A stretch of 64,000 bases of DNA, taken from NCBI GenBank assembly GCA_020747065.1, contig JAGMVK010000030.1, positions 87,255 to 151,254 on the forward strand, written 5' to 3'. The notes below the pieces were generated by a model. That model ran no database searches. It was not told the origin of the DNA and saw only the letters and a program-made list of their open reading frames with translations. Shown here one piece after another: positions 1 to 64,000 of the stretch. The DNA is from Cadophora sp. MPI-SDFR-AT-0126 (Eukaryota; Ascomycota; Leotiomycetes; Helotiales; Ploettnerulaceae). Positions within the stretch are counted from its first letter, which is position 1, and each line of letters begins with the position of its first letter. Position numbers and translations under genes: made by a program.

Positions 1-552
1 GGGATTGATTATGAAGTAAGGAATGGAAGGTTCATTTCGCGTGCGTTCGTTTGTTCGTTCGTTCTTGTTGGTTGCTATGATGAGGTTGATGAGGGTGGTG
101 AGAGTAATGAGGCTGATGTGATGGTGATGTGGATGTTGTGGTTGTGCTTGTGGTTGTCGGAATAACGTAAATCCGGCCAGAACTTTTCACAGCCACATCG
201 CGTCCTCGCGTCGTCGCGTCTCCTCCCCTTCCCCCAACCACTTAACAACTCCTAACTGCTGCAACATTCATTGACAAGAAAGTAAGTGACACTTAGTGGG
301 TAGAGACACATCAGAGAAAATCAAACGTGTATGCAATTTTGACGTGTCCATCGACACTAATACACGTTTGTATACAAGCGATATTCTCAACTGCGTTGGC
401 ATGTATGAAGATCGCGTAGGGGTCGAAATATCTATATAAGCTGTTAGCATCGATTTCCATTAGCTTAAGATACCAATCTAGGTCATAAAAACTCCAGCTC
501 TTCCAGATTCCCACATCACTCCTTAATTCGCACGATTTCTGCTAGTCTTATC
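1..552. other. 5' flank of first gene, no gene supported
   Basis: Short T/G-rich and mixed sequence with no reading frame that looks like a protein. A minus frame over the first 240 bases gives only low-complexity Thr/His/Ser sequence. The last 100 bases before the ATG at 553 are presumably promoter and leader of the next gene, but no clear element was recognised. Confidence 0.4.
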
Positions 553-1326
553 ATGACTGCCCTCGTCGATAAAGTTCGATACAACAAGCTCCCCGCTCTT
601 GATGAGGCAAATAACGCTCGCCAGGTCTGTTTCTATTCATACCACCTACACCACATTTGAATACCAATGCTGATCGTTGGGGAGTTCGATTAGGCGCCGC
701 ATATCGACGATGTCATCAATGGTCCTATCCGCGATGTTTTCCTTAAACACCGGGCCCACATTGCCCTCTGTCTCTACCTCCAGCACCGCCACCACATAGT
801 TGGTGCAGATGAGACCGTTGTCAAGGTTGAAGGTACCGCGCACTTGATCGATAGCCAAACGGTCAAGAACATAGTCTCCTTCGGAAATAAGGTCGTTCCA
901 ACGACCTGGATGACTTCCGATGGCAGAATTCTCCCGATGGAGTTCTCTGTGGTCCCTGCTGCGTATGTTGTGTTTGGATTTAGCATTCTCTTTCTGTGTC
1001 TCTCTGAATCCTACTAACATCTTGCAAGGACTGTTGCACCGGAGCCTAACCCCGCCTTTATCTTGGAATTCCTCTCCGTTCTCGCCTCGAATCAATGTGA
1101 CGGTCTGTTCGGCATTGATACCATTGCCAAAGGTGCTTGGTCGGAGATGAAGATCGGTGATGCGAGCGTCGTGGTCCCTAGCAATGACGACGACACCGAG
1201 AACGACAGCCAAGACAATTTCATCCCCGTCGCGTTCGCTTTTGACGAGGAGAGGCCCAAGTTCAGAGTGCATGGCAAGTGCGGCAAGGACCACAAGCACA
1301 CGTCGAAGCCTGCCACGTCTCGTTAG
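553..1326 (+). CDS. Unrecognised three-exon gene, 212 aa
   Basis: Three exons join in frame: 553-624, 694-962 and 1029-1326, giving 639 nt with stop TAG at 1324-1326. Intron 1 (625-693) runs gtctgt to ttag. Intron 2 (963-1028) has the textbook donor gtatgt, a CTAAC branch point and a gcaag acceptor. The ATG at 553 is the first in this frame after a leader in a locally AT-richer stretch. The protein has no signal peptide or membrane segment. The middle (about residues 45-110) alternates hydrophobic and polar residues as in a beta-rich small domain, followed by an acidic linker NDDDTENDSQDN near residue 165 and a basic tail rich in Lys and His. I do not recognise the family; length and segments of VxGTAHL type would allow an NTF2/SnoaL-like fold, but that is a guess. 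The gene model is well supported; the function is unknown. Confidence 0.72.
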
Positions 1327-2066
1327 TGTCACCAACGCGATCATCACCCACTTGCTGCCCTTGACTCACAGCGATCTTGGACGCTTCAAATCCCGTTGTG
1401 ACCTTTTCAAGTTTCACAATTCTGATAATTACGATAGCATAGCTTTCAGGGCAGTCATACAATGCGAAGCTTTTCTTGGATAATCAAATCTTACATTGTT
1501 CTAAAGTCCTGCCGTACAAGTCGGCTGTAACCTTGCACACGTGAATGCCAAGCTCCTTGTTTACTTACTCGACTTGCGGTCCTAAACGAGCATTAGCAGT
1601 TTCGGTGCATGAATCGAATTTTTCAAGCACATATTTCCTTTCTCTTCTCACAACTTACCTGGAGTAAATCCCCTGCACCTACCTGCAAAATGGCTTTTTC
1701 CTAGTGGCGGCGATCGTTGCGGTTCGTTTTGTTCCATTTAGTTTGTACCACCTGCGGCAGTCCAGTTGTGTTGTGCGACTTCGCTTCCTTGCACAAAAAT
1801 GGTATGGTTCACTATGCTCACCGCCCGGCAATACTTGTGCTGCACCCTGCTCTACATGGATGTCCGTCACCCTTGCACGACGACAACCACAACTCTTCTC
1901 TTGAACACTTCCACCACATTTCCCTTCTCCAAAGCAAAGAAAACCATTTGTCGACGGCGAAAGTCGTGCAACGCAGCGCACTCACTCACTCACTTTCACG
2001 TCACATCTTCTGATCGCGCCCCTTCTCTTTAGAAGCAATAATCTATCTCTCAGAACTCTATCTATC
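1327..2066. other. Intergenic region, likely promoter of APH-family gene
   Basis: No convincing reading frame. Overlapping plus frames at 1700-2030 are low-complexity shadows. The last 80 bases before 2067 are pyrimidine-rich (ctctcttt-type), as is common just upstream of fungal start codons. No defined regulatory site could be named. Confidence 0.4.
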
Positions 2067-3539
2067 ATGAGCTTCCGTGATGATTGGCCTAAAGCGCCGG
2101 ATGACAACAGCGACTTCGACGGCAAGAAGCTACTTGACCTGGTCAGCAACGGCAACAGCCCGTTCCAGGGAGTCTGGGACGTAAACTTGCTGATTCGAGA
2201 GGTCGAGGAGAATCTGGGTGCCAAAGTGGTCGACATCCCGGACGTATTCAAGGGCTCTAATAACTACGTACGTCAGTGCTTGGGATTTGATCTTCACAAG
2301 CGAACTCTATATATACTAAGTGTGGTGTGGCGCATAGGGTTTTCACCTCAAGCTATCGAACCATCTGGACGTCGTGGCGCGGTTAGCTCGCGGCGATGTC
2401 AACATGCCTGGCTATGATGGCTTCCCTGTCCATGTGCAAGTCCCCGAAGTCAAGTTTGAGATGGCAGTCTACGAGCTCCTGTGCTCAGAGCCTGGTATCC
2501 TGGCTTCTCGCCTGCTCTACAATCGGATCCCAGCACAGCACGTTGGTCCAAGACTCGGTCCCCCTCCAGATATTATGGGCCGTCGGCTGTTCTTATTTGA
2601 AAAGACAGAGGGAGAAAACAACGTGTGGGCAGATCTCAATTTTGAACAAAAGGTTCGTGCTGATAATCCTATATACTTTGCTCAACTCGATTTGATGTCC
2701 AAATGTTCTTCTAGGCCTGTCTGCTTGCCCAGACCGCTCGTATCCGCGCATCATTGTTCAACTTCAATCTCCCCCTCGACTTCGCTGCGACTTGGCTCCG
2801 CGAACGCCTCTTTGAACAAAAGCCTAAGTCACTCCCCATCCCAGTTGGTCACACGCGCGATTTCTGTATTGCTCTTTTCACGTCAAAGATTGAGGCAACC
2901 ATCGGGAGCTTAGGCGATATGATCGGCTGGGAGGATGACAACAACTCCGTCGGTCCCATTGCTGCTGCAGCCAAACATTCTCTCCTGCGCCTCATCCCAT
3001 ATATCATGCCCGAAGACAGCAACGACACCTCTCTCTATCGCCTCGTTCTCGAGCATGGCGATTTTGGTATTCACAACATGTCCATTACGATGGATGCAAA
3101 TAAGCAACCCCTTGTGACGTCCCTATTCGATTGGGAGACTGGATGCATTGTCCCGGCCATCTTGTCCGATCCGTTGATGGCCGTATGGGTTGATTTGGTA
3201 ACTGATGAGAATGCCACACCTTCATTCACTCGTGTACCTGATGACGCAACCCTGGATGACCGTGTGCAGTACATGGCATGGGCTAAGCAATATTTCACGG
3301 TATGTCCTTTCGTTCAAACACCATGATTTCTCGCAGTATACAAGCACTGACCTAGGTACTTGTCTCCTCTGTAGGCTCTCTTCAACCAAGCGCCTCAATA
3401 CAAGAGTGCAATACGTTCGGGGAAAGATGCACGCCATCTGTGGTTTGCCTTACGAGAGTGGCGAGGTGACGATCCGGAGGGATATTTCGGTGAGCTGGGA
3501 GCTTGGGCTGAAAGGAGACTGAAGGAGCTTGCTGTTTGA
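2067..3539 (+). CDS. Aminoglycoside-phosphotransferase-family (kinase-like) protein, 421 aa
   Basis: Four exons fit exactly: 2067-2267, 2338-2652, 2715-3299 and 3375-3539, all phase 0, with introns of 70, 62 and 75 nt and stop TGA at 3537-3539. Across the first junction the protein reads NY/GFHLKLSNHLDVVARL, the usual strand pattern of the APH N-lobe with the Ala-Arg region around residues 80-84. The catalytic loop HGDFGIHN lies at about residues 286-293 and the metal-binding LFDWE motif at about 309-313 (Asp 311), so both key motifs are present. Length fits the fungal APH family. Many fungal members of this family have unknown small-molecule substrates and do not imply antibiotic resistance. 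No signal peptide or membrane segment, so probably cytosolic. Not RIP-damaged; base composition is ordinary. An upstream alternative acceptor in intron 3 (near 3356) is possible but would break the frame less neatly. Confidence 0.88.
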
Positions 3540-5560
3540 TTCAGTAGGGGTTCTACCTGATCCTCACAACGTGCTATCGATAAGTTCGATAGATATTAGA
3601 GAAACCTAGTGCACAGAGCACTAATACTCCTTTGCACGACAACAGTCGAGTGTATGTAGCAAAGATCATGCTCACAGTAGTATAGAAGTTGATGACCTTG
3701 CTAGGAGATAAGCTCATCAATAAATTTTGACTAACTCTTGAGTTTATCTGAAGATGTGTTCAACTCGGAATCAACCACCCTTGAAGTCCAATCTAGACAA
3801 GTAGCATAATCATCCTCCTCTGCTACATCTCCTTCTATATCATAACTATTGCCCTACTTTCTTCAAGTTTCAAGAGAAAGAGCTTTCCTCCAGACGCTCG
3901 CTGGCCACAGTCCTCGTATGCGAGTGCATTGAGGATCTTCAATTTTTGCGGTGAAGTCACAACAAGTGCTTAATGTAACATCAGATTATTCTGCAGACTA
4001 TGGCTGCTCGTCGCTTGCTTGATGCGTGCGCTGTAACAAGTTAGTCGTTAATGTTTGTCGAAAAGTGGGTTTTCATTGCGCATCTATTTCTGGATGCATG
4101 TTTTAATAGTGCACCTTTGCTCGTGTCCTAGGCTCAGCTTGCCCAAAAGCTTTGATATTTCTGCGAATCTAGTTGTGTACGTGGGGTGTTCGTTTATATA
4201 GGCTTAACTTTTGCTAAGTGTTAACACAAATGCCCACCCACCCCATCTTATTTTCGAAGGAACAACAGATCGACTTCACACAGTTAGTAATCTCTTTGTA
4301 TTTGTTTATCTCTTCTTATCATTAATCGGCTAAGTGTTCTCTTTTAGGGAGTGGTCGGGCGGTCTTATTATCTCCTCTTTATATGAAGGAGAGAATCTCT
4401 TAAACGACTTATAGGGATTTTGCTTATTTAGCTAGATGCAGAGTAGAGTTTAAGGGGTCTTATTGGGAAGAAAGGAGTAGAGGGCTGCTGGCTGGAAAAT
4501 CATCTAGCTATAGAAATTGAAAGAGAAGGAACATATTTATATACATTCGCTAATGCTCTGTCTGGTTGCGATAGTACTCGCCCGATTCGGGGCCCCACTC
4601 GATACCTGTACTCGATACTTAATACTAAGAATCCACCAGCTGCCCCCCGCCCCCCCCCCCCTCTCTCTCTCTCCGAGCTAAAGCCCGACTTCTATAGCAT
4701 AGCTATCAAGACAGAAGCGTACTTTAGCTCCCTTGACCTAAGTATCTATTCGACTAGACGATAAGTTCTCGCGGTAGAGAAGGCAGTGCTTTTACTATTA
4801 AGATCGAAAACAGTACACTTAAAAACATCATGGACACCGAGATACTACACCACACCTAGTCAGACTCTTAGTCGGGGCGATGTTAAATATAAAGAAGCTA
4901 GATTCCCTTACCACCTATTTCTTAGACTAAGCGTCGCAGTCGAACCCAGTGATATCGACACTACTTTCAATATTCCCAAATACTCCAAGTAACAATACTA
5001 TAGCGAAGGTAACTGCAAAAGCAAGAGAAGATGAAGAAGGAACACGATGATATTGAAAAATGCGTGGAAGGTCAGGAGACAGATAATAAACTAAAGGATA
5101 ACTGACTCTTAATCCCACTCAACCCCTTCAAGTATAACCTCCGTACCCAAAACTGCCAACAACAAGTAACAATTCCCAGTTACTATCAGACAATACATAC
5201 TCGATCTCAACGCTATTTTCAAGAACAATGCACCGGCTACCCCACTTTTCCCTGCTCATTCGGCTTCTTTTAGCCCTCAATGCAATGCAAGCACTCCACG
5301 CTCGAGTCACAACCGACCTCCAATAAGAATAACATCAACTCCAGGACTTGACATAGAAATTGTTAATCTAAGCCACCTCGTAGTTTACTATACATAACTT
5401 CTAGAGAAGGAAAGGAGATCAACGAGCACTTTAGTGCTTTGCCAGCGTCACGTTTCCGTTTGCATCAACTCCTGGTAGCCTCCACTCTGATACTCGTTAC
5501 AACTTATAAGTAGGAGGTATACACCATGAAGCTGTGCATAAGTTCACATGGAAGCTTAGA
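3540..5560. other. Intergenic, AT-rich stretch with likely transposon relics
   Basis: No gene supported. From about 4140 the sequence becomes TA-rich with scattered stops, like RIP-altered DNA elsewhere in the window. Around 4220-4300 one frame reads PILFSKEQQIDFTQLV before failing, which could be a scrap of a coding sequence. A poly-C/CT microsatellite sits at about 4645-4673. Short frames at 4786-5310 lack any protein character. Confidence 0.35.
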
Positions 5561-5627
5561 TAATGAAATTTTGTTATTGGGTGTTCACTTTATTATCTGC
5601 TCTTCATCCCTTGCTCATCCTATCGGT

Positions 5628-6161
5628 TCACATTATCGATTCATCCCTCACTGCCTCCCGATACGCCCCAAACCTCTCTAGAGCCAATAGCGCCCCTCCA
5701 AACTCCTGTTCCTCTACCCTACGTAACTCCTCTAAAGTCTTCAGTTCCGTCAACAGATCCCCGCGCCGTGCCTCAAGTATACAGAGTCGTTCATGCTTGC
5801 TCTGTAACAGGCGATCCAGTTGGCGGTGTTCTGAAAGCAGCACATCAATCTGTGCTTGCTGTGCGGTCAAAAGAGTCTGGACATCTTCCTGTAAGAGACC
5901 AGAGGGGAGGTGGGCTTTGGAGTGTGAGAGGTGGGATTGTATGGCTGTGATCCGTCTGCTCAAGCGGTCGAATGCTAATGCCGAGTCTCTGTCGGCTGGT
6001 TCGGCGATTTCCATATCAAGATCATCGAGATTCCGCTTCACAGCTGAGCAATATGTCCTGGCTCTGTCTAGTTGAGCCCGATGATTTGACTCCGTTGCTT
6101 GGAGATGTATCAAGTGTTCTTCTAGGAGCCTCTTAGATACTTCAAGCGATTGGAGGTACAT
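5628..6161 (-). CDS. Small coiled-coil protein, 177 aa, hypothetical
   Basis: A single uninterrupted minus-strand frame from ATG at 6161 to a stop at 5628-5630. The translation is rich in Leu, Glu, Arg and Gln in heptad-like spacing from about residue 1 to 160 (for example LEVSKRLLEEHLIHLQ at the start and LLTELKTLEELRRVEEQE near the end), so it should form an almost continuous coiled coil. No transmembrane segment or catalytic motif. An in-frame TGA lies upstream with no other Met between. However, the bases just upstream (ccagcacag) could be a splice acceptor, so a 5' exon is possible. Frames on the other strand are shadows. Real coding is likely because of the long stop-free, compositionally consistent frame, but no family is recognised. 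Confidence 0.6.
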   Translation of the reverse strand: MYLQSLEVSKRLLEEHLIHLQATESNHRAQLDRARTYCSAVKRNLDDLDMEIAEPADRDSALAFDRLSRRITAIQSHLSHSKAHLPSGLLQEDVQTLLTAQQAQIDVLLSEHRQLDRLLQSKHERLCILEARRGDLLTELKTLEELRRVEEQEFGGALLALERFGAYREAVRDESIM

Positions 6162-6757
6162 TTGGCCTGTGCTGGTGAGGCTCAGATCATGTTGTATTCC
6201 TGGGTGATTCTTGGTCCTTCTGTAGGTTATAGGTACTCTGCAGTCAGTGGGGGGCGAAGGCTTTCACCGCCTTTTTCTGCCCGACGCGTTCTGTTTTGTT
6301 TCGTCGCGTCCCTCGCTCGCTCACTTCCTTCTTGACCCCGCGGATATCAGAGAAACACCTCGATATCCTCCTCACCACCACCACCCAATTCCCAGCTCTC
6401 CTCTTTCCTCTGCTTCCTTATTACCATCTTTTCTCGGCAGCAAGCACCTTTCCCCTATATGTTCCTGACAAACCCGACACTCACACTCACCCTAGACCCT
6501 GCGCCGTCGAAGCCCCCTCCATCAGGCACCTTTTCTCTTTAAACAAGAGGCAGAAGCAGAGGCAGAAGTAGAGGCAGATACAGACAGATCTGCTAACATC
6601 ACCATAGCTTCTGTTCTCTACTACGAACAGCTACCCTCCTACAAAACCTCTGCGTCGCCCCGTATCAATTGGCCACGCACCCAACAGAGGACGAAGACTT
6701 CCGACTTCTGCCTACCATTCCTCCGTTTCTATATCTGCATCCCTCCATACCTGAACC
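6162..6757. promoter_or_regulatory. Divergent intergenic region with long pyrimidine-rich leader
   Basis: Lies between the minus-strand coiled-coil gene and the plus-strand gene at 6758. From about 6290 to 6750 the + strand is dominated by C and T with CTCCTC, CACCACC and CCCTCC runs, typical of a fungal promoter/5' leader with CT-rich transcription-start regions. A short purine run (cagaagcagaggcagaag) breaks it near 6550-6580. No TATA box is obvious. Inferred from composition only. Confidence 0.35.
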
Positions 6758-7222
6758 ATGATGAAGACTTACGGCAAACGAAGACACGTACAAATCCCTC
6801 CATGCTTCGGAAACCACCATGGCTTCTCTCCTCGACTACCCAAGCAGTCAGGTAGCGCTGCAGCACCTACAACCGCATATATCGGTGCCCAGGGTCAGGG
6901 TCAGGGTCAGCGGCACGCAGATTTACTTTCGGAAACAAGTGTCGGCGAAGCACAGGGGCCGAGAGAAAGCCAGGATTCAAGGATGATGGGGACTCTACTC
7001 ACTGAAGGATCGAATATTGAAGTTTCGGAGAATCCACGAAAGCGTAGGAAGATAGATTTTGCTGCCATGGACAATGACAAAGAGAACAACGCGGTAGATA
7101 AGGACAACATGGAACTCGATCGCGCGGGCGATTATACAGATGGGACAGCACTGCTTCCACTGAAACCAAATATCGTCGGTCCAAGCTTCCCAAGCTTTTG
7201 TTCTCTTGCCCCTTTCCTCTAG
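6758..7222 (+). CDS. Hypothetical protein with TYGKR N-terminus and basic KRRK motif; possibly truncated
   Basis: Open frame of 154 codons from ATG at 6758 to a stop at 7220-7222. The protein begins MMKTYGKRR, has a short Gly-Gln repeat GQGQGQ (a perfect six-base DNA repeat near 6896-6909), a bipartite basic patch NPRKRRKID near residue 95, and an acidic NDKENN segment just after. A TYGKR-type start followed by a disordered basic/acidic region is seen in some fungal nuclear chromosome-cycle proteins (haspin or Wapl/Rad61 type), but no catalytic or HEAT region follows here. The gene may be the N-terminal stump of such a protein, or may continue through an unseen intron near its 3' end. It is tail-to-tail with the broken kinase. 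Coding probable, function unknown. Confidence 0.45.
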   Translation: MMKTYGKRRHVQIPPCFGNHHGFSPRLPKQSGSAAAPTTAYIGAQGQGQGQRHADLLSETSVGEAQGPRESQDSRMMGTLLTEGSNIEVSENPRKRRKIDFAAMDNDKENNAVDKDNMELDRAGDYTDGTALLPLKPNIVGPSFPSFCSLAPFL

Positions 7223-7229
7223 AGTTTAA

Positions 7230-8000
7230 ATGGATTATGCTCCATGAGAACAAACATAGCTGTTAATCCCAACGAAAAAACATCCCGGGCCCTGTGGAGG
7301 TCTACAATCTTGCAGTCGATTGAAAAGGTCGTCGTGATTTCTGACGGTGGGTGGTTTCTTCCGTAGGATTGCGGTAAAGCTGGCAGTGGAGGCGCCTTTC
7401 AAACGAACTGCGGATACATTTCAGGGCTTTTCCACTGTCTAGAATCACCAAGTTTCTCTGATTCAGGATAGAGACTATGAGTCGTCTCTCCGAAGTCAGC
7501 AATTTTGGCAATTGGTCTCTCTTGTAGAAAGATGAGCACATTCTGAGGCTTCACGTCGCCATGAATTATTCCCAGGGAGCGAAGGGCTGCAACACCACTG
7601 ATGATATCGCCAATCAAAGAACCCTTAATGGTCAAACTCAGCATTCCGAGTTCTTCTTTCATATTCTGATCTGAGCCCCAATTTGCAAGTTCAACAACTA
7701 CAATTGGTCTCAGAACGTGCATGTCTTCAAGTTCCTCGTAGTGACTTTCCTGGGTCCACGAAATTCCCAGCAGCTGCATGATATTTGGGTGGCCCCAAAG
7801 TTTGCTGTACTGAAGGAACCGTACTTCTCTTGTCGGGCTTCCCAGGAACACTCCATTTCTTCGTTGCACGCGAGGAATCTCGCTCCCACTCTGAGGGGTC
7901 ATGAAGCTTAGTGTCTTGATGGCAACAGCCTTGCGTTCCCATTGACCTTCCTTGACAACCATTATAGCTCCAAAGCCAAGGGTTTGGTGTTCTGGCTAAG
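7230..8000 (-). pseudogene. Broken protein kinase gene
   Basis: On the minus strand the longest piece runs from 7962 to a TGA at 7399-7401. It contains most of a protein kinase domain: the invariant lysine in VAIK (residues 13-16 of that piece), catalytic loop HGDVKPQN (134-141), DFG (156-158) and WKSPE (177-181), the activation-segment end. Just upstream of the Met, in frame, are the Gly-rich loop residues LGFGAI, preceded by a TAG that could be part of an acceptor (cttag near 7995), so the true start lies in an upstream exon. After the TGA the same frame continues and reaches DVFSLGLTAMFVL (about 7253-7290), the expected next kinase subdomain. So the domain is interrupted by one stop and then runs out near 7230. 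The active-site residues are intact, which suggests a recent loss. A splice across the stop was tested but the nearby acceptor changes frame. Confidence 0.68.
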
Positions 8001-8823
8001 TTGATTTCGATCGAATATTAGTACAAGAAGATCCAGAGCTATCAAGATAAACTCCGCAATGCTTTGTGGATTTGCTTCTTTTGGTGTATTCTCCACGTCG
8101 GATGTTTCATTATCTTCTATGTCGGAATACTGGTAGTGTTGTCGCTTTGAAACATATGCTACCTACTCTATGGAGAATCTTATGTTGATTTGATTCAATA
8201 GGGAATAATCTATCAAATCTAGCATCCGAGAGTTATTCTCCAAGTTTCCAAGTTGTATTGGGATCGACTGGGCTCAGGAAGCTGACTCCCGATCTTCCCG
8301 CAAGATGCTGTCTCAGCCATACGAGCTGAAAGCCAACTTGGTGGTTGCAAAAGTCGTGTTGCCAAGACAATGGAGAGCATTCATACGGGAGTCATTGACA
8401 AAGAGGGGGCGTCAAAGATCAGCTATACAAATATTTACAGCGAAATGTGGGAGTTGGGAAACTGCATCTCAACTTTGCGCGTTGTCATATCTTCGCACAC
8501 AACTGTCAAGGTAGAGGTGCATTGCAGCAAAAGAAAATTTGCTCCAGCTTATTTTTATTTCTCGATTGGCCGAGAACAGGCCCTCCCTCTATGCAGAACC
8601 TCTATATTGCTTGGCGTGCGTGTTTGTGTGAGCAGGCTTTGGACGCAGTGAGCACATGGTCGCTGCTGCTTTACTATCGCTAACAATATAGCACATTGAC
8701 CTCAGCCATGCTACTTCTCTTCGTTCGGCCCATCTTCGATTTCACATTCCTACTGCTCAATCGAATACTCAACTGTCTAACTCTTTCTCTCCAAGTCAAA
8801 GCCGCTAGTGTCATCTTTACGCG
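8001..8823. other. Intergenic region between two decayed genes
   Basis: Lies upstream of both the minus-strand kinase and the plus-strand HeLo/kinase-like relic. Frames of 60-93 codons (8305-8683) overlap each other and show no domain character. A first exon of the minus-strand kinase may hide here but could not be placed. Confidence 0.3.
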
Positions 8824-10337
8824 GTGGATATTTTTCAAATAATAACTACAACCTTGGGCTTGGTCCACGGTGCCGGGCGTCTATATTACAGTCATCCCGA
8901 TGATGCCAAAAGTTTACGACTGAGAATCAAATTGTATCTCACAGTCATAGACAAAATTCTGGCGTCTTTAGGATCACTGCAGCAAGAAAGGCCTACCTTG
9001 TCTGATGAAGAAAAACGGTAATGGGATGGTGAGTATATGGCCAAACTTTCGGGTGAACTCACCAAGATTCAAGACTATGGGCAATGTGATGACTCGTCTT
9101 TTTCGGTGGCACCATGTGGGGGACTACAGAGAGCTCGAGCGTGAGCTCTTCCAATGGACGTAAAGATTCCATGTCCGCCTCTTGAATCTCCCTCAGGCTA
9201 TACGGACAGTCATCAGCTTCCAAGTTCCGGATTTGGACACCTCCAACAGTGTCACTCCGTATTCAGCCTTTCGGAGCAGAATCGAACAATTTCGAAACCT
9301 TGGAAAAGCTGTGAGAATGGAGAGCCTGGAGACCCTCAACATATCAAACCCCAACTATCAATTCCCGGTTTCCAGTCTTCCAGCCCCCACAAGTTTAACG
9401 GAAAAGATTTGATAGTCGAGTGCAAAAAACCTCCGCAAGCGATCCTGGCCCAGACCAGGCAGCTCCAAGCCTTTCAGCAATCTCTCGCGGATCCTTGAAT
9501 CCATGCGAGCCCTCTTCAACAGGAGTTTTGAAGTCGTTGGGGTAGTTTTGGGATGCAAGACACAAGCAGTATGGAATGATATACGAAATACCCCTTAGCA
9601 TTTCGCCATCCGACAAGACACCACTGACTTAACCGTCAGTTCAATGCTCAAAGTATCTCAGGACTCTCTTTCAGCCGCTCCAAAAGCAGCCAATCCAATA
9701 CATGCTTTGAATGAGAGATTCAGATTAGCGAAGGAATTGGCGACTACCGACTTCTTCCTCCATGCCTGCGGCTGGGTTCACAAAGACATATGGCCTGGAA
9801 ATATCATCATTCCTCAATCAAGCCGAACTCCCGAGGACAAGTGGTTTCCGTTCAAACTCGGGCGCCCCTATCTTGTTGGTCTGGAGAGTGTCAGGGGCAG
9901 CAGAGACCATTCGGATCCATCGACAAGAGCAAAGTTGGCTGTTTGGGATAGAGATATCTACCTCCACCCGGATCGTGTCTTCAATGGACTCAGATCGATC
10001 GATACTATACTATGTCTCACGACGTATATAGTTTGGGGATTTTGCTGCTGGGAATTAGGCTCTGGAGACTGATGAGCACTTTGGAGCCCCTCAATGACCT
10101 CTTTGCCACGATTCCACTTCTATATGATGGGCTCTACACTCAACAAGCAAAGACATCATTCCCAAAAAGCGTGAATTGATTCTACATAGCCTAGTATGCT
10201 AGTCGGTAATTAATATCGACTCCAAGTACGCAAAGGTGGTCGAGGATTGTTTGACAGTGGATGGGACTACAGGAAATGTGAACTTCATCACTGATGTGTT
10301 GGAGAAGTTGGAGAAACTCTCTGAATCTATGAACTAG
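8824..10337 (+). pseudogene. Frameshifted fungal incompatibility-type (HeLo/SesA-like N-terminus, kinase-like C-terminus) gene
   Basis: Consecutive pieces in shifting frames make up one recognisable protein. Piece 1 (8824-9021) begins MDIFQIITTTLGLV and continues with a helical segment typical of the small N-terminal domains of fungal STAND/incompatibility proteins. Near 9100-9180 another frame reads RLFRWHHVGDYRELERELFQWT. From 9182 a third frame reads LPQAIRTVISFQVPDLDTS. From 9644 comes a kinase-like C-lobe with GWVHKDIWPGNII in place of the usual HRD loop, so the catalytic Asp position is altered. Near 10019-10070, in yet another frame, HDVYSLGILLL matches kinase subdomain IX. The end, SKYAKVVEDCL and on to TAG at 10335-10337, matches the tail of this fungal family. 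At least four frame changes rule out a working protein. The stops are not mainly of the CAA-to-TAA kind, so indels rather than RIP did the damage. Confidence 0.62.
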
Positions 10338-10540
10338 GTTCAATTTGACAGGCAGCATAACTGTACTGTAATCACTATACACATTGTCGATTAAAGACCG
10401 CTTAGCCTATTCTGTTCTATCGTGCTGCTGCTCTTAACAGGCCCAACCAGACTCTTATCTGTGCCGTGGTGTGTGAGAAGTGTAGACATCACAAGCCACG
10501 AGAACTCCTAATGTTATTCTTTCTTCCTGGCGAGTTTTCT

Positions 10541-10829
10541 GTACGATATACCGCTCTCCCCTGTAAGTTTTCGGTCTGAAGACATAATCATCATACGTCG
10601 CCCTGGCTCCTGGATATCCTGGGGCCTGGCCCAGAACTCTTTCTTGATACCCATGCTGAGTGCCGCCACGATATTCAGCATGTGATGTTCATAATAAGGT
10701 ATACTGCTCTTCGGTAACTTTTCGGGCTGAAGGTATACTTCGTATTAATGATACGTCAAAGCAAGTAGTTCCACTTCCTGAGGCCAGGCCCAGAACTCTG
10801 TCTCGACATCGGCGCCGAGTGCCACTGCA
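10541..10829. repeat. Diverged direct duplication, about 150-bp offset
   Basis: Two imperfect copies in the same orientation (about 10541-10663 and 10698-10829). Shared words in the same order are GTAA-TTTTCGG-CTGAAG, ATACGTC, GGCCCAGAACTCT and GAGTGCC. The copies are diverged by both substitutions and small gaps, so this is an old duplication. No protein was recognised in either copy. It lies in the gap between the kinase-like relic and the gene at 11094. Confidence 0.5.
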
Positions 10830-11093
10830 ACCATCATTCGTTATTCCTCCTGCAGCTCTTCATGGACGGTATCTCGAGTAAGAAGCAAGGTCAGCGGACA
10901 CGCCGACACATGGCATCATCCGTCAACTCGGCCCTGCACCCCTTTCCTTTTGGCCAGAACTATGTAAGCCCAGTAGCGTTACGAATGCCAGCGAGCCGAC
11001 GGCATTGTCTCGGGTGGATGTACGCGAAGCCAACCACCCCCTCACACCATAAAGACGGCCCAGAGACGGCTTCATCACTATCCAACTTCCAGG

Positions 11094-11829
11094 ATGAGTG
11101 CTAGTATCTTAAGATATCCAGATACTGCAGCCCGCGAAGTTGTGGTGAAGGAGCAGATGCTCATCAGCCTCAAGGGCAAGATTTACATAGAACGAACAGT
11201 CACTTCCTGCAGAACCTTTGTCAACAGCTTCTCAAACCCAAAAGTGACTACATATCTCCAAAAGCCTGAGCCGTATAAGCTTTTCCTAAAGATCATTCTC
11301 TCAGCTAAGCCACTTCTAGCCTACGAGATAGACGACGCTCAGGAGGAGGGTATTAATCAATTGACAGCTACTGGTCTTCGAACTGTGCTTCAGGTTACAT
11401 CTGAAGAAATAGTAGCCATATCCCGAAGCATTAACACTCGAGCTGCTACCGGAACGTTCACCTCGCGTCTGGTACGTCCTTCTCTCTCGAACTCTTCTCT
11501 ACACAGAGAGCACTGAAGTGGACTGACTAATGAAGAGCACAGATATGGGAAGAACATCAGGCTGTGAAAGCAGCGGAGGCTGTTTCATCTTCCTTGCGAA
11601 CGTGGCTCGGAAATGTTCTGGCACTGCCTCCGAGACGGACACGGCAGACAAAGGTCCATACAAGTTGCCTTAAGACGATGAAAGTCCTCGGGGTGTGCAA
11701 TAAAGCATTGAAGGAGGCGGATGAGAAAGACGAGGCAGAATCTCGTAAGTCTACAGATATTCAAGTTCTTATCTTGACATAGCAACGGGTTATTGAACAC
11801 AATGGCTGACTTATCTAGAGACCTGCTAA
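11094..11829 (+). CDS. Unrecognised three-exon gene, 196 aa
   Basis: Exons 11094-11471, 11543-11744 and 11819-11829 total 591 nt (197 codons with the TAA at 11827-11829). Intron 1 (11472-11542) begins gtacgt, carries a CTAAT branch sequence and ends cacag. Intron 2 (11745-11818) begins gtaagt, has CTGAC and ends tctag. The last exon encodes only the three final residues. The protein is mostly helical by eye, with a hydrophobic segment near residues 62-75 (YKLFLKIILSAKPLLAY), too polar to be a clear membrane helix, and a charged C-terminus KEADEKDEAESQTC. No family recognised. Consistent phases and complete splice signals make it a credible lineage-specific gene. It is the last apparently healthy gene before the transposon block. 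Confidence 0.6.
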
Positions 11830-12039
11830 GTCCGGCATTGGCGCCGCGACAGCTTTCGTCCGGGGCTTGGCAAGGCTCGACTTCTTATGTAGTTCCTACA
11901 CAGAACATTGTGCGAGCAAGCTGCATGACGTAGCGAGGCCTACTGACTGTGATCGTCAGAATCAATATGGTCATTATCATTCCGAACTTTCTCATGGTAC
12001 TTTCTGTGGCAAATGCTCGTGCAACTAATGTCCTAATTC
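11830..12039. other. Short intergenic stretch
   Basis: No coding frame or repeat recognised; base composition is ordinary. Confidence 0.3.
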
Positions 12040-12804
12040 TTGCATGGTGGACGAATGGAGGCGGCCACGAATCCTGCAAATCGTTGTAAGAAGACGCAAG
12101 CAAACCTTCCCTCACGGGTTGATGAGCAATAATTTCTCATCTTTCATCTACTATAGTCAAAGTCTAGTCTGCTCGGCCTCGACGAGCTTGTCCTGGTCTG
12201 CGTTGAGGAGCCCTAGGTTGTTGACCGTGTCAACCGTTGGAGACCTCTCCAGAGCGGCAGTTGATTTCTCAAGAAAGGGACCGCGCTGCCTCGCACCAGG
12301 GTATCGCCGGTTTTGATAACAATGATCAGCCTGTCTAGGCTGACGGTCGTGCTAAAACCTAGGGTAAAGTCCTTCTTTATATCTATTATCACCTGGGACA
12401 GCTGCGAAAAAGAAGAAGCAATTAAGTTGTTATCCGAAGGTTAGAAGTAAGTTTGGCGCCAGATTCGTTAATATTTTCAGATATATTCTTAGAGGTAAAA
12501 ATCCTTTGTATAGCTTACTTATGAGCTTCTTCTAAGGAGTGCAAATAGCGATGATTAGGTTCTAGAGAGTAATCAAATTAAAGTAGAAAAACCTACTATG
12601 TGAATACCACTTCCTTAATGAGGCTCTAGAGATATCTAAAACGATGCTTTGATGCTCGAGAATAAAGCAGACCACTTTATTTTAAACTCTGAGCTCGATT
12701 CAGTCTTAAAAGACACCACCTCTATTTCCTATAAAGAGAGAGTTATAACGTCTCTTTCTGCGTCTAGAGACGCACCCTGTAACGAGACGAATTTATACTT
12801 TTGG
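12040..12804 (+). pseudogene. Decayed unrecognised coding relic at transposon border
   Basis: A plus frame near 12220-12360 reads RQLISQERDRAASHQGIAGFDNNDQPV then TAG and ADGRAKT. After a frame change the next 350 bases give a coherent helical, Gln/Lys-rich sequence (SFFISIITWDSCEKEEAIKLLSEG and on) in which TAG/TAA stand where CAG/CAA would fit. This looks like a gene damaged by RIP and by the pogo element that inserted at the TA at 12805. Identity unknown. It marks the edge where ordinary composition gives way to TA-rich DNA. Confidence 0.38.
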
Positions 12805-13649
12805 TAACGTCTAACCCCCCCCCTTCCGGCTACCTCGCTTAACCTCACCGCTCTTTATACTACCTAACTTCAATAATTATTTAATATTCTAATCTCTAAT
12901 CCATTTTCTTAAAATTTAAAATATAAATTAATAATATCATAAAGCCTTAGTATACTAAATATAATGTTATATACGCCCTTAAAGAAGTAGCAAGTAGTAA
13001 GTCCCTACGGAAGGCATCGCTTAAGTAGGATATTCTAAGATCTACTCTTATAGACTATAACGTAATAATATAACTACGTAAGGAAGGTACTAGCTACTTA
13101 TAAAAGCTCCCTATAATAGTAGAGAATTGATTAACTAATTAGATTTTAACTTAAGAGGCTCTTAGCTATAGAGTTACTTACACGTAGATACAGGTTTTTA
13201 AGGAGAGGCTTCTAGCCCTCTAAGGAGATTACTACTTACTTAGAAAATACTAAATAGTACGGTTTTTAGCCCGGAATCCTATTCTTAAAACTAAGAGGTA
13301 AATATACGTCGATTCTATATGTATTAATTATACTTATTCCGAAGTTATTAGACTATAGTTCTAAAAATTAGAGATTCCGGATATTAAGGTAATTCTAGCC
13401 TCTTAATAATAGAATATAGACGAAATAAGTATTATAGAAGGTTATAGTCTTAATAGATATATCATAGAGAGTATAGAAAGCCGGAAAGTTCAAGGAAAAT
13501 AGCTAGGCTTATATACTTAGATAATAATTATTAAGTATATATCTGCTATAAGCGCTTCTACTTTTCCGGCTATAATCTATAAGAGAAAAACAATCTAATA
13601 GTAATAGTTTCTATCTTAATTAAATATATTTGATCTATAGTACTTCATA

Positions 13650-13871
13650 TGTAACGACGCAATATTACTAAGTGCAGTATCAAGTATGGGAGCAAGAGGG
13701 TAGGCAAATAGTAATATTATAGGTCTAGTACGAAGGAAACAAGAAGGTAAGGAGCCCTCACAGGGGAAGCGGTCCTATATATACACGAATCTGGTCCGGC
13801 TTCCGTCCGGTAATATTCCGGCTAAACCTGAGTACCCCTATTTCCAGCACTTCCATCACTTCAACATTACA
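13650..13871 (-). repeat. LTR of gypsy copy I (3' LTR)
   Basis: 222 bp, begins TGTAACGACG and ends ATTACA on the + strand. It aligns along its whole length with 21186-21407 and with the two LTRs of copy II, differing mainly by C/T and G/A changes. The 5 bases before it are TCATA, the same as those after the other LTR. It is the downstream LTR because the pol genes run on the minus strand. Confidence 0.92.
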
Positions 13872-13884
13872 TCACCCCCCTCCT
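13872..13884 (-). other. Polypurine tract next to the 3' LTR, gypsy copy I
   Basis: On the minus strand the bases immediately before the 3' LTR read AGGAGGGGGGTGA, an all-purine run apart from one T. This is the expected plus-strand primer site for LTR retrotransposons. The same position in copy II (30230-30243) has a damaged version. It confirms the minus orientation independently of the protein motifs. Confidence 0.75.
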
Positions 13885-14339
13885 ATAAGAGAGCTTGCCC
13901 CTAAGCTCTGAATCGTATTTCCACATAGAATTATTGTTATATAAAACGGTAAAGATGTACAGCTTTAGTAAGGAGATTCCGAAGGAAGTATTAATCCGGC
14001 AGTACTAGTTAATAACAATAGCAGTAGTAAGCGAGGTAGTAACTTAACTGTAAAACCATCCGAAAGGCGTCCGAACTAGGTCTAGTGAGGCTATAATCGC
14101 TTACTATTGTGCGTATTGTAGTACTTAATAGCGCAGATCTCCAGAATTCTGACTTTCTTCTTTAAATAACTATAACTTCAAGCTCTGTAAGCGAACCTTA
14201 TATATAGAGATTTATTGATCTGTATATATTGCTAATACATTTTAATAGTCTGTATCAAATAAAATAAGTAATTCGAGAGTAAGTTAAGTTCTGAATTCCT
14301 AGTGGTTTAGCGGTAATTCGGAGTTGATTCGGTGTATTA

Positions 14340-14818
14340 ACATAAATAGTGCCTGCTCTAACCTCTATCAACGCCCTCGAGTCCGCCTACTGTAAGCATT
14401 ATATCTGATACGTCCGCCTGCTCGCTACGGAACCAGACTATATTTGCGAGTTTAATAGCGCTAGAAGTAAGAAGTATACGTACTATAAGAAGCAAGCAGA
14501 AAAGTATAATCCCGTAGGTACTCCCTATTTCCTTTTCCTAAATCCCGATTATTGTGAATATAGTCCGATTATAATCTAGATAAGCTAAAATACTGATTTC
14601 TATACCAGATTCCGCATTATATAGCTAAGGAATATCATAAGCTCTCCCTCGCTATCACTGCTAAAGATAATAAGAGTATTATTTCTACCTCCTAAGAGAT
14701 CGATGCCGGATTGCGTATTACTGCCGCTAATACCCCTAAGACATAGGGTAAGCTGCAGTTAGAGTTATTAGAGGAAACCCGTGCTCTTCGCCGGGCTATT
14801 ACAGATCTGGCCGCATAA
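14340..14818 (+). pseudogene. Accessory ORF relic on the strand opposite gypsy pol, with Cys cluster and coiled-coil tail
   Basis: Between the integrase and the 3' LTR of copy I, the + strand (antisense to pol) carries a coherent frame. It reads INALESAYCKHYI, then a stop, RLLATEPDYICEF, SKKYTYYKKQAEKYNPVGTP, and later SLAITAKDNKSII. It ends LELLEETRALRRAITDLAA followed by TAA near 14818. Undoing TGT-to-TAT changes would give a run of spaced cysteines like a zinc-binding cluster; the C-terminus is helical. Two or three stops are of the TAA/TAG-for-CAA/CAG or TGA kind. A second plus frame follows at about 15008-15350 with an EEEEEGE acidic run. Function unknown; a nucleic-acid-binding accessory protein is a guess. 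Confidence 0.5.
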
Positions 14819-15007
14819 TAAGCTATAAGTTACCCCCTTTTCTTTTATCTTTTTCTTCTATTATAAGTTTCGCTTATAACTGTCTTTATCTAGGATAGAG
14901 ATCTAGTTCTAGATATACCTGTTTTCCCCTAAGCGAGATTAGAATAACCTCTGATTAACGTGTAAATAGGGTCTAGTTTTAGCCCTAGGCTAAATCCGAG
15001 AGGAGAT

Positions 15008-15350
15008 TACCGCCGGTGCTACTAAGGTAGCTAAGACCGTTTGTCGTAATAGTATTAAGCGTAAGAGAGTAGAGGGGGAGGAGGAGGAGGGAGAGTTACC
15101 GGCCTGTTTCCGGGCAACTTGAAGTGATGGACGCCCTAGTGGCGCGGGGGAGGAAGAGGAGATTCCAAATAACTTAGAATAGGGGGAGAATAGGCCCTGT
15201 TTCGGATTAGCTTCGTCGTTAGTTCTTCGTAGCTGTACCTTCGGTCAGACTTCTTATACGGGAGTAGCCCCCTATAGCGAAACCGGTGAGATATTCTAGC
15301 TAGAGTGTAATCGCAAGACCGCGGCGTTAGTGCTTTGAATTAGAGGGTAT
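15008..15350 (+). pseudogene. Second antisense ORF relic in gypsy copy I
   Basis: A plus-strand frame begins near ATKVAKTVCRNSIKRKRVEG, has a run of glutamates, then DGRPSGAGEEEEIPNN, and a longer tail CFGLASSLVLRSC. It is interrupted by TAG/TGA where Gln or Arg codons would fit. It sits between the pol region (minus) and the accessory relic at 14340-14818. Copy II has the same segment in more damaged form (about 31360-31700). The minus-strand reading here is also partly open, so the coding strand is uncertain. Confidence 0.3.
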
Positions 15351-16149
15351 TTAGATAGTCTAAATTAAACCTTGTTTTACTATCTTATTAACTAGTCTAT
15401 TATCTTCTAAGTAACTATAGTTATCTTCTCTATTTTCCTATGCGGCTAACTATTTAGATAGGTTTCAAGGTAGTCCCGGAGTAGAAGAGTTAACTTAGTG
15501 AAAATCTCTTAACTTATAAGGCGACTCTATTAAATTAGACGCGTTGTACTATATAGTATTAGAATCGTAGCCTACCTAACTAACTTAATACTTTAAGGTA
15601 TTATAGTATAATCGCGATACAAGAACTTCTTGCACTTCTTATTCTTCTTATCCCTTAATTACCTCAGGGGGGTTTCGGGGCTATTCCTAACCAGGTAAGG
15701 AGTCATTTAGGTCCCGGAACAATAGCTCAGGAGTAAACACATCATGAATATTCGATCCTGCAGGTAACTGGAGCTAGTAAGAGTTCCTTACTTAACGTAG
15801 AATTTCAAATAGCCCTTCCTATTAATTACCGAGCTTACGACTTAGTCAGTAGCTTTTAAAGTTCTTAGTCGATAGGTATACTTTATCCCTTACTTGGAAA
15901 TCGACAGGTCTGCGATACTGGTTTACAGCCTTTACCATGCGATCCTACGCAGCTTGCATATTCGATTTAGCTAACTCCCACGCCTCTTTTATACGTTCTG
16001 CTACTGCTTTAGTATTACAGTAGTTAAGCCTTTCTAGAGGAGTAGTAGCTTTAGGAGAGTTCTAATCCTAACTATTCCTCGGATCTGATCCGAATTTAAG
16101 CTAGTATAGGGCTATACTAATGGAGGTATAAGGAAGGGTTATTTAGGCT

Positions 16150-16740
16150 TAATCTATTAACGGAATTAGCTCGCTCTAGTTATCCTGGTAGAAGTTAACG
16201 AATAGGCGTAATCTTTAGTTAATATATTTATTTATAATCTCCGTCTGGCTATCGGTCTCCTTGTGATATGCCGTAGAGAGCTTAATTTTAACGCCGATAA
16301 TTCGGCAGAACTCTTTCTAAAATAATAAGATGAACTACAGCCCTCTATCTAATATAATTAACTCCGGAGTATATCCGAATCAGTAGATCTACTAGATGAA
16401 GAGTTTAGTAGTACCGCGTGCGTTAATATCTTAGTAGTAAGGAATTATCATAGAATCCTTTCCTAAGCAATTAATAAACACTAGGATTCTATTGTAACTA
16501 TACTTATCTTTTAGGAAATCCTTGTAATCTATACATAAATACTATATAGGATAACTTGGAATTAGTAGTGGGTGGAGAAGACCTTACTATTTGGAATACT
16601 TGGAGTGCGAGAATTAATAGGCTCAGTAATTCCTTATGTACTAATTGCAGTCCGAACCTATTCCGACCTAGTAGTACTTCGGGGCTAGGAGTTGATACGT
16701 CTTTAACTCACTGGGATAAGCGATGGACGGCTAGTCGTGT
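16150..16740 (-). pseudogene. Integrase region of gypsy copy I
   Basis: Minus-strand translation gives the order expected of a Ty3/gypsy integrase: the zinc-binding part's LLAPKYYW, then IDYKDFLKDKYSYNRILVF, INCLGKDSMIIPYY, the central FGYTPELIILDRGL (first and second catalytic Asp region), and KLSTAYHKETDSQTEIINKYIN with the catalytic Glu. Several TAA/TAG codons interrupt it. It is required for insertion of the element's cDNA; here it can only be a fossil. Confidence 0.8.
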
Positions 16741-17559
16741 ACTTCTTTAATTAACCTAGTGCAGAGCGGGGTATTGCGTTATACGTAGAGTCGATCTTTA
16801 AAGAGCAGGAGTCTATCCTTAATCAAGTAGTCTTTGGGTAAGGATTTTCGCACATCGGTAAAGGTAGTACGATTATCCTGATAAAGCTTTTTAATGAGGT
16901 TAAAAGAGTCTAGGGGAGCATTCGGAGGAGCTTCTGCCTCGGCAGTAGTTAATAGCGAGAGAGATACTATAACTACAGAGGAAATAAACTGTTCCGCTAG
17001 CTCAGAATTAATACGGGAGTTGAGCCTTCCCAGTACTAGTAGGGTTTAGCTCCGATTATCTTTCTAGACTTATTTCTGTACTTCTAAATCCTGCTCCCGA
17101 TAGCTTAAGATATCCGCCTTCTAGTTATCTTTACTAAGGGTATATATAATCTAGAAGTTAAAGTTAAAAAGAAATTCCATCTAACGAGCTTACTTAGCAG
17201 TAAGCACTTTAGTGGTCATGAAGTACTCCAGAGAGCAGTAGTCCGAATATACCTTAATTCTATTCCGAAGGGACATTAACTCTAAGCGCCACTTATGAAA
17301 GCTTTCCACGATAGCGTATAGTTCTTTATCGTGGATTTCCTAGTTTAGTTCGTGACCGTTAAGTACGTGCGAATAGAATCCGAGTAGGTACTATTGTTTA
17401 TTGTCGTGCTATTATGACACCACTCCAGTGATTACCCTATTAGAAGCATCCGTTTCCAGCTTAGTAGGCAATTCCGGCTGGAAATAGTAAATCCGTTGAA
17501 TTAATAGCAACTGCTTTCAGAGCTCTTTAAACGCAACGCGACACTCTTCTATTCAATTC

Positions 17560-18100
17560 CAGGCTACTGTAGGTCGAGTGAGCGCAGACAGAGGTTTGGC
17601 AATGAGCCCGAAGTTGCGTATAAATTGTCGGTAAAAACCATAGAACCCTAGGTACAACTTAACGGCCGTCACGGTCTTAGGGTACTTCTAGTTACGTAGT
17701 AATTCAACCTTCTCCGGATCTGCCTTGATACCCTTAGTAGTTACTATATAGCCCAGGTACTTAGTGCTAGTGACATGGAATTCGCATTTCTTGATATCGG
17801 CTTATAATCCGGCTTCTATTAAACGCTTCAGTACGGATTCTACGTAGGCCTGGTATTCCCCTACAGATTCAGAGTAGATTAGGATATTGTCCAGGTAAGC
17901 TATGTAGAAGTTGTCCAGGTAGTTAAGGAGTACGTCGTTCATATAACGTTAGTATGTACCAGGTCTATTACAAAGGCTAAATAGTAGTACCTTATACTTA
18001 TATAATCTGTATCTAGTCCGAAACATAGTATACTCCTCAGAGGCTAGGTCTATGCGGATATAGTTAAAAGCGGCCTGAATATCTAATTTTATAAATATCT
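17560..18100 (-). pseudogene. Reverse transcriptase region of gypsy copy I
   Basis: Minus-strand reading gives FYIAYLDNILIYSES at 17870-17912, where YLDN occupies the catalytic YxDD box (second Asp to Asn, a GAC-to-AAC type change consistent with RIP). It is followed by [20 protein letters not shown] and [12 protein letters not shown], then [16 protein letters not shown] toward the RNase H boundary. One or two stops interrupt. Family assignment to Ty3/gypsy rests on these motifs plus the downstream integrase. Confidence 0.82.
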
Positions 18101-18751
18101 TTGTATTCGACACTCTAGTAAGGAGCTCGTTGATTCGGAGGATTAGGTAAGCGTCTTTTCGTATGAGGGTATTCAGCTTGTAATAATTAATACAGAATCG
18201 CAGGCCTCTATCGGGTTTTTTAATAAAGAGTACAGGTAATATAAATAAGCTCTGGCTTAACTTAATAAAACCCTTATCTAGATTCTCTAGGAAGTACTCC
18301 TTTATTATTTTAAGCTCCTCTATTGATTAATAGTAAAGAGGAGAGTAGGCGTCAGGTAGTAGCCCCTTAAGATAAATCTTATAGTCGTAATATTAATAAA
18401 GTGAAAGAGTATCTACATCTTTCTTAGAAAATACTGACTTCAGATGTTAGTACTATTTCAGAAGCCTTTCAGATAAGAGTTAGGTAGTATCAGGATCTTC
18501 CGGTTTATACTGTTCCTATAAGATGCGGTCTATCTTATAGATACTGGTTTAAAAGAACTCAGTATCTTTACGTTTCATATTAAAATGGAAGGCGTTTGCG
18601 CTAATCTTATAGATAAATATAAATATAGGTGGTATCTTTAATAGTTTATATTTTAATTTCCGGACCTGTAAAGGTCCTTCACTTACAGGGGATAATATTA
18701 GGGTCGGTTCGGGAGCGACTCAGAGGAGATATTCTTCTAGCATTTAAACTG

Positions 18752-19094
18752 TAAAGGGGAGATATTTTCGTTATATCTTATCCTTTTGAATTACTAGATC
18801 TCTGCAGGTTACGTCACTCTAGTAGTCTTATTATAAAGGGAGCTATATATATAGAAAGGGCAAGACTAGCTCTTAAGACTATTATTTAGTAGGCAGGTAA
18901 TTAGATAGCTATAAGAATTGATTCTAGTTTATCTATAACTTAAGACAGAATTAACGTATCTATTTAATACTTATTATTATATCTTACTTTCCTAGGTTAA
19001 GGATTATAAAGGGATAGTTATATATATATTAACTATTAATTGTTAAGTATAAATGTATATAATAGGTAGCGTAGCTTTAGATAGAGTTCTGAAA
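18752..19094. repeat. 343-bp tract identical in both gypsy copies (copy I part)
   Basis: Base-by-base comparison with 35111-35453 finds no difference over 343 bp, although the flanking sequences of the two elements differ every 5-10 bases. The tract itself is already TA-rich. It sits between the RT and protease regions. Confidence 0.85.
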
Positions 19095-19180
19095 GCCACA
19101 GATTAGTACCGTATACAAGAAGGGCTGAATCTTCACTCCTAACGCCCTTGAAAGACGTGTAGATATAGTCCGATTCACGA

Positions 19181-19500
19181 AGAGATAACCGTTTACTCCA
19201 GTATCTACTAATACGGAGAGTGCAACTCCTAATCCATTCATACTAAGTGTATAATTAACTACGAACTACTTCCCTCCCATTAGAGAGTTCAAATCAAGTT
19301 TTAACAGATCATATTTACGTAGGCCTAAGAAGGAGTCTTTCCCTAGGCCTCTTCGTTTTCCTGCACTTGATCTTCCTTACTCTCTACTATCTCTTCAGTA
19401 TTATCATTAACTTCCTCCTTATTAAGGACCTGAACCTTAACCAATTCGGGATAGTCTAACTTATAGTATCTAAACTTTCCGCACTTATAATACTTCACCT
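19181..19500 (-). pseudogene. Gag zinc knuckle and protease region of gypsy copy I
   Basis: On the minus strand, 19450-19500 reads VKYYKCGKFRYYKLDYP. The CCHC pattern C-x2-C-x4-H-x4-C fits if the first and last Cys and the His have become Tyr, each a single G-to-A or C-to-T step. Further on, 19181-19214 reads VLVDTGVNGYLF, the aspartic protease active site DTG. These two lie in the normal gag-pol order. Confidence 0.72.
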
Positions 19501-21185
19501 ACAGGTCGCTAGAACCTCCCTGAGGTTTCTGCGTACCCTCCCGACGCAGTAGGGTAGGAGTTGCGGTCTGCGGTGTTAAGTGGCGGTAGAAGGGAGTATT
19601 AGGAGAAGAAGTAGGTTTAAGTACTGGTTAAGAAGTGGGTAGTCCGGAAGTCTTCCGAAAGGGGTCCGACCTGGCTGCCCTCCAGGGAGAGTCTGATTTA
19701 CGGAGGCTAGTAGGAGACGGGTTAAGTTGCGCATTCCGTCGCTTATCAGCGTTAATTGAGATAAAATAGGTTACTATCGCCGTGTAGTCGTCTTACCATA
19801 AGCTCTTAACTAACGTAGTAGCGGCACGAAGCTAGGGGGTAATTTTAAGCCACATGAAGAAGAACTATTCTATACGGGCCATATTTCCTTAGATTACAGC
19901 ATTCTGGAATCTCGCACGAAATTAGGCAAAGGTTTCGCGTGCGTAGTCTGGTTCTTACATATTCATATTAAAGAACTTAGTACGAGCCTCGTAGGCTTCA
20001 TTTCCAGTAAGGAAGTAGGTCTCCAGTAAAGAAATCATTTCCTGGGCTGTCCGGAACGTATCAGTTTCGGACAGGTATTGAGGCTCTAGGTAAGAGCGAG
20101 CCAGGCTAGTGGTCGATCCCCACACTAAAGCTCGCTGTACTTAAGCGTCTAGGTAGAGACTCGCGTTGACCTCTAATCGATCTTTAACTAAAGCTTTCCA
20201 TTACTTAAACGTCGGGTCGGTTCCATTATCTAAGGGGGAGATCTTTTCTATGAGCTATACCTTAGGTCCCCGAGGGGCATCCGATTCCGCCCTGTATGTA
20301 GTAAGGGGGGTATTTTCTGGCTCAAACGGGGTACGTCTACTCTAACCTGTTGATTCATCTCTTTCCGTTAATCGAATAATCGGCAGTAGAGTTCTAAGGG
20401 GAATCGAGGTAGGATTGGCGGGGGGTACTACTAGCGTGGCTCAAGCGGAAATTAGCAATTACTCGATACGAGCTAAGGAGGCCTCTTAAGCACGATTTCG
20501 ATTCTCTATAGATTAGATAATTCCTCTTAATATATCTAGGTCGCTGAAGTCTCTCTTATCTCAGTTTATACGACCTTTACCTTTATTACCTCGAGTCCTG
20601 CAGCTAGAAAAGCTTCCGGCTGAAGTTAGAGAGTTGAGAGTGTTATTAGTAGCTCCGCTAGACGGACCTGCCGTATTAGTAATATCCATAATAAGAATAG
20701 GAGAAGATTCGGGCGTGATTCGGGTTAGTCCCGAAATAAGGGTTCCAGGAGTGTTAAGGGGACACTTCGCAATTTCCTAGTAAGGGATATTAGTATTAAG
20801 GTAGTTTTTATACGCCGTAACTCCATAAGCGGTGGGAGTTACGCGGTTACGTTCCGAAGGGGAACGAAGGTAGTTTAAGAGAGTTTTATAAACTTAAGGG
20901 TTCCGGTAGCAGTAGTTACGATACCTTAAATTTATCTATAGCAGCCTCTGTACAGAGGGGGTTATTTAGAGTCTCTATTAATAAAGACTACTCTACTCTG
21001 ATTATACTGATTTACGATAAGCAGAACCAAACCCTGGTTCATTAGTTCGTTCAGAAGATCTCTAAAATCCTAACTCTTCGAGGATAGCAATCAAGGGCGA
21101 TTCAGATAAGAATTAGTTAACTATATCTTCTGGGTAGTAGGATATTATATAGGCTATCCCCGGCGGGAGTAACCTTCTTATTTAA

Positions 21186-21407
21186 TATAACGACGTAATA
21201 TTACTAAGTGCAGTATCAAGTATAGGAGCAAGAGGGTAGGTAAATAGTAATATTATAGGTCTGGTATAAAGGAAATAAGAAGGTAAGGAGCCCTCACAGG
21301 GGAAGCGGTCCTATATATACACGAATCTGGTCCGGCTTCCGTCCGGTAATATTCCGGCTAAACCTGAGTACCCCTATTTCCAGCACTTCCGTCACTTCAA
21401 CATTACA
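21186..21407 (-). repeat. LTR of gypsy copy I (5' LTR)
   Basis: 222 bp; starts TATAACGACG on the + strand (TGTAACGACG changed by one G-to-A) and ends ATTACA. Followed by TCATA, which matches the five bases before the other LTR. Being upstream of gag on the minus strand it would have held the promoter. Confidence 0.92.
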
Positions 21408-22503
21408 TCATAGCTATAAATAATAAGTAGATAACTGACTAGATAGCTCTAAAATAGCTGGAAAAAGTCTTTATTCCTTAGATAGAACTACGTAATTATT
21501 TAGTAAGACTCCTTATTCTAGATAGCTATAAGAGCTACGAGACTACAGATTTCCTTTAGAAGTGCCTTAAGTATAATATATACCTTCTTTTCTTACTTAT
21601 ATATATGTTATATATCTTATAACCTCTTAATTTAACGGTTTTTTTATCTCTTAAGCATGCTTACCGGAAAGAGCTTCAAAAGTTAAGTTTAATAATCGAT
21701 TCTACGTTAATTAGCAAGCGTAATTTCCTTATATACTATAAGAAGGCACACTAAGAGAGTATTACAGCTTTAAATATTAAGTCTAAGTAAAGATCTGTAG
21801 GTCTATAGCTAGTCTCTGTAGTAAAGCTATTAATAAGCCCTTTACTTCTAGAAAATAGTAATAAATCGATAAATCTAACTCTCCTAAAGCCTTAAGAGAC
21901 GCTAATACTACCTCTAGAAGTTTCCGATACTTTAATTAAGTTATATACTCTAAAGAATCGGAAAGAGATATATATATAGATTCGTACCTTAGCTAGTAAG
22001 TTATATAACTAATTTCTAGTTAAGTGTTTACTCTTTAAGAAAGTTATAAAGAGAATAGATAAAAGAGACTACGAATTAGGGAAGGTAAATATAAGGGTTA
22101 AAGAGTTAGAAGAGAGATTAGAGTAAGTATAGCTAAGTAAAAGAGGAAAGTCCTAACTAGTCTAAATTCCTAGTTTACGATAACATATATAATTAGAGAG
22201 GCTTAAATCGTAACTAGAGAGCGTTAAATTAAACCTATAGAATCAGAATCAAATAGAGATTCAGAATCTATAATATTATATATAGAGGTTAATATAGAAT
22301 AGAGTTATTAAGTATTGAAAATCAGGTGACGGAAATAGCGGGGTGGCCGGAAGGGGGGGGTTAGACGTTACTGCCTGGCGGAGTGCGATATCTGGCTCAG
22401 CGGCTTGAAACAGGGGAATATATAACTGTGCCGGGAGGACCACGCCGAACATGGCGAGACGGTGCCCCCTCTTCTACGCCGCAGTATAACGTGACCGCGT
22501 TCC

Positions 22504-23400
22504 GTGATTCGCTATTGCAGTTCCTGTTCTAGTAACTTCTCAAGTAAGGTGAGGATCGCGTTTATCAAGCTAAGCTGCTCTGGCGATATGTCTGCCCGGG
22601 CTAAGGCGTCTCGCGTGTCCTTATCGACTACTATGCCTGAAAGCTGCTGTTCACTATCCTTCACCGGCTGCTCTGACTTGTGCTGTTCCTTAATATCCTT
22701 GAGGAGTTGTCTCCGCTTCCGCTGCTTCCTATTACATAATCGCTTGATGGCCTTCTGGAGCCTGTCATCTTTCCAGCTCCCGATAGAGCGTTGGACAGGT
22801 CGTTGGCTCGGTTGTGCAGCTTCAAGATATATGGGACGTTAACAGAAGCAGATTGTTCCGGTGTCAGCTTCCGCGGGCGGCGGGGGTCGATCGAGCGGCT
22901 CATGGAGCATGCAAATGCAAACCGCATCAGGTCCTTTTGAGTGTCCAGCCTTCGATACACGCCCTGAAGGTTAACGTTGATGTCATTGAGGTAGTGTTTC
23001 AAGAAAGTGCTGATACTAGCATGCTGTAGGATTTTATTCTGAAGAAAATCGCTAACGTCCGCTGTTTGGAAGATCTTATATCAGTGCGATGTCTGAGTAA
23101 TGGAGGATCGGGCACTTGCGACTTTCATTCAGCCCTTTGGCTGAACCATCTCGCAGGTTGTAAGGCTTCAACACCTGACTAAAGCCGGTGATCTCGCCCT
23201 TACCTTCATCCGGTACCGTACCGACCCAGATGAGAGCTGCAGCTCGCGAGCAATACGAACGCCTTGTGCTTCACGAACCGCCTCGCAGAAGATGAACTCG
23301 TCGTTCATCTCGTTTCGTAGCGGCAAGTGGTGACTATCACTAATCAACACAGGTCCATCAAGCAGCGAGATTGCATCGAGGAAGGGATTGTACTAAGGCT
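22504..23400 (-). pseudogene. DUF3435 tyrosine-recombinase relic (Starship captain family)
   Basis: Minus-strand pieces in order: PFLDAISLLDGPVLISDSHHLPLRNEM, then IFCEAVREAQGVRIAREL (about 23260-23390), LKPYNLRDGSAKGLNES, VSDFLQNKILQHASISTFLKHYLND (about 22975-23060), VNLQGVYRRLDTQKDLMRFA, then DPRRPRKLTPEQSASVN (about 22830-22880). After a frame change the tail runs KAIKRLCNRKQRKRRQLLKDIKEQHKSEQPVKD to a stop near 22514. These are the signatures of the fungal DUF3435/FluG-like family. The Arg of NLRDG, the His of LQHAS and the Tyr of KHYL occupy the positions of tyrosine-recombinase active-site residues. DUF3435 enzymes move Starship elements. At least three frame changes and stops make this a fossil, but the sequence is hardly RIP-altered. 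No Starship boundary was found. Confidence 0.72.
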
Positions 23401-23429
23401 CAGCCTCACTTGATACAAAGAGAGGGGAA

Positions 23430-24159
23430 GCTGAGCGTAGGTAGAGCCCCACCCTCGGGATATTCTAAACCTTTGCATCCAGCTTTGACAGTGAACTTAC
23501 AGCTGGTATGATTCTGCCTCGCTCTCCCAGCCAGCGCCCACTGATTCATGCAGTATCGATGCCGCATCCAAGGAGTCACACCAAGGGCCAGTGGTACTGG
23601 GAGATTCATGTAAATCCCGGCGGGTAGGTGAGTCGTGATCTCCATCCAGTGTCTTTGAGCGTCGTAGTCGCCATGTATCGGGGGATTTTGGAACCCTGTA
23701 AATGTCAGTTAACTTGGAAATTCATCTTCAAGGAGGAAGAAGCTTACCAGAATATCCCCACAGGCCAGCAGCCCATCTAAACAAGCCCACTGCCATCAGC
23801 GAAAGGGCTTTCATTCTCACCGGGTAAGTGGGGTCGCTGCTCACACCCGGCGCAAGCGTAGACGAGAACTGGACTCCCGATATGCTTGCAGCAGTCAAAC
23901 TCGAGCAGAGCATTTTGTAGTCTGAGCAGCAGCCAATAAAACCCGCTTCAGCCCCCGTAACCGCTCGAGGATCGCTTGGGGATCGCTTGATGATCGCTTG
24001 GTTACGGATGTTCCCATAGCTCCAAACATTAGTCGATTTCAGGGTTCCAGCCACAACGCCGCTCAGGCACCATATATAGATTTCCGGCGCGCGGATCGCA
24101 ACCTTCAGCACTTGAAACAGTCGTCCCGTTATCCCATTTCCTTTCAAAGCCGCTGTCAT
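23430..24159 (-). pseudogene. Fragment of ALG6-type glucosyltransferase gene
   Basis: A minus-strand frame from 24159 ends in LFRWAAGLWGYSG. A 51-nt intron (23697-23747, gtaagc to tacag) then joins in phase to FQNPPIHGDYDAQRHWMEITTHLP. This is the hallmark of ALG6/ALG8 ER glucosyltransferases, which add the first glucose to the dolichol-linked N-glycan precursor. Normally the text continues with a Trp/Tyr-rich loop and GLDYPPLTAYH. Here that is replaced by unrelated residues (AGIYMNLPVPLALG), with only a GLEYP scrap near 23460, and the multi-membrane body is absent. The 120 residues before the match also do not resemble ALG6. So it is a short captured or duplicated piece, with an intact splice junction, directly upstream (on the same strand) of the DUF3435 relic. 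The functional ALG6 must lie elsewhere. Confidence 0.62.
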
Positions 24160-24765
24160 CCTTCATCACCCCACAATACGATGACACATCTCCTTATCTA
24201 TTGCACCTCTGTTGGACGAGCTTGAATGTGACATCCCTTCACAGCTGGGACTGTAGTCCAAAGAACGGCCCGCACTTCTTCCGAGTCTGCACTGGCCCAG
24301 TGGCAGAAAAGAACGTGCTCAGAATGCCCGATGCGGCGTATTTGTCACTTTGATGGAACTGTGGCTTTCCCTTTGCTCCTTTACACGCTCGTAGGGCGAA
24401 ATTATTGGGTGGTTTTTGCCGTTGCACTGTTGCGGGCGTCATATAGCTACCAGCTCGTGCAGATCTTCCAGTTCGTGTTCAACATCCTCTCTTCTATCGC
24501 CATACGTTTCTTCCCTGCAATAGTTGGCGGACGGTTGTCTTTTGCTTCTTTCCCTTCTTTATTTTCCTGCAGCGTACAGATTCCACATATATTTTCTTTC
24601 CATCCATTTAAAAACGCTTCGAATGGCCAGCCTTGGCGCTCAATTCTCCATGTTTGAACACGAATTTAGAAACGATTGGTCAGCATGTTAAAATTGTCTG
24701 GTGGGTGATCAGATTCCCTGAGCCTAAAAGCAGTTGCTCATCATATATCTAGGGATACCGATAGA
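24160..24765. other. Intergenic, possible 5' exon of the mucin-like gene
   Basis: A plus frame at 24331-24657 includes a hydrophobic run (PLLLYTLVGRNYWVVFAVALL) but has no domain. It could be a shadow, or could hide a signal-peptide exon for the next gene. No splice pair that joins it in frame was established. Confidence 0.3.
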
Positions 24766-26467
24766 ATGGTGTTACCAGACAGTCAAAAAGTTAGAAAGGG
24801 TTTTGTCCCTCGCAGCCCGGTGAATACGGATGCACCAGGTCTCCAAGGTAATAAGAATGGACCCCCAGGGCCTGCAGGAAACAAAAAGGGATCGCCTACT
24901 GCGGCACCGACTACCACAACCGAAGCTCCAACGACCTCACCCATCCAAGTTCCTCCGTCAGAGGTCGCTACTCCTTCACCCGGTCCAGTTTTTTCTAGTC
25001 CGGCTTCTACTCCTCCATCAACGACTCCTCCAGCTCCCATCACGGCCTCACCCATCAAAGTTCCTCCGTCAGAGTCGATATTATCCCCATTCTCTACTCC
25101 TTCACCCGGTCCCGCTTTTTCTAGTCCGGCTTCTACTTCTTCACCAACAACTCCTCCAACTCCCATCACGACCTCCACATCAAAAGTCTCTCCTTCTTTT
25201 GCATCGCCTTCTGTAACTAGTACGTCCGTTGCACTCGCTCTATCGATACATTACGAAACGTTCCCGGTCATATCCACACCGTCTTTGGTGACGATAACAT
25301 TGCCGACAACCTTCGCTAGTACAAGCAGCTCCACTGCTTTACCGACCGGGCTCGTTACTTTTCCTCCCAATGCAGTTGCTCAATTTGGTCATAATCCTTT
25401 AGGACCGGGCCAGAAAGCTGGGATTGGCATTGGGACTATTGGTGTGTTCAAGGATTCGTTCCACCGGGACCGTCTGAGGCTAATAACAAGCAGCTGGATT
25501 TTCCTTTATCTTGACGATTATATTTCTACTCTTCAAGCGGCGTAGGGGTGAACTCCCGAAGGCGGTGACATGTCTTTCTCAGCGCTGGCTAGGCACTGGG
25601 GGGAATTCCCGTTGGTGGTCTCATAGCCAAACGCCAGAAGAGATGTCCGACTCTCTACCGACAGCAGAAGCTAGCTCAAGAGGTAGCTTAGGCTGGGATT
25701 ACAGGGCAACTTTTGCGCCGCCCGCTGTAACCCAGAAATTGAGGCGGTCACTCCCCAGATCCTTGAGAAGACTCGTCCGGTTCAACCCCCTGGGCCAGAA
25801 TCCTGTCACGCATCACGCACTAGGAGAAGGGACTTCGAACCGGAACTCGTTCGCCTCGTTCTTCCACCGTCGCTCGACAGCCTCAATGTCCCGAAGTGTG
25901 ATTGACGTGGAATCCCCTCCATCCCTTCCACCTCTGCCTGCGGGTTTCCCACCTCCTCGACCTCCAGCCATATCTCGCCGACCGAGAGAAATTGTACAAA
26001 GTAACACAGACGACTTTCTTCGACCACAAACATTGCCAGCCGAAGTCTTACCTCCAACTTTCCACCGCTCATGGTGCTACAGGAACAGTCAAATAACCTT
26101 GGCTTCCGAGGAGAGCGAGGCCCGTTCCTTCAAGTCCGTCCCCGGATGGTTGAAATTCCACTACCCACATAGAATGCGCAACGATAGAGGAGCGCCTCTA
26201 GATTCTCGGCCAGCAATTCCAGCTCCTCTATCTATTTCGCCTGGTTCGTGGTTGACGGCCAAGATTCTCCGTCGCTCCCAGCCGACGACTGTTTCGGAGG
26301 AGAAAGGGGGAAGTCACAATAGAAGTGACAATGCTGATGAGTCAGCGAGCACTGAATCGCCTGGACTCGGGCCTGGTGGATGGAAGCAGACACTGGTGTG
26401 GCATTGGATGAGCTGTGAGAGTGCTAATAGCTTGGCGCTGGAGAAGCAGGAGCCCTGGCAAATTTGA
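24766..26467 (+). CDS. Mucin-like single-pass membrane protein, 549 aa, two exons
   Basis: Exon 1 (24766-25441) and exon 2 (25494-26467) join across a 52-nt intron (gtgtgt ... CTAAT branch ... cag). The joined frame has 549 codons plus TGA at 26465-26467. Residues 35-200 are rich in Ser, Thr and Pro and contain a repeated block (SPGPxFSSPAST, PPxPIT, IKVPPSE), twice complete and once partial, as in O-glycosylated fungal wall or sensor proteins. The splice rebuilds a membrane segment: GQKAGIGIGTIA, then GFSFILTIIFLLF and RRR, about residues 215-243. Neither unspliced frame has it. The C-terminal 300 residues would be cytoplasmic, basic and Pro/Ser-rich. No signal peptide is visible at this Met, so the true start may be upstream. 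Outward S/T-rich stalk, TM and long tail resemble wall-stress sensors, but no known cytoplasmic motif is present. Confidence 0.7.
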
Positions 26468-27218
26468 TGAAATCTTACTCGTTGGCTTCAAATGTAGAAG
26501 AGGGAACAAATCAACTTTGAATTTCCCGCATAATTACATGAAGTGATTGTCTTATCATTATAAATCGTCCTATGAGCCTAATCCCTTCTCATGTGTCCAT
26601 TGACTGTGAATCGAATATTCTTGAAACCCTACTGCTTATACGAGGGCCCTTTTGCGGCCCAAAAGGGGGGCGCGGACTACTTGCGGCTCTGTGCCCCCCT
26701 GGCGAGCACGGACTTATATTCTAAAAGGTTATATCCTAAAAGGGGTTGACGGTAGGTGATACTTCTGCTTATCTACGCTTACCTAGAAGGCTTTGTTTAG
26801 TTAGTTTTATTATTATTATATCGCTAGACCTCGTTTATAACCCGTTCTACTAAGTAGTTATATACTAGCGCTACTAGACGTGCCTACTCCTTATACCTAA
26901 CTAGATCCGACTTGACCTTATTTACTCGCTCGTTTATTAGTCGCCTTGCTGAGCTCGTATCTTCTGCAGCCTCCTGAGCTCCCTCTTATATAGATCACGA
27001 TACTACCTGTTAACTAGTACCGGAGGAAGCTCCGGGGGTTAGTACTTTTTCGCAACCTGAGGTACTTATTCGTATTCTTAACTAGAACCTTACTGCTACT
27101 ACTGTACTTATAGGCTATATAGCTGCAGAATCCCCCTTTATATCCGCGTATCTAGTTACCGCGTTAACGCCTACTAAAGCTAGTTCGCGAGATATTAGTT
27201 ATGAGTTAGTCTACTTAC
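26468..27218. other. Transition from gene island to repeats; TE relic
   Basis: From about 26640 the composition shifts. A GC-rich patch at 26643-26702 holds two inverted repeats, CCCTTTTG/CAAAAGGG and GGGGGGC/GCCCCCC. Beyond it, 26760-27215 is TA-rich with scattered stops and no recognisable domain. Confidence 0.4.
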
Positions 27219-27873
27219 TGTAATAGATAGTTCGCGTAGTCACGTGTGTGTCGCAGATCACGGGACTTAGGAGTCACGAGAGGTGACTAGACGCGATATT
27301 ATAATAAGACTAGTAGCTGCGCCTTCTATACTTAAGCTCAAGGCTCCTTTCGAAACCTCTTTTCTCCTTATCTTTTCTACTTTATATTATAGTGTTACGG
27401 ATACTCCTGGGCGACCCTGGAGTCCTAGGAGGAGATATCCTTAGAGTAGGCGTACACCCGGGAGCCTAGTAGCTCCTAGGAGCAGAGCTCATAGGAGCTA
27501 ATAAGAGTCTAGAGACATGTATCACGTAGTATTTATTATAATAGTATTATATAACATAGCGAATTAGCCGCAGGTTTCTATAATTAAGTCACGTGATAGA
27601 TCTAAGGATCTTTTAATATCCTTAAGATCTAAAGATCCTAGAGGATCTATAAGGGATAAAAGCTCTATAAAAAGCTAGTATATTTATTATTAGGTAAGAG
27701 CCTTATACTTAACTCAAATAGTATTCTCGATTATACTAGTAACTGTCTTAACTATCTACGTGATACACCTACTTCTCGATCATCAGAGATCCACCCCGAG
27801 CCTCTGTATTTATAACGGGTAAATACCGGACCGTTACATATAGCTATCAATGAACTTCCGTTGAGCCGTCACA
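27219..27873 (-). repeat. Short solo LTR (about 204 bp) interrupted by another solo LTR
   Basis: The reverse complement matches the intact element at 61001-61210 on both sides of an insertion. One side carries the shared block with CGCAGATCACGGGAC and GTCACGTGTG (27235-27270); the other carries GAACTTCCGTTGAGCCGTCACA (27852-27873). Between them sits the solo LTR 27393-27838 with its TATAG duplication. Removing the insertion leaves about 204 bp. Outer ends are TGTAATAG (from TGTGATGG) and CCGTCACA. No clear 5-bp duplication remains around this copy. Confidence 0.78.
27393..27838 (-). repeat. Solo LTR, TGTTACGG family, 446 bp
   Basis: Starts TGTTACGG and ends CCGTTACA, and is flanked on both sides by TATAG (27388-27392 and 27839-27843). 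It is the inverted counterpart of the solo LTR at 37304-37772. A nearby body with the internal genes was not seen, so it is a remnant of LTR-LTR recombination. It landed inside the older 204-bp LTR. It is rich in short inverted words such as CTCCTAGGAG. Confidence 0.88.
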
Positions 27874-28240
27874 CACCTCTAGCACTTAGATCATACCCTA
27901 TGACAACCTTACGCTTTCGTACGGAACCGCCCTCCTTCTTACGACGATAAAAGACTTGCAGACGACTTCATCGAAATACTCAAAAGGCATGAAATGCGTA
28001 CCCGCGGGTGTATGCTCTGTGCTACGAGTAGGATATTACGAAGGCTGTATAAAAGGCGTTCTGAGCTTAAGAGAGAGCTCGTACGAGCACACACTTGTAT
28101 TTTATCACCGCCTAATACTTTTGTACGACGACAATTGCAAAGACAGACCGGAGAGGCAAACTGATCGGACTATACGTCGGCGACTAGCAGAAGAAGACGA
28201 TTCGTACGATCTGAGGATTCACGAAACGTAAATACAAACA
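27874..28240. other. CGTACG-rich sequence left of a tandem array
   Basis: A plus frame of 91 codons (27956-28231) is open but shows no domain. The tract is notable mainly for GTACGA/CGTACG words (27919, 28080, 28125, 28203), which continue through the tandem repeat and beyond. It is probably part of an unclassified transposable element. Confidence 0.3.
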
Positions 28241-28254
28241 ATACTTATTCCTCT

Positions 28255-28520
28255 GCGAGCTCTTCGCTGAGCTCTGCACCCTTCGTACGAGACGCTACCC
28301 TTCGTACGATATATACAACACTCTTCCCTTTGCGAAGCTCTTCGCTGAGCTCTGTACCCTTCGTATAAGACGCCAGTTCTCGTACGATACAAACAACACT
28401 CCTCCCTTTGCGAGGCTCTTCGCTAAGCTCTGCACTCTTCGTACGAGACGTCACCCCTCGTATCATACAAACAATACTTCTCCTCTCTCGAGCTCTTCGC
28501 TGAGTACTCGACTTCTTTCT
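28255..28520. repeat. 78-bp tandem repeat, about 3.5 copies, with CGTACG palindromes
   Basis: The block GCTCTTCGCTGAGCTCTG starts at 28259, 28337, 28415 (with one change) and 28492, so the periods are 78, 78 and 77 bp. Each unit also has TTCGTACGAGACG or a variant and a TACAAACAAYACT tail. A minus-strand frame of 128 codons spans the array and yields a repeat of about 26 residues (VVCIVRELASYTKGTELSEELRKG-like). The period of 78 is divisible by 3, which keeps that frame open. Whether it is translated is unknown. Confidence 0.75.
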
Positions 28521-29138
28521 CTTCTTGTACGAAGCCGTCACTCGTCGTACGACCAGCTTACGGAGCCCCCCCCCCCCCTTCCCTTTCCCTATCGTACGGT
28601 GTCCTCTTCCCAGAACCGTACGAGGCCTCAAAGCTCAAGATAAAACACTGCCAAGGGATCTGAGACGTCAGATTTGCGATTAGCGGCATTCTGAGTTTGA
28701 GGCAGGGAAGTGAAGAACAGCTAGCGAAGACCTTCTTCTGCGCTCTTAATTAAGTCTTTAGTAAACACGAAAAACCCCTTTCTCCCTTTGTACGAAGCCG
28801 TTAATTTTTAATAGTATAACGAAAGATCGATTTCCCTTAGTACGACGGCGAATACTTTTTCCCCTTTTTACAAACGACTACCCTCCCTCTCTTTGCGATA
28901 GGATAATTATACGTATGTTACAGCTAATAACATCTAGCGTTTAAGACAGGTAAATTAAGAGAGAAAGGAAGGTTTGAAGGAATAATTATTTAAGGGTGTT
29001 TTAACTTTGTACGAATCTTATACGGATCCCTTATTTGTAGTTGAATTGGTAGATGGTTTAAAAAGGAGAATTTTATTATTCTTGATCTTGTACGAGCTTG
29101 ATTATAGCTTTCGACGACAAGAAAGTAAGAATTACTAG
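28521..29138. other. Intermediate AT-rich stretch with GTACGA words, no gene
   Basis: Contains a poly-C run near 28567-28579, further GTACGA/GTACGG words (about 28526, 28547, 28592, 28618, 28789, 28839, 29009, 29090) and scattered stops in every frame. No protein or defined repeat boundary was identified. Confidence 0.3.
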
Positions 29139-29343
29139 TGTTGGGATGTATAGTTAAGCCTGAATGCCGGGGTCACGTGTATCACGTGATCTCCTAGCTA
29201 GCATATAAGGGAGCTCTCCCTCGAGCTTCTTCTTAGAAAAGATATATAAAATAAAAGGTATAATAAAGTATATAAACTATAGGTTTTTATGCTACGTGTC
29301 ACCTTTTTGATACTACTCTCTTACAAACGAGTATATACTAACA
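29139..29343 (+). repeat. Possible solo LTR, about 205 bp
   Basis: Starts TGTTGGG and could end CTAACA, which are inverted ends of the right type. Inside are a TATAA-like box (catataagggagctc) and AATAAA-type words, as in LTRs. The flanking five bases differ (ACTAG versus AAGAT), so no target duplication supports it, and no second copy was found in the window. Confidence 0.3.
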
Positions 29344-29344
29344 A

Positions 29345-30007
29345 AGATACTAGCGATTTTCTGGTTTTTTAAGTAATATAAGCCGAAGCTACTTAGGGCT
29401 TACAAAGTCGTATATATATACACTAATAATAAAGCCCTTAAGTATTTTATAATAACGAAGGACTTTAACGTTAAGTAGGCTCGTTAAGTAGAGTTCTTTG
29501 CGAAGTTCTACTTTATGATTATATATCGTACGAGCGTTATTAATATTATCGCAAACACGCTTTCTTGCCGGGATCAGGATCTTACGCTTCTAAAGGCTCG
29601 GAAGCGCGCCTTATGAAGTTAACAAATGATTTCTAATAGTAAGATTAATCTTTAGGTGCTTTAAGATAAGGACTCGCTATTAATTAACTAGTTAAACGAC
29701 GTTAACTCGTACGTAATTACCGAGCTTTATTTCGTGGAAGCCGAAGGCGAAGTAATTAACTTGGCCCTGGCTTAGTTAAGTGCTTAACTACTCGTAAGCC
29801 TAGCCTACGAGTTAAATTCGCCAGGGACTTATTTAATACTCGACGGCGAACTATTTAACTTAGCGTTTATAATAGCGTATAATATCGAGAATTATTATAT
29901 TATCGATTAGGTTATTGAAGCTAATAAAACCGCAAAGTCGCTAGAGCTTCTTTAGAAGAAAGCAAAAGACTATTACTTAGATTACGAGCTAACGCATAGA
30001 AAACTTT
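29345..30007 (+). pseudogene. Ty3/gypsy pol fragment (RNase H and following region), truncated
   Basis: Plus-strand reading gives YTNNKALKYFI, TKDFNVK, AR, VEFFAKFYFMIIYR and NIIANTLSCRDQD. This aligns with the RNase H signature TDHKxLxYF...RQARWxEFLxxFxFxIxYRPG...ADALSRR of gypsy polymerases. It continues about 150 codons into a region reading VEAEGEVINLALA. It stops abruptly at 30007 where the LTR of gypsy copy II starts. This is a different family from copies I and II and in the opposite orientation. Stops are again mostly TAG/TAA. Confidence 0.62.
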
Positions 30008-30229
30008 TGTAACAACGCAATATTACTAAGTGCAGTATCAAGTATAGGAGCAAGAGAGTAGGTAAATAGTAATATTATAGGTCTAGTACAAAGGAAATAA
30101 GAAGGTAAGGAGCCCTTATAGGGGGAGCGGTCCTATATATACACGAATCTAGTCCGGCTTCTATCCGGTAATATTCCGGCTAAACCTAAGTACCCTTATT
30201 TCCAGCACTTCTGTTACTTTAATATTATA
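30008..30229 (-). repeat. LTR of gypsy copy II (3' LTR)
   Basis: 222 bp aligned with the LTRs of copy I. It is clearly RIP-altered toward its right end (for example CTATCCGG for CCGTCCGG, TTCTGTTACTTTAATATTATA for the unaltered end). Preceded by ACTTT, which is not repeated after the other LTR. Confidence 0.9.
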
Positions 30230-30699
30230 TTACCCCTCTCTTATAAGAGAGCTTGCCCTTAAGCTCTGAATTATATTTCTACGTGGAATTATTGTTATAT
30301 AAAATAGTAGAGATATATAGCTTTAGTAGGGAGATTCCAGGGGAAGTGTTAATCCAGTAGTACTAGTTAATAATAATAGCAGTAGTAAGGTAGCAATTTA
30401 ACTATAAAGCTATCCGAAAGGCGTCCGAACTAGGTCTAGTAAGGCTATAATCGCTTACTATTATATATATTATAGTACTTAATAGCGCAGATCTCCAGAA
30501 TTCTAACTTTTTTTTTTAAATAATTATAACTTTAAACTCTATAAGCGAACCTTATATATAGAGATTTATTAATCTATATATATTACTAATATATTTTAAT
30601 AGTCTGTATTAAATAAAATAAGTAATTCAAGAGTAAGTTAAGTTCTGAATTCCTAGTAGTTCAGTAGTGATTTAGAGTTGATTTAGTATATTAATATAA

Positions 30700-31160
30700 A
30701 TAATACTTACTCTAACTCCTATTAACGCCCTTAAGTTCGCTTACTATAAGTATTATATCTAATATATCCGCCTACTCGCTACAGAACTAGACTATATTTA
30801 CGAGTTTAATAGCGCTAGAAGTAAGAAGTATATATACTATAAGAAGTAAGTAGAAAAGTGTAATCCTATAAGTACTCCCTATTTCCTTTTCCTAAATCCC
30901 GATTATTATAAATATAGTTTGATTATAATCCGGATAAGCTAAAATACTGATTTCTATACTAGATTCTGTATTATATAGCTAAAGAATATTATAAGCTCTC
31001 TCTTGCTATTACTACTAAAGATAATAAAAGTATTATTTCTGCCTCTTAAGAGATTAGTACCAGATTATATATTACTACTACTAATACCCCTAAGATATAG
31101 GATAAGCTATAGTTAGAGTTATTAGAGGAAATCTATACTTTTCGCTAAGTTATTATAGAT
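30700..31160 (+). pseudogene. Antisense accessory ORF relic in gypsy copy II
   Basis: The counterpart of 14340-14818 in copy I, in the same position between integrase and 3' LTR and on the strand opposite pol. It is more damaged: the Cys codons have nearly all become TAT and more stops are present. Its conservation in both copies shows it belongs to the element family. Confidence 0.45.
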
Positions 31161-34100
31161 CTAGCTATATAATAAGCTATAGATTATCCCCTTTTCTTTT
31201 TATCTTTTTACTTTTATTATATATTTTGCTTATAAATTCCTTAATTTAAGATAGAGATATAATTCTAGATATACTTATTTTCCTTTAAGTAAGATTAGAA
31301 TAACCTTTAATTAATATATAAATAGGATCTAGTTTTAGCCTTAGGCTAAATCTAAGAGAAGATTACCGCCGGTACTACTAAGATAGCTAAGATCGTTTGT
31401 TATAGTAGTATTAAGCGTAAGAAAGTAGAAGAGAAGAAGGAGAAGGAGAGAGAGTTACTAGCCTATTTCTAAGTAACTCGAAGTAGTAAACGCCCTAATA
31501 GCGCGAGAGAGGAAGAGGAGATTCTAAATAACTTAGAATAAGGGGAGAATAAGCCTTATTTCAGGTTAGCTTTGTTATTAGTTCTTTGTAGCTATACCTT
31601 TAGTTAGACTTCTTATATAAGAGTAGCCTCTTATAGTAAAACTAATGAGATATTCTAGCTAGAGTATAGTTATAAGACTGCGGCATTAGTGCTTTAAATC
31701 AGAGGGTATTTAGATAGTCCGAATTAAACCTTATTTTACTATCTTACTAACTAGCCTATTATCTTCTAAGTAACTATAGTTATCTTCTCTATTTTCTTAT
31801 GCAGCTAACTATTTAAGTAGATTTTAGGATAATCCTAGAGTAGAAGGGTTAACTTAGTGAAAATCTCTTAACTTATAAGGCGACTTTATTAAGTTAGTTA
31901 TATTATACTATATAGTATTAGGATTATAGCTTACTTAACTAACTTAATACTTTAAGGTATTATAATATAATTATAATATAAGAACTTCTTACACTTCTTA
32001 TTCTTCTTAACCCTTAATTATCTTAGGAAAGTTTCAGGGCTATTCCTAACTAGGTAAGGGGTTATTTAGGTCCCGGAATAATAGCTTAGGAGTAAATATA
32101 TTATAAATATTTAATCCTATAAGTAACTAGACCTAGTAAGAGTTCCTTACTTAACATAGGATTTTAAATAGCTCTTCCTATTAATTACCGAGCTTATAGC
32201 TTAATTAGTGACTCTTAAGGTTCTTAGTAGACAAGTATACTTTATTACCTACTTAGAAATCAATAGGTCTACGATACTAGTTTATAGCTTTTATCATACA
32301 ATCTTACATAGCTTATATATTTAATTTAGCTAACTCCTACGCCTCTTTTATATATTCTACTACTGCTTTAGTATTATAGTAGTTAAGCTTTTCTAGAGGA
32401 GTAGTAGCCTTAAGAGAGTTCTAATCTTAACTATTCCTTAGATCTAATCTGAATTTAAGCTAATATAAGGATATACTAATAAAGGTATAAGGAAGAGTTA
32501 TTTAGACTTAATCTATTAATAGAATTAGTTTACTCTAATTATCTTAGTAGAAGTTAATAAATAGCTATAATCTCTAGTTAATATACTTATTTATAATCTC
32601 TGTCTAGCTATTAGTCTCCTTATAATATACTATAGAAAGCTTAACTTTAATACTAATAATCTAGTAGAACTCTTTTTAAAATAATAAGATAAACTATAGC
32701 CCTTAATCTAATATAATTAACTTCGGAGTATATCTGAATTAGTAGATCTACTAAATAAAGAGTTTAGTAGTACTGTATACGTTAATATCTTAGTAATAGA
32801 GGATTATTACGGAATCTTTTCTTAGGTAATTAATAAACACTAAGATTCTATTATAACTATACTTATCCTTTAGGAAATCCTTATAATCTATATATAAATA
32901 CTATATAAGATAACTTAGAATTAGTAGTAAGTAGAGAAGACTTTACTATTTAGAATACTTAAAGTATAAGAATTAATAAGCTCGGTAATTCCTTATATAC
33001 TAATTGTAGTCCGAACTTATTCTAACTTAGTAGTACTTCGGGGCTAGGAGTTAATATATCTTTAACTTACTAAGATAAGCGATAGATAGCTAGTTATATA
33101 CTTCTTTAATTAACTTAGTATAGAGTAAGGTATTATATTATATATAAAGTTGATCTTTAAAGAGTAGGAGTCTATCCTTAATTAAGTAGTCTTTAGATAA
33201 GGATTTTCGTATATTAGTAAAGGTAATATAATTATCCTAATAAAGCTTTTTAATAAAGTTAAGAAAGTCCAGGGGAGTATTTGGAAGAGCTTTTATCTTA
33301 GTAGTAGTTAGTAATAAGAGAGATATTATAATTACAGAGGAAATAAACTATTCTACTAGCTTAGAATTAATATAGAGATTAAGTCTTCCTAGTACTAGTA
33401 GGGTTCAGCTCTAACTATCTTTCTAGACTTATTTCAATACTTCTAAATCTTACTCTTAATAGCTTAAGATATTAGCCCTCTGATTATCTTTACTAAGGGT
33501 ATATATAATTTAGAAGTTAAAGTTAAAGAGAAATTCTATCTAATAAGCTTACTTAGTAGTAAGTACTTTAGTAATTATAAAGTACTCTAGAGAGTAGTAG
33601 TCTAAATATACCTTAATTCTATTCCAAAGGGATATTAACTCTAGGCACTACTTATAAAAGCTTTTTATAATAGTATATAGTTCTTTATTATAGATTTCCT
33701 AGTTTAGTTCGTAATTATTAAGTATATACAAATAGAAACTAAGTAAGTACTATTATTTATTATTATACTATTATAATACTACTCTAGTAATTACCTTATT
33801 AGAAGTATCTGTTTCTAGCTTAGTAGGTAATTCCGGCTAGAAATAGTAAATCCGTTGAATTAATAGCAACTGCTTTTAGAGCTCTTTAAATATAACGCGA
33901 TACTCCTTTATCTAATTCTAGGCTACTATAGGCCGAGTAAGCGCAGATAGAGGTTTAGTAATAAGCCTGAAGTTACGTATGAATTATTAGTAAAAACTAC
34001 AGAAATCTAAGTATAACTTAACAGCTATTACAGTCTTAGGGTACTTTCAGTTATATAGTAGTTTAACCTTCTCTAGATCTACCTTCATACTTTCAGTAGT

Positions 34101-35110
34101 TATTATATAGCCTAGGTACTTAGTGTAAGTAATATAGAATTCGTATTTCTTAATATTAGCTTATAATCCGGCTTCTATTAAATACTTTAGTACGGATTTT
34201 ACGTAAGCCTAGTATTCTCCTACAGATTTAGAGTAGATTAAGATATTATCTAAGTAAGCTATATAGAAGTTATCTAAGTAATTAAGAAGTATATTATTTA
34301 TATAACATTAGTATATACCAGGTCTATTATAAAAGCTAAATAATAATACCTTACACTTATATAATCTATATCTAGTCTAAAACGTAGTATACTCCTTAGA
34401 GGCTAGATTTATATAAATATAATTGAAGGCGGCCTAAATATCTAATTTTATAAATATCTTTACATTTAACACTTTAGTAAGAAGCTCGTTAATTCAGGGG
34501 ATTAAATAAGTGTCTTTTCGTGTAAGGGCATTTAGCTTATAATAATTAATACAGAATCATAGGCTTCTATTAGGTTTTTTAATAAAGAGTATAAGTGATA
34601 TAAATAAGCTCTAGCTTAACTTAATAAAACCTTTATCTAGATTTTCTAAGAGGTACTCCTTTATTACTTTAAGCTTCTTTATTAATTAATAGTAAAGAGG
34701 AGAGTAGGCGTTAAGTAATAGCCTCTTAAGATAAATCTTATAGTTATAATATTAATAAGAGAGAAGAGTATTTATATCTTTTTTAAAAAATACTAACTTT
34801 AGATATTAGTACTATTTCAAAAGCCTTTTAGATAAAAGTTAAGCTATATTAGGATCTTCCGGTTTATACTATTCTTATAAGATATAATCTATCTTATAAA
34901 TACTAGTTTAAAAGAACTTAGTATCTTTACGTTTTATATTAAAATAGAAGGCGTTTATACTAATCTTATAGATAAACATAAATATAAGTAGTATCCTTAA
35001 TAGTTTATATTTTAATTTCCGGATCCGTAAAAGTCCTTTACTTACAGAGGATAATATTAGAGTTAATTTAAGAGTAACTCAAAGGAGATATTCTTCTAGT
35101 ATTTAAACTA

Positions 35111-35453
35111 TAAAGGGGAGATATTTTCGTTATATCTTATCCTTTTGAATTACTAGATCTCTGCAGGTTACGTCACTCTAGTAGTCTTATTATAAAGGGA
35201 GCTATATATATAGAAAGGGCAAGACTAGCTCTTAAGACTATTATTTAGTAGGCAGGTAATTAGATAGCTATAAGAATTGATTCTAGTTTATCTATAACTT
35301 AAGACAGAATTAACGTATCTATTTAATACTTATTATTATATCTTACTTTCCTAGGTTAAGGATTATAAAGGGATAGTTATATATATATTAACTATTAATT
35401 GTTAAGTATAAATGTATATAATAGGTAGCGTAGCTTTAGATAGAGTTCTGAAA
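35111..35453. repeat. 343-bp tract identical in both gypsy copies (copy II part)
   Basis: Identical base for base to 18752-19094. The first differing bases outside are at 35110 (A versus G) and 35454 (A versus G); beyond these, differences return at once and stay dense. Confidence 0.85.
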
Positions 35454-37303
35454 ACTACGTATTAGTATAGTATATAAGAGGAGCTGAATCTTTACTCCTA
35501 ATGCTCTTAAAAGACATGTAAATATAGTCTAATTCACGAAGAAATAATTGTTTACTCTAGTATCTATTAATATAAAGAGTGTAACTCCTAATTTATTTAT
35601 ACTAAGTGTATAATTAACTATAAACTGCTTTCCTCTTATTAGAGAGTTTAAATCGAGTTTTAATAGATTATATTTACGTAAGCCTAAGAAGGAGTCTTTC
35701 CCTAAGCCTCTTCGTTTTCTTATACTTAATCTTTCTTACTCTTTACTATCTCTTTAGTATTATTATTAATTTCCTTTTTATTAAGGATCTAAACCTTAGC
35801 TGATTTAAAATAGTCTAACTTATAGTATCTAAACTTTCCGTACTTATAACACTTCACTTATAGGTTACTAGAACCTCCCTAAGGTTTCTACGTACTCTTC
35901 TAGTATAATAAGGTAAGAGTTATGATCTGTAGTATTAAGTAGTAGTAGAAAGGAGCGTTAGAAGAAGAAGTAGGTTTAAGTACTAGTTAAGAAGTAGGTA
36001 GTTCGGAAGTCTTCTGAAAGGGGCCTAGCTTAGCTACCCTCTAAGGAGAGTCTAATTTATAGAAGTTAGTAAGAGACGAGTTAAGTTACATATTCCATTG
36101 CTTATTAGTATTAATTAAGATAAGATAAGTTACTATTACCGTATAGTTATCTTATTATAAGCTCTTAACTAACGTAATAGTAGTATAAAGCTAGGAGGTG
36201 ATTTTAAGCTATATAAAAAAGAACTATTTTATACAAGCTATATTCTCTTAAATTATAGTATTCTGAAATCTTGCACGGAATTAAGTAAAGGTTTCACGTA
36301 TATAGTCTAGTTCTTATATATTTATATTAAAGAACTTAGTACGAGTCTTATAAGCTTTATTTCTAGTAAGGAAGTAGGTCTCTAGTAAAGAAATTATTTT
36401 CTAAGCTATCCAAAATATATCAGTTTCAAATAGGTATTAAAGCTCTAGATAAGAGCAGGCTAAGCTAGTAGTTGATCCTTATACTAAAGCTCGCTATACT
36501 TAAGTATCTAAGTAAAGACTTATATTAACCTTTAATTAATCTTTAACTAAAGCTTTCTATTACTTGAATATTAGATTAGTTCTATTATCTAAGGGAGAGA
36601 TCTTTTCTATAAGCTATACCTTAGGTCCCTAAGGGGCATCTGATTCCGCCTTATATATAGTAAGGGGGGTATTTTCTAGCTTAAATAAGGTACGTTTACT
36701 CTAACCTATTAATTCGTCTCTTTCTATTAATTAAATAATCAGTAGTAGGGTTCTAAGGGGAATTAAAGTAGAATTAGCGGAGGGTACTACTAGCGTAGCT
36801 TAAGCGGAAATTAGTAGTTGCTTAATATAAGCTAAGGAGGCCTCTTAAGCACGATTTCGATTCTTTATAGATTAAATAATTTTTCTTAATATATCTAGAT
36901 CACTAAAGTCTCTCTTATCTTAGTTAGTGCGACCTTTACCTTTATTACCTTAAGTCCTACGGCTAAAAAAGCTTCTAGCTAGAGTTAGAGAGTTAAGAGT
37001 ATTATTAGTAACTCCGCTAGACAGACTTACTATATTAGTAGTATCTATAATAGGAATAAGAGAAGATTTAAGCGTGATTCAGGTGCGGCCCGAAATAAGA
37101 GTTCCAGAAGTATTAAAGGGATACTTCGTAATTTCCTAGTAAGAGATATTAGTATTAGAGTAGTTTTTATACGCTATAACTCTACCTCGGAGAGAAATAC
37201 GCAATTACGTTCTAAAGGGGAACAAAGGTAGTTTAAGAGAGTTTTATAAACTTAAGAGTTCCGGTAGCAGTAGTTACGATACCTCAAATTTATCTATAGT
37301 AGC

Positions 37304-37772
37304 TGTAACGGTCTGGTTATTTACTCGGTGTAAATACAGAAGGCTGTAGTTGATCTCGGATGATCGAGAAGTAGGTGTATCATATAGACGATCGAAGATA
37401 GTTACTAAGTATTAGGTGAGAATACTATTTAAAGTTAAGCACAAAGCTCCTACCTAATAGTAGACGTACTAGTTTTATATAGGACCTTCGTTCTTTAAGC
37501 TCTTCCTAGATCCTAAGTTCTAAGGCTCCTAGAGCCCTAGATCCTAAAGCTCTAAAAGGTCTAACTATCACATGACTTAGCCGCGGGAAACCGCTGCCTT
37601 TTTACTGTGTTTTATAATACTACTATAATAAATAACTACATGATACATGTTTCCTAGACCTTATTAGCTCCTAGGAGCTCTACTCCTAGGAGCTACTTAG
37701 CTCTCAGGAGTACGCCTGCTCTCAGGATATTTCCTCCTAAGGCCCTGTAGGCCCCTAGGAGCGTCCGTAACA
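37304..37772 (+). repeat. Solo LTR, TGTAACGG family, 469 bp, inside gypsy copy II
   Basis: Starts TGTAACGG, ends CCGTAACA, and is flanked by GTAGC on both sides (37299-37303 and 37773-37777). The host sequence on either side rejoins perfectly with copy I at about 20940 (ATCTATAG-AGC then CTCTGT). It is related to 27393-27838 in inverted orientation. Because it interrupts copy II, it inserted after copy II was in place. Confidence 0.88.
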
Positions 37773-38017
37773 GTAGCCTCTGTGCGAAAGGGGTTATTTA
37801 GAGTCTCTGTCAATAAAGACTACTCTACTCTAATTATACTAATTTGCAACGAGCAGAACTAAACCCTAGTTCATTAGTTCGTTCAGGAGATCTCTGGAAT
37901 CTTAACTCTTTAAGGATAACAATTAGGGGCGATTCAGATGAGAATCAATCGACTATATCTTCTAGGTAGTAGGATATTATATAAGCTGTCCCCGGTAGGA
38001 GTAACCTTCTTATTTAA

Positions 38018-38239
38018 TATAACGACGTAATATTACTAAGTGCAGTATTAAGTATAAGAGCAAGAGAATAGGTAAATAGTAATATTATAGGTCTAGTACA
38101 AAGAAAACAAGAAAGTAAGGAGCCCTCACAGGGGGAGCGGTCCTATATATATACGAATCTGGTCCGGCTTCCGTCCGGTAATATTCCGGCTAAACCTGAG
38201 TACCCCTATTTCCAGCACTTCCGTCACTTCAACGTTACA
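38018..38239 (-). repeat. LTR of gypsy copy II (5' LTR)
   Basis: 222 bp, much less RIP-altered than its partner at 30008-30229 and closer to the LTR at 21186-21407 of copy I (CCGGCTTCCGTCCGG kept). Followed by AGGTC and then pogo sequence. Confidence 0.9.
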
Positions 38240-39162
38240 AGGTCTTTATCCTATAGACTTAACTATATGACTATTTAGCTAGACTTCTAATTCTAGACGG
38301 CTACGGAAGCTATAAGACTATAGATTTCCTTTGGAGGTGCCTTAAGTATAATATACACCTTCTTTTCTTACCTGTATATACGTTATATGTCTTATAACCT
38401 CTTGATTTAACGGTTTTCTCTGTCTTAAAGCGTGCCTACCGGAAAGAGCTTTAAAAATTGAGTTTAATAGTTGATTCTACGCTAATTAGTAAGCGTAATT
38501 TCCTTATCTGCTACTAGAAGGTATATTTAGAAGCTTTTACCTCTTCTAATATTAAGGCTAGGTAGAGGACTATAGGTCTATAGCCGGTCTTTATAGTAAA
38601 GCCTTTAATAAGCTTATTATTATTAGACAATAGTAATAAACTAATCGATCTACTTCTGCTAAAGCCTTAGGAGACGCTAATACTACCTCTAGAGGTTTCC
38701 GATACTTCAATTAAGGTACAGACTCTAAAGGCTAGGAAAGATTTATATAAACAAATCTGTACTTTAGCTAGCGGGTTATATAACTAACTTTCGGAAAAGC
38801 GTTTACTCTTTAGGAAGGTTATAAAGGGAATTAATAAGAGAGACTACGAATTAGGGAAGGCAAATATAAAGGTTAAAGAGTTAGAGGAGCGAATAGAGTA
38901 AATCCGGCTAAGGAAAAAGAGGAAAGTCTTAACTAGTCTAAATTCCCGGTTTACAATAACACGTGCTATTAGAGAGGCTTAAATTGCAGCTAGAGAGCGT
39001 TAAATTGAACTTATAGAATCAGAATTAGATAGAGATTCAGAATCTATAATATTATATATAGAAGTTGACGTAGAATAGAGTTATTAAGTCTTGAATAGGA
39101 AGTGTTGCAATTAAGCGAGGTGGCCGGAATGGGGGGGTGGCCGGAAAGGGGGGGTGAGACGT
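38240..39162 (+). mobile_element. Right half of a second Fot1/pogo element
   Basis: Aligns with 21450-22368 of the first pogo copy: TTTATCCTATAGACTT, DFLW-region GATTTCCTTTGGAGGTGCC, and the PLDLTVF and AYRKEL region. The right inverted end has CCGGAAAGGGGGGG then GAGACGT, followed by TA (39163-39164). A partial duplication of the end (two GGTGGCCGGAA blocks near 39118-39146) is seen. The left half is missing: upstream of the gypsy copy II there is no pogo sequence. It is less RIP-altered than the first copy. Confidence 0.75.
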
Positions 39163-39164
39163 TA

Positions 39165-39396
39165 GGACGCGTCAGCCGGAAGTAGGTTTTACGGTATAAT
39201 CGGAGCTAGGAGCGAATCAGCGCTGGGGATTCTCGCGTTACGGCGTAAGTTACCTAAAGCCTCTTAGGTTCTAGAATGGACTGCCCGAAGACGTCAATGG
39301 GCACCCTGCCTTATGTAGAGGGGGTGTAAGGTTAAGCATTGTAGAACAGGGCTTATTAAATGAGGTACCCCTAATTCAAAGACTTTTAAACTCACG
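39165..39396. other. Border sequence between pogo half and decayed gene
   Basis: Ordinary base composition returns here. No frame or repeat recognised; it may be the original promoter region of the decayed gene that follows. Confidence 0.3.
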
Positions 39397-41035
39397 ATGA
39401 CCGTACAAAAGCTTCGGCTCTCCTCGCAGACCTAGCTCGGTACTCCAATGATGCCACTCATGGACGCCGTCAGCTTTAAGCACTCCTTCAAGGATATGGC
39501 GATGAGAACTCCTATTGTCCACATCCAACATTTTTTAGCCCTCTTCGACAATATCAGTGCCTCAGCAGCCCTAGTTCAAGACCCCGAATATCCCCAGATA
39601 CTTTTTGTCGCTAAATCCCCTTAGGAGGCGGTTCGTTGGGCTAGAAAGTTCATGTCAGCCAACGAATGGTCCCAGGTTTCCGGTTCGACATTCTAATCGT
39701 TCCAAGGGGGAGGGAAGAAGATCGAAGTAGAAAATCCTACACATCTCAGCAACAATGGGAACACTATCGCTTCTAAGCGCCCATTTCAAGCTCGGAACTC
39801 GTGCAGTGGCTGCGAAGCACCCGACTCCGATGGGTCCGACCCTCTTCAGAGCGACCCCGAGCCGAAGCGACGAAGGATATTGCCAATTGGAGATGAATCA
39901 GACGATCAGCTTTCGTCTGATTTTCAGACTTCTAAGGTTGTTAGCAGGAAACGCCGTCAGAAGCCAAAGGCTTATCATCAAAGGAAATCGCTGTGCAGTG
40001 ATGAAGGGACAGATACTGGTAGCAAGCCAGACTTTTCTGACGCGGATGATGAGGATAATATGAGCCAGGAATGCGCGGAGATTGGAGAGGATGTTTCAGT
40101 TCCTATAATGATGAATGCAGTACTATTGCGACGGAATATTTCAGCCGGAGAACCCGTGGCCCTATCTTACTAAGACCCTTCATCTTCCCAAAGCGAAGCA
40201 GCTAGTTAAAACACTACAGCTAAGCTCGAGCTCGAGAGGTTGGAATCGATTACAGGCGTACAGGCCTCTCCAAACTATCGAGATGCGATCGTCAAGCAGT
40301 GTTTGGCGCTTGGAAAGCGCGAGACTCTTGAAAACTTTCGTTAGGCCTGTTTCTACTGGCGGAAGCACCACATACCTTCGGGCCAGGAATCAACCCATCC
40401 GTACGACCTGACCCTGAAAACACACTCTGCCCTTGAGCAGTTCTCTTACGCCTACCACGTCGCCCAGATAACAATACTCCATCGTGTAGTGTTAGATATC
40501 CTCTACCGAGCTGACCTTGCTCATTTGCACGAGGTCTACCTCGGTACCCTAGAATATCTCTCGCGCTTCTCATCCCAAGAGAAGAAGGTGGCTAAGTCTC
40601 GGCCGCTGGAGGCCTTTGATGGCGATGTTCGCAGTGTTGCTGTTCATTAAATGTATTGGGCATGTTACCCTGACCTTCAAGGAAAGCCCCGCTCGTATAA
40701 CATGTGCCTAGCTCGGAAGTTCACGAAGACATTAGAGGATGCTGAGAGGTGGTATACCCTGCGAGAGAAATTTGGCATTGGTATACTTGCACTCGTTCCT
40801 CGGGGAGCTAACTGGTGGTTTGAAAAGCTGCCGTTCAAGGATCTACCCATATACCTTCGTCTTATCGCAGCAGTCAACTGTCGCAGTGGGCATGGCGGAG
40901 ATGATGGCCAAGAGGGTTCTCTCCTTGTGGAGGCGCGAGGAGCTTCCTGGGCGGCTTCTACGCTTAGAGTGTCTGAAAACCGTTGATGAGAGCTCCTTCA
41001 AAGCTGGCCCTTTGAAGCTTCTCGAGGAGATGTGA
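39397..41035 (+). pseudogene. Long unrecognised gene with in-frame stops and one frameshift
   Basis: From about 39740 one reading frame holds together for over 1.1 kb, broken only by TAA 40171-40173, TAA 40207-40209, TAG 40342-40344 and TAA 40648-40650, each one C-to-T step from CAA or CAG (or similar). It encodes an acidic/basic disordered part (DSDGSDPLQSDPEPKRRR, DADDEDNMSQEC), then an all-helical globular region: DAIVKQCLALGKRETLENF, HPYDLTLKTHSALEQFSYAYHV, LHRVVLDILYRADLAHLHEVYL, EDAERWYTLREKFGIGILALV. Near 40880 the frame shifts by one and goes on as VGMAEMMAKRVLSLWRREELPGRLLRL to TGA at 41033-41035. I do not recognise the family; it has the look of a multi-copy fungal accessory gene. 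The N-terminal 340 bases from ATG 39397 have two competing frames. Confidence 0.55.
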
Positions 41036-41217
41036 AGGAATGGTCAGGTGACTTTCATACTTCTTGTATATATTACTATACACGGCATTTTGCGTTAGAG
41101 CTCTCCTTACGATCTCGTCTCTGTTTGTAGACAATCACAACGCCCGTTCTTTAGATATGACTTTGACATTTAAATAACAATTAACTACGATAATGATCAT
41201 TTCAATACAATATGGAA
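41036..41217. other. Short AT-richer spacer
   Basis: Between the convergent ends of two decayed genes; no feature recognised. Confidence 0.3.
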
Positions 41218-44200
41218 TTAAAAGTGCTGCTGCGTCAGCTTCATTGTACGCTGCCAGCTAGGAGGCTGTTGAGCGAGATATTCGTAAAACTTCGCAATTC
41301 TCCTTCCTGCGTCAGCCTCTATCGAAATCGGACATCTAACTTCTTCGGTCGCAAGTATATTCAGGTCTGTCGTACGCTGGATCCCTATTTCTAATAGTGG
41401 TGGCAGAATCTGATGGTCTATAATAGTACGTCCGTAGTCGTTGAGTGCCGAAGCCAGTTTATGGAGGTTAGGGCAAATGATATGGAGCCGGTCTATAAAC
41501 CAGCTCCACGTCGCCGTATTGACGTCCGTTAAGCATTGCTCCACGTTCCACTCCTAGTTTATGGGAAGGAGCAGGCCTAGGCTAAAGGTACTAGATTGCT
41601 TCCACTTCGAGTGCTGAAGGAGGGTTAGCTACTGGCGAAGATTCCGAGCTAGAGAATACTAGTAGGTTTGGGACTACTTACTAAACTCTTTTAGGTTCAG
41701 GCCTAGTAAGATCTCTTAATACTGTCAGTCTAACAGCGTATCAGGTATATTGAAAATAGTAGAGCTGGGCGAAATTTGCTCGGCAATCGTACTCATGAGG
41801 ATATTCCGCCACTAGTACCCTTGATACTGAACTTAGTACACCTTAACTAGGCCTGAGAGTAGCGATGCGCTTAAGTTATGGAACGGATCAGGTAAGTCTT
41901 CGTCAGGATTGAACTTGAGAATCTCTTTGCGAGATCATAGCCGCTCTGCCCGGATAAAACCCATGGCACGCTCTATATTCTCTCCAGATATCAGGTATCC
42001 AAGAAAACCTATGCACGTATTGAAAGACGTTAAAGAGACGTATAGTATTTCCTCGGCATCGCTCGCGTAAGCTGCTTCTTCATCGACTTAATAATCCTTC
42101 CAGAAGTCATTTAGATGTCGGAAACCCTTCTTCTCGTACTCCGCGAGCGTCGCCTCCTATAGGAGTGTATTTCCGGAGTGGATTCGGATACGTTGCTCGT
42201 TGTCTGCTCTTAGTCGTTTCCTCCCCGCTATATTAATATCACGCTCTTTTAATAGTCTTTTTTATCTACTAACCCCTTTTTTATAACTTAAACCTCACGA
42301 TTAAGCTCCACTATCCTTTCCAGATCCCTAAATATATACTACTTAATTGAATTATATAAATACCGTAGAACTAAATCTTCTGTGAGCCCTGTAAGTATCC
42401 CTAACGATCTGGTATAACTGTTTCTATGGGTTTGTACACTATACGTGCATTACTATGCACTAATCTGCTCTTCTATAGTCGACGGTTCCTATAGATTAAG
42501 TATTTTAATAGGATTCTCCATATTTCTTTGCAATAGCGACAGCGGCTTATCAGTAGAGTCCTATTTTCAGCGGTATAGATGGCACTTTATTGGAATATCG
42601 CTTTAGAGCCCTTATACTCACGTGATGCTACGCTAGTGTAGCTAGCTAGGCATAAATAACTACATAGAGTAATAGGTACAAGTTAAGTAGTTGTGAAGAG
42701 GATAATATATTAAAACTAGACTAAGGGCTATCTACTTTCCTCTGTTTTCCCCCTGCTACGTTAACGTTAAGCTCCTTTAGTGCCCTCTTTTGCCTATAAG
42801 AGCCCTCCGCTTTAGCTTAGTAATGATACCTAAGCTTCACCATCCTTTCCAGGTCTCCGAACGTGTGCTACTTAGTTGAATTATACAGGTATTACATAAT
42901 CAAGTCTTTAGTAAGCCCCGCAGGTATATTTAACGATCTGGTGTATATATTCCTGTAAGTACGTATATTATGCGTGTATTACTATATACTAACTTACTCC
43001 GCTATAGAAGATAGTTTCTATAGATTAATATCTTTAATAGTATTCTCTAAATACTTTTTTATAATAGTAATAAAGGCTTACCGATAGAGTCCGATCTTTA
43101 TAAGTATAGATAAGGTGTTTATTAGACTATGAAGAGCTAAGCTTCTATCTATAGTACTGAAGTGCTTGCGTGATAAGTGGTATGATACATATAAGTACGT
43201 AGTTCTCTTAGTATTTTATGGAGCGGATACCTTCTAGAGCGAGTCTGTAAAGGGTCTGATATATGTAATATATAGGAAGAGAAGACGAGTAATAGACTTT
43301 GGAACCGCACGTATAACCTAGAAAGGCTTCCCAGTCGAATTTTTTAGCTTGGAGTTATCTGTTATTATAAGTATAGTCCTATATTATATGTAAATGTTCC
43401 TAATGTATTCTCGAGAATTCGCCTATGTAACTAGATTAATCTCGGTCCTGCGTTCTGGAAGGCTAAAGGTAAGGTGGACCGCGGTGAAGAGGCTCTGAAC
43501 TAAGATATCTACGTCGCGGAGATACTCCTAGTAGCGGCTAACTTAGTACTAGAACTTCTTATCTATAAGATAGCGAGGGCTCTTAGCTGATGTAGCTACT
43601 ATTCTTAGAGTATAAAATACTTTCTGGAGATTATTATGTTTATCTATTATAAACGAGTATCTGATGTTCTAATTAGCTAGATTATTATAGATTTGATTAA
43701 GGTTAGTATCTGGTTTAAGGCTGTATATTAATTACTCTACTATCTCCTCTGTAGCTAAGATAATGTTTACTCTCATCTAATGGAAGTCCTTTATTATAAG
43801 TGTTATATTCTTCTTTAGCGTTTCTAGAACTAGGGTATTATCTACTTCCTCGGTTGTCCGCTACAGAACTGTAACCTTCCCTCCTTCTTATAGCCTTAGT
43901 TCGTTGTCCTTAAAGAGCAGGTCTAGTATTGTATCTAGCGGGTATAGGCTCTCGTGTTAGACGTACTTTATCCTGATATAATGGAGCCTGCTTAGAGGGT
44001 TAGGGGACTAGGTTCGCGATGCTTTTAGCCGGTTAGGGCCAGTTAAACCTGTGTAAGCCCTCTCTAGTAGAGTATACTCTAAGAAGAGTAGTCGCGATAT
44101 CCATACTAGTCCGGCGAGAATAGTAGTGAAGTCGTATAGCGCTTTTCAGAAATACGTCTTCTTATCGATCCCTAAGACTCTAACGAAGTATATTATTATA

Positions 44201-44980
44201 TAATTCTTATGGCTACTACCTAGGTATAGGATCGTGAGGAGATTAATTAATATATTAAACAGCTATACTACTAAAGCATTATGAGTACTATTATCCGTTA
44301 GCTTAAGCTCCTAGGCTATAGTTAGTTGTTCGGCTACTTCTTCCGAGTACACTTAGCTATAGACTGTGTCTCTATCGCGTTAGTCGAAGTGATATACGCG
44401 GAAGAGGTAGGAGGCGAGTTATTTCCAAGTACGGAAGTACTTATCTAGAGAACTCTGCCGCTGATATTACTTGAACGCGTTGGTATAGTAGCTATTGTCG
44501 ATGCTATTAATCTAACGCGTAACTAGCGTCTTTGTCGTGTTTAAGGTAGATAGGCACTGCTCGAGTATCTACTGTAGTGCTACTATAATAGCATAAAGCC
44601 TTTCTTCGAATTGTCTGTCCTACTATATCGTGACACTGTGATATGTTCCTACGGTTAGCCTAGCGCGCCGGCTTTTAGGCGAAGCAGAGGGCGGCTTCTT
44701 AGTGATAGCGAGGATATTAAGCGGCCTGCCCTTAAACCTTATTAGCTATTTTATGTGATACTTAAGCTATGCCGTACTCTTATCTTGATTCTTAGTATTA
44801 TTTTCTTACTAGTTCAGCCTCCTATCTTCCTTCCGTTTCACGTCCTTTTCCGCCTCTATCGCTTTAATCACTTATTCGTAGGCTGTTTTCGGTACTAGTA
44901 GTATTCCAGACTGCATAACGCTACTAATGATCCAGTAGGTACTGCGTGTATTGTTTACTTATCTCTGAACTCTTACCTCC
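41218..44980 (-). pseudogene. RIP-damaged long gene, likely subtelomeric RecQ/TLH-type helicase N-terminal region
   Basis: The minus strand from an ATG near 44979 (MEVRVQR) downward gives a long coherent frame interrupted only by TAG/TAA where Gln fits. Blocks include LDKYFRTWKQLASYLFRVYHFD (about 44400), ILAGLVWISRLLFLEYTLLERAY (about 44080), NPLSRLHYIRIKYV then PLDTILDLLF (about 43950), and ITRLLFLYILHISDPLQ (about 43250). These match my recollection of the region before the helicase domain in fungal telomere-linked (TLH) RecQ proteins, including a Tyr-Arg ... Thr-His-Asn recombinase-like segment near 42950-43100. A 300-bp stretch of that segment is duplicated in tandem at 42290-42600 and 42830-43110. 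The last 326 bases (41218-41544) are stop-free, encoding 108 residues. No helicase motifs (DEAH, QxxR) follow, so the catalytic half is absent. Family call is moderate. Confidence 0.45.
42290..43120 (-). repeat. Tandem duplication of about 540-bp period within the TLH-like relic
   Basis: Two parallel segments, about 42290-42600 and 42830-43110, share CCTTTCCAG, ACTTA-TTGAATTATA, AACGATCTGGT, CTATAGATTAA and TTATCAGTAGAGTCC/TTACCGATAGAGTCC in the same order. On the minus strand both encode IGLYRQA...KKY...LTxDL...YLYNS. The copies are now diverged, mostly by transitions. Confidence 0.65.
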
Positions 44981-45728
44981 ATAACGGTTGTCCTACTACT
45001 TCTGGCCTAGTATTTTCGAGTACTCCTTCTCGACGTGTACTTTCAGAACGCTGTCTTCCTTCCGTGTGCCTTATAGGTATAGACAAGTACAATACTATAT
45101 ACTATTAAGGATAGGTAGGAAGGGGAGAGGCTCAGAGCTATGGAGAGGGACCGCTAGCTCTACGAGTATCGCCTTCGGCCGGGGGCGAACGACCTAGGTA
45201 GCGTTGAAGATAGGCTACTATATTACTAGCGGTAGCTTATAGTCTCAGTTAAGACGTAAGTGGTTCTTGAGTTCGCGAGACAGTATAGCGGAGTTATGCT
45301 TAGTGCAGAAGAGGGTACCGAACTCGGGAAGATAAACAATACCCTCTCTAAGGGACTGCGACCGGAAAGTCATAGCATCCCAGGACATGACTCTGTGAGA
45401 TGTGTATGCGTTTGAAAGGTCTACTAGAGACGCGTCGCGTCCGACAGTACGTTAATGAAGACATGAGCCGCGTGCGCGGGCGTGGGCCGAGGCGCTAGTA
45501 TAGTCTTACTAGGTGACTGGGGAAGATTAGCATAGCGGATAGCGAAGCTAATCGCGTTTGCAATTGAGTGGAGGTTTAATATTACTCATATGTAGGAGAG
45601 CTGTTCCGGGTTAGAGCGCAATTACCTTAGTGGGAATGACTACGGCAGCCCATTGTAGGTCGAAGTACAAGTGGGCGGAAGTGGGGTATCCGCGAAGGGC
45701 AATAATAAACCCCGCCCCTGGAACCCGT
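44981..45728. other. Mixed-composition spacer before the T-free island
   Basis: Moderately GC sequence without a convincing gene; a 69-codon plus frame at 44988-45197 is the only open stretch and overlaps nothing recognisable. Composition is not RIP-like between about 45120 and 45728. Confidence 0.3.
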
Positions 45729-45756
45729 CACCAAGCCCAACCCCCACAAAAAGAAA

Positions 45757-45829
<73 letters not shown>

Positions 45830-47379
45830 CCCCGAGGCGAGCGGCCGCCAGCGGGGCCCGGGGAAACGGAGCGGGAGCCGAGGGGAGGGGAAAAGAAGCG
45901 GAACCGGGGCGGGGAAGCGCCGAACCGGAGGCGAAGAACGCGGGGGCCGAAGAAAAACCCGACGGGCGAACGCCGGGGAGACCGGGGGGGAACGGCGACC
46001 CCGCGGCGCGACCCCGGGACGGAAACCCGGCGGCGGCGGCGGCCCAACCGGGAGAGCGCCGCCGCGCGCCGCGAGCGGGGCGGGGAAAGGGCGGGGGAAC
46101 GCGGCGGCGAAGGCCGGGGACGGGGGACGAGCGCGGGGGGACGGGGGAGGACGCGCGGGAAACGACGGACGCCGGCGACGGCGCGGGGCGGCCGGGGCGC
46201 CGGGGCGCCGGGGCGCCGGGGCGCCGGGGCGCCGGGGCGCCGGGGCGGCGGGGCGCCGGGGCGGCGGGCGCCGGGGAAAACGCGACGGACACCCGGGCGG
46301 AACGGACGCGGGCGGCCCCCGAGCGGCCGGCGGGAAACCCGCCGAACGGCGCGGCCGCCGGGAGACGAGACCCGACGCGCGCGCCGCGACGACCGCCCGG
46401 CCCGAACGCGAACGCGCGGGCGGGCGGGCGGGGCGAAGGCGAGCCGCCCGCGGGAAACGGGCGGGAAAGAAGAACCCGACGAACCGGAACGCGAAAGGGG
46501 GAGGCCGGGGGGAAGGAGGAAGGACGGGGAGGAGAAGCGCGAGGAGAAGGAGGAGGCCGGGCGGAAGGACGGGGGCGGGGAAGCGGGCGGAGGACGCCCC
46601 GAGGGCGAAAGGCGGAGGGAGGGGACCCGAAACGCGAGGGGGAGGGGCGAGAGACGGCGCGGGGCGGAAGAAGGGCCGCGGGGCAACGACGGGGGCCGCG
46701 GGGGGGCGGGGGGCGGGGAGAGGCCAAGGGACGGGCGAGGAAAACAGGGGACGGGCGGGACGGGAGGACGACGGCGGAAAAACGCCCCGCGGGCGGACGC
46801 GGCGGAAGGACGCGACGGGGACCCCGAACGGCGACGCGGGGGCGAACGCGAAGGGGACCGGCCGGGCGGCGGCAACCGGGCGGCCCAAAAAACAACCCGC
46901 GGGGGCGCCGGCGGCGGCGGGAACCGCGGGGAGGGGGAAAAAGAGCCCGAGGGGCGGAGACGGAGAGGCGACGAGCCGCACGCACGGACGCACGGACCGA
47001 CGGAGGAGGAGAGAACGGGGGGCGGCACCGCCCGGCCCCGGACGGGACGGAACCGGACCGGGAGGGAGCGAGGCGGGCGGGCGGGCAGGCACGCGGCGGG
47101 GACCCGGGGGAGGGAGGGAGGGAAGGGGAAGGCCGGGAGCGCGACCCGGAAAGCGAAGGAGAACGCCCGGGGAGCCGCCGGGACGGGGAACGAGCGGACG
47201 GCGCGGGGACGGGAGAGCGCCGGAGAGGCCGCGGCGAAAAGAGCCCGCGGGCGGAGTGACGCGGCGGTGAAAGCCGACCGCGGGGGGACCCGGACGAGGG
47301 CCGCCGGGCGGAGGAGGCGGAAGGAGGGAGCGGGAGACCGGGCGGGGAGAACGGACCGAAGCCGGGAGCGAGACGCGCC
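45729..47379. other. T-free, extremely GC-rich purine-skewed island with GAAA microsatellite
   Basis: From 45729 to 47256 I find no T on the + strand (1,528 bases); up to 47379 only two Ts occur (47257 and 47268). It opens with a GAAA/GAA microsatellite (45748-45829) and then consists of G-rich, C- and A-containing sequence with many G4 runs, plus a stretch of GGGGCGCC repeats at about 46190-46262. Edges are sharp: at about 47380 ordinary AT-rich sequence resumes within a few bases. Because stop codons need T, three plus frames and, on the other strand (which lacks A), several frames stay open for 450-594 codons. Their Arg/Gly/Pro/Ala-only translations are not proteins. Neighbouring DNA on both sides is RIP-rich. 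Could be a real non-B-DNA-forming repeat or an assembly/basecalling artefact. Confidence 0.9.
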
Positions 47380-49290
47380 TTTGTTAACCTCCTAGCTGTT
47401 TCTAAACTCATATTCCTCGGTATAACTTATTTTCTCTTTAATCTATTAAACTCTTTTCATCTACCTCTTTTTCCAATTGCTCTCCTTCTTCCCTATAGGG
47501 TCACAATTAGCGCTTCGCGCTTATAGGTTCGAGTTAGTTCTTATAATCTTAACCCTATTTTAAATAATAATAGCAGCTTAGTATTAGGATCTAATACTAT
47601 TTATATATACTCTATCCCTTCTACTGATGAGCTTAATGCTATTATATATATAATATATCGATTAATATTAGGCCCTAATACCCTATGTTCTATACTATAG
47701 CTGGATAAGACTAAGCTTTATAAACCCTAACTTTTTAATAATATCTAATATTCTTACAAACGAGTTCTATATTCTACTAATCCCCCTGTTCTTATTTACT
47801 AACATGTAAAATACTCGTATAATCCGCGCTACTTTAATCCCCTCCTACTAAATCCCCTAACGGAACTACTTATACACTTCCGCTTGCTTGGTTCATACTA
47901 CTTCATCTCTTTCTATCTAATTCCCAAATATTACCTATTCTTTGTTATATTTATTTATTAATATTGTTATGATTGCGAGAACTAATATCCTAAAATATTG
48001 ATATCATTGCCCTAGCTTCTCCTTCCCTCCCACTTCTATACTAATATACTATTGCTAATATATTGCTTATAGAACCCTATATAATGAATAACTTCCCCTA
48101 CCCCTAAAACCACCTAATGCTGCAATATACTATTGTATAATAGTAACCTAGTTAATGATCTTAACTGTGTTATGCTACTAATAATCCAATATCTGGTGTA
48201 TCTTACCCCTGAAATCCCCGGCTAAATAATACGCTAGGTATATTTAATACTACTTCTCTAACTATTTCTCTAAATAGTCTAACCTCGATTATACTGTCCT
48301 ATTATACTAACATGTAATCTAGTACTAGAATAGACTATTACTCTTGTCACCGCTTTAGTTATTATTAGTAGTCCTAGTTATAGTACTAGGTTCTGGTAAT
48401 TCTAAACTATTATTAATACCTTCTGATCTTTTTTTTAATTATCTAATCAAAAATAGGGGAACTGCTAGGCAATACTACATTATCGTTCTAGCTATTAGGC
48501 TCTATCTTACTATTATTTTAACTACTTTTTATTACTACTTTACTATCCTTAAACTACGATATCCTCTTTTATCGCTTTATACTCCTTTATTCCCTTCCCC
48601 TAAACCCCGGATTAGAATCCTAATACCTGCTATTCTTAGAATTGATACCTACTATCCTACTATCCTTAAATTTAGACTGCATTTTTCGCTTCCGCTTCTT
48701 AGCCCTCTACTTCCGACTAGAACTGCTATTTATACAATTAATGAGCCTAATAACTTCTCCTTTATCATTATCTGCAACCTTACTACTTTAAACCCCGTTA
48801 TTACTCTTACTAATCTTAATCTTGCTTAATCCTTCTCCTTTGTAATTATCTATTACCTTATTACTTTTCTTATAATTCCTATTATTACTCCTATTGACCT
48901 TAATCTTGCTTAAATCTCCTTCGCTATTCTCTACTATATCCTTATTACTCTTTTTGTAATCTTCATCCTAATTGTTATTAAACGCATTAAACACCTTTTC
49001 TTTATTATTAATTACCTTTTCCTTAACCTAATTATTAACAATGACTTTAATACTATTATTAACGACTTTTTTAACAACCTTATTCCCTACTTCTTCTTTT
49101 TCCTTATCCCTGGCTTTACCTACGCTAACTTCCTTAACCTTATATTTCCTATATTTGTACTAGCATTAATAATACCCTTATTATCTCTCAAACCTAATCT
49201 ACTTGTACTCTCTTTCTTCTCTTTAATTCTAGTATTCATATGATTATCCTCTCTCTTATTCTTATCTATTACCTAATACTATTATTAATG
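47380..49290 (-). pseudogene. AT-rich Lys/Asn-rich coding-like relic downstream of DUF3505-like segment
   Basis: On the minus strand, 48600-49300 reads as low-complexity Lys/Asn/Ser/Ile sequence with loosely repeated blocks (NKVIDNYKGEGLSKIKI-like, about 96-bp spacing near 48740-48960) and a basic cluster KKRKRKMQSKFK near 48660. It directly follows, on the same strand, the zinc-finger-like segment at 49290-49760, so it may be the disordered part of the same gene. Below 48600 no reliable frame was seen. A short hairpin AGCGC-TTC-GCGCT lies near 47512. Confidence 0.35.
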
Positions 49291-49760
49291 ATCTTAAAAC
49301 TATAACTGCAATTAGGCCGCTTTAAATAATTTATTATCGCTTACCCTTTACTACTTATACTCCTTGTTCCTATATACCTTCATGCGTTTCCGGTTACTGG
49401 ATTTGAATGGGTATATTCGGCATTAGTACCCATTAATCACTAAAATAATTAGCTATAGTCTGGACCTGTCCTCAGGTAACTAGATCATCGAAAAATCATA
49501 ATCCCAACTAAATCCCTTGATATACTTCTGCACTCGTTCGCGGTCATATAACAGGGTCTTATATTAGACACGTAAATGCTTACTAAACGCGCGTGACTAG
49601 ACGATCTTACGGCACTTATTATATAGGTAAATAAATACTTAAAACGCGACATTCACTTGGATTAAATCTTCTAATTTGGGCGGGAATATTTATAGGGCAC
49701 TAATTATTCATATTAAATACGTTATGTAAAGTAGAACTCTTAGTATTAGGCCCTGATACT
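49290..49760 (-). pseudogene. DUF3505/TLH-type N-terminal segment with damaged C2H2 finger
   Basis: Minus-strand translation: LYDRERVQKYIKGFSWDYDF, then LPEDRSRLQLIILVINGY, C, RIYPFKSSNRKRMKVYRNKEY, RVSDNKLFKAA and LQLQ. This is the layout of the N-terminal domain of fungal telomere-linked RecQ-type helicase proteins, where a CxxC pair, then RKAMxxH and KEH form a C2H2-like finger followed by ...LFQxVxLQxWF. Here one Cys and both His are Tyr, each one transition away, and TAA/TAG replace Gln. A related copy of the preceding 80 bases is at 53046-53124. This may be the 5' part of the relic at 41218-44980 (same strand, correct order) split by the T-free island. Confidence 0.5.
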
Positions 49761-52700
49761 GTTCGTGTTCACGCTTGCTACCTGCTCTTACGTGACCCTG
49801 GCAATAGTATTAGGCCCCTAATATTCGCCTACGACTGCCATTTACCCCTACTAATTTATTATTATACAATTAGTAGTAATATAAAAACTTCCCTATATCT
49901 CATGCTATTACCCTTAACTTTTGGATACTATAACTAAGCCTATAAAACTGTATAAGATCCTTTGACTTATAGTTGTAAATGCCCTTATATTATTTACTAT
50001 AAAAACTTATATAATAAAGAGTTTAAATTTCCTTAAAGCTAAAAGAAATTATAATTATATGACTATAGTATATCAGCTGCTATTATATATTAAACAGATC
50101 TATATTATACTGCATTTCCAAAGCCTACTATTTTGTCTTTACTTTATATCGCACTTGCTAATGATACTGTGCTCGCCCTTAATGCCGTACCCTATACGCT
50201 AAGCGTATGACTTCCTCTGCTCTTAAGCGCGAGTATCGATTATTACTTAATTATAAAGGAATTTATACTACTAGTCTAGTCATATGTACTGCCCTAGCTG
50301 ACTAATACAAGTAAGCTAATTATCAGGACTAGGATTTTCCAAGTAGTTGGTTTTTAAGGCTTTAACTTAGGCTAATAAAGATATTCTTTCAGAGTTCTGC
50401 GGATATTTAGGGGAATCTTACTAAGACGATTTATTAAAATAGTAGTTTATAAGCTACGAATCTTTAAGAGGCTCTAGATCCCTAGGGAGTCTATATTAAA
50501 TAGCGGTGTATGACTCGTAACGTGAATTTGCAACTATTGTAAGTATATCTAATATAAATTAGTTATCAGTAATTCAAACGCCTTGTAAGTGTAATAGATG
50601 TTATATTCCTAGTTCAGTATAACCTAGTTGTCTCGATAGATAATGCGAATATATATAATATTAGCTAAGCATTAGCTAAGTATAATAGCCTAGGTATCTT
50701 ACTAGCCTAGGCCGTTAGTAAAAAATCGTATAAGAGTCTATAAATCCGGGAAGTTGAGGGCTTTCCTAATTATAAGTCAAGTATTAAGTAGCCGGTGGCA
50801 AAAATACTGGCTGCGCCTCTAAAGTCGCTTATATAAGATAAGACGTTTACTACTAAAGTTAAACTCGCTCTTCTATCTAAGGTAAGCTTCGCGAAAAGCT
50901 GACGAGACATAGGCTACGAGTGTATAGCAAGTACTTAGATAGCTTAAAAGTCATATATATAAGCCGGCGTAGTAGATAATTCGACTAATAATCTCTAAAG
51001 GCGCTTGAGTTATGCGTGTGTAGAAAGAAGTAAATGTTAGTGATAATATTAAAGCTATAGTAAATTAGCGTTGTATGGAAAAATAAAGAAATTGCATTAT
51101 AGAGATAAGGGAGTGAGTATATATTAATAAGTATAGTTACACTGAATTTTTTTGCTTTTAAGTTATTAACTAATTATTAGTAAGGAAGATATTTATTAAA
51201 AGCGTGAAAGCTTATACTAGAATTGTATAAGAATATTTATATTAATAGATTATAGAGTTCTTTAAATAAACTCCTAACCTTAACCTCTAAATCCTAATAC
51301 TCTAGATTATGATTCCTAAAACTATTAAGGGCTAGGTTAAATTCCTAATATACTAGAATTACTACTTATATTATTCTACTAATCCTATAGTATACGCTTC
51401 GGATATCTCTACTAAACTGACTTTAGAATACCTATCTAACGGCATTTGTTTTATTTAATTAGCTGCTTACTAGCTTATTTTTCCAACAAGAGTACCTCCT
51501 TTATATAGACGAATAATATATTACTAATCATAGCCTAAGTACAAAGCACCTTATACGAATACTACATAGCTAGAAAGCTAAGCAGGTCCTAAATATACTA
51601 AAAAGACAAATTCAATAAAACCACTTCGCTATCCTGCGAACTATGCTATATAAAGACTCCTTTAGTATATGCATATAAGTATTTAAATCAGTAGCTATGT
51701 AAAGAAATACCTAATTACTATAAGCTAGACACGTCTTAATACCTATAGACCTAATATTACAGAGAGGCTTAGAAAAGTATACCTCTTTATAGTTTAAATA
51801 TAGTATAGTATTAAGATATAGAGATCCTAATTATTACTTAGATATACTATTATAGTATTATAATTCAATTATTATATAGAGATATTATCGTAAATCCAAA
51901 TATCTTTATCTTACTCTAAAATCTGTATAATTTATTAATTTCCTTACATATGCAAAGGACTTGGCCTATAAACTAATTAATCCTAATAAAATACCTATAG
52001 AACCTTTATATAAACTAATTAGATTATACTAAAGAGATGCGAGTACCCTTATTCTATACTATTAACTACACTGGATTATTTACTTTTCAATTATTCCTTA
52101 AGTCCGTAATTACTTCTCGGATATGTCGCTACCCCTTGCAAGAGAGCAAGATTTAGTTGAATAAAGGAATTCCATTGAGTATGAATCTAGGGATTACGAT
52201 AGATATTATGAATTAGATTTAGTAATTATGGTAATGAATAACTAGTTGTAATACTAAAGAGGATATTTCTTATACATCTTACAATTATGCTCTTCTAATA
52301 TAGATAAGTAGAGTGCTAAGACTAAACTTATACTGCTCGAGTACTATCATATAATAATAGTAAAAAATCAATTGCTACCTATTTATTTTCTATGAAGCTA
52401 CATATCCTACATTACCTTTTAAGTAAGACTACGCTCCTGTGCGTTTAGCTGCAAGTTGTGTTATACTTATATAAAGAAGACTACCACTATCTAATGGGGT
52501 ATTCTACTAGCAGATGACTACCTAATCAAGTAGGTAAAAATATAATTTAAGTTAACAAAGACAAGTAAGAGTTAAGAGTACTTAGATAAGGTAGTCTTGG
52601 CGGTAATATAACATCCAAGAATATCTGAGACTAACTTAGCACCTGACTAAGGGTCCGTAGGGTAGACGAGAAATCAGATATTAATTTACTATATTAATAC

Positions 52701-55700
52701 CCTATATAATATAATAACTGTTATTATACAAGTAAGACTATACTCTTAAGTAATACATATAATATTATTAAGAATCTATTTTTAAGGCAAATAAAACTAA
52801 GTATAATGATTATTAATAAATAATATTCAATTGTTCTATATAGAATCCGAGAAAATTTTCTAATAGTACTAAAAAGCTTAAACTGGATTAGAGCAGCTAC
52901 TATAACCCTAGCTTCCTAAATTGCCTTACTTCTACTAAAGCTTGTTTTTCTACTATAGTAGGTAAGAAAGTCGTTAATAAGCTTAAATCTCTGCTAAAAG
53001 TACTCAATTAATTACTTAATTGCGTTAATATAAACATTTACTAAGGTCAAATCTTCTAATTTAGGCAGATTTTATGGGGGTACTAGTGGTTCATATTGAA
53101 TATACTATATGGAGTGGAACTCTTATACCCTATGTAAAAGTAATATCTAAAGTAGTAGTATCATACTCATATATACTAGCTAGTATAGTAACTGCTTTCC
53201 TAATCTATATCCCAATAGATATTGAACTTACTTGGACTAAGTAAGTAATGAAAGAGTTAATAGCTAATTAAACTACTCTTTCTAAAATCGTATTAAATGG
53301 ATTTTTATATGTATAGCACTAGATATCCTAATATATATATTAAATCCAAGTGTAAAGTATGTCTTGTAACCTTACTCTAGTTCTGTAATAATTAGTCCTT
53401 AATACCTACCTCTCGTTACCCTAACGGTATAAAAACGCTACTACTATTAATTATTATAGCTGTAAAGCTTTCATCCCACTCATTGCCTTAATGTCTTCTA
53501 CTATTGGATTTTCGGGTTAAAAGCAGCTATAATAGCCCTGCAAGTTTAGAAGACTAAGACTAATGATTATTTACGCTTATTAACCTTAACCTCTGGTCTA
53601 GGATTATTATTACTAAGATTTGAACTATTATCTTAGATATTATTATCAAGTATACTTATAATTAAATCCACTCATCAGATTTTTTAGTTTATTTAAGCTT
53701 TGATTTTTAATCTACTTTAATATCTTTAGCTTTAGTAGTTGTGTTTACTTTCACACGAGGATAAATCCTTTTACCCTAATACTTCTTTCCTAATTACCTA
53801 AAACTCTTTGGTTTTTTCTTGTTTATGTACCTTGAGTTCTTAAGTACTATATACACTAATAAGTTAGGAAATATCCTATATATTTTAATACTGATTATTA
53901 CTAAATATTTACTATCATGTATTTTATAAAATACTATAAAGGATAATAGGGTAGGAGCGGAAAAAAAGCTCTACTTTTCTCAGGATCGGCATATATAGCC
54001 GAAAACTACATTATCTATTCCTTTAGATCTTAATTATAGTTAGTCTTTGTTAATATAATAAAGGTGGAATATAATAGATACGGGAGAACCTAATGTATTA
54101 GATAACTAAAGTAAAGAACTCATCTAACTACTTATCTGCGCGTTTATATCCAGACATTACTTAATTAATTCGAAGGTCTTTTATAGGATGACTTAGTATA
54201 ACTTATTACCTTAGCTATAGCGTTCCTAGCTATCTTCCTAGAGAAATAAGAAATCGAGGAAGATTAGTCACTCTCTTAAATCGTATTTTATTTCTAGTTA
54301 TAAAATAAGGTGGATATAATCAATCTCGTTAATAGAAAATATCTGCTTTATACAGCTCTAATAAAATTAGATGTTTCTCTTTACTGATTGCATGAATATT
54401 AATTTAGAAGATTACTTATAGGATTTAAGCATAGCCTTTCAATATCTATATTAAACTGTTTAAAGTTTAATACGTGGAGATATTTAAGTCACTTGCCTAG
54501 AAGGGCTCTACTGTACTGTATATTATTTGATTATACTAAGACTTAGCCTAATTAAACTGAACAATAGATATTTCGGAAATCTGTAATTACTCGCCCACTG
54601 TTATCTATACTTCTTATATATTAATATATTCTCTACTAGAATATTCTCTCTATATAGTGGTGCGAATCGCTATATTACTTAATTGATCTTTGGCAAGAAT
54701 CAGCTAAGTCCATATTATTTAATAGTCTATTGTATCCCTAGACCTTCTTTTATAATCGGCTTTTTATTATAAAGATTCTTTTAGTAATCTTGGTATAGGA
54801 ATAATTTACACTAGATCAGGTTATTACTATAGTAAAACCGAAGTGCCCTTAACGTAATTACTATAATAATTATTTCTAGTAGTAAATATATTATAACTAT
54901 ATGAGTAAGAATATACTTAAAGAGAAAATAGTACTTGTTAATCTAAGTATAGAGAAAGCTAAGAAGCTCTTTTATAGGGATAATATAATAAAAGGAGTAA
55001 AGATAAGGCAGTATTAATCTCGTTATTATATAGATCCTATTAGTACTACTACTAGGTAATCTCCTCTATTATTGTTAGGAAGATACAGTATTCTTCTTAA
55101 ATGCTATACAACTTTCTTAGTTATTAACCAGATTAGTATAAGCGCGTTTCTTGCTATAGAGATAGCTAAACTTACAAATACCTTTTAAAAAAGTAATGCC
55201 TTTACCTCTTACTAAAGTAATTGAATATATCTAAAATCTAAGACTAAATTCTTAAGGGACTTATTATTAAAGATATATACTTTTAATATATTAAATAAAG
55301 TCTTAATTAAGATATAGAAGTAAGAGTATATTAATCTATCTTAGCTTTCTTTCTCCTGCGGTATTATAAAGAAGGTCTAGTCTATTATATTTTGTATAGT
55401 TGCTTAAGGATATGTTATATATTTAGGATTCCCCTTAGCTGCACTTCTATTAGCGTAAGAATAGTCCGTGTTTTTATATACGTATTTAAGTAATACTTCC
55501 TTTATAAGAATACCTCTGCCTTATAATTTTCTGGGATATGATTATATAGTAGAGCACTATCTTCTGAAGTAGTCTACTTCGTAAGATCAATAAATGCGTA
55601 ATCTTTATTATAGAACTATGAATCAGTTACCTAAGACTAGAAATATTCCTAGCCTTCATAAGTTATAGTTAGATTACTAGTTATATCTATAGACTCTAGT

Positions 55701-58160
55701 TTAGTGTTTTTTGTATATAAAAAGAGTGGCCCTCTAGAATCGATAATAGCTAAGGTTCTTAGTAATAGTCTTAAGTATGAAGCTCTAAAGAGTATCGAGG
55801 TACTAAGGTTATAAAGCGTACTTTAAAAGCTATTCTTATGAAGAATCTTTCTAAGCGAGGCTCTTTACAAATAATGCAATTAAGTCTATATTAGTAATAC
55901 AAGCGGTAGCTAGGTAATGTTACAGAATATTAGAGGATCGAATAATCTTGTAAATAGCGAGACTCAGGATTACATTATATAATAATTCTTGGTCCTACTT
56001 ATTAAGATATATTAAATACTTATAATTACTCTTAGTATAAAGCGTAAGAAAAAAGATAAAGATAAGAAGTCCTTTTATACTAATCACAGAGCTAAAGCAG
56101 GAATAAGGGATCTTGTGAAGAGAGGTATATTTCTAACTTAATACCTTACGCTTATTATAAAGGGACTTTTAAGCTAAAGTAAATATCTGCACTAAGATTA
56201 AGAAAAGGATATACCTTAGAAAACTAATTAATCCCCTAATAAGCAACGGCCAAACTAATCGGGAAGTAGTAAGTGCTATTAATATTAAATAATACCTTAG
56301 TACAACGGTTTTTTCTATTAGTAATATAATATTGCAATAAGTACAGATTTATGGGTAGCTTTTTATCACGAGTTTTAATATTTTTAGGGGCAGCTAATAT
56401 ACTGGTGCCTTTAAAGACTACTTGGCAGTCTAGACTACTAAAGTCTATTAACTTCATTAATTTAGTATTATTAAGGATATCTAAAAGGAGTATATCTTAG
56501 TGATATTCACGTAGGATATTACTGATCTATTAAAGAGACAAGCACTTGGAATAGATATCGGAATATTCATAGTACTCTTGATACAATTAATCTGTCTTAT
56601 AGTTGCTACTCGTTGTATATACACTCCTGAAACTTTCGAAGCTGCTTGGCTAATTTAAAGGCAGTTCGCTTAATAGGGACTGGAGATGCTATTATATTTA
56701 GGAAGGCTTTTAGTACTAAGGAAGCTATTATATATAGGAACTATTAGTACTAAGGTAGAAGCTAAGATAAGTATAAAGCTAGCAAAATCTACTATTATCT
56801 GAATTACTGATTAAGCAGGTAAAGATAGTGTAAAACTTTTAATTTAATGGAAGAGTGAAGGCGAAGTATTGCTAAGAGGCCTCTTTAAGGCTAGGGGGAA
56901 GATATGCTATTTATAAGTAATATTACTAAAGACTTTATTTATGATAAAAGATTATTCTTTTAAACAGGGAATAAGTACTTCGTTTGCTAGTGCTTTCTTT
57001 GCTGATTTTGTTTGATAATAGCAAAGGAGTTAACTTGTACTAAGTTAGTGTTTGTAATAGTACTATGTTTTTTAGAGATCTTTGAATACTTTGCTGGTCT
57101 ATTAGATATATTTGATATAGTAATACTATTATTGTCCTATATCATAATTGACTTATTTATAAAAGCAATTTGTGAAGAGTAAGAATGCTATGGCTTCTTA
57201 TTATAGGCTCCCTTCCCTTTGCCCGCTGTATTTAAATCCTCTATTAATTGCTTTCCTAGTAATCCTGATTTTCTACTAGTTCTGGCCTTCTTAGTTATAT
57301 TAGCTAATCGTAATCTAATTAAAATTTCTATAATCTTTACCTTATATTTATCTCTCTGAAGATTCGCCTCTTATTATCTATTTGGATCTGCTTGATTTGC
57401 GTAATAACTTTAGTATCTTTATTAATTAAAGGTAATTGAGTCAATAGTAGGGAAATCAGTTGCAGGTTTTGTGGAATATTACTCGATTAAATATTACTAT
57501 CTATAGGTATTTAAATATCAGAACTTGTTCAAAGTCCGTTAGGAGGAGTATTAGTCGGTATATGGGTAAGGGGCTTGTAGGTAATAAAAGAAGCTGGACT
57601 AATAATTTAATGTAACGCCTGCTGCGATTAATAATACGAACATAGCTTACTCGCTCTCGCAGCCTCTACTGCATCTAGATCGGTTAAGTGCTTTCTAGGC
57701 CTACTGCTATGTTTTTTTGGAGATTGATTTAGAGCTATTGAAATAAGGATAAAGAAGAAAGTAATTCTTTGAGTACTTATATAAGACTAGAAAATAATCT
57801 TGATTCAGTTAGCGCTTTCCCCTGCCTACTATACAAATTAAATGGGTCTATAACTTAACTAATTCCACTATTAAAGCTCAGATAATTATATTTAATTATA
57901 TATTTCTTATAATAATATTTAAGGTTATCTGATCTTTTTATTATATCTACAATTGATTGTGTTAGGCATAGGTGAAGTAGGACTAGAAAATAATCTTAAT
58001 TAGGAAGGCGGTGACCTACCGGCAGTACTAGGCTTTTTACTAAATCAAGAGGCGCAGTACTACAATACCTACCTTTGATCAATTATATATTCCACTATAA
58101 TGCTTATACATATATATATATAAATAAGTATAGTATTACTTTTAAGTAATTTTAGATAGA
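49761..58160. other. AT-rich RIP-like desert, no assignable genes
   Basis: More than 8 kb with very few open frames; the longest is 73 codons on the minus strand (56236-56457, KLIDFSSLDCQVVF...). Neighbouring minus-strand sequence (56460-57240) is also coherent if TAA/TAG are read as Gln (NISNRPAKYSKISKK, LVILLINSISSP), so a decayed gene or element probably runs from about 57240 to 56236, but no family is recognised. A segment at 53046-53124 repeats 49664-49742. The tract resembles layered, old, RIP-saturated transposons. Confidence 0.5.
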
Positions 58161-58680
58161 AAATATACCTTAAATCCTAAATCCTATCCTAACTCTTACC
58201 CTATATTTCCCTTTTATATCACCCTATCTATTACCCTATCTATCACCCTATCTATTAATTACAACTATACCTGCAAATTTATCGCGCGAAGCGATACAAG
58301 GCACTAGCCTTGATATATATTATATATTATATATAATACTTAGGGTCAGGCTTAGGGTCAACCTTAGGGTCGACTCTATACTCTCAAATTTATCGCGAAG
58401 CGATGCAAGGCGCTAGCCTTGATATATTATATATATATATAATACTTAGGGTCAGGCTTAGGGTTAACCTTAGGGTTAGGCCTAGGGTCAACCTTAGGGT
58501 CGAGCTTAGAGTCGATTCTATACCCTCAAATTTATCGCGAAGCGATGCAAGGCGCTAGCCTTGATTTATATTATATATATTATATATAATACTTAGGGTC
58601 TAGCTTAGAGTTAACCTTAGGGTCAAGCTTAGGGTCAACCTTAGGGTCGAGCTTAGGGTCGAGCTTAGGGTCGAGGAATA
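58161..58680. repeat. Subtelomere-like minisatellite with TTAGGGT words and hairpins
   Basis: Three imperfect units of roughly 110-140 bp, starting near 58276, 58383 and 58525. Each has the hairpin TATCGCGAAGCGAT, the palindrome AAGGCGCTAGCCTT, an AT run, and then a series of CTTAGGGTC words spaced about 12 bp apart (more than a dozen in all). On the left (58190-58255) are CACCCTATCTATT repeats, the opposite-strand version of a TAGGG word. TTAGGG is the usual fungal telomere repeat; here it occurs in degenerate, interspersed form. Confidence 0.75.
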
Positions 58681-58689
58681 TATTTAAGC

Positions 58690-59202
58690 CCTAGCTTCGG
58701 CAAAGCCGACTAAAAAAACACCTGTAAAGGTGCTGAGAGACGCTGGATAGTACGCCATAACCAGGTTACCTGTGCATTTACAACTACCCTTTCTAGCCGG
58801 GAAGACCTAAAAGTCGAATCAGAGCCTACACCTATAGCTATAGCGTCTATACTCCCTGAAAACAGCTAACGGCCTGATTTTTCAGTACTTCTAGGTACCT
58901 CTAGACACTACTACGATATACAGATCGTTGCTATTAACAAGGACTTAGCACGAGAGGAAGCCTACGCTACTCTTATAGAGGCTGCAAACGCTAAACGCCG
59001 TAAATATAGTGACCTAGGCCCTGTATTTCACCCTTTGATTATCTCAGCCGGCGGCCTTATGAAGAGAGATATAGCGATAGCTTACAAGGCTCTACAGGAC
59101 CTCTTAGGGCCCTCTAGAGCTAAGTGGCTCGACACTTATATCGCCCTAACTCTAACTCAGGCTCGAGATATCGCTGCAACCTTGATTCTAGTACGCAAGT
59201 AG
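58690..59202 (+). pseudogene. LINE-like 3' coding end (unproved), about 115 codons intact
   Basis: The last 345 bases to TAG at 59200-59202 are open except for one TAA near 58869. They read RHYYDIQIVAINKDLAREEAYATLIEAANAKRR, then YSDLGPVFHPLIISAGGLM, AYKALQDLLGPSRAKWLDTYIALTLTQARDIAATL. A FHPLIxSAGGLM...LQxLxGP...WLD...ALTxAR string is what I associate with the C-terminus of fungal non-LTR retrotransposon polyproteins. Two small hairpins (CGGC-AAA-GCCG and CACCT-GTA-AAGGTG, 58702-58734) precede it. Composition is not RIP-like, unlike the flanks. No reverse transcriptase core is in the window. Confidence 0.42.
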
Positions 59203-59415
59203 TACGAAATATACTACACCTGCCCTGAGGTACACGCTATACCTACCCTCTGATACACACTACACCTACCCTATAGTACACACTACACCTACCCTGCGGT
59301 ACACGCTACACCTACCCTCTAATACATACTACACCTGCCCTGCGGTATATATCACACCTACCCTACAGTATACACTACACCTACCCTACGGTACACCTCA
59401 CACTACACCCACTCT
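59203..59415 (+). repeat. 22-24 bp tandem repeat tail after LINE-like end
   Basis: About nine imperfect units of CTACACCTACCCTGCGGTACACG run from shortly after the stop codon to about 59415. Variants differ mainly at C/T positions. Short tandem repeats at the 3' end are common in non-LTR elements, so this may be that element's 3' UTR. Confidence 0.65.
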
Positions 59416-59555
59416 AGATTACCTCTCTTTCTGTAATATAGCGTTCTCCTCCTGTATTTATAGTACTTCACTCCCTGTATTTAGTTCCTATTTTACGAGA
59501 GTTAGAGAGAGAGTAAAAAGCACCTGTAGTAAGTTAGCTAGTTAGAGCCAAATCA
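59416..59555. other. Spacer with T-rich sequence
   Basis: No frame or repeat recognised; ends in an AGAGAGAG run near 59501-59512. Confidence 0.3.
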
Positions 59556-60116
59556 AACCAAACCTCAAACCCTTACGAGAGGTCAAACTACAGATATTTA
59601 CAATCGATTATATAAAGAGTATCAAGTGTAAGTTATTAATTATATTTTTTATATTATTAATAATACTAACTTAATATAGTTATAAGCAAGATTATTTAGC
59701 TACACAATTGCCAATTAATCGAACCGAGAATTTAGCTTTAAATATTATCGAAGACGACGACAACAATTTAGATATATATATTGAAGACGAAGAAGAAGAA
59801 TTAAACGAATTAGACTCTTATTTTAAAGAAAAAGAGCTAGTAGACAAGTAAGTAACTCAATAATATTAAATACTTTACTAATATTCTTTTAGGTAAAGCC
59901 TTTAACGTTTTGGCTTAATAACAAAGTTAAATACCCAGTATTATCTCTATTAGCACGTACTTATTTACAAATACCGGCGACTTCAGCTCTTTCAGAGAGA
60001 TTTTTTCGTTAAGAAGCTAGAATTATTAATAAAAACCAAAATAAGCTTAATAAAGATACTTTTAAGTATATAATAGCCTTAAAGAGCTGGGGTCTTTATA
60101 TTAATAAAAAAAAATA
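59556..60116 (+). pseudogene. hAT transposase C-terminus with introns, RIP-damaged
   Basis: Segment 1 reads TTDIYNRLYKEYQ (about 59594-59630). After an AT-rich intron (gtgtaag ... CTAAC ... atag) comes KQDYLATQLP and an acidic run EDDDNNLDIYIEDEEEEL (about 59690-59850). A second short intron with TACTAAT precedes 59893. There the text is KPLTFWLNNKVKYPVLSLLARTYLQIPATSALSERFF, then TAA, EARIINKNQNKLNKDTFKYIIALKSWGLY and a stop near 60116. That is the hAT-family dimerisation domain (YPxLSxxARxYLxIPATSAxSERxF). One or two TAA/TAG for CAA/CAG. The DDE part upstream is missing or unrecognisable. Terminal inverted repeats not found with confidence. Confidence 0.75.
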
Positions 60117-61000
60117 AAGAAAAAGAAGAAGAAAAAGAATTAAGGGAAAATAACTTTGAAATTATAAATTAATTAAATTTCTGTTTAGTCTATTAGTTTA
60201 TTAGTTTATTAACTTATTATTTTACTATTTTGTTTATTCCTTAGCTTATAATTTATTCAAATTATCCTTTATACTAAATCCTTTACTTTAAACGTATATA
60301 ATCATTTGATTAATTTGATTAAATCAAATTCTTAATCAAATCAAATCAAATCAAGCTTGATTTAATCTTAATTAAATTGAATAAGTTGATTTTTTTTTCT
60401 TACGCTGGATTTGCGATATTTATAATTTTGCCTCGCGATATTTATTATTTACTTCTCTAAGAATTACCGGGCTTAGTGCTTAGTAATTACAACTTTTTTA
60501 ACCTTAAATAAGTATAACCTTTATTATAAAATATATTTAAACGGTGTCTCGGCTAATTATTAAATGAACTTCTTATAAATCTTATTAAAAATACGGATTT
60601 AATTTTTATTATTTTACTCTTAAAAACAAATATAATTAAAAAGCATAAGCTAAGTAATCTAAGTTGAAGTTAATAAGTACCTATTAAAGTTTCTTAGTTC
60701 CTCTTATAATCCTTAGCCTTTCCCACGGACTTTTTACTTAATATAATATAAAAACTTAAAACGAGCGATTTAAACGGCACGCTATTAATAATATAATAAA
60801 TTAAAGTTAAGTAGAATCGCTGAATAATATACTTAAGAGCTAACTCTACCTTTTTTTTTATTTTTTTAAAGTTAAAGCCTTTATAATCTCGTTTATAACT
60901 TAAATTTACTAAGCAGTTAACTGAATAATATCCTTAAGCAGCACTTGGTTTAACTTAGCTCGCGTAAAATAGCCGCCTTTATAATATACTACGCGATAAT
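60117..61000. other. AT-rich spacer with simple TTGATT/AATCAA repeats
   Basis: Nearly all A/T. A short simple repeat AAATCAAATCAAATCAA with its inverse occurs at about 60305-60370. No gene. Confidence 0.45.
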
Positions 61001-61210
61001 TGTGACGGCTCAACGAAAGTTCATTGATAGCTACAACAAAGTAGAAAAGACAAGAAGAAAAGAAGTTTTGAAAGAAGCCTCGAGTTTAAGTACAGAAGGT
61101 GCGGCCGCTAGTCCTGTCGTAACGTCGCGTCCAGTCACCTCACCTAGTCTCGTGACTCTTAGGTCCCGTGATCTGCGACACACACGTGACTACGCGATCT
61201 GTCCATCACA
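61001..61210 (-). repeat. Intact 210-bp solo LTR with ATAAT target duplication
   Basis: Starts TGTGACGG, ends CCATCACA, flanked by ATAAT at 60996-61000 and 61211-61215. It is well conserved against the interrupted copy at 27219-27873 (shared CGCAGATCACGGGAC block in inverse orientation). It is hardly RIP-altered, in contrast with its surroundings, so it is relatively young. A 70-codon frame covers nearly all of it from a GTG and is not considered a gene. Orientation (strand) is arbitrary because only the solo LTR remains. Confidence 0.85.
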
Positions 61211-61215
61211 ATAAT

Positions 61216-62170
61216 AGTATATTAATAGCTGTTTTATAATAATAAAGTAAGTAATTAAAGTCGAAGTATTTTTAAAATACTAGAACTTATTTGCTTTATT
61301 TAACGCCTTAATATAGAACTTATTTAAGATATCAGCTTATTATTATGTTATTTTGCGGTCTAGTGAGGTGTCGTTATATAACTAGTATACGTCTCAAAAT
61401 AACCTTAGTTATAATTAAAATTTAAACGACGTTAAGACCTTTAATATCTTTATTACTTATATTAAGCTCTAAATATTCTCGTTCTTTAGCGTAGTATTAT
61501 AATATAAAAATCTTATATTATATAGCCACAATACTCTTTTCAACCTTAAATCTCTAATATCTTAAATTATAATTATTTACTTCTTAAAATTGCGTTTCAC
61601 ATTCTTATAATTCCTCTTTAATTTCTTCTTAAGTTGCGTTAATAAAATAAAGTTATTATTAAATATTAAGAACCCCCCCCTTTTATTAATTTATAATTAT
61701 AAAGTAATTAATACGCCTCCTTATACTAAAGTATATTTATAGCTTATTTTGTTTTATAATAAACCGCTCTTTTACTTTATATCTTTTACTTTATAAGAGA
61801 TTACGTACTCTTTTATCTTAAGAAGATGCCAGGTATAATACGTATAATATAAACACAAAGAGCTATTATAATTAATTAATAATAATCTTTAGGTCGAGGC
61901 TTATATTTCTTAAGCTCTTTAACGATCCTGAAGTTATAGTTGCCTAGGAGCTAAAAGGTCGTCTTTAAGATATCCTTAAGAAAGCGATAAAGGGCAGCCC
62001 TTAAGTACCGCTCTTAAGCTAAGTATCTAAAGATAATATAAGACTTATAAGCGTAGTATCCTATTACGTGATACAAGGGATTATATAAAAACATAATAAG
62101 ACTTATAAAAAGCCTCCTTGTATAAATAAAATAATAATATAAGAGCCTCTTTTCTTATTGTACTTTCTAA
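61216..62170. other. AT-rich, RIP-like, no gene recognised
   Basis: All frames are broken by TAA/TAG/TGA; a poly-C run lies near 61671-61680. Nothing assignable. Confidence 0.4.
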
Positions 62171-62310
62171 CTAGAAAAGTGTATTAGTCAGCTACGGAGG
62201 GCGAGCCAGCCCTGGCACGTGCGCTCCTTTCCGACCGGGAAAGGGGCCCGCATAAGAGGTAGTGTCCTTGCCCCTACTATTACGGAGGGTCCGGTGGGTT
62301 TTTTTTTTCT
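62171..62310. other. Isolated GC-rich patch in AT-rich DNA
   Basis: About 130 bases (GAGGGCGAGCCAGCCCTGG, TTCCGACCGGGAAAGGGGCC, GAGGGTCCGGTGGG then a T9 run) with hairpin GACCGGGAAA-type words stand out sharply. GCCAGCCCTG with GCACGTGC beyond it resembles the end of a hAT element, but no opposite end was found. Confidence 0.3.
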
Positions 62311-62379
62311 AAAGACGTGGTAAATAAGTACTGATAGGAGAAAGTATATCTAGCTACGATCCTAAATACTATATTAAGA

Positions 62380-63055
62380 TATAATCGAAAGTTAACTAGG
62401 TATCCTATTTACCCTTAATATTAAGGTTTTAAATATAATAACTTATGAATTACTCCAGATTATTCTCGTCGATTTCTAGTACTATAACGCTATAGGGTCT
62501 TACTTATCGTTCACTAAACTCTCGCTAAACACGCTGTTTATAACGCTCCTCCAGTAAATAAATATCGCGGATTTTAAGATTAGTAAGACAAACCTCTACA
62601 TTAATATAGTTACTTTCCTACGTAGAATATAGCCTACGGATTTAAATAGATTTATGAAAATATAAACTATTATTCCAGGCTTCTATATCCAACGCTTAAT
62701 TCATATCCACGTTAAGGTACAAACTAATTAAGTCCTCGCCCCTAATAGTACTATCTCTACTAGTAATAGAGTTAGTACTAAGCAGATTTATATCCCTAAT
62801 AATATTACGCTAGAGTTAATAGCTATTAAGTCTTATACCTCTTACACTACTATTAATTGCATTACTAATACTAATAACTATATTTTTAGGTAGGGGTTTA
62901 TAAATAGGTATAATCCTATCATTAATTTAGTCATTACGGATGGCGTTAATATGGCGAATAGAAGTCAGTTTGATTATTATTGAGCTAATAGAATAAAGCT
63001 AACTAGCGTAGTTATCAGGTATATTACTATTAGGATTAATACTACTAATATTTAG
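62380..63055 (+). pseudogene. RIP-damaged intradiol (extracellular) dioxygenase gene
   Basis: Plus-strand text: ES, stop, LGILFTLNIKVLNIITYELLQIILVDF (matches GVPLTLDIQVxNxxTCEPxPxxYVDF of fungal extracellular intradiol dioxygenases), YYNAIGSYL (CNATGVYSG), TFLRRI, stop, PTDLNRFMKI, TIIPGFYIQRLIHIHVKVQTN (FLRGIQPTDxxGxxxFxTIFPGHYxGRxxHIHVxVHxN). Later TNTNNYIFR precedes YNPIINLVI. One Tyr and the His residues that bind iron in active enzymes fall at TIIPGFY and HIHV; HIHV is still visible. Stops are TAG/TAA for TGG/CAG. The family cleaves catechol-type rings; here secretion cannot be judged because the 5' end is lost. It is a host-type gene lying in repeats, so its mutation pattern suggests it was duplicated or swept up in RIP. 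Confidence 0.62.
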
Positions 63056-64000
63056 ACTAGGAGTTTATCCAGTACGCTAAGTAAGGCCCGAGGAGGGCAA
63101 GGGTATAAAGGATAGTTAGAGGGTAGCGAGAGTGAGAATTTAGAATTTTATTACTTTTGAAATTTGTTTTAGTAAATATATCTTAGGCGTAAAGTATAAA
63201 AGACTTTTAATACTTCCTTTCTTAGTATCCTAGCTATAAAGGTGGAAGGAATTATATAATCTCTGTAAGAAATAAGAGGTCTCTCATACGTATAAATACT
63301 CGATAAAGTAGTAAGGTCTGCGAAGAGCGTCTTTAATTTTACTAAAGACCTTCTTATAAAAGAAATTAAATAACTTTGTAAGCCATTGAAGTTATATTAT
63401 TCTCTCTTAATATATATCTATAAGTTATGAAACTTCTCCCGCGCTACCTCCTTTCTATAATTTTTAGGCTAGTACTAGTTATTTACTAGTAATATATTTC
63501 ATATATTCCTATGTATATCTGTAAACAGTTTTCATTCTCCTTGTAAAAGTAGCGCTCTAATTTAGCCTGGTATTATTAATATCTTAGATCTTTTGGCTAT
63601 TTAAGTACACGTTTATATCAAATTAAACATTATGCTAGCTTTGAAAATCGCTGAAAATAGTTTAATTAAAACAGCGTAGCTGTAATATAAAAAGGCGGGA
63701 AAATAGGAAAGCTTAGATAAAGAAAGGTATTAATACTATCTCCTAAACTTGCACTATAGAATAACTTAAACTATCCTATTGGATTAGTTTCTCTACTTCA
63801 ACGTCCTATGCTTTTGTGTCTTTACCTTAATAAGTGGCTCCTTAAGTAGAAAGCTTCTTCACTAAGTCCTTACTACTAACTATTCCTCTCTTTAATAGAA
63901 CTAAGACTATTAGTAACCCATCCGTATAAAGCTTCTCCGCGCTTAGTCTTAACCCCTTATAAGCCCCTTCTTCCTTAACGTATATAAAGTAAAAGGTACC
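63056..64000. other. AT-rich end of window, no gene assigned
   Basis: The last 250 bases read on the minus strand as a fairly coherent frame (FIYVKEEGAYKGLRLSAEKLYTDGLLIVLVLLKRG, then stops for Gln), probably part of a decayed gene or element running off the window. The rest is TA-rich with no signal. Confidence 0.35.

Follow-up and report, generated by a model that had tools for sequence, protein, structure and literature searches.

A 1.5-kb T-free tract in a Cadophora genome assembly very probably reflects T called as G in a G-free stretch, on falsely duplicated contigs

False duplications and haplotig contigs are known in genome assemblies, and differences dominated by indels are a mark of poorly polished long-read sequence. 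Systematic long-read faults that depend on sequence context have also been described. At telomeres, nanopore base calling turns short tandem repeats into other repeats of similar current in a strand-dependent manner, with PacBio HiFi reads as the clean control (Tan et al. 2022, PMC9414165). In the T2T human genome, PacBio HiFi coverage is reported to drop out at GA-rich sequence (PMC9186530). In a limited search of the open literature, by titles and abstracts, we found no description of a clean one-base swap of T to G, and we are not aware that either of these two studies reports a swap of this kind in sequence without repeats.

Here we describe a locus in Cadophora sp. MPI-SDFR-AT-0126 at which such a swap appears to be present in the assembled sequence. 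The window, by which we mean the whole 64,000-bp stretch analysed, comprises bases 87255-151254 of contig JAGMVK010000030.1 (151,254 bp; hereafter C24), that is, the end of this contig, in an assembly of 53.96 Mb and 38 contigs. The preliminary description of the window had reported zero T in 1,528 consecutive bases and two T in the next 123, and a letter count reproduced these figures exactly.

45729..47256, plus strand: completely T-free run of 1,528 bp (letter count)

This is the longest T-free run in the window and lies far beyond chance. The second, of 111 bp, follows at 47269-47379, with T at 47257 and 47268, and the third-longest in the 64 kb measures 33 bp. Between 45830 and 47379 the composition is 52% G, 28% C, 20% A, and 0.1% T. 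TRF assigns about 311 of the 1,650 bases of 45730-47379 to tandem arrays, and most of the tract is without tandem repeats. Rfam and tRNA scans of the window returned nothing, and a Pfam scan of five window open reading frames gave a single hit, to a protein kinase (7399-7995, minus strand). At 25487-26464 the window encodes part of a protein whose closest named match, at 86% identity, is from Halenospora varia, followed by matches from Hyaloscypha, Stipitochalara, and Acephala. Elsewhere in the window, at 58265-58675, AT-rich sequence contains a tandem array of 12-bp units with a TTAGGG-like motif (CTTAGGGTCAAG and variants).

The T-bearing counterpart of the tract

When the tract was searched against the assembly as DNA, it had one other match, at 93%, on C31, a contig of 19,063 bp that is a copy of window 44874-64000 and stops at the same base as C24. 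A third copy of the right flank, at 99%, lies on the 2.98-Mb contig C35, which holds the locus again at C35:61.8-81.0 kb. Both flanks are found within C35:57000-66999 with T-rich sequence between them, and the two 500-base bins wholly inside this T-rich sequence contain 2 G with 263 T and 1 G with 262 T. Contamination with vertebrate ribosomal DNA spacer, an origin suggested by the look of the tract, was dropped once the C35 partner had been found.

We compared the tract with C35 in a three-letter alphabet, in which G and T are treated as one letter. Window 45601-47500 aligned to C35 over its whole length at 97.8% identity, with 2 mismatches and 30 gaps. The 400 bases from 45830 to 46229 scored 387 against C35, compared to 26 for the best of 100 control stretches, and plain, A=G, and C=G comparisons of these bases with the same C35 partner each scored 8. 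A search for a T-bearing copy inside the window and in C24:77255-87254 gave three-letter matches no better than those of reversed, shuffled, and reverse-complement controls. The alignment with C35 defines the following features.

45671..47423, plus strand: full T-to-G zone and true extent of the anomaly, reading as C35 with T written as G and with A and C kept (three-letter alignment of C24, C31, and C35)
45830..47379, plus strand: core of the zone, in which 801 of the 804 aligned C35 T are G
45750..45829, plus strand: (GAAA)20 microsatellite that is (TAAA)20 in C35, 20 of 20 T being read as G (tandem-repeat search and alignment)
45671..45735, plus strand: mixed left edge, in which 9 of 17 C35 T are G in C24, interleaved with correct T; in C31, 16 of the 17 are T and one faces a gap
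47380..47423, plus strand: mixed right edge, in which C35 T reads as G at 4 sites in C24 and 6 in C31, partly different ones, with other mismatches in addition

Apart from the 801 G, the partnered T of the core are represented by 2 T and 1 C, and 21 more face a gap. Aligned A is unchanged at all 309 positions and aligned C at 430 of 431, and 4 G face G. The same change is present in C31 in a noisier form, with 763 of 790 partnered C35 T read as G. One fixed base is thus changed while the other bases are kept, and the normal base is found at the same locus elsewhere in the assembly. The change does not bear the signature of RIP, which is C to T in CpA; here T becomes G and C is untouched. These results bear on several points of the preliminary description. 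A mutational process that removes T from one strand had been proposed there, and we find that T is not removed but written as G. The tract had also been characterized as dominated by G, full of G-runs, and rich in CpG, which is accurate for the letters as they stand, although it is the substitution that produces the G-runs, the abundance of CpG, and any potential for G-quadruplexes. The edges, said to be sharp, are mixed on both the left and the right.

Composition gave a further indication of the kind of change. The triplets of the tract diverged from those of the right flank by 0.04 when T was converted to G, compared to 0.34 when T was deleted, 0.48 when it was converted to C, and 0.51 when it was converted to A. 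This poor fit, together with the substitution seen against C35, ruled out a loss of T by deletion. When T was converted to G in other parts of the window, their dinucleotides agreed with those of the tract just as well, so the composition fit is not specific to the flank and backs the kind of change, not the place.

The two G-bearing contigs do not agree with each other on where and how the change occurs. At the left edge C31 has T where C24 has G, and at the right edge each contig has T at sites where the other has G. Inside 45830-47379, the two differ at 57 substitution columns and 84 indel columns of 1,580. Since the same site of one locus was called both ways, and since the contigs also disagree internally, we conclude that the letters in this zone are not reliable.

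The sequence beneath the zone has an unusual composition in C35 as well. C35:62661-64448 contains 4 G in 1,788 bp and is thus nearly G-free on this strand, with fairly sharp edges: in bins of 100 bases, G amounts to 3-15% on its right and mostly to 10-37% on its left. Its core is about 53% T, 27% C, and 20% A. In window coordinates this stretch lies at about 45722-47480 and so nearly coincides with the T-to-G zone (45671-47423), suggesting that T was called as G because G was absent. Where the stretch begins and ends, the alternate contigs have T and likewise lack G (C31 at 45722-45752; C24 and C31 at 47424-47480). The G-poverty is therefore real at the ends, and it is likely real in the interior of the C35 stretch.

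These observations also bear on the reading that both versions are wrong, in which the true tract would have T and some G, written nearly all as T in C35 and all as G in C24 and C31. Its appeal lies in the C35 stretch having fairly sharp edges too, and in the share of CT plus CG, which rises from 14.0% in the flank to 18.5% in the C35 tract; the share of AT plus AG falls from 14.5% to 6.9%, so that this weak test points both ways. The alternate contigs, with T and no G at both ends of the stretch, argue against it, and we consider it unlikely.

Redundant contigs at two loci

The T-to-G zone lies within a longer part of C24 that is repeated on C35.

37009..64000, plus strand: stretch repeating C35:53947-81009, probably a redundant copy of one locus; C24 ends at 64000 and C35 runs on
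37009, no strand: abrupt breakpoint, at which the identity of C24 and C35 ends within different copies of a transposon-like repeat family

From 37009 to 40062, C24 equals C35 to the base for 3,054 bp. From 40062 to 45833, a BLAST comparison with C35 gave 29 mismatches, equal in number to the 9 plus 20 T/G sites, and 4 gaps. Compared with C35 over the approximately 17.3 kb that lie outside the zone, C24 has 11 substitutions and 92 indel columns, and C31 has 3 and 93. These counts were taken from a four-letter alignment, and those from the three-letter alignment (35 and 22 substitutions), in which many G/T differences went unpenalised, were set aside. The flanks are thus near-identical and their differences are mostly indels, the pattern of a false duplicate; judged from the sequence, C31 and the end of C24 appear to be a single locus assembled redundantly and with many errors. 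Over the final 4 kb we observed 0 differences between C24 and C31 in 4,020 columns, compared to 20 indel columns and 3 substitutions that set C35 apart from both (three-letter alignment). The lack of any difference between C24 and C31 in this part suggests that the two contigs were probably built in part from the same reads and so lack full independence. Both contigs end at the same base, at GGTACC (window 63995-64000), where C35 continues.

At the breakpoint, C35:49001-54241 matches window 15705-20945 at 84%, as part of a 7.76-kb element, and window 1-2500 had no near-identical copy elsewhere in the assembly. The element, a transposon-like repeat at window 13650-21407, recurs elsewhere, in full or in part, at least 17 times with identities of 82-90% (17 scored of 317 candidates). 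In the simplest reading, C24 was probably mis-joined at 37009, the repeat having led its assembly across into the C35 locus. A genuine duplication, of about 27 kb and necessarily very recent, is a possible alternative.

We sought further cases in the whole of C32, the first 10 kb of C29, and the 1.5 kb at the ends of C25 to C30. The start of C29 (24,394 bp) provided one. Bases 176-2500 of this contig match C5:38269-40588 at 98%, and a four-letter alignment of the two over approximately 3.5 kb contains 24 substitutions and 66 indel columns. Bases 1-175 are without a near-identical DNA match; in the three-letter alphabet, the match to C5 continues through them (C5:38.08-38.27 kb), with a score of 139.5 compared to a maximum of 36.5 in 200 controls. 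Within the first 180 bases of C29, 69 of the 89 partnered C5 T read as G, 16 as T, 3 as A, and 1 as C, and 13 more face a gap. The C5 stretch is T-rich and G-poor, and the error zone in C29 contains true G (4 G-to-G columns in the first 180 bases), so the trigger would be a G-poor and T-rich composition and not strictly the absence of G. The change thus recurs at an unrelated locus in the same composition context, making two loci in all.

C32 (11.7 kb) is also redundant, matching C33:1522404-1525162 at 98% over 2.8 kb. It was considered as a third case because of a 60-base T-free run (2301-2360) and rejected, as this run is poly-G and is shorter in C33. No T-to-G tract was present between C32 and C33, with only 2 G/T differences in 2,803 aligned columns. 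At the ends of seven small contigs, where 9 of 12 stretches were readable and 3 consisted of N, there was no T-free or A-free run of more than 40 bases, and the start of C30 had no near-identical copy. The redundant contigs of this assembly, C32 included, seem to sit at base-composition extremes. Two of the other small contigs, C26 and C28, measure exactly 25,000 and 27,500 bases, which is unlikely to be chance and perhaps reflects trimming or windowed consensus.

Explanations and comparison with known systems

The tract is almost certainly a technical artefact and not a real feature of the genome, and T is very probably the true base at the affected sites. As the best overall explanation, we regard it as highly probable that T was called as G in a G-free stretch and that the contigs carrying the change are false duplicates. 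The real locus would be as on C35, with a T-rich, nearly G-free strand over approximately 1.8 kb. In a subset of reads, nearly every T of this strand would have been called G, and the altered reads, being no longer alignable to normal ones, would have ended up in separate, poorly polished duplicate contigs, namely the end of C24 and C31. We infer that the fault arose in the base calling of some reads, which the assembler then split off.

How a caller might do this can be sketched tentatively. If T were told from G, and A from C, by relative signal level, a long stretch lacking one base of a pair would leave the caller with no reference for calibration, so that the labels might swap; on the opposite strand, the same fault would read A as C in a C-free, A-rich stretch. 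PacBio Sequel instruments use two-colour, two-brightness fluorescence detection, a scheme that would group the bases into pairs of roughly this kind. The fault might alternatively lie with a neural nanopore caller or in the consensus step. For a PacBio project covering Halenospora varia, the use of RSII or Sequel instruments, Falcon, and Quiver or Arrow is reported (PMC8664821), and any link of that project to this genome is only conjectural.

Several observations count against an artefact. G stands on two contigs and T on one, although C24 and C31 may share reads. The G version is clean, with no T in 1,528 bp, which requires the underlying reads to be consistent with one another. C24 also joins a different left flank than C35 does.

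The differing left flanks, together with a change that is nearly complete and clean, would be accounted for by a real and recent segmental duplication in which one copy underwent complete strand-specific conversion of T to G (A to C on the opposite strand) by a mutator acting on the G-free strand. Such a history does not readily explain why C24 and C31 disagree far more inside the tract than outside it and were called differently at edge sites, or why C29, which is also redundant, carries a partial version. RIP should moreover act on duplications of such length, yet no base differs along the leftmost 3,054 bp. To our knowledge, no process turns every T of one strand into G over 1.5 kb while sparing A and C, and we regard this history as extremely improbable. 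We give just as little credence to a chemical modification of T in some nuclei or molecules that a nanopore caller would read as G, the underlying sequence being that of C35. A modification would yield a base-specific reading of T as G and leave A and C as they are; the error tracks base composition at both of the unrelated loci, for which a fault of the caller is simpler, and we know of no thymine modification of this kind in Helotiales. Taken as one proposal, a recently duplicated copy with near-complete, strand-specific T to G over a G-free tract, through a mutator or through modified thymine read as G, and partial at C29, is very improbable.

The least credible reading is the genuine purine/C-only satellite, forming G-quadruplex or triplex DNA, that the preliminary description had listed: the sequence as written is indeed G-rich with many G-runs, but most of it is not tandemly repeated, and in the assembly the T-free form occurs only on C24 and C31, the latter a redundant contig of the same locus, whereas the T form stands on C35. 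The remaining option of the three offered there, a long-read consensus artefact, is supported by C35, but its seeding by the adjoining GAAA microsatellite is not, since that array is itself (TAAA)20. Other (GAAA)n arrays are present in the assembly on C4, C23, and C34.

A miscalled stretch as the best explanation removes spectacular but false biology, be it a G-quadruplex satellite or a mutator that removes T. It would also mean that a public assembly can carry a long, clean replacement of one base, complete with G-runs and CpG islands that are absent from the DNA itself, and that duplicate contigs can arise from such a replacement. Provided that the association with G-free or C-free sequence holds, further cases should be findable elsewhere as T-free or A-free runs of a few hundred bases that have a three-letter partner.

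Like the telomere miscalls described for nanopore reads (PMC9414165), the change reported here would be a context-dependent, systematic alteration of base identity over a long stretch. The tract is for the most part not composed of short tandem repeats as in the telomeric cases described there; unlike in those cases, a mostly non-repetitive 1.5 kb is affected, and one base is replaced with A and C left intact. The dropout of HiFi coverage (PMC9186530) is likewise a failure of long reads at stretches poor in some bases that breaks the assembly graph; coverage is lost in the dropout as described, whereas here the wrong sequence would have been kept as a false contig. The resemblance to haplotigs lies in small, error-rich contigs that repeat parts of chromosome contigs (C31 and the end of C24 with C35, C29 with C5, and C32 with C33). 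Unlike haplotigs, C24, C31, and C29 were probably split off by a base-calling fault and not by heterozygosity.
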